From positions 1 through 22,263 of IMG/VR virus record IMGVR_UViG_3300031688_000147: a stretch of DNA of 22,263 nt. One strand, 5' to 3'. The position numbers were made by a program, and so were the translations under genes. A model generated the notes under the pieces. The model saw only the letters and a program-made list of their open reading frames with translations. It made no database searches and was not told the origin of the DNA. Origin of the DNA: a virus. Shown piece after piece: positions 1 to 22,263 of the stretch. Each line of letters starts with the position of its first letter. Within the stretch, counting starts at the first letter, position 1.

Positions 1-263
1 ATAACAAAAGTATTCTGAAAAAAACTTTTGTCTCTGTATACAGTCGAGGTATACTAGTGGCCTGTTATAGGGGGTGTAACTTTTTGAAATATAGACCCCT
101 ATATTACTGTGGTATGATCTATCATCGGTAGTTCACTTCGGGTCTCTGCGATCATCTGAGGGACCTCTGAGAAGACCGACAGTGACCGTACTCTATAGGA
201 GATGTATAACCATACATCTAAGATATTGGACGACCCTCCACGGTCCTCTGAGGGAAGCGACTC
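1..263. other. Hairpin-rich, GC-elevated non-coding stretch
   Basis: I see no convincing gene here. The stretch contains several inverted repeats. CAAAAGT/ACTTTTG lie at 5-11/24-30. TATAGGGG/CCCCTATA flank a loop at about 64-115. A long imperfect hairpin pairs CGGT/ACCG (126-129/185-188), CACT/AGTG (134-137/181-184) and GGTCT/AGACC (141-145/173-177). A perfect 8-bp stem AGATGTAT/ATACATCT lies at 200-207/212-219, and GACC/GGTC lie near 231-243. Positions 121-180 are about 53% GC, well above the neighbouring genes. It lies downstream of the leftward gene ending at 264, so it could be a 3' untranslated region, a terminator cluster or an independent structured RNA. No known RNA family was recognised. 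Confidence 0.4.
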
Positions 264-473
264 TTACTGTTTAAACTGTTTTGAGAAATGTGGTAGTTCA
301 AATGATTCAATTGACATGATATCTGATATCGTATACGTTCTCTCATGAGTAGTTAACGGTAGTTGGTTGATCACATCATTAACAGACTCTTCTTCAGTAA
401 CTGCGAATGAACTGAGAATGATATCATTAGTAAGATTTAATTCAGTAACATATTTCATAGTATAGTACTCCAT
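264..473 (-). CDS. Small early protein of unknown function (69 aa)
   Basis: This acidic, soluble-looking small protein has no recognised motif. It follows the 42-aa gene with a TAATG overlap at 471-475, which supports translational coupling from the start at 473. An internal ATG at 458 has GGAG about 8 nt upstream and would give a 64-aa product, so the start is ambiguous. It is the second gene of a short leftward unit driven by the early promoters at 633-661 and 776-804. Such small, poorly conserved proteins near early promoters are typical of T4-like phages; no function is inferred. Confidence 0.6.
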   Translation of the reverse strand: MEYYTMKYVTELNLTNDIILSSFAVTEEESVNDVINQLPLTTHERTYTISDIMSIESFELPHFSKQFKQ

Positions 474-601
474 TAGTAGTTTGTTTCAATTGACATTGCG
501 TTCTTATCGTGACCCATTTTGATCAACTTCGTACGTTCAACCTGAGCTTCCTTATACGTCTCATAGATTCCGTGTAATTCATAATAATATAGTATATACA
601 T
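473..601 (-). CDS. Small early protein of unknown function (42 aa)
   Basis: This short open frame starts at ATG 601-599 with a good Shine-Dalgarno (AAGGAT, about 6 nt upstream on the minus strand). It stops at TAA 475-473 and overlaps the next start as TAATG. The product begins MYILYYYELHG and has a polar, lysine-rich C-terminal half. It is the first frame after the early promoter whose -10 is at 633-638. Promoter, ribosome binding site and overlap with the next gene together make it more than a chance frame. Function is unknown. Confidence 0.6.
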   Translation of the reverse strand: MYILYYYELHGIYETYKEAQVERTKLIKMGHDKNAMSIETNY

Positions 602-632
602 GTAATATCCTTTAGGTTGATTATATAATAGT

Positions 633-661
633 ATTATACCATAGATTAAAAGGAATGTACA
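633..661 (-). promoter_or_regulatory. Early sigma70-type promoter (extended -10), leftward
   Basis: On the minus strand the -35 element TGTACA (656-661) is followed by a 17-bp spacer and then TGGTATAAT, with the TATAAT hexamer at 633-638. The same design recurs at 776, 5795, 9517, 20322 and 22219. It drives the 42-aa and 69-aa genes to the left. Confidence 0.85.
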
Positions 662-775
662 CCACTAATTACACTTAAATGAATATTAATTAATGTGTGT
701 GACAAATATATCACAGTATCGTAATACAATGCAGAGTCGAGTGAAGTATATCCCCTTCTCCCCGTATACTCTTTT

Positions 776-804
776 ATTATACCATAGATTCGCGTGAATG
801 TAAA
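776..804 (-). promoter_or_regulatory. Early sigma70-type promoter with TTTACA -35, leftward
   Basis: On the minus strand, TTTACA (799-804), a 17-bp spacer and TGGTATAAT (TATAAT at 776-781). It differs from the other five copies by having TTTACA rather than TGTACA. It lies 143 bp upstream of the promoter at 633, and the interval between them has no convincing open frame. It may be a tandem promoter for the same two genes or may make a short leader RNA. Confidence 0.8.
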
Positions 805-965
805 GGAAAAAGAACAGAACATGTTAACCACCGTGTGTTATTTTTGTGGGTGAGATAAAAATCGCGCGCTCTACCGAGGTCACTAGGGTCACCGATCGTC
901 CTCCCTCTATACCTAGTTTATAAGATTTACATACAGTATGTGTAGATTTGTATGTTTACATGTTA
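805..965. other. Divergent intergenic region between early (left) and late (right) transcription
   Basis: No gene is supported here. The stretch separates leftward early promoters from the rightward late promoter at 966. It contains a direct repeat of GGTCAC near 878-893 and a perfect inverted repeat ACATAC-a-GTATGT at 929-941, just upstream of the late promoter. The inverted repeat could be a protein-binding site, but this is only an inference from symmetry and position. Confidence 0.4.
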
Positions 966-973
966 TATAAATA
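966..973 (+). promoter_or_regulatory. T4-type late promoter TATAAATA
   Basis: An exact match to the T4 late promoter -10 element (TATAAATA), recognised in T4 by RNA polymerase with gp55 and gp33. It lies 24 bp before the start of the 61-aa gene, which has its own strong Shine-Dalgarno (AAGGAG, 985-990). It faces the plus-strand small-gene cassette, opposite to the early genes, as expected for late transcription. Confidence 0.75.
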
Positions 974-996
974 ATTGTACATATAAGGAGATGTTA

Positions 997-1182
997 ATGG
1001 GTGATTACATATATGAGAGTCCTGATAAGGGTAAGACTGTCTATAGGAGAGTAATGAATACGACTACGAGGGAACTTATACATACGGAATATGGTCATTA
1101 TATAAAGAAAATGATAGAACATGATACAAATAGGACATGTTGGAATGATCGTATGAAGTATTGGGGAGAATATAAAGTATGA
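997..1182 (+). CDS. Small late protein of unknown function (61 aa)
   Basis: The start at 997 (MGDYIYESPDKG...) is chosen because AAGGAG at 985-990 is correctly spaced; an in-frame ATG at 991 abuts the Shine-Dalgarno, and upstream extension to 952 would place the start before the late promoter. The product is hydrophilic and rich in charged and aromatic residues, with one cysteine (in RTCWND) and a WGEYKV end. It is the first gene after the late promoter at 966 and is followed by two small membrane proteins. No family was recognised. Confidence 0.6.
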   Translation: MGDYIYESPDKGKTVYRRVMNTTTRELIHTEYGHYIKKMIEHDTNRTCWNDRMKYWGEYKV

Positions 1183-1225
1183 GTTGGTGGATAATGTTAT
1201 ATGTGTTAACAATAGGAGTATGTTT

Positions 1226-1399
1226 ATGGATGATCGTATTAATATAGTGATGATAGTATTAGGTGTAGGGATATGTTTGGTTCTATTAATGGTATCATTG
1301 ATTGTTATTGATTTATATAAGGAACGACAATGGAGAATAAAGAATCCTGATGAACATAATATAATGAATAGGAAGATTAAAGATGATTTCAGTGAATAG
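1226..1399 (+). CDS. Small single-span membrane protein (57 aa)
   Basis: The start at 1226 (MDDRINIVMIVLG...) is favoured by AGGAG at 1214-1218 with a 7-nt gap. A later in-frame ATG at 1250 is also possible. Residues of about 7-29 form one strongly hydrophobic transmembrane segment, followed by a charged tail (LYKERQWRIKNPDEHN...). It is the second gene of the late cassette and overlaps the next gene by 17 nt. Size and topology would fit a lysis accessory protein such as a holin- or spanin-like peptide, but nothing diagnostic is seen and this is a guess from context. Confidence 0.6.
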   Translation: MDDRINIVMIVLGVGICLVLLMVSLIVIDLYKERQWRIKNPDEHNIMNRKIKDDFSE

Positions 1400-1565
1400 A
1401 ACGTTGGAAACAAGAGATCATATCATGATTGGGATCACTTCATGTATGATGTTTATATGTTATAAGATGATGATATGGTATCCGTTTATGAGTGGTATGT
1501 TATTATGGTTCAATATGAACTTCTTTAACGCGTATTGTAGGTGGCGAAGAAATGAGAATATGTAA
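1383..1565 (+). CDS. Small hydrophobic, methionine-rich membrane protein (60 aa)
   Basis: Starts at 1383 inside the end of the previous gene, with AGGAAG about 7 nt upstream. The product has a hydrophobic middle (GITSCMMFICYKMMIWYPFMSGMLLWFNMNFF, described by region 17-48) that could form one or two membrane spans, and a basic end (CRWRRNENM). It is the last gene of the late cassette and ends 11 bp before the convergent stop of the leftward oxygenase gene. Possibly part of a lysis or membrane-modifying set; function unknown. Confidence 0.55.
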   Translation: MISVNRTLETRDHIMIGITSCMMFICYKMMIWYPFMSGMLLWFNMNFFNAYCRWRRNENM

Positions 1566-1575
1566 GATATGAGAT

Positions 1576-2040
1576 TTACACAATGTAACCGAGTGAATCA
1601 AGTCGATTGTATACTTCACTCCATGGATGTCGTATACAGAACTTTAACATAAGAGTATTAACAGGTCTTGGTTCTACTGTATGAAAGAGTTCACCATTTT
1701 CAAATAAGAGACATTCATACTGAATGGGTATTCCTTCAACGTGCATTGTTGGAGTGTAATCACTATTAAGATTAATCATAATACTTGTCATATGATCTTC
1801 ATCTACATGAGATTCAATATTATTATTCTGAAAAAGATATGCGAAACGTGGAAAGTTATTCATACCGTGTATGTTTAAATCTTTCGCAACATCTTCTACA
1901 AGTTTTTCAATACCATATACTTTCCACCAACACATACGTTGGTTTTTAAATTCATACCACTTACCTTCTGTATAACGATCCCAAAACATTTTACGATACT
2001 TTTCTTTATCAATTTTATAATCAATGTGAAAACAATTCAT
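1576..2040 (-). CDS. Fe(II)/2-oxoglutarate-type oxygenase-like protein (154 aa)
   Basis: A compact double-stranded beta-helix protein is suggested by an HxD pair (H78, D80 in ESHVDED) and a distal histidine with a following basic residue (LFHTVEPRP, H120 with R125 or K133). The spacing resembles the aspartyl/asparaginyl hydroxylase-like branch. Such enzymes use Fe(II), O2 and 2-oxoglutarate to hydroxylate proteins or small molecules; the substrate cannot be read here. The start overlaps the stop of the upstream oxygenase gene as ATGA. It is the last gene of the leftward operon that begins at 5795 and the fourth oxygenase-like gene in a row. It is shorter than typical members, so a reduced core is possible. 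Confidence 0.6.
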   Translation of the reverse strand: MNCFHIDYKIDKEKYRKMFWDRYTEGKWYEFKNQRMCWWKVYGIEKLVEDVAKDLNIHGMNNFPRFAYLFQNNNIESHVDEDHMTSIMINLNSDYTPTMHVEGIPIQYECLLFENGELFHTVEPRPVNTLMLKFCIRHPWSEVYNRLDSLGYIV

Positions 2041-2759
2041 ATCTCTACTCCAAATTTAAGTAACAATCCCATTTTATTTGACCATTGTGTTCTATTACTT
2101 GCGTGTATCTGTACTGAATCGAATATGATAATATCTCGAGGTTTCCATTCAAAAGCGTTTTCAATTGACATTCCTGTAAGTCGAGTATGTTCTATATTCT
2201 GTAAATATTTATCTTTATCATGTCTATTAAATACTGATGAATTGTGTTTCTTATCAATATCTTTTCCATTTCGATCAACAAACTGTAGAGAAGAATAATC
2301 ATCATACACTTGATACTTTGACTCTTTATATGATGTACTTCCACCATAATTAAAAGCGGAACCGTAGTCAATGAGTCTTTGTTCAAAGAATGTGAGATGA
2401 TCACCAATATCGCTACCACCTATCCATAACGGAATTAAAACATTCTTATACACCGTAGTGTTGTCATCTTTTACATCTACATAATTAAAACTGTCAAGGT
2501 GAAGACCATAAGGATGTGATGTGATAAAAAAATTTCCACCATATAGTTCACCACGTACAAGTATTTTATCTCGTACAATATCATACGCTTGATTTACAAC
2601 ATCACCAGTGATGAAAATATTTCCAAGTTTATTCTTTCTTACCTTACCACCACTGAACGCAAGTTTCCATATCTTTTCGATGTCTTCATCTGATAACATC
2701 TTTTCGTGACATTCAGATTCTGATAGATTATTTCTTATTGTTTTATCGTGTAAAATCAT
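2037..2759 (-). CDS. Fe(II)/2-oxoglutarate-type oxygenase-like protein (240 aa)
   Basis: The protein carries an HxD motif (H87, D89 in YGLHLDSFNY) and a distal His with a basic residue (H219 in QIHASNRT, K229 in SNKMGLLLKFGV). This is the facial triad and co-substrate anchor layout of Fe(II)/2OG oxygenases. Its size and the long insert between the two motifs resemble the phytanoyl-CoA dioxygenase-like group, but this is a motif-level call. It overlaps the upstream oxygenase gene by 17 nt and the downstream one by an ATGA. The substrate is unknown; co-transcription with a desaturase-like gene makes lipid or small-molecule hydroxylation thinkable. Confidence 0.65.
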   Translation of the reverse strand: MILHDKTIRNNLSESECHEKMLSDEDIEKIWKLAFSGGKVRKNKLGNIFITGDVVNQAYDIVRDKILVRGELYGGNFFITSHPYGLHLDSFNYVDVKDDNTTVYKNVLIPLWIGGSDIGDHLTFFEQRLIDYGSAFNYGGSTSYKESKYQVYDDYSSLQFVDRNGKDIDKKHNSSVFNRHDKDKYLQNIEHTRLTGMSIENAFEWKPRDIIIFDSVQIHASNRTQWSNKMGLLLKFGVEI

Positions 2760-3216
2760 AATTTACACACACTTCTTCTAGTGATTCATTAAACGGTATT
2801 TGTAGATTAATTCGCATCTGATCATTATTTACAACGCGATGTCTCATCTGTGTATTAATTAACGCAGGTGTATTAATAAAGATATCAGGTTCCATCTCAC
2901 ATGGTGCGTAATTATCAGTTAATGGATATATACACACAGTATCTCGACCAGGCTTATCAGAATGCCAGTCTTGTATTGTATGAGGTTTCATCATCATAAG
3001 AAGACAATCTCTATCAAAAAATTTCTTCTGAATACGAATAAAATGTAACGCACTGATTTCACCAGATACACTTGACTTATGTACTATCCAGTCTTTTGTA
3101 TTATAAGCAGTGACAAGTAATTCAAGTCTTTCTTCTTGTGTTACAAATTCACTTAATTTAATGTGCGTTAATTGCATATCGTACAAGTCTTCTTGTGATA
3201 TCTTGTGGTGTGTCAT
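2743..3216 (-). CDS. Fe(II)/2-oxoglutarate-type oxygenase-like protein (about 157 aa)
   Basis: Motifs seen, counted from the Met at 3216: HxD at H85/D87 (DWHSDKPGRDT), distal H126 (MRHRVVNN) and R135 (MRINLQI). This is a jelly-roll oxygenase layout close to small aspartyl/asparaginyl hydroxylase-like proteins. The start is uncertain. The longest frame begins at 3255, deep in the upstream gene. ATG 3216 gives a 59-nt overlap, and ATG 3177 gives a 20-nt overlap and a shorter product; neither has a strong Shine-Dalgarno. All triad residues are kept with any of these starts. It is the third of four consecutive oxygenase-like genes. Confidence 0.6.
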   Translation of the reverse strand: MTHHKISQEDLYDMQLTHIKLSEFVTQEERLELLVTAYNTKDWIVHKSSVSGEISALHFIRIQKKFFDRDCLLMMMKPHTIQDWHSDKPGRDTVCIYPLTDNYAPCEMEPDIFINTPALINTQMRHRVVNNDQMRINLQIPFNESLEEVCVNYDFTR

Positions 3217-3862
3217 CTCTTTTATGCGATGTTGTATAGTTATTCCACACAACAAGATCTCTATCTTTCCAATGGTGAGTATGTATGTGTTTTTCTTGGA
3301 ATATGTCGTTATCTAAATATTCAACAGGTGAATAGAAAGGACTATAAAAAAGATACTCACCAAACTCGTCGTTATGATACAGACTTTTTTTCGCTTTCGC
3401 AAACCTTAAATACGTTTCCTCTTGTTTTTCTGAGTCGAAATTAAGGAATGGCCATACTGCTTTATCGTAATAGTTTTGTACTGAAAATGTTACTTCACTT
3501 TCATTCTTTATTTTTTCTTTAAGAGATAATGGTAGATCTTTCCATACACTTTTCATATTACAGAAATATGTAGGACTTGATCCTTCTTCTATTTCTACGC
3601 CATATAGTCCACCAAACTTAGGTGTAACATTTAAATGAGAACCATCACTATGCCAACCCATTTCAATTTTCTGTAAGTTAAACTTTATGTCGTCGTTACC
3701 TACAGTAATTTCTTTCATTCCAGTCAGATCTTGTTCTAGCAACTCTCCAAACTGTTTAACTGTATCTTTATCAACATCACTTAAAATACACAAATCAATC
3801 TTACCATTTGATAGATCGTTTATCGTATTATTATTTAATGTTGTTGATATATTAAATTCCAT
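3158..3862 (-). CDS. TauD/TfdA-like Fe(II)/2-oxoglutarate dioxygenase (234 aa)
   Basis: The best recognisable of the four oxygenases. It has GWHSDGSH (H71, D73) as the HxD pair, followed by a TauD-type glycine-rich strand (FGGLYGVEIEEG). The distal block WKDRDLVVWNNYTTSHKRDD carries H213, and RRLVRY at 224-229 supplies the 2OG-binding arginine. TauD-family enzymes hydroxylate small molecules such as taurine, carnitine precursors or other acids; the substrate is not deducible. The start at 3862 has a strong AAGGAG. It overlaps the preceding GNAT-like gene by 28 nt. Confidence 0.8.
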   Translation of the reverse strand: MEFNISTTLNNNTINDLSNGKIDLCILSDVDKDTVKQFGELLEQDLTGMKEITVGNDDIKFNLQKIEMGWHSDGSHLNVTPKFGGLYGVEIEEGSSPTYFCNMKSVWKDLPLSLKEKIKNESEVTFSVQNYYDKAVWPFLNFDSEKQEETYLRFAKAKKSLYHNDEFGEYLFYSPFYSPVEYLDNDIFQEKHIHTHHWKDRDLVVWNNYTTSHKRDDTPQDITRRLVRYAINAH

Positions 3863-4383
3863 TCACCGTCTCCTTTTAACGTGCATCTTATTATATACTG
3901 CCAACACTGCGGTTTATCAATATTGTTTTTACATGTGTTGTGCAAATTGTCAAGTACTACCCAGTCTTTACTAGTATATTTATTAGCGTGATCACACAAC
4001 ACATTTGCAATTCTTTTTCTTTTTAAGTTAGATTGAAATGATGTAAAAAGATAAGAATAATTGTTATCTTCTGCATATTGTATTGACCAAGGCATAATAT
4101 ATTTACTTGTATGTAAGAACGTATTATTATAAAATCTATACTTACGTGATAGGTAATACCTAGAATAAGTTCTTATACTATTGGTATCAAAATGTTGTAA
4201 ACCACAAAACGCTACAGGTTCATTGTCGTCTAACAATAATATAAAAGCTTTGTAATTATTATAAGTATCTAATATATTTTTATAATTATTACTTAGTGTA
4301 AAATTAGTAGTATAAGCTTCTTTTACTAATTTTAGAAAGCTATCAAAGTGAGTATCATCTTGTGTTAGATCTGTTATAATCAC
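3835..4383 (-). CDS. Putative GNAT-like acyltransferase (182 aa)
   Basis: The start is a GTG at 4383, overlapping the TAG of the desaturase gene (TAGTG), with no clear Shine-Dalgarno, so re-initiation after the desaturase is likely. The N-terminal half (TQDDTHFDSFLKLVKEAY... AFILLLDDNEPVAFCGLQHF) looks like the beta-strand/helix start of a GNAT fold, in which the central strand is followed by a bulge. The later acetyl-CoA loop is not clear. Known phage GNAT-like proteins modify proteins or small molecules. The assignment rests on pattern only and could be wrong. Confidence 0.4.
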   Translation of the reverse strand: MIITDLTQDDTHFDSFLKLVKEAYTTNFTLSNNYKNILDTYNNYKAFILLLDDNEPVAFCGLQHFDTNSIRTYSRYYLSRKYRFYNNTFLHTSKYIMPWSIQYAEDNNYSYLFTSFQSNLKRKRIANVLCDHANKYTSKDWVVLDNLHNTCKNNIDKPQCWQYIIRCTLKGDGEWNLIYQQH

Positions 4384-4931
4384 TATAATTTTAATCTATA
4401 AAAGATATTGGTAGACCTGGGTTTGTGATGATCTCTGTGATTTCCTTCAAACGGCGCAAGTATGTTTATAAACCATCTATTCATTGGTTTACCTTCTTCA
4501 TGTCCAAAATGATTTAGTATTCCTATTCCTGCGTATCCTAGCAGTATAGTAATTGGTGAAAAAATTATTATTGGCCATATTAAATACTTACCATATCGTT
4601 GAAAGAATTTAATTCTTTTATTTTTCATCATATCTCTTATTAATGATAAAGGCACAGGTTTATTCCATTGTGATAAAAGAACGTTCCAAGCTCCTTGATA
4701 TTTAGAAGAATGCGGATCATTAGATGTATCAGAATATTTGTGATGTAATCTGTGTATTCCAATCCAGCCTAATGGTTTATATACACCAATACATAATGCA
4801 CAAGTCAAAGACAACCATTCAAACCATGCTGATCTTTTTCCTTTGTTGTGCGCCCAATAACGATGCAGCCCTAGAGTTGCACCAATAGTTGCTAATATAA
4901 AATATATAATGTAAATATAAACAAAAATCAT
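4383..4931 (-). CDS. Fatty-acid (acyl-lipid/acyl-CoA) desaturase-like protein (182 aa)
   Basis: All three histidine boxes of membrane diiron desaturases are present: HRYWAH at 23-28, HRLHH at 60-64 and HRDHH at 165-169, with hydrophobic membrane segments at 1-20, about 40-58 and about 115-140. These enzymes place a double bond in acyl chains in the membrane using O2 and reduced ferredoxin or cytochrome b5. At 182 aa it is shorter than bacterial delta-9 desaturases (about 250-300 aa), a compact form. The start overlaps the stop of the upstream 49-aa membrane peptide (TAATG). It may remodel host membrane lipids during infection; that is inference from the family. Confidence 0.85.
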   Translation of the reverse strand: MIFVYIYIIYFILATIGATLGLHRYWAHNKGKRSAWFEWLSLTCALCIGVYKPLGWIGIHRLHHKYSDTSNDPHSSKYQGAWNVLLSQWNKPVPLSLIRDMMKNKRIKFFQRYGKYLIWPIIIFSPITILLGYAGIGILNHFGHEEGKPMNRWFINILAPFEGNHRDHHKPRSTNIFYRLKL

Positions 4932-5080
4932 TAAGATACTTGTATTGCTACGTAAATTAACATACCAAGAATACTAAGATTAATTAACATATTAACATAG
5001 TGTGGATTCGGTGTCATAATTTTCTTCCTTTCAATATTGCGAGTCATTAAATCTGTGTGTTCTATTACTTTGTGCCACAT
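4931..5080 (-). CDS. Small single-span membrane protein (49 aa)
   Basis: This short frame runs from ATG 5080-5078 to TAA 4933-4931, where it overlaps the desaturase start as TAATG. AGGAGA lies about 9 nt upstream, supplied by the second copy of a 32-bp repeat (5085-5116). The N-terminus is charged (MWHKVIEHTDLMTRNIERKK) and the C-terminal half forms one transmembrane helix (about residues 28-48). Tight coupling suggests it acts with, or is co-regulated with, the desaturase, possibly as a membrane partner. No homolog was recognised. Confidence 0.6.
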   Translation of the reverse strand: MWHKVIEHTDLMTRNIERKKIMTPNPHYVNMLINLSILGMLIYVAIQVS

Positions 5081-5084
5081 GTTT

Positions 5085-5116
5085 TTATCTCCTATACGGG
5101 TTGTGGAGGTAACAAT
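5085..5116. repeat. 32-bp direct repeat, copy 1
   Basis: Matches 5292-5323 at 31 of 32 positions (single T/C difference). Read on the minus strand it encodes the C-terminal PPQPV of the 65-aa protein and then supplies the TATAGGAG ribosome binding site for the 49-aa gene. It looks like a local duplication of a translation-initiation leader. Confidence 0.8.
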
Positions 5117-5289
5117 AATTCTTTGTATTCTCTAAGAACACCGACCATTATTGCCATATCTGCTCTATAGTTATGTGCTATATTAAGCAATTCTTTCTCA
5201 GTGGTTGCTGAACTAACAGCCGCAACCATAAGATTCTCACAAACAGTCTTTTCGATCTTTTCTAGTTTTTCAATATTATCATAAAACAT
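5092..5289 (-). CDS. Small helical protein of unknown function (65 aa)
   Basis: Starts at 5289 with a strong TATAGGAG Shine-Dalgarno given by the upstream repeat copy (5292-5323). The protein is predicted largely helical (charged heptad-like start MFYDNIEKLEKIEKTV, then alanine-rich helices) and ends in a short proline motif LLLPPQPV. Those last residues are written by the downstream repeat copy. It is the first coding gene after the tmRNA in the operon from 5795. No family was recognised. Confidence 0.65.
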   Translation of the reverse strand: MFYDNIEKLEKIEKTVCENLMVAAVSSATTEKELLNIAHNYRADMAIMVGVLREYKELLLPPQPV

Positions 5290-5291
5290 TC

Positions 5292-5323
5292 TTATCTCCT
5301 ATATGGGTTGTGGAGGTAACAAT
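5292..5323. repeat. 32-bp direct repeat, copy 2
   Basis: Near-identical partner of 5085-5116. On the minus strand it is the untranslated leader of the 65-aa gene and carries its AGGAG. Here it also forms the right arm of a perfect 7-bp stem-loop (5310-5331) that the other copy lacks. Confidence 0.8.
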
Positions 5324-5331
5324 TCCTCCAC
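5310..5331 (-). other. Perfect stem-loop in the leader of the 65-aa gene
   Basis: GTGGAGG (5310-5316) pairs with CCTCCAC (5325-5331) around an 8-nt loop. On the minus-strand transcript it lies about 20 nt before the start codon, between the structured RNA region and the first coding gene. It could be a processing site or a translation control element; there is no T-run, so it is not a classical terminator. Confidence 0.55.
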
Positions 5332-5492
5332 GCGGATGTGTTAAGTCATCACACTTTTTAATAGACTATTTTAGTTCTCTCGTGCTTCCAGCCCGCCTAT
5401 CATGTGGGTACTATACGTACTTACTTCGAATCTGCCTTATCATTCTTGACAGCCAACCCACGTCGCCACATTCCGTAGAATGTACACGCGAA
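5332..5492 (-). other. Highly structured RNA segment between tmRNA and first coding gene
   Basis: No gene is seen here on either strand. On the minus-strand transcript there is a perfect 6-bp hairpin closed by a UACG tetraloop of the stable UNCG class (5468-5483). A stem GTGGGT/ACCCAC joins 5404-5409 with 5456-5461. This stretch may be the 3' domain of the tmRNA coding piece, or a separate RNA transcribed with it. I could not fit a tRNA cloverleaf. Confidence 0.45.
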
Positions 5493-5583
5493 TCCTAGTT
5501 TTATGTAAGAGATGTTGCAACATACACTTACCTAGGAAATCTGTGGAGGATTCTGTTTCCACGCTCCTCCGGGCGCATAAGAA

Positions 5584-5628
5584 TTAAGCTGCTATAGCTA
5601 ACTCTTGAGATACATAATTGTCATTTAC
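5584..5628 (-). other. tmRNA tag reading frame (VNDNYVSQELAIAA-stop)
   Basis: Inside the tmRNA coding piece, the frame GTA AAT GAC AAT TAT ... GCA GCT TAA encodes VNDNYVSQELAIAA. The NDNY core and AA end match the style of alphaproteobacterial tags (Caulobacter: AANDNFAEEFAVAA). The likely resume codon is GTA rather than the usual GCA. The end LAIAA keeps the two terminal alanines that ClpX-type unfoldases read but has Ile before them. Confidence 0.8.
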
Positions 5629-5723
5629 AATTATAGTTTGCGTTCGCGATAACCGTGCTTACATCCGGATAACTCCAATTCACTATTTCATATCTGTCGA
5701 TCCTATTTCAACCCCATAAATTT

Positions 5724-5789
5724 TGGTGGAGTTGCCGGGTACCGCCCCCGGGTCCAGAATATCTTTCGTTCCTTTTCATTGTTATATAG
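5724..5789 (-). ncRNA. tmRNA acceptor piece with encoded CCA
   Basis: This is the 3'-terminal (CCA) fragment of the two-piece tmRNA. Transcription from the -10 at 5795-5800 should begin near 5789, so the piece is about 66 nt or shorter after trimming. It contains the 3' strand of helix 2 (near 5757-5764), the T-arm (5735-5751), the 3' strand of the acceptor stem (5728-5734), discriminator A and CCA. Confidence 0.8.
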
Positions 5790-5794
5790 TATAT

Positions 5795-5823
5795 ATTATA
5801 CCATACTTTTAAGCAAATGTACA
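5795..5823 (-). promoter_or_regulatory. Early sigma70-type promoter for the tmRNA/oxygenase operon
   Basis: On the minus strand, TGTACA (5818-5823), a 17-bp spacer and TGGTATAAT (TATAAT 5795-5800). It lies directly before the tmRNA acceptor piece. No other such promoter is seen to the left until 776, so it probably drives everything to 1576. Confidence 0.85.
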
Positions 5824-5854
5824 CCTTTTTTTTACCTTTTTTTTACCTTTTTAT

Positions 5855-5862
5855 TATAAATA
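5855..5862 (+). promoter_or_regulatory. T4-type late promoter TATAAATA
   Basis: An exact TATAAATA facing right, 26 bp before the start of the 161-aa gene and back-to-back with the early promoter of the tmRNA. It drives the plus-strand cassette 5889-7384. Confidence 0.75.
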
Positions 5863-5888
5863 GTTATGAAAAAGAGGAGTTACACACT

Positions 5889-6374
5889 ATGCCTATAATG
5901 GAAATAATGGCTGGTATTGCATTAGTAAAATCTAGTGTAGATTTTATTAAATCAAATATTGATACATGTAAAGACATAGGTGAAATTGGTAGTGCAATTG
6001 ATGGTTTATTAAGAGGACACCAAGAAGTCAATAAAAAAAGTGGTAAAAGAGGTCTAGGTGTTAGAGAACAGTTTGACACGAGCCACATTGCAAGCGAGAC
6101 TATTGACGCAAAGATTGCTGCCGAAAAGCTGCAAGAAGTTTCAATGATGATAAACATGAGATTTGGTCCAGATACCTGGAAAGAGATTCTAGAAGAACGA
6201 GCAAGACGAATCCAAGAACAAAAAGAGCACGAAAGACAGTTACGAATAAAAAAAGCAAAAGAACATAAAGAAACTATGGATGCTTTAAAAATGATTGGTT
6301 TAGTTGCACTTGCTATAGTAGCAATTATTGGTATATTGGTTGGTTCAATTTACTATTCCAGGTTACCAGTATAA
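5889..6374 (+). CDS. Coiled-coil protein with C-terminal membrane anchor (161 aa)
   Basis: The start at 5889 (MPIMEIMAGIALVK...) is set by GAGGAG at 5874-5879. The frame extends further upstream, but that part would include the late promoter. Residues 1-20 are mildly hydrophobic. About 85-130 is a strongly charged helix, probably a coiled coil (ILEERARRIQEQKEHE...). About 134-157 is a clear transmembrane segment followed by a short tail. It is a late gene; the following gene also has a membrane segment and begins 1 nt after its stop. It could be a virion or lysis-related membrane protein. No family was identified with confidence. Confidence 0.75.
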   Translation: MPIMEIMAGIALVKSSVDFIKSNIDTCKDIGEIGSAIDGLLRGHQEVNKKSGKRGLGVREQFDTSHIASETIDAKIAAEKLQEVSMMINMRFGPDTWKEILEERARRIQEQKEHERQLRIKKAKEHKETMDALKMIGLVALAIVAIIGILVGSIYYSRLPV

Positions 6375-6375
6375 T

Positions 6376-6741
6376 ATGAAATCAAGCGATTACGCATTAT
6401 TATACATTGTTTTTATATCAATTATATTAGCAAGTGTAGGTATCATGATGGAAAATGCTCATGCTGGTGCTAAACAAATTGGAAAGAAAAAAGACTACAC
6501 TCGTCAACAGAAGATACGAAAAGGCGATATAATCCTACCAAGAATGGTTACATGCAGACTTAAGAAGCGTGTTAAAACTAAATCTGGTGAAGAAGTTTGT
6601 ATATACCAAGGGCAAAATAAAACATACGAAATGGCAATTGAAAACAGATGTCCACGACAGTATAAATGTAAATATAATCCTTACGGTTCTGTACCAAATA
6701 TTGGAAGCGTTATAGATAGTTTAAATGAAGCAGTAAAATAG
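6376..6741 (+). CDS. Membrane-anchored or secreted cysteine-containing protein (121 aa)
   Basis: The start at 6376 lies one base after the upstream stop; no good Shine-Dalgarno is present, so translational coupling is likely. Residues 7-24 form an N-terminal transmembrane segment or uncleaved signal, followed by an export-compatible domain. The C-terminal half is basic and holds four cysteines (TCRLKK, EEVCIYQ, ENRCPRQYKCKYNP). Two could form disulfides outside the cytoplasm. It may act with the preceding coiled-coil membrane protein. Function is unknown. Confidence 0.7.
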   Translation: MKSSDYALLYIVFISIILASVGIMMENAHAGAKQIGKKKDYTRQQKIRKGDIILPRMVTCRLKKRVKTKSGEEVCIYQGQNKTYEMAIENRCPRQYKCKYNPYGSVPNIGSVIDSLNEAVK

Positions 6742-6751
6742 GAGAGATAAT

Positions 6752-6889
6752 ATGTTAGGTGAATCTAATGTTGGAGAAGAAAGAGAATGTAGTTATTGTG
6801 GACACAAATGCCATTGTTATTCTAGTGGCTGTCCTGAATGTATGAACGATATATGCCAAAAATGTGACTGTGGAAAAGATGATATTTAA
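6752..6889 (+). CDS. Tiny cysteine-rich putative zinc-binding protein (45 aa)
   Basis: ATG 6752 with AGGAGAGATAAT just upstream, TAA at 6887-6889. Nine of 45 residues are cysteine, arranged as CSYCGHKCHC, GCPEC and CQKCDC, with two histidines. Such CxxC pairs suggest a zinc-ribbon or treble-clef-like fold, or a metal-sequestering peptide. It is part of the late cassette between the membrane protein and the 94-aa gene and overlaps the latter by about 11 nt. No family was recognised. Confidence 0.7.
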   Translation: MLGESNVGEERECSYCGHKCHCYSSGCPECMNDICQKCDCGKDDI

Positions 6890-7163
6890 ACATGAAAATA
6901 TGAAACTAGATCTAACAACTGCATCTAAAGGGAAATTATATAAAGATGGCAAACTCATTTTTATAGGTGACGGATATAGAGCAATTACAACAATGGTCAG
7001 TCAGTCACAAGATCCTGAACCTGTAAAATATAAGTTTAATGCGCAATTAACTATGAGAGAGAAAACTAAGTTCTCTAAAGCTGCTGACATTGAAACTTTA
7101 CGAAAACAAGCAATGGCTAGTTTTTCTCAACAAGAACTCGTTAAACATTCAAAGAAGAAATAA
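6879..7163 (+). CDS. Small conserved-looking protein of unknown function (about 94 aa)
   Basis: Three starts are possible: 6864, 6879 or 6900. ATG 6879 has TGGAAAAG just before it and gives a short overlap with the Cys-rich gene. ATG 6900 would begin at the fold-like part MKLDLTTASKGKLYKDG. The N-terminal half looks like a small beta-rich domain (KGKLYKDGKLIFIGDGYRA). The C-terminal half is lysine-rich and helical (REKTKFSKAADIETLRKQAMASFSQQ). It is a late-cassette gene; no family was recognised. Confidence 0.65.
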   Translation: MIFKHENMKLDLTTASKGKLYKDGKLIFIGDGYRAITTMVSQSQDPEPVKYKFNAQLTMREKTKFSKAADIETLRKQAMASFSQQELVKHSKKK

Positions 7164-7165
7164 AG

Positions 7166-7384
7166 ATGAGTCATGCTTTTCTACTTATGGTATATTTAGG
7201 TTCTCGTATAGAAAGTCAAGACATGTATTTTGCTGACATTAATCAATGTAAGTACTTTGCTGAAAGATTAAATAATCAACCAGGTGTTCCTAATAAGACA
7301 GCAAGAGAAGATGCGCCTAAGTTCCTATCATATACAGCGATATGCGTACCTAAGCGCATCAACGAAAAAACTAAAGTTTATTAA
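7166..7384 (+). CDS. Small protein with N-terminal hydrophobic segment and two cysteines (72 aa)
   Basis: Starts 2 nt after the preceding stop. A short hydrophobic N-terminus (MSHAFLLMVYLGS) is followed by DMYFADINQCKYFAERLNNQ and SYTAICVPKR. The two cysteines in the C-x-YFA and AICVP contexts recall the signal-bearing 88-aa protein at 19234-19500 (DCYEYV...AIFCVNEE). Both may belong to one small exported disulfide-bonded family; this is a visual resemblance only. It is the last plus-strand gene of the late cassette. Confidence 0.65.
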   Translation: MSHAFLLMVYLGSRIESQDMYFADINQCKYFAERLNNQPGVPNKTAREDAPKFLSYTAICVPKRINEKTKVY

Positions 7385-7488
7385 GCTATACGCAGTTGCA
7401 AACGATAGTTCAGTATCTTATGAACTAAAGCGCGTCTACGAGCTCGAACAAACATCTTCCATTGAAATGGTCTGTATGTGTAAGTCAT
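7381..7488 (-). CDS. Candidate tiny arginine-rich peptide (35 aa)
   Basis: On the minus strand an ATG at 7488 is preceded by GGGGAGGG with a 6-nt gap and followed by 35 codons to TAA at 7383-7381. The product is very basic (FVRARRRALVHK and further R/K; nine R/K of 35). An exact TATAAATA lies about 85 bp upstream on the same strand (7573-7580). The frame fills the otherwise empty gap between convergent genes. It is short and may be chance; a plus-strand frame also crosses this gap. Confidence 0.4.
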   Translation of the reverse strand: MTYTYRPFQWKMFVRARRRALVHKILNYRLQLRIA

Positions 7489-7572
7489 GAGTCACCCTCC
7501 CCTAGTTATTGGTTAGAGTGCGTTCCTTCAGCGATTGCTTACTTCCGCCCTTACGGGTGAACGTTATAACAT

Positions 7573-7580
7573 TATTTATA
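7573..7580 (-). promoter_or_regulatory. Possible late promoter TATAAATA, leftward
   Basis: An exact TATAAATA on the minus strand just past the end of the methyltransferase gene, pointing at the candidate 35-aa peptide and then antisense into the late cassette. In AT-rich DNA a chance match is possible. Confidence 0.35.
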
Positions 7581-7586
7581 TAAATT

Positions 7587-8180
7587 TTACTTTACAATTT
7601 TAATAATGTAGCTATCAGGTTTGTTTTCTTCCCTATAATCATGATGAGTAACATTGTATTTACTGATAGACTGAATAAGAGCATTCCATTTTTCTATTGT
7701 AAAATCGTCATTCTTTGTTATTTGATCAGCAACAAAGACTGCTTGCATTCCATCATCATCTAAATTCCACACATCTTCAATATAATAATTGTTCGTGAAC
7801 TCAATAAGATTTTCAAAAGTTAAACGTTGACTTTCTGGTGTATGCTGTCCGTCATCAATAATAAAATCAAATTGAATACCTAAATCTTTAAAATATTGTT
7901 TGCATTCAGCACTAGTGCTATCTAATTTAGCATAATTAACATAAGGATTTCTAAGCACCGATATAGCACCTGGATGCTTTCTTTCAAATGTATCAATTGC
8001 ATAAATCGTAGCATCAGGGAAATACTCTAACCACGCTCTTATGCTTTCACCATGAAGTATTCCTACTTCTAAAATATTAAGTTTATTTTGTCGTATTGGC
8101 TTAAAATCTGATTCATATAACTTGCTGTAAGAATGATGTTGTTTAGTAGTCTTAAACTTTTTAAATAAATCTTGTAACAT
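7587..8180 (-). CDS. Class I SAM-dependent methyltransferase-like protein (197 aa)
   Basis: Motif I is seen as LNILEVGILHGESIRAW (34-50), followed by an acidic strand end IYAIDTF (59-65) and the FDFIIDDGQH motif (105-113). This is the layout of small-molecule or sugar methyltransferases related to the macrocin-O-methyltransferase-like and Methyltransf_24-like groups. It probably methylates a sugar or glycan group using S-adenosylmethionine. It is the last gene of the operon from 9517 and starts by TAATG overlap with the DUF3310-like gene. A shorter, degenerate-looking relative lies at 12167-12580. Confidence 0.75.
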   Translation of the reverse strand: MLQDLFKKFKTTKQHHSYSKLYESDFKPIRQNKLNILEVGILHGESIRAWLEYFPDATIYAIDTFERKHPGAISVLRNPYVNYAKLDSTSAECKQYFKDLGIQFDFIIDDGQHTPESQRLTFENLIEFTNNYYIEDVWNLDDDGMQAVFVADQITKNDDFTIEKWNALIQSISKYNVTHHDYREENKPDSYIIKIVK

Positions 8181-8599
8181 TAATCAGTATCGTACTTGTA
8201 TTCTTTATTTGTATCAATATCAGCAAATTTATCATATTGTTCAATATCATGCACATGTAACATCATAACTGCATAATGTAATACTTTCATAACATCTTTT
8301 CTAGCATCATCTGTATTACCTTTTTTACCATATCTTTGAGCGTATTTCATAATATTACCAATACAAAATCCAGCACCATGTCCGCCATCTATAATGAATT
8401 CAGTTGCTTGAAACTGTTCTCTAGAATAATGACCTTTATAAGTTTTATCAATAACATCCATTAACTCTTCAACATACACGTTTTCATTGAACTTATAAGA
8501 TATAGTTGGTTTTTTGTGCGCCTCATGAACAACCACAGATTTTAAATCATCATCACTTAGTCTTATTTTCTGCATTAGTTTTTCTCTTAACTCTTTCAC
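8180..8599 (-). CDS. DUF3310-like protein (139 aa)
   Basis: The start is GTG at 8599 with AAAGGA upstream. The C-terminal half matches the DUF3310 pattern of phage proteins: an F-x-x-GN-x-x-KY-x-x-R core (GFCIGNIMKYAQRYGKKG, about 77-94) then a D-x-x-K-AL/VLHY helix. DUF3310 proteins are common in phage nucleotide-metabolism regions and their biochemical role is not settled. The first 65 residues are less typical. It overlaps the upstream 63-aa frame by 47 nt. Confidence 0.65.
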   Translation of the reverse strand: MKELREKLMQKIRLSDDDLKSVVVHEAHKKPTISYKFNENVYVEELMDVIDKTYKGHYSREQFQATEFIIDGGHGAGFCIGNIMKYAQRYGKKGNTDDARKDVMKVLHYAVMMLHVHDIEQYDKFADIDTNKEYKYDTD

Positions 8600-8744
8600 T
8601 ATCGTTGTCCTTTACTATTTGTTTTGCGTTATTAATCCAGTCAATGACTGCTTGATTATTTTCGTGTAGTTCACCTGGTTTTATTTTATTGCCGTGTTGC
8701 TTAACAATAAATTTAGCTGTGTCTAATTCAGAATCAGTTGTCAT
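8553..8744 (-). CDS. Small protein of unknown function (63 aa)
   Basis: Starts at 8744, immediately after the SleB hydrolase stop (TAAATG), and ends inside the DUF3310-like gene. The protein is hydrophilic and lysine-rich at the end, with a WINNAKQ helix. The long overlap makes the C-terminal 15 residues suspect, but the adjacent start supports it as a real operon member. No family was recognised. Confidence 0.5.
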   Translation of the reverse strand: MTTDSELDTAKFIVKQHGNKIKPGELHENNQAVIDWINNAKQIVKDNDSERVKRKTNAENKTK

Positions 8745-9293
8745 TTATTTTTCCCATCTATAGAATATATGTTTACCAATAGTGACAGTTTGTGTTTTCT
8801 TTTCTGCCCATGATGGATACACATAATCTGCATGATAGTGAGTAGCACCTCTAGTAAAATCAAATACTAATATTGAATTATATCCATAATATATTTTGGC
8901 TGCAATTCCTATAATGTATTCATACAAGTCTTTATCTTGTGATGGTATTATATCTTTCTTACCATCACAGTACCAACTAAATTGACATCTGTTTTTTAAA
9001 GGATGCCATTTACCATGAGTTTCTAACCACCATTTAGAATGTTGCGCTTGATACACTACAGAACATACTGTGTTTGGATATCTCTTATCTAGAACTCTGT
9101 TCATAGTAACGTATCCTACGGCAATCATACCTTGAATAGATTGATTACGAGCTTCCCAGTACATGTTTTTAGCCATGCATGCAACCTCTTGATTTTTTAG
9201 AGAGTTTGCATGTACAGGAGTGCAATAAGTTAACACTAACATTCCAAATATGCCTAGTGCTAAACCTTTAATCGTATTAGCGTATGGCTGCAT
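8745..9293 (-). CDS. SleB/CwlJ-type cell-wall hydrolase with signal peptide (182 aa)
   Basis: Matches the Hydrolase_2 (SleB) pattern: AKNMYWEARNQSIQGMIAV (probable catalytic Glu at 47), NRV...YPNTVCSVVYQ, then CQFSWYCDG and ATHYHADYVYPSWA. The N-terminus (about 1-29, ending VHA before NS) looks like a signal peptide or signal anchor, so the enzyme is probably exported. The start at 9293 overlaps the upstream stop (TAATG); a start 4 codons earlier is possible. These enzymes cleave peptidoglycan glycan strands, here presumably for lysis or wall remodelling. It sits in an early-type operon, not in the plus-strand late cassettes. Confidence 0.85.
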   Translation of the reverse strand: MQPYANTIKGLALGIFGMLVLTYCTPVHANSLKNQEVACMAKNMYWEARNQSIQGMIAVGYVTMNRVLDKRYPNTVCSVVYQAQHSKWWLETHGKWHPLKNRCQFSWYCDGKKDIIPSQDKDLYEYIIGIAAKIYYGYNSILVFDFTRGATHYHADYVYPSWAEKKTQTVTIGKHIFYRWEK

Positions 9294-9481
9294 TACGCAT
9301 GCCACATGTTAGTTACGTCCTCAGCAGCTTGTTCAGCATCTATAAAGTTATAGTAGTATGATCTTACACTTTCAACTCTAGACAATGCTTCTGTTAGTAC
9401 ATTAGAATCTTCAATAATATCTACTGCTTGCTCGTTAAAGTCTTCTACTGAATCCATGAAATAAGTGTTTGTATTTGACAT
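9293..9481 (-). CDS. Small acidic protein of unknown function (62 aa)
   Basis: First gene after the early promoter at 9517, with GGAGAATATA before ATG 9481. It is acidic (MSNTNTYFMDSVEDFNEQAVDIIEDSN...) and probably helical. It ends by overlapping the SleB hydrolase start. Early leader genes of this type often encode host-interacting peptides; no function is inferred. Confidence 0.6.
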   Translation of the reverse strand: MSNTNTYFMDSVEDFNEQAVDIIEDSNVLTEALSRVESVRSYYYNFIDAEQAAEDVTNMWHA

Positions 9482-9516
9482 ATTATATTCTCCGCTTTTT
9501 TGATTTTAATATATAT

Positions 9517-9545
9517 ATTATACCATACTTTTTAACGAATGTACA
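9517..9545 (-). promoter_or_regulatory. Early sigma70-type promoter, leftward
   Basis: On the minus strand, TGTACA (9540-9545), a 17-bp spacer and TGGTATAAT (TATAAT 9517-9522). It drives the 62-aa, SleB, 63-aa, DUF3310-like and methyltransferase genes. Confidence 0.85.
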
Positions 9546-9588
9546 CTAAAAAATGCACTTATTTTAAAGTTTGTTGTGAACATGTTAA

Positions 9589-10209
9589 CTAGTCCATTTT
9601 AGTTTTAGAGTCATACGTTACAATATGTACATTATCTGCTACTTTGACTTTAAGTGCGTTATGAACGTGATGTAATACGAATTTAGTGTTAGGGAATTCT
9701 TTAAACATATTTTCCCACACTGGTCTCCAATTGTTAGCCAGTCTGTGGCTGTTCATATTGCCTCTATCAGAATTAAGATAAAAATCAGAACAACTTCTTA
9801 AGTTAAAATCAAAAAGTGAATCGAATCCATATAAATGTACTTCATCTGCTTTAATTTTCTTTGATGCATAATGTACAGCCATATGACCGCAATTAAAATC
9901 TGTGTAGTTTGATACGTATTTTGGAAGTTCAGTATAGAATTCTTTTACTTGATGTGAATGTTTTACGTAAAAAGTAGGTTGTTGATCCATCCAAATCTTA
10001 GGTCTCATGCCTAAAATCCAATCACCAGGAATAGTTAATGATCCTTCATGCAAAGCTCTCATCATTTTAAAATCTACCATGATAGTACCATATGCGCCAG
10101 GAACTGGCCATGGTGGAATATTGCATGTTAATTTCATTCCAACTCTTTGCTCTTTAAAATACAAACTGGATTGATCACCATTTCCTATAATGTGAACTAC
10201 TTTACTCAT
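9589..10209 (-). CDS. Putative glycosyltransferase-like protein of the glycan island (206 aa)
   Basis: The N-terminus VVHIIGNGDQSSL resembles the GNGPS-type nucleotide-binding start of DUF115/sialyltransferase-like (GT42-like) proteins. A later KADEVHLYGFDSLFDF block resembles the HLYGxD strand of the same group. The reaction is not deducible; a role in sugar transfer or sugar activation is inferred from neighbours. It starts with AGGAG and an ATGA overlap with the preceding glycosyltransferase, and it is the last gene of the long operon. Confidence in the family is modest. Confidence 0.5.
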   Translation of the reverse strand: MSKVVHIIGNGDQSSLYFKEQRVGMKLTCNIPPWPVPGAYGTIMVDFKMMRALHEGSLTIPGDWILGMRPKIWMDQQPTFYVKHSHQVKEFYTELPKYVSNYTDFNCGHMAVHYASKKIKADEVHLYGFDSLFDFNLRSCSDFYLNSDRGNMNSHRLANNWRPVWENMFKEFPNTKFVLHHVHNALKVKVADNVHIVTYDSKTKMD

Positions 10210-10859
10210 AACATACTCCTAATTTTAGCTTTACCTTTTGCACCAGTCCAATGCATAATTCTAGTTTTCCCCACATATCCATCATTCTCTACCTGTAATC
10301 TTAACACATTGTATTCGTTAGGCAAATCGGTTATTGCACCAATTTTAGTAATAGGAGTTAATAGTTTATCCAAAACTTCCTGATCACCTGCTTGATCTTT
10401 ATTCTTTTTAATTGCTTCTACCCATCTACTTAATATTATAGGTTTATCTATAAATCCTACAACTCCTGAATTATGCCAAAGGTGTCCACGTCTTGTAGTC
10501 CACGGTTTATCTTCAACCATTGCCAGTTTATTAGGTTCTATTAGATCAAATATGCCATCGATATTATCTTTTACTTCACAATCAGTATCTAACCACACTG
10601 TCTTTTTAGCTGGACATTTATACATTGACAATGGTTTCTTAAACCAACCAGACTCATCAACTTTTGACAAATCTAGCACAGCGTGAACATTCTCACGCAC
10701 AATCTTTAAACTTAACTCGCTAATACCAAAGTTAGCAAAGACTATTGGAACTTTAGTATGTTTTTTTAAATTCTTTAAAAACCATGGTAAAATCCACTCA
10801 TGGCTTTTATCGCATCCAGTTAAGAATGCTTTATTATATAATTTCATAGGTTTCGCCAT
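10206..10859 (-). CDS. GT-A-type glycosyltransferase-like protein (about 217 aa)
   Basis: A hydrophobic strand ending in a DxD motif (KKTVWLDTDCEV, D91/D93) is the nucleotide-sugar/metal site of GT-A glycosyltransferases. The following region with GVVGFI and DQEVLDKLL resembles GT8-like enzymes. The frame extends 28 codons further upstream, but that part overlaps the previous gene by more than 100 nt; starts at 10859 (MAKPMKLYNK) or 10847 (MKLYNK) are likelier. Sugar donor and acceptor are unknown. It belongs to the glycan island. Confidence 0.65.
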   Translation of the reverse strand: MAKPMKLYNKAFLTGCDKSHEWILPWFLKNLKKHTKVPIVFANFGISELSLKIVRENVHAVLDLSKVDESGWFKKPLSMYKCPAKKTVWLDTDCEVKDNIDGIFDLIEPNKLAMVEDKPWTTRRGHLWHNSGVVGFIDKPIILSRWVEAIKKNKDQAGDQEVLDKLLTPITKIGAITDLPNEYNVLRLQVENDGYVGKTRIMHWTGAKGKAKIRSML

Positions 10860-11475
10860 AATTATGTTTTGCGTAGCATCCTTGTTTTTGTTGTATTGTA
10901 GTAAAACTGTCTCTGGCTTCTGCTGGCCATGGATAGTATTCACCTAGTGTAAACTTACTTGAATGAATGTATATGTCTGTTGGACCTGCAGAAAACGCAC
11001 ATTCATCGATTAGTTGTTGTGCGCCTTTTGGTGTTAATCTATATGCGTGTGCACCTGGAAAGTATGGTTTTGATACTAATGAACCATAACCTATGAATGA
11101 CGGTGTATTAAATTTACCGTATGATGGTTTACCTAAGTTTAGGATATCAAACATCATCATTTGTGGAATGTCTCCTACTAGCACTGCGTCATGTTCAAAT
11201 ATAACTATAGGCTCTTTAGATCTGACACACTTTTTCCATAAACTATGATGACTTAAAAAACCTGCTATACAATTTTCTGGTCTACTATATATTTCATTAA
11301 ATGCTGCAGAAGGATATTTAAGTTTCTTTAACTCTTCATATACATCACAGTTTTGTGGAGTATATGCTTTATGTTTGTTTATTTTATAACCAAATACTAA
11401 ACCACTCTTTACACATCTATCAGCAACTTGCACTGATCTTTCATTTTCCATTATTGTTATTACATACATTTTCAT
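10834..11475 (-). CDS. Glycosyltransferase family 25-like protein (213 aa)
   Basis: Carries the GT25 hallmarks: GFLSHHSLWKKC (72-83) followed by IVIFEHDAVLV (90-100), where the acidic motif binds the metal-nucleotide sugar. GT25 enzymes such as LpsA and Lex1 add hexoses to lipooligosaccharide or collagen. The C-terminal part (GAHAYRLTPKGAQQLID) fits the family as well. ATGA overlap with the upstream GT25 gene. It is one of two adjacent, diverged GT25 genes, suggesting an internal duplication or successive transfer steps. Confidence 0.8.
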   Translation of the reverse strand: MKMYVITIMENERSVQVADRCVKSGLVFGYKINKHKAYTPQNCDVYEELKKLKYPSAAFNEIYSRPENCIAGFLSHHSLWKKCVRSKEPIVIFEHDAVLVGDIPQMMMFDILNLGKPSYGKFNTPSFIGYGSLVSKPYFPGAHAYRLTPKGAQQLIDECAFSAGPTDIYIHSSKFTLGEYYPWPAEARDSFTTIQQKQGCYAKHNYGETYEII

Positions 11476-12170
11476 AGTGTTGTTGTTGACCTCAATCCTT
11501 GTATTCTTGTGTAGAAATTACGTGTTACTCCAAGCTTAGGAACTAATTGATAACACATTAACGCGTCGTTTGGCCACATACCGTATTCTTGTGTCAAATT
11601 AACCATTTGTTCTGCGCCAGCTGGTTTTATTACATATGCCGAATTGCCAGCTAATCCTTGTGGAATATTGTATTCGTCAATCCTTGGAACTTGTTGAAAG
11701 AAATCAATTTTTTCTAAGATTTTATCATGATATATTTTAGATTTTCTAGTAGCCATCGATGGATCGTTTATTCCTATGATATCGAAATTAGATTTCTCAA
11801 ATGTGCTGTCTGCTGGTAATCTTTTTATTAACCTTGAATCGTGTTCAAGAATTAATATAGTTTCATTAAGATTTTGGCATTTTCGCCACAAATACCAATG
11901 ACTTAAAAAACATGACATACGCTTTCTTTTATCTGTAGTTTGATATGCAGACTTCAACATACCACTTTTCATATCTAAGTGTTGGCCTTCCCATGGATAA
12001 TTCCAAACTAATCCATTACCACCACAGTATCCTTCTACTTTATTAAGTTCAATTGCTTCATGCATTTCAATACCGTCTTCATAACCGTATTTCTCATAGC
12101 TTTCTTTAAGTTCATTAAATCCAGACATTGATATTTTATTATCTGGTACAACTATTGCAAATGCTTTCAT
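11472..12170 (-). CDS. Glycosyltransferase family 25-like protein (232 aa)
   Basis: Contains SCFLSHWYLWRKC (86-98) and ILILEHDSRLI (105-115), the conserved GT25 block, followed by FDIIGINDP and the GNSAYVIKPAGAEQMV segment typical of the family's C-terminal half. Probably transfers a hexose onto an oligosaccharide. ATGA overlaps on both sides. Its acceptor could be a host surface glycan, a phage protein or DNA; the sequence does not tell which. Confidence 0.8.
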   Translation of the reverse strand: MKAFAIVVPDNKISMSGFNELKESYEKYGYEDGIEMHEAIELNKVEGYCGGNGLVWNYPWEGQHLDMKSGMLKSAYQTTDKRKRMSCFLSHWYLWRKCQNLNETILILEHDSRLIKRLPADSTFEKSNFDIIGINDPSMATRKSKIYHDKILEKIDFFQQVPRIDEYNIPQGLAGNSAYVIKPAGAEQMVNLTQEYGMWPNDALMCYQLVPKLGVTRNFYTRIQGLRSTTTL

Positions 12171-12580
12171 TTCTTTACCTCTACGCCGTCACTGGTTTCG
12201 ATATAGTATTTTCCAATACAATATCTTCTTAAATATTGATATCTAGATGTTTCGTTGTCTATTATAAAATTAAATCTAGGTTTATTCCATGTATTTATCA
12301 TAACATCATTAATACTTTTTTGATCGTTTATATCGCACCTTGACCAGAATATTCTTTTCTCTTCCAGGTATTTGTATTTATTAGGTTGTAAATTGTTGAA
12401 TTCGTCGATACAATAGATATTCGAATAAGACAAATATTTGTGCCAGACTGATATACTCGTACCAATTCCAATTTGTAATATGTTTAAAGGTTTATTGCGA
12501 TGTTCAAATAATTCTTTTTCATAGAACAAAGCATGCTTTTGTCGGTTTGACTTATACCTTTGCATTAACGTAGAGAGCAT
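12167..12580 (-). CDS. Shortened methyltransferase-like protein (137 aa)
   Basis: The first 110 residues parallel the methyltransferase at 7587-8180: MLxxLxxxYK start, PLNILQIGIGTSISVW (31-46), IYCIDEFN (55-62) and FNFIIDNET (103-111). The second acidic motif reads IIDNET rather than IIDDGQH, and the protein ends soon after, lacking the C-terminal strands of a full class I fold. It may be inactive, a regulatory partner, or act on an unusual substrate. The gene starts 2 nt after the upstream stop and ends by ATGA overlap. Confidence 0.6.
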   Translation of the reverse strand: MLSTLMQRYKSNRQKHALFYEKELFEHRNKPLNILQIGIGTSISVWHKYLSYSNIYCIDEFNNLQPNKYKYLEEKRIFWSRCDINDQKSINDVMINTWNKPRFNFIIDNETSRYQYLRRYCIGKYYIETSDGVEVKK

Positions 12581-12581
12581 G

Positions 12582-13325
12582 TTATCGCCAGAATTTTTCT
12601 ATGACAGCACCACCATATACTCCATGATGGTCGTCTGCATTACTTAACATTTGATACCAACCATATTCAGCAGGCCACAGTTTCTTTTCTTCATGATATT
12701 GTAAAACTTTTTCGCAATCATATAGTTTCCTAGGATGAAATATCATATTGTCATTAAGCCAATAACACCAATCTCTACTCCACATTTGATCAGTATTATC
12801 ATCACAATAAACATGATCAATATCTTTAAATATATCAAGCTTTGCATGTCTACCACCACGAATAGCAAATCCTACAGCCATATTGCCATCATACGATTGT
12901 TCTAGGTATTTAGTAAAATCTAATTTTGTAGACACTACACTATCCCATCTTAATCTTATAATCATATCATATTCTTGAGGTATGTTAGGTAATTGATAGG
13001 CGTGTGCAATAAGTTGTTTAGTTGCATTCATTAATTTTTTTCGTTGAGCTAAAAAAAATGCAGGACCATCTTGGTTTATGAATGCTTGCTTATATAATTT
13101 ATATTTTGGATGAGGATTATCAGTTACACAATCTTTCCAAGAATTGTAATGTAGGGTAGGCTCGTCATAATATTCAGCGCCGTATTGTTCGCTGTAATCA
13201 TTTTTATGTTCTTTCCACGACGCAGTAAATATATCTGCTTTATCGCCAAAGGCTTCTTTTATTCTACCAATATTATGCTTTACGTTACCTCTGGCAATGC
13301 CAGAAATGCAAACTGCTATTTTCAT
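12582..13325 (-). CDS. Putative glycosyltransferase-like protein (247 aa)
   Basis: Starts with MKIAVCISGIARGN, the IAVCISGxxR opening common to a group of phage and capsule glycosyltransferase-like proteins. It contains YDMIIRLRWDSVV (about 129-141), where the strand-plus-acidic motif resembles the DxD region of GT-A folds. No exact CAZy family can be assigned by eye. It starts by TAATG overlap with the nucleotidyltransferase gene, placing it directly downstream of the RLP/nucleotidyltransferase pair. It may transfer the sugar those enzymes make. Confidence 0.6.
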   Translation of the reverse strand: MKIAVCISGIARGNVKHNIGRIKEAFGDKADIFTASWKEHKNDYSEQYGAEYYDEPTLHYNSWKDCVTDNPHPKYKLYKQAFINQDGPAFFLAQRKKLMNATKQLIAHAYQLPNIPQEYDMIIRLRWDSVVSTKLDFTKYLEQSYDGNMAVGFAIRGGRHAKLDIFKDIDHVYCDDNTDQMWSRDWCYWLNDNMIFHPRKLYDCEKVLQYHEEKKLWPAEYGWYQMLSNADDHHGVYGGAVIEKFWR

Positions 13326-14065
13326 TATAAATCCTCAAGTTTATCCCAATATTCACTATTTTTTAAATTGTTTAATTCTTCTGGAGTTCCCATACCTATC
13401 ATTTTCTTTACACGAAACACTCCAACATTTTCTTCTAAATAGTTATATGTAGGCGCTAAGTAAAATTCATCATTAGTTCTATCATTGGCATCCATTTGTT
13501 TTTCATGCGCTTTAATCCATTTAACTTCATCACCAAAATAATAAACACCAACTGTAGCAAGATTACTAATTATTTCTTTTTCTCTAAGTTGAAGTAAATT
13601 ATCATAAGCATCAACATCACAATAACTGTGAATTGGATTAATATGACTAGGATCTGTTATAAAAACTGGTATGAGTCCACCAGGATATAAACTGAGTTCA
13701 ATCATTTTATAAAACTTTTTAGAATCCCAATCCATAAGTTGATCACAGTTTGCAACTATCATAGCTTCGCCACCAAACATAGAAGTTGCTAATCTTACAG
13801 TAGATGCAGCTCCTTCTGTGGGGCCTGGAGACACTAATATATTAGCATCTTTATAATGTTCTTTTATTCTTTTATCAATATCGTAATTATCAACATGATC
13901 TTGTCTTACAATGCAAGTTAATTGTACGTTTCCATTAAGATGTAGATTATCCACTACACGCTTAAACATTGGCTTTCCTTTAATATCAATTAAAGGTTTT
14001 GGTAAATCATATCCATCATCAAAAAATCTTTGGCCGTTTCCAGCCATAGGTAGTATCACTTTCAT
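13325..14065 (-). CDS. Sugar-phosphate nucleotidyltransferase-like protein (246 aa)
   Basis: The N-terminus MKVILPMAGNGQRFFDDGYDLPKPLIDIKGKPM has the NTP-transferase signature: a G-x-G-x-R-F phosphate loop at about 9-14 and KPLIDIKGKP at 23-32. EGAASTVRLA (near 89-98) and an ANCDQ acidic site near 110 follow. Such enzymes join a sugar-1-phosphate to NTP, making an NDP-sugar and pyrophosphate. It has no C-terminal left-handed beta-helix, so it is a stand-alone catalytic domain. TAATG overlaps on both sides couple it to the RLP and to the next glycosyltransferase-like gene. Confidence 0.8.
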   Translation of the reverse strand: MKVILPMAGNGQRFFDDGYDLPKPLIDIKGKPMFKRVVDNLHLNGNVQLTCIVRQDHVDNYDIDKRIKEHYKDANILVSPGPTEGAASTVRLATSMFGGEAMIVANCDQLMDWDSKKFYKMIELSLYPGGLIPVFITDPSHINPIHSYCDVDAYDNLLQLREKEIISNLATVGVYYFGDEVKWIKAHEKQMDANDRTNDEFYLAPTYNYLEENVGVFRVKKMIGMGTPEELNNLKNSEYWDKLEDL

Positions 14066-15153
14066 TATAACATCGCCTCACTCATTTCTTTCACTTTATG
14101 GTACAAAGTGTTACCTTTAGTACCGTCACCTGTATGTAACCAGCCACCGACTGATCCCATCCAATTATTTCCAATTCGTTCTTTAATTTCTCTTGCAAGT
14201 ACAGGATTCATACCACAACTTAATGACGGTATAACATTATACTTAGCACAGATCTTAATTGCTTCAAGTGTTTCTGTTTCACTTTCGCCTTCCGGATAAT
14301 ATCCGCCTAGCATACCAACATGCATACTATCAATGCCTGCCATGCAGCCAAGTTTTACTAGAACTGGCCAAGATAACGAATACCTATTACCTGGATCAGT
14401 TAAAATACGTATACCTGATCTTTGATAGTGTGTTGCTAAATTGTATTTTCTTGCAGTTGTATAAGCACCTAAACCTGACCAAAAATTAATGTGTACTCCA
14501 CCGACCGAAGCTTCACTGTTACTACCCATCTTTACTGCAGCACAGTTATCTACTAATTCTAAAGGATCTGCATTAATGCAATATGCATAAAAGCCTTTCC
14601 AACCAGATATTTGTTTTAAGTGCTCAATGGCTTCAACTCTTGTTTCCAAAGGTAAATAAGAATTATTTGCCATAATCTCATCTTCTTTAATAAAGTCAGC
14701 GCCACCGTATATCATGTCTTTAACTAAAGATAATAGTTGTTCTTTATTTAGACCAGACTTAGGTTTAACAATAGCACCAAATAATGGTCTTTTTTCTGCA
14801 CCTAATCTTTTCTTCCATCCACTCATACCTAAAACAGGTGGTGTATGTTTAATTGGAACTTTTATATCTATTACTCTGCATTTGTCAATACCTAAAATAT
14901 CGGTATGACCGCCCATTATAATGCACATCAATTGATTAATATTTGGCCAATCAAATGCACCAAGAGGAAACTCTATAGTAACAATATTTTTCTTTACACT
15001 TACAACCTGCGCTATATATTCTTTTACGTTTGTAGCATTTTCTATTTCAGATCTAATGTTAGGATTTCCTATGCTCTGACCAATAGCAATTTCATGAGCT
15101 ATTTTTGGAATATCAGGACCGTCTACTTCGTAAGTAACTGTGTATCTTTTCAT
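14065..15153 (-). CDS. RuBisCO-like protein (form IV-type RLP) in a phage glycan operon (362 aa)
   Basis: The RuBisCO large-subunit fold is clear. IVKPKSGL has K130 and K132, equivalent to spinach K175 and K177. GGADFIKEDE has K156, D158 and E159, equivalent to the carbamylated K201, D203 and E204, so the Mg site is intact. H278 matches H327, R245 matches R295 and G336/G337 match G403/G404. However, loop 6 reads VGMLGGYYPEG and lacks K334. H294 is replaced by Q244 and N123 by Gly, and the SGG phosphate site reads SCG (312-314). It is therefore unlikely to fix CO2 and is an RLP; known RLPs enolise or isomerise ketose-phosphates or decarboxylate related acids. At 362 aa it is shorter than typical (about 410-470). 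ATGA overlap with the methyltransferase upstream and TAATG with the nucleotidyltransferase downstream suggest a sugar-phosphate substrate. Confidence 0.9.
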   Translation of the reverse strand: MKRYTVTYEVDGPDIPKIAHEIAIGQSIGNPNIRSEIENATNVKEYIAQVVSVKKNIVTIEFPLGAFDWPNINQLMCIIMGGHTDILGIDKCRVIDIKVPIKHTPPVLGMSGWKKRLGAEKRPLFGAIVKPKSGLNKEQLLSLVKDMIYGGADFIKEDEIMANNSYLPLETRVEAIEHLKQISGWKGFYAYCINADPLELVDNCAAVKMGSNSEASVGGVHINFWSGLGAYTTARKYNLATHYQRSGIRILTDPGNRYSLSWPVLVKLGCMAGIDSMHVGMLGGYYPEGESETETLEAIKICAKYNVIPSLSCGMNPVLAREIKERIGNNWMGSVGGWLHTGDGTKGNTLYHKVKEMSEAML

Positions 15154-15770
15154 ACTCGAATCTCGAATTGTGTTTGCCCATGTCTAAATATGTGCTTGGT
15201 TAAGTTATTATTATTTATAAATGTATCTACTGCCTTTGTTACACCAGGCTTATGATATATAGATTCGTCGTCATCATCTTTTTTTGGCCAACCATAATCA
15301 TCACCTAATATTTTTCCACCAGGTTTAACTATTTTCATTGCATTATTTAAATCTTTTAAACAACCTTCGTATGAATGATCGCCATCAACGTAAATCCAAT
15401 CTAATTTTTCACCATCAAATTGCTCAAACCATTTGTCTGATGTTGTACGGCATATTACAGTTTCTTTAATGCTTTCAAATCTAGATTTTATTTCTTCATA
15501 AACTCTATCATAGTATCTTTGAAAACCAGCTGGTGCAATTTCACCAGTAATGGCTGCATATTTTGCAAGATAGATTTGAAAGTCTACTTCTGTTGAATTT
15601 GTATACGGTTCTATTGAATATGCGTCAACCATATAAAACTTTTTAAGACCTTTCTTAAGAAATTGTGTTGAAGTGTTACCCATCCAAATACCAATTTCAG
15701 CACCTATAGTACCTTCTTTTATAAGATGCATTATAGCAGGTGAGTCTTTATTTGTGTGTGTTGCCATCAT
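15150..15770 (-). CDS. Class I SAM methyltransferase (Methyltransf_24-like, 206 aa)
   Basis: GAEIGIWMGNTSTQFLK (23-39) is motif I, YMVDAYS (46-52) holds the adenosine-binding acidic residue, and LDWIYVDGDHSYEGCLKDL (123-141) followed by IVKPGGKILGDDY is the typical second half. Members methylate sugars and small molecules. It precedes the RLP gene with an ATGA overlap. Two adjacent Met codons (15770 and 15767) can serve as start. It could methylate the RLP-derived sugar or a later glycan; this is inference from order. Confidence 0.8.
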   Translation of the reverse strand: MMATHTNKDSPAIMHLIKEGTIGAEIGIWMGNTSTQFLKKGLKKFYMVDAYSIEPYTNSTEVDFQIYLAKYAAITGEIAPAGFQRYYDRVYEEIKSRFESIKETVICRTTSDKWFEQFDGEKLDWIYVDGDHSYEGCLKDLNNAMKIVKPGGKILGDDYGWPKKDDDDESIYHKPGVTKAVDTFINNNNLTKHIFRHGQTQFEIRV

Positions 15771-15774
15771 AATA

Positions 15775-16545
15775 TTAAACTTTCGTGTGTTTAGATCCGT
15801 TACTAATAGCTCGCACTAGATGATGAGATCTATACGAACCTGGTGCATCATATATATGTATGTCTTCATATTTCTTGTATAATTGCGCAATGTGCATCAT
15901 ACCAGAATCACTGCCTACATGGTATTTAGCTTTAGACATAGCTAAACCAATATGAGGTAATGAATTTTTTAGCCAACCTTTACCTTCTCCACCTACATAC
16001 AATGCTGGACATCCATATTTACTATGTATTTCATTTCTTACATTTTCTGGTAAAGTTCTTCGTTCATCAGTTGAATCCCATTGCACAGTAATAAACTCAT
16101 CTGGTAACCAACCGCTAGAAACAGATGGTTCTAATTGTGGTAAGGTTTTTAAGTATTGTGACATTTCTATGCCAACACGTGTTTCATTAGCATGCATATG
16201 AATAGTATCAGCGTAATGATAAATGTATCCATCTATTCCTTTTGATTTTAAATATCTTATCCAATCAACTTCTGATAGATTTTCAACTGGATGCGGCTCA
16301 ACATAAACTGTGCCAGATGGTAGCAATCCAAGTAATTCTACCCATGAGTTCTTTTTTTTATCAGAAGGAACTCCACCAGCAATGCTCCATTTATCATCAG
16401 TTAAATGAAGTGTTACAGGCGAATTGTGAGCTTTACTATATTGGTATGCACATAAAATACTATGAGATCTATCACCAAGTCCTGGAGTTGTGTATGGTCT
16501 ATCACCGCTTCTTACACTTTTAGATCTTAATGCTATATGTTTCAA
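15775..16545 (-). CDS. GT9/heptosyltransferase-like glycosyltransferase (256 aa)
   Basis: The C-terminal block YHVGSDSGMMHIAQLYKKY (208-226) matches the D-S-G-x-x-H-x-A nucleotide-sugar-binding motif of GT9 (ADP-heptose:LPS heptosyltransferase) and related GT-B enzymes. The N-terminal PGLGDRSHSILCAYQY resembles the G-x-GD start of that fold. The start codon is TTG at 16545 overlapping the previous stop (TTGA). At 256 aa it is shorter than bacterial GT9 enzymes (about 320-350 aa). Likely transfers a sugar in the glycan pathway. Confidence 0.7.
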   Translation of the reverse strand: MKHIALRSKSVRSGDRPYTTPGLGDRSHSILCAYQYSKAHNSPVTLHLTDDKWSIAGGVPSDKKKNSWVELLGLLPSGTVYVEPHPVENLSEVDWIRYLKSKGIDGYIYHYADTIHMHANETRVGIEMSQYLKTLPQLEPSVSSGWLPDEFITVQWDSTDERRTLPENVRNEIHSKYGCPALYVGGEGKGWLKNSLPHIGLAMSKAKYHVGSDSGMMHIAQLYKKYEDIHIYDAPGSYRSHHLVRAISNGSKHTKV

Positions 16546-16883
16546 TGACTTTTCTTTTCAGTAATTTCACTTCCAAAATATATGTCAATGCGTTTCTTTG
16601 TTTCGTGTCTTAAATCATTTATTTGTGTAATAAGAAATGCAGTATCAGATTCTTCTTTACTGAATCTTTCTACACCTTTTCTTTTAACGTCTTCTAAGTC
16701 CCACAACTGCTCATTGATTGCTAACATAATTCCTAAGTAATAATCAAATCCTGGATATTCTAAATCCAGACTTTCATATTGCTCTAACTCTTTTGAAACA
16801 TCGAGTTCGTGGTCTTGTTTTATTAATAGTATTGAATACTTATCTATGTATTCAGCCATACTTATTTCAATTTCAATTTTCAT
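16542..16883 (-). CDS. DUF6165-like small protein (113 aa)
   Basis: The start at 16883 (MKIEIEISMAEYIDKYSILLIKQ) overlaps the upstream stop as TAATG, preferred over an in-frame Met nine codons earlier. The opening I-E-x-S-x-x-E-x-x-DK-x-x-ILxIK is characteristic of DUF6165, a small helical family often found beside glycosyltransferase genes. Function is not established. The rest is charged and helical (LWDLEDVKRKGVERF). Its presence here supports the glycan character of the region. Confidence 0.65.
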   Translation of the reverse strand: MKIEIEISMAEYIDKYSILLIKQDHELDVSKELEQYESLDLEYPGFDYYLGIMLAINEQLWDLEDVKRKGVERFSKEESDTAFLITQINDLRHETKKRIDIYFGSEITEKKSH

Positions 16884-17218
16884 TAACTTGGGTTTCCTAA
16901 AGTTTTCCAATCATCACCATATCCAATAACGCATATTGAGTTTATATGTGGATGAAATTCTAATATACTAAATGTTTTAGTTTTAAAGTTTACAAATATT
17001 TGCAAAGGTGTATGAACTGGTGTAGCTGCAAGGCCTTGCTCTTCTCTAACCTTTACGCTTTGCACTGCTGTAATTAAAGGTAGTTCACCTTTAGCTTTTA
17101 CTATTTCAAGTGCTATTTCTTTTTGTTCGCACATAACTGGTTTTTCGTTCCATTCACCTGCTACAGCAGCAGTAATGCATACTAACATATATGTTAATAT
17201 AAAATATAACCATTTCAT
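16883..17218 (-). CDS. Exported small protein with signal peptide (111 aa)
   Basis: Residues 1-20 (MKWLYFILTYMLVCITAAVA) form a textbook signal peptide with AVA before GEW as the cleavage site. The mature domain (about 91 aa) has two cysteines (MCEQ, SICVIGY) and a beta-rich pattern (PLQIFVNFKTKTFSILEF). Start by ATGA overlap with the glycosyltransferase upstream. The product is likely periplasmic. No family was recognised; marine phages often carry such small exported proteins. Confidence 0.65.
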   Translation of the reverse strand: MKWLYFILTYMLVCITAAVAGEWNEKPVMCEQKEIALEIVKAKGELPLITAVQSVKVREEQGLAATPVHTPLQIFVNFKTKTFSILEFHPHINSICVIGYGDDWKTLGNPS

Positions 17219-18024
17219 TGTACAATCTCCATTAATTGATCAACGTTTTCACCACCGTTTGGTAATTTATCTTTAAGAAAGAAATGGACAAAATAAGCTT
17301 CTTTAACTTTTTCATCTGGTATTGCTGTAAATAAAGCATTCCATTTCCAACTTAATTCTTTTTGTATCATATTTTCTTTTTTAACCCAATAGTTTAAAAG
17401 AGTTTGGTCAGTGCTCCATTTCCATGCGCCTAGACCATCTACAAATCTTTTAAATTCAGATCTTTCTATGAACTGTTTTCCAGTTTGTCCTTTTAAATAC
17501 TTCGCTATATTTCTATCTAATAACATAAGACCCATATTATAAAAATGTCCACCAGAATTATTCCATTTCCAGTCAACATCATCTAAAGAACCATATTGCA
17601 TTCTTGTATATCCACTTAACTTTTGTTGATACCAAGGTAAAATAGGTGCAGATCTTTCTACAACACCAGCAAAATCAGTTTCAGGTTTTAGTTCATTAAA
17701 GATATTAGGTGAGTCTGGCCTTATCCATATGTCAGCATCTATGATTGCTATTTGATCATATTTATTCCAAAAATCAAATGCATTTTCTTTTTCATAGATG
17801 GGAAGAAATCCACCATATTTTTCATATGACTCTTTGCTTCTATTTGTAGCAAAGATATCAGGTTTGATTTTCATTATAGGCTGTGTTTGTACTATGTACT
17901 CTACACCATTTTTAGGACTTTCTTCGCTGTTAATTCTTTCAGCATATGCTTTAACCGAAGCTGTACAGTGGTCATACAACTTCGATTTTTTACCAGTATA
18001 AACTTGATATATTAGTCTTTTCAT
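17215..18024 (-). CDS. GT-A/GT8-like glycosyltransferase (269 aa)
   Basis: The motif DQIAIIDADIWIRPDSPNIFNEL (90-112) includes the D-A-D metal/nucleotide site (D96, D98) in the standard GT-A context, and NNSGGHFYNMGLMLLDR (about 154-170) is the acceptor-side block seen in GT8-like enzymes. Sugar specificity is unknown. It is the first glycosyltransferase gene encountered on the long transcript from 20322, and starts 15 bp after the EF-hand membrane protein gene. Confidence 0.75.
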   Translation of the reverse strand: MKRLIYQVYTGKKSKLYDHCTASVKAYAERINSEESPKNGVEYIVQTQPIMKIKPDIFATNRSKESYEKYGGFLPIYEKENAFDFWNKYDQIAIIDADIWIRPDSPNIFNELKPETDFAGVVERSAPILPWYQQKLSGYTRMQYGSLDDVDWKWNNSGGHFYNMGLMLLDRNIAKYLKGQTGKQFIERSEFKRFVDGLGAWKWSTDQTLLNYWVKKENMIQKELSWKWNALFTAIPDEKVKEAYFVHFFLKDKLPNGGENVDQLMEIVQ

Positions 18025-18039
18025 AACAAAATCCTTATT

Positions 18040-18375
18040 TTATTTTTTTACTTTATTTGCCAATGCTTCTTTACCATAGAATGCTGCAACGATTGCAGCA
18101 ACAGATACAAAGTAAACTGCTGCCATATCTCCTAAGATTTTAGCAGCTTTATCTAATCCAAATAACGTAGCAATAATAACAAATGCAGGATAAAGTAGCA
18201 TTCCACCTAAAGCAAACCATGCCATGTTTCTTTGAGCGTCTTGTTTTTTATCTTCATTCTCTAACATTACTAATTTTTGTTCCATTTCAAATTCTTCGTC
18301 TGTTACTATTCCATCGCCATCTTTGTCGAAACCTTCGTACTTACTCCCTGGTTCCAGTTGTTTTTGTGCCGCCAT
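18040..18375 (-). CDS. Small membrane protein with an EF-hand calcium motif (111 aa)
   Basis: DKDGDGIVTDEE (17-28) is a perfect 12-residue EF-hand loop with Asp at 1, 3 and 5, Gly at 6 and Glu at 12. After a charged linker, two transmembrane segments follow (about 50-70 and 82-100), then a lysine-rich end. Ca2+ binding by one loop is plausible; the sidedness of the membrane is not known. The start at 18375 has AAAGGAG and overlaps the upstream gene by 35 nt. It could be a calcium-responsive holin-like or channel-like protein; this is speculation. Confidence 0.75.
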   Translation of the reverse strand: MAAQKQLEPGSKYEGFDKDGDGIVTDEEFEMEQKLVMLENEDKKQDAQRNMAWFALGGMLLYPAFVIIATLFGLDKAAKILGDMAAVYFVSVAAIVAAFYGKEALANKVKK

Positions 18376-18607
18376 TGTAGAACTCCTTTATTATCTTCGC
18401 TGTTGCTAGTGCATCACTAAATCCATTACGAAGTGAATTTGACTTATAGCCATTTTCAATAAACCATTCTATAGTATTTATATCTGAACCAGATACATCC
18501 ATATTATAACTTCTAGTAAGTTCTTCAAACTCATACCTTAATTGAACAACACGTGTTAATCCCAACGGCATATCAGTGTCCAAACATTTTTCGTTTTCTA
18601 TATTCAT
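18341..18607 (-). CDS. Small protein of unknown function (88 aa)
   Basis: The start at ATG 18607 is placed by AGAGGA 8 nt upstream; a TTG one codon earlier is less likely. The protein is soluble and mixed alpha/beta (TRVVQLRYEFEELTRSYNMDVSGSD...). GFSDALATAKIIKEFY near the end is a helix. It overlaps the exonuclease gene by 35 nt on one side and the EF-hand gene by 35 nt on the other. No family was recognised. Confidence 0.6.
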   Translation of the reverse strand: MNIENEKCLDTDMPLGLTRVVQLRYEFEELTRSYNMDVSGSDINTIEWFIENGYKSNSLRNGFSDALATAKIIKEFYNGGTKTTGTRE

Positions 18608-19265
18608 CAATTGTATCCTCTAATAATTTAGTCCAGTTATCTCTATGTTCTACGAACACACACGGTTTTTCATGATCAACATCCATTACAATTACAATAT
18701 TAGGTATTGACATTCCCGTTCTTTCTTCCCACATGATAGCATATGCTGCACCTTGTGCGAAATAGTTTGTGATTCTTTCTTTCTTCTTTATATATTTAGA
18801 AGTTTTAAAATCAATTATTGAGGGTACTCCATTGAATTCTGCAATAACGTCGCATCGACCTGCAAGTTTCAAATGGTGACTAAAAAGCGGCACCTCGAGA
18901 CCATATATTTTTCCAATATTATCATCAAGGACAGGTTTGAGATTTTCAAGGCTTTGCCTGATGTGTGGTAATTCTTTTGTTGTATCTTCATTACTTAAAT
19001 ACTTCTCTAATGCGTTGTGAACGTTAGTACCGCGTCTTGAAGCTTTACCACTAATCATATTAGCTTGTTCTTCACCTACTCTTGCACGCCAAGCTCTTAT
19101 AGCATCTTCACTTAGAATACTTAGAACTGTTGTAATACTAGGATAAGACTTACCATCAGGAATAGCATAAGTTCTGCCTGATTCTGTAGTTGTAGCGTCC
19201 AAATCTTTATAACCGATATCAACTGGTTCATGTTCAAATACTTTTCTTTTCAATTGTTGGTGCAT
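18573..19265 (-). CDS. PD-(D/E)XK exonuclease, MGME1/RecB-like (230 aa)
   Basis: All motifs of the RecB-type nuclease core are visible: RRGTNVHNALEKY (H83), YGLEVPLF (E124), LAGRCDVIAEF (D139), SIIDFKTSK (D152, K154) and YFAQGAAYA (Q171). This group includes mitochondrial MGME1 and phage exonucleases that trim single-stranded or flap DNA in replication and recombination. Its placement between small early genes fits T4-like phage DNA metabolism. It overlaps the 88-aa exported protein gene by 32 nt; the Shine-Dalgarno is weak and distant. Confidence 0.85.
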   Translation of the reverse strand: MHQQLKRKVFEHEPVDIGYKDLDATTTESGRTYAIPDGKSYPSITTVLSILSEDAIRAWRARVGEEQANMISGKASRRGTNVHNALEKYLSNEDTTKELPHIRQSLENLKPVLDDNIGKIYGLEVPLFSHHLKLAGRCDVIAEFNGVPSIIDFKTSKYIKKKERITNYFAQGAAYAIMWEERTGMSIPNIVIVMDVDHEKPCVFVEHRDNWTKLLEDTIDEYRKRKMFGH

Positions 19266-19500
19266 TATATTTAAATATTTCCTTTATTGCTTCTTCGTTA
19301 ACACAAAATATAGCTTCAGGCTTATGCTCAAAATTGTAGCGATTAGCTGCTGTTCTATATATATTCATATTGTTTTTTTGTACGTATTCATAACAATCAA
19401 TATTGCTTTCAAAAGTAGGTTTAGCAAACACAAACAAAGGTCTATCAATTTCTTGAGTTGATGCTAATACAAACGTTACTACTATGAAAAATGTATTCAT
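19234..19500 (-). CDS. Small exported protein with signal peptide (88 aa)
   Basis: The N-terminus MNTFFIVVTFVLASTQ is a short signal sequence. The mature part has two cysteines (NIDCYEYVQ and AIFCVNEE), compatible with one disulfide. It resembles in outline the 72-aa protein at 7166-7384. Start at 19500 with TAGGAG. The product is probably periplasmic and of unknown role; early expression from the 20322 promoter makes it a possible superinfection or envelope-modifying factor (inference). Confidence 0.65.
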   Translation of the reverse strand: MNTFFIVVTFVLASTQEIDRPLFVFAKPTFESNIDCYEYVQKNNMNIYRTAANRYNFEHKPEAIFCVNEEAIKEIFKYNAPTIEKKSI

Positions 19501-19510
19501 TACTACACTC

Positions 19511-19741
19511 CTATACCTTTATAGTGTTACCTCTACCAGAACCTGCTTTAATTCTACGAAGGTTATCTTTCCATCCATTATCAGTTTTTGACAATAAACT
19601 ACCTTGACCAGAAACAATTCCTGGAAATTTCATTACTTTTATACAATTATGTTTAGTCAAATAATCTTGTAATTCATCTGACTTAATAAATATATCGTAT
19701 TCATCACCTTCTTCTAAAGGCTTAACTGTGTAAGTCGGCAC
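19511..19741 (-). CDS. Small conserved phage protein, PTYTVKP start (76 aa)
   Basis: The frame runs further upstream through the neighbouring gene, but the true start is a GTG at 19741: AAGGA lies 7 nt upstream, and the product then begins (M)PTYTVKPLEEGDEYDIF. This M-P-T-Y-x-x-K opening, the K-x-P-x-IVSG middle and the SGRGNTI end match a small protein frequent in T4-like marine phages, distantly like FmdB-type zinc-ribbon proteins but without their cysteines. Function unknown. It overlaps the upstream gene by 20 nt. Confidence 0.75.
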   Translation of the reverse strand: MPTYTVKPLEEGDEYDIFIKSDELQDYLTKHNCIKVMKFPGIVSGQGSLLSKTDNGWKDNLRRIKAGSGRGNTIKV

Positions 19742-20294
19742 CTTGATATCCTTCCCACCAATCAGGAGCTGATCTTCCCCAGTCCCATTTGGCAAATGGT
19801 TTTGCTGTGTGGTAATAATTTCTGTATGCTTGTACTGCATTACCTTTAACAATACAATCCGGATATTGAGACATTGCCTGCGCAAATTCAGTAAGACCAA
19901 CATCTGGTATATTTATAGGTGGAGTAGCGAGCACATCACCTAGTTTTTCGTATGTTGCATGTTTTTTATTTCTACGAAATTCGAATTCTTGAGAAAGTGC
20001 TACAAAATGTTCATAATGCCATATGTAGTTTTCTAAGCTTTTCATAGTCCACACAGTACATGGATGATATTTGTGAACTGCTGCGTAGTATACATCATCA
20101 CGGCTATCACCAAATGTATAATATTGCTGCATAGTTTTACCAGACTTAGACCTGCGTCTTTCAGGTGAACCGTCAAGTAACCTATGAGATGTACATAGCA
20201 TTTGCGCTGCTTCGATAATCATTTTAGGTATGTGTTTATCACACATCATTATAGCAGCTTTTGCTGGGTCTTTGTGTAACACAAAAATATTCAT
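19722..20294 (-). CDS. Conserved phage protein of unknown function, MNIFVL-D-CDKH type (190 aa)
   Basis: First gene of the long operon from the promoter at 20322, with AGAAGGTGAAAGT before ATG. The opening MNIFVLHKDPAKAAIMMCDKHIPKMIIEAAQML is a pattern I recognise from T4-like cyanophage and marine phage proteins of unknown function. C-terminal aromatic-rich segment (YHTAKPFAKWDWGRSAPDWW). Conserved Asp, Cys and His near the N-terminus (D23/K24/H25 region) could be catalytic or metal-binding; this is not established. Confidence 0.7.
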   Translation of the reverse strand: MNIFVLHKDPAKAAIMMCDKHIPKMIIEAAQMLCTSHRLLDGSPERRRSKSGKTMQQYYTFGDSRDDVYYAAVHKYHPCTVWTMKSLENYIWHYEHFVALSQEFEFRRNKKHATYEKLGDVLATPPINIPDVGLTEFAQAMSQYPDCIVKGNAVQAYRNYYHTAKPFAKWDWGRSAPDWWEGYQGADLHS

Positions 20295-20321
20295 ACTTTC
20301 ACCTTCTTAAATAATATATTA

Positions 20322-20350
20322 ATTATACCATGTTTTTTGCAGTTTGTACA
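20322..20350 (-). promoter_or_regulatory. Early sigma70-type promoter for the long glycan/RLP operon
   Basis: On the minus strand, TGTACA (20345-20350), a 17-bp spacer and TGGTATAAT (TATAAT 20322-20327), 28 bp before the 190-aa gene. No further copy is seen to the left until 9517, so about 10.7 kb may depend on it. Confidence 0.85.
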
Positions 20351-20376
20351 CAGTTGTTTTTTCAATTGATTTCAAA

Positions 20377-20796
20377 TTAAGCTTTCGGCAATAGTTTAGG
20401 AAAAGCTTCTTCTACTACTGGTCTTGAAATTCCTGGTATTTTTCTTTTGTTTATCATGTTAACAACGAGTTTGGCATCTTCAGGATGTACGCCTTCAAGT
20501 ATTCCTATAAAGAGTTGTTCTCTTTTAAATTTTGCCATTTTGTCGCCTTGACCGCCTTTGACAAAAAATCTAAAAGTACCGTTTTGTTTTGTTAAAGTAG
20601 TAGGATGATTATGAGCTGCACATGCAGTATATGGAGGATCTCCAGCTGGCATATTCCATTCAATGGTGTCATCCATGGAGCCTCTTATAATATCTTTTAA
20701 AGCATATGTTTCATTTTCTTTTAAAACACGCACTTTATCATCCCGACTTCTTTGTTTAGCCATTTCTTCTAAAACTTCATAAACATATTGTTTCAT
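20377..20796 (-). CDS. DUF6433-like T4-type phage protein (139 aa)
   Basis: Matches the pattern of DUF6433 proteins of T4-like cyanophages: YEVLEEMAKQ start, LKDIIRGSMDDTIEWNMPAGDPPY (about 33-56) and a basic middle, ending LLPKA. Its function is not established; it is usually found near DNA replication genes. TAATG overlap with rnh upstream. It is the last gene before the next early promoter (20322). Confidence 0.75.
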   Translation of the reverse strand: MKQYVYEVLEEMAKQRSRDDKVRVLKENETYALKDIIRGSMDDTIEWNMPAGDPPYTACAAHNHPTTLTKQNGTFRFFVKGGQGDKMAKFKREQLFIGILEGVHPEDAKLVVNMINKRKIPGISRPVVEEAFPKLLPKA

Positions 20797-21650
20797 TAAA
20801 TAAACTCCTGTACACTTGATATTAAATTATTACAACGCTTAGCAATTAAATAAGGTAATACTTTACCTTTATTAGACCAAGGATCTTGATTTTCATATGT
20901 ATTTATAATTTCATTATATAAGTTTTGTGGTGTTTCAGTAAGGGCAATCAATTGTTCATTTCTAAGATAATTGCGATACCAAGAAGCAGCGTATAATAAT
21001 TCACCTTCTTCTAAGTCTTCAATGATACTATCTACTTTCTTTTGTGTCATAGGTGTTTGTCTAAAACCTTCTACAAACGTATCATCATTAGATAAAATAT
21101 TTGGTACACCATCGCTTTTATCACCACGTATAATATGATTAAGTAAATAATATCTAGCATTATCTTCTTTAAGTTCTTTCTTAAGAAGAGGCGAGAACTG
21201 CTTTACATTAGGAAATTTCTGTAATTGTAAGAAATCTCTATCTGAAGAAACAATCATAATTTTTTCTGGATTAAATTCGACTTTAGATTTTTTCATTACA
21301 AGAGCACCAATGATATCGTCTGCTTCGCACGTATCTATTCTAATAACCTTATAAGGAAAGTTTTCTGCAATTTCTTCTCTTACTAAAGTAAGTAAACGAA
21401 ATGCTTCATTCCAATCGAATGTAGACTCTTGCCTGTTTTTCTTACGGCTAGCTTTGTACTGTGGAAATACTTTCTTACGCCAATTGTTTGTAGCATCGAC
21501 TGCAAGAACCATTTCGCCATACACACCTTTATATCTTTTATGATACATTCTAAGTGAATTTAGTATCATATGACGAATCATACTTTCGTCATTAGTTTTA
21601 TTAATAATAATACTAGCCAGTGCAATACCGCTGTAGTCAACAATAATCAT
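20796..21650 (-). CDS. rnh: T4-type RNase H, 5'-3' exonuclease of the FEN1 family (284 aa)
   Basis: The acidic residues of the FEN1/T4 RNase H active site are visible: D5 (MIIVDYSG), D52 (LAVDATNNWRKKVFPQYK), E109/D111/D112 (TCEADDIIGAL), D137/D139 (SSDRDFLQL) and D177/D180 (RGDKSDGVPN). The enzyme removes RNA primers and flaps from lagging-strand fragments. Length (284 aa) is close to T4 Rnh (305 aa). It overlaps its neighbours by TAATG at both ends, in an operon with three small phage proteins. This anchors the window as T4-like. Confidence 0.9.
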   Translation of the reverse strand: MIIVDYSGIALASIIINKTNDESMIRHMILNSLRMYHKRYKGVYGEMVLAVDATNNWRKKVFPQYKASRKKNRQESTFDWNEAFRLLTLVREEIAENFPYKVIRIDTCEADDIIGALVMKKSKVEFNPEKIMIVSSDRDFLQLQKFPNVKQFSPLLKKELKEDNARYYLLNHIIRGDKSDGVPNILSNDDTFVEGFRQTPMTQKKVDSIIEDLEEGELLYAASWYRNYLRNEQLIALTETPQNLYNEIINTYENQDPWSNKGKVLPYLIAKRCNNLISSVQEFI

Positions 21651-21931
21651 TATCCAATTCTCCTTTGATTATAATAATCGTATGTTCTTTTATAAACATA
21701 CACATCCCATAAAGTAGCGTTCTTCATACCACCTTTAGGATCGCCAAAGTAATTAAAACCGTTAGTTGGTTTCCTACCTTTTTTCTCTACTCTAAACTTT
21801 TGATTTTTAGAATTACAAGCTTTTACAATTTGCTTGACTATTGCAAATTCAGCCATATCTCTTGGATCTTTAGGATCAAACCTACCAATCCATGACGTTG
21901 ATCTTTCGTGCTTTCCAATATGTATTCCCAT
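21650..21931 (-). CDS. Small basic phage protein of unknown function (93 aa)
   Basis: The start at 21931 (MGIHIGKHERSTSWIG) is supported by AGGAGA upstream; the frame extends 20 codons further but without a ribosome site. The product is basic and aromatic, with FNYFGDPKGGMKNATLWDVYVYKRTYDYYNQRR near its end. It lies directly before rnh (TAATG overlap), so a role in DNA metabolism is possible. No family was recognised. Confidence 0.65.
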   Translation of the reverse strand: MGIHIGKHERSTSWIGRFDPKDPRDMAEFAIVKQIVKACNSKNQKFRVEKKGRKPTNGFNYFGDPKGGMKNATLWDVYVYKRTYDYYNQRRIG

Positions 21932-21959
21932 TATATTCTCTCCTGTAAAAGTGTAACCA

Positions 21960-22184
21960 TTAATTGTGAAACTTATAATAAGGGATTGCAACAGGACTTG
22001 TAGTTGCTAATCGTGTAACCATTACGAGTCGACTAGTAAGAGCCTTCATTATTGACATACTAGGATCATCACGTTTGCTTTCCTCTTTAATTTTATAAGG
22101 TAAAGTTTTTAGTAACATTCCAATCTTTTTAGGATCATCTTTAATCATCTTTTCTAAACTATTAACACTAATCATTTTAGACAT
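21960..22184 (-). CDS. Small phage protein of unknown function (74 aa)
   Basis: First gene after the promoter at 22219, with GGAGAATATAT before ATG 22184. Charged helical N-terminal half (KMIKDDPKKIGMLLKTLPYKIKEESKRDD), then a hydrophobic, proline-containing tail. The first residues resemble the leader of the 62-aa gene at 9481 only in context, not in sequence. Function unknown. Confidence 0.6.
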   Translation of the reverse strand: MSKMISVNSLEKMIKDDPKKIGMLLKTLPYKIKEESKRDDPSMSIMKALTSRLVMVTRLATTSPVAIPYYKFHN

Positions 22185-22218
22185 AATATATTCTCCGTTA
22201 GGTTTATTTTATAGTACT

Positions 22219-22247
22219 ATTATACCATGCTTTTAGGCAAATGTACA
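22219..22247 (-). promoter_or_regulatory. Early sigma70-type promoter for the rnh operon
   Basis: On the minus strand, TGTACA (22242-22247), a 17-bp spacer and TGGTATAAT (TATAAT 22219-22224). It drives the 74-aa, 93-aa, rnh and DUF6433 genes. Confidence 0.85.
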
Positions 22248-22263
22248 CAGTTATTTTCACTTA

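Follow-up and report, generated by a model that had tools for sequence, protein, structure and literature searches.

The window analysed here is a 22,263-base viral fragment from IMG/VR (IMGVR_UViG_3300031688_000147, positions 1-22,263). Six genes occupy its minus strand from 4931 down to 1576 and overlap end to end, in the order E (desaturase), F (GNAT-like), D, C, B and A:

4383..4931, minus strand: gene E, short membrane fatty-acid desaturase (Pfam PF00487, 1.1e-11; three His boxes)
3835..4383, minus strand: gene F, GNAT-like, 182 aa (12-member family; weak PF00583 match in one member)
3158..3862, minus strand: gene D, predicted TauD/TfdA-family 2OG dioxygenase, 234 aa (Pfam PF02668, 6.1e-17)
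2743..3177, minus strand: gene C, predicted small Asp/Asn-hydroxylase-like 2OG oxygenase, 144 aa from the ATG (orthologues; hhalign to the A family)
2037..2759, minus strand: gene B, HxD...H...K protein, apparently phage-specific, 240 aa (invariant residues in viral relatives)
1576..2040, minus strand: gene A, predicted small 2OG oxygenase of an Asp/Asn-Pro hydroxylase-like superfamily, 154 aa (AF2, Foldseek, triad)

The initial annotation had described four consecutive 2-oxoglutarate (2OG) oxygenase-type frames in 1576-3862, coupled by overlaps. All four ORFs are real, lie on the minus strand and recur on a sister contig, IMGVR_UViG_3300031721_000035, which matches window positions 1-19226 (19.2 kb) at 99.9%, is divergent past that point and has the same oxygenase block. 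The block is larger than first noted, extending upstream to the GNAT-like gene (3835-4383) and the desaturase gene (4383-4931). Genes A-D overlap by 4, 17 and ~20 nt, and F starts with a GTG that overlaps the desaturase stop. The longer ORF of gene C (2743-3255) opens with a TTG at 3255; since alignments with its homologues begin at the ATG at 3177, the TTG is probably wrong and the ATG is the probable start, which gives the 20-nt overlap with D. These overlapping starts and stops suggest that translation of the block is coupled, in agreement with the earlier proposal, the genes being probably co-translated.

Active sites and family assignments of the block genes

2OG oxygenases hydroxylate their substrates, or oxidise them in some other way, with the help of Fe(II), O2 and 2OG. 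A loose HxD...H...R/K pattern turned up in 7–13% of shuffled versions of A-D, so that the motif alone is weak evidence and a motif-only case was rejected; it is conservation among homologues that makes the case strong. The HxD...H triad is invariant in the close homologues of all four proteins (27/27 for A, 7/7 reliable relatives for B, 3/3 for C and the 5/5 closest for D), and the loss of triad residues that the initial annotation had raised was not seen in them. A double-stranded beta-helix is indicated for A by AF2 and Foldseek, for D by the Pfam TauD match and for C by profile similarity to A. We consider the prediction that A, C and D are 2OG oxygenases sound, and the same prediction for B likely. 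No meaningful match was obtained for A, B and C in Pfam and PHROGs, nor for A-D by tblastn against 50,697 phage records, where A-C, searched as far as E 10, gave no more than weak partial matches.

Gene D is TauD-like, as first annotated, scoring 62.8 bits with PF02668, for which the cut-off is 27. A phmmer search of PDB returned a TfdA-type match at 1e-5. Residues H71, D73, H213, R224 and R228 are present in the five closest phage members, whereas in a more distant D-like clade the iron-binding Asp of the HxD is replaced, giving HxN or HxH. The nearest NCBIfam models are the natural-product dioxygenases PtlD and ScoE, with matches far under their curated cut-offs; that to the ScoE-type fatty-acid oxygenase/decarboxylase reached 1e-6. 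Single-sequence viral scans with D, and likewise with C, found the sister contig only. The HxN/HxH clade of phage TauD-like proteins, which retain the distal His and Arg, includes the cultured phages P-HM2 and Mosig, and its members lie at:

L147, 1924-2760
L149, 9335-10156
L154, 1060-1881
L146, 4653-5495
L170, 1371-2285
L171, 1371-2285
L017 (P-HM2), 1084-2145
L176 (Mosig), 12485-13294

In gene A, residues H78, D80 and H120 are invariant in all 27 rows of the alignment, even though some members are just 15–24% identical. The AF2 model built from this 27-sequence alignment (mean pLDDT 94.1, pTM 0.89) confidently predicts a prolyl/aspartyl-hydroxylase barrel. Its best solved neighbours in Foldseek were structures of the Pseudomonas putida prolyl hydroxylase (4j25/4iw3; E 2e-6, prob 1.00), and PHD2 and AspH also matched with a prob of 1.00; in the viral structure library, the neighbours were cyanophage and giant-virus 2OG oxygenases. 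Identity to the closest solved folds, the P. putida enzyme and PHD2, is ~10–20%, and A differs from both in lacking an Arg at position +9 from the distal His.

An Arg at this position is the usual 2OG anchor, and 25 of the 27 A-family members have it. Window A and its nearest homologue, on contig L145 (69% identical), carry Thr there (T129 in A), and only these two among the 27 have an Arg four residues before it (R125 in A); A also carries K133. The distal His with a basic residue initially assigned to A is borne out as regards H120, but the canonical +9 Arg is absent, with R125 and K133 present instead. Judging from the alignment, either the 2OG anchor has been relocated or cosubstrate use has changed, and A, devoid of the usual 2OG-binding Arg, could be altered or inactive. 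Both A and the L145 homologue look intact, and the pair shows a dN of 0.25 with synonymous change saturated.

Gene C has orthologues at L145:2707-3204 (46%) and L146:6538-7017 (43%), and H98, D100, H139 and R148 (at +9; numbering of the longer ORF) are kept in all three sequences. Compared with the A family by hhalign, C gave a probability of 83% and an E of 9e-6, with the HxD and distal His aligned, and A and C accordingly fall into one small Asp/Asn-hydroxylase-like superfamily. The four frames had been thought to differ in fold, which does not hold for A and C, given this similarity. The motif layout of the PF05118 family (AspH, LpxO, OlsC) is common to both, yet neither A nor C was matched by PF05118 in Pfam or by the NCBIfam models.

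Gene B had been regarded as PhyH-like, but PF05721 matched neither B nor its seven relatives up to E 1, and PhyH membership was ruled out. Relatives of B occur on ~11 viral contigs at 25–32% identity; in the seven reliable ones that were aligned, H87, D89, H219 and K229 are invariant, K229 being at +10 from the distal His. B had no Pfam, PHROG or PDB match, a scan of genome contigs gave no relative, and its AF2 model, built on 2 sequences, reached a pLDDT of 34. B is probably a 2OG oxygenase of an unclassified family, which appears to be phage-only.

As for the partner genes, the His boxes of E are HRYWAH, HRLHH and HRDHH, and its homologue in Mosig (34%) is annotated FA_desaturase. The F family comprises 12 aligned proteins, a single one of which matches PF00583, at 0.0058, making F weakly GNAT-like. 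An OlsB-type ornithine-lipid pathway was considered and dropped, as the GNAT-like family did not match the OlsB family PF13444. Where measurable among relatives, dN/dS was ~0.06–0.14 for B, D and the desaturase, and the block genes appear to be under purifying selection, maintained and exchanged as modules.

Oxygenase islands in related viral contigs and known phages

Relatives of the block were gathered through scans for the RuBisCO-like and desaturase neighbours, followed by real alignments of the A and B families; artificial degenerate alignments used as queries did not reach them. Most related viral contigs hold blocks of 2–7 HxD...H genes of the same superfamilies, usually with a desaturase and a GNAT gene, and F recurs in most of these islands. 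In 18 loci retrieved with A/B-family queries, for which the desaturase was not used, a desaturase was found in 12 and a GNAT-like gene in 15, some of the loci missing partner genes being truncated. PF05118 was matched by 16 of 66 island proteins and LpxO (lipid A hydroxylase) by 5, up to 1.2e-6; the LpxO scores are modest and far from full family membership.

C, A and B are adjacent in seven loci (L146, L168, L169, L170, L171, L172 and L175), as read from gene position and pairwise matches; the profile labels of A and C merge, hence the use of an HxD...H filter. Two of these loci, L146 and L168, have the order desaturase, 2OG, GNAT, 2OG, TauD-like, 2OG, methyltransferase, C, A, B, with the genes on one strand and mostly overlapping, and the L168 block runs directly into virion-like and glycosyltransferase-like genes. 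In the other islands, gene content, order and strand are shuffled. At L154:3061-4038, two A-superfamily oxygenase domains are fused in a single 326-aa frame. The islands L110 (G005 13647-20275) and L139 (G036 26809-32041) also hold other enzyme-like genes, which by eye from their translations are radical-SAM-like, short-chain-dehydrogenase-like and sulfotransferase-like.

The closest named relatives of the window are T4-like phages of SAR11. Its RNaseH is 44% identical over the full length to that of HTVC008M and is also matched by other T4-like phages; moreover, the window encodes a permuted alphaproteobacterial-type tmRNA (5542-5838, minus strand), and the cultured Pelagibacter phage Mosig EXVC030M has a tmRNA too. 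Both features favour a T4-type pelagimyovirus, perhaps Mosig-like, that probably infects SAR11-type ocean bacteria; with neither a capsid nor a terminase gene present in the fragment, host and clade are inferences.

The premise that a T4-like marine phage has just one 2OG oxygenase proved wrong; such phages routinely have many. In HTVC008M, five or more 2OG-Fe(II) oxygenases are annotated, including one adjacent pair, Mosig (MT647606) has at least 14, three of them adjacent and overlapping at 40880-42717, and for cyanomyoviruses a single row of Table 3 in PMC3037559, that of the 2OG-Fe(II) superfamily, lists up to 5. HTVC008M and the cyanomyoviruses (T4-GC 101, 155, 104 and others) resemble the window in possessing several divergent 2OG oxygenases, partly as adjacent pairs (PMC3037559), but these gave no significant tblastn match to A-D within the 50,697 phage records.

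Mosig, a cultured T4-like pelagimyovirus, resembles the window in having a tmRNA and a block of desaturase, GNAT, TauD and Asp/Asn-hydroxylase genes. This block (60954-54701) reads Asp/Asn hydroxylase, desaturase, aminotransferase, FMN reductase, peroxiredoxin, hypothetical, TauD, methylase, GNAT and Asp/Asn hydroxylase, and then tail fibres. Its aminotransferase, FMN reductase, peroxiredoxin and methylase are additional to what the window has; neither B nor C was seen to have a clear orthologue in it, and its TauD has HSN for HxD, unlike D. The Mosig genome announcement does not discuss the oxygenase and desaturase genes.

Pelagiphages have eight non-orthologous types of 2OG oxygenase, near one another but not adjacent (PMC9599517). 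Pelagipodophages share with the window the presence of several such genes close together, whereas theirs are non-adjacent and accompanied by ferrochelatase, and those of the window are adjacent, overlapping and accompanied by desaturase and GNAT (PMC9599517). Surveys of pelagimyophages mention an Asp/Asn hydroxylase among the core genes and, for members from freshwater, a stearoyl-CoA desaturase (PMC7029224). The presence of several 2OG oxygenases per marine T4-like phage is already known; we found no description in the literature of the desaturase-GNAT-oxygenase block as a unit.

Possible functions of the block

We favour, with a probability of roughly 0.4, a modular cassette in a surface-modification region that tailors acyl- or amino-lipids or other envelope molecules of the host. 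With the genes overlapping in the order desaturase, GNAT-like, D, C, B, A, expression of the desaturase would be coupled to that of the four 2OG oxygenases, each of which would hydroxylate a substrate by means of Fe(II), O2 and 2OG; the cassette would act during infection alongside the glycosyltransferase-rich region nearby, and related phages would swap individual oxygenases in and out. That the enzymes are active, that they work in one pathway and that they act on lipids or the envelope are all inferences. Envelope chemistry is weakly pointed to by the desaturase, the PF05118 and LpxO matches among the island proteins (16/66 and 5), the ScoE-like character of D and the LPS-type glycosyltransferases nearby. 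Counting against it, the LpxO and ScoE matches fall short of full family membership, the best structural neighbours of A are protein prolyl hydroxylases, and no match links the GNAT-like family to acyltransferases of the OlsB type.

The order desaturase-2OG-GNAT-2OG-...-C-A-B, fixed in one phage group, argues for a functional unit, whereas the differences in content and order between islands argue against a fixed pathway; given that content and strand vary, there need be no such pathway. The multi-step hydroxylation of one substrate by the four enzymes, suggested in the initial annotation, is unproven. It is doubtful, in our view, that a conserved pathway of up to seven 2OG oxygenases with a desaturase, a GNAT-like enzyme and a methyltransferase, including the classless B family and the A lineage with its relocated Arg, yields a hitherto unseen hydroxylated lipid or metabolite in infected SAR11-type cells.

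The shuffling of islands in order, strand and content would also fit separate protein hydroxylases clustered by a gene-exchange hot spot, each acting on a different host or virion protein, such as translation factors, ribosomal proteins or tail fibres. The top structural neighbour of A is the Pseudomonas prolyl hydroxylase whose structure was determined together with EF-Tu, and tail-fibre or structural genes follow directly on the blocks of L168 and Mosig. However, fold similarity does not give the substrate, and the recurring membrane desaturase and GNAT-like gene are left unexplained. We hold this explanation to be rather unlikely, though a serious rival.

The other serious rival, of slightly lower probability, is a phage-encoded biosynthetic cluster: the oxygenases would join with the GNAT, methyltransferase and aminotransferase in building or altering a soluble metabolite or peptide for which the desaturase supplies an acyl part. 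Small-molecule tailoring would suit the Mosig and L168 blocks equally well. The aminotransferase, FMN reductase, methylase and peroxiredoxin of the Mosig block speak for such chemistry, as do the methyltransferase located between oxygenases in L168 and L175 and the proximity of D to PtlD and ScoE among NCBIfam models; yet neither a scaffold-forming enzyme (synthetase, ligase, PKS) nor a precursor peptide was seen in the loci read, and island composition is not fixed.

A role in metabolic modulation, in which the enzymes would serve chiefly to use up 2OG or O2 or to sense the iron or nitrogen state, has been put forward for cyanophage 2OG oxygenases (PMC3037559), and such genes co-occur with ferrochelatase in pelagiphages (PMC9599517). 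The window block has no ferrochelatase, and the divergent, individually conserved active sites and the partner enzymes suggest distinct substrates rather than bulk consumption of 2OG, which makes this role very improbable. Least probable of all is the hydroxylation of nucleobases or another DNA/RNA modification, set aside because, although other 2OG enzymes (TET/JBP, AlkB) modify nucleic acids, the block has no family link to these and the genes next to it encode a desaturase and a GNAT-like protein rather than nucleotide enzymes.

Few accessory genes are as common in marine phages as those for 2OG oxygenases, which recent time-series papers highlight with no known substrate (PMC11561400, PMC13184970). 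Their recurrence in overlapping blocks with the same partners makes of these orphan genes a unit that can be tested, and a cultured phage-host pair, Mosig on Pelagibacter ubique HTCC1062, carries a version of it. Should the tailoring cassette remodel lipids or the envelope, phages would have a new means of altering the ocean's most abundant bacteria.

Other features of the window

A glutamine riboswitch (7517-7565, minus strand) lies on the same strand as the tmRNA, with plus-strand genes between them; the two together are rare in phages of this group (PMC9004378). The run of genes at 9589-18024 (minus strand), made up of GT8/GT25-like glycosyltransferases, Methyltransf_24 proteins and one nucleotidyltransferase, is similar to the surface-modification genes of pelagimyophages. 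Within these coordinates, the protein encoded at 14065-15153 (minus strand) belongs to the RuBisCO family (PF00016, 9e-23), with relatives encoded on 165 viral stretches. Its best NCBIfam matches, rubisco_III (8e-32) and OiaX (7e-29), are all far under the equivalog cut-offs, and it is probably RuBisCO-like rather than a true RuBisCO. Finally, short repeats of ~55–110 bp, 75–85% identical and apparently intergenic, occur at 9479-9589, 5773-5833, 776-844 and 22204-22257 and also in the sister contig where it diverges from the window; they are possibly shared promoter or regulatory elements.
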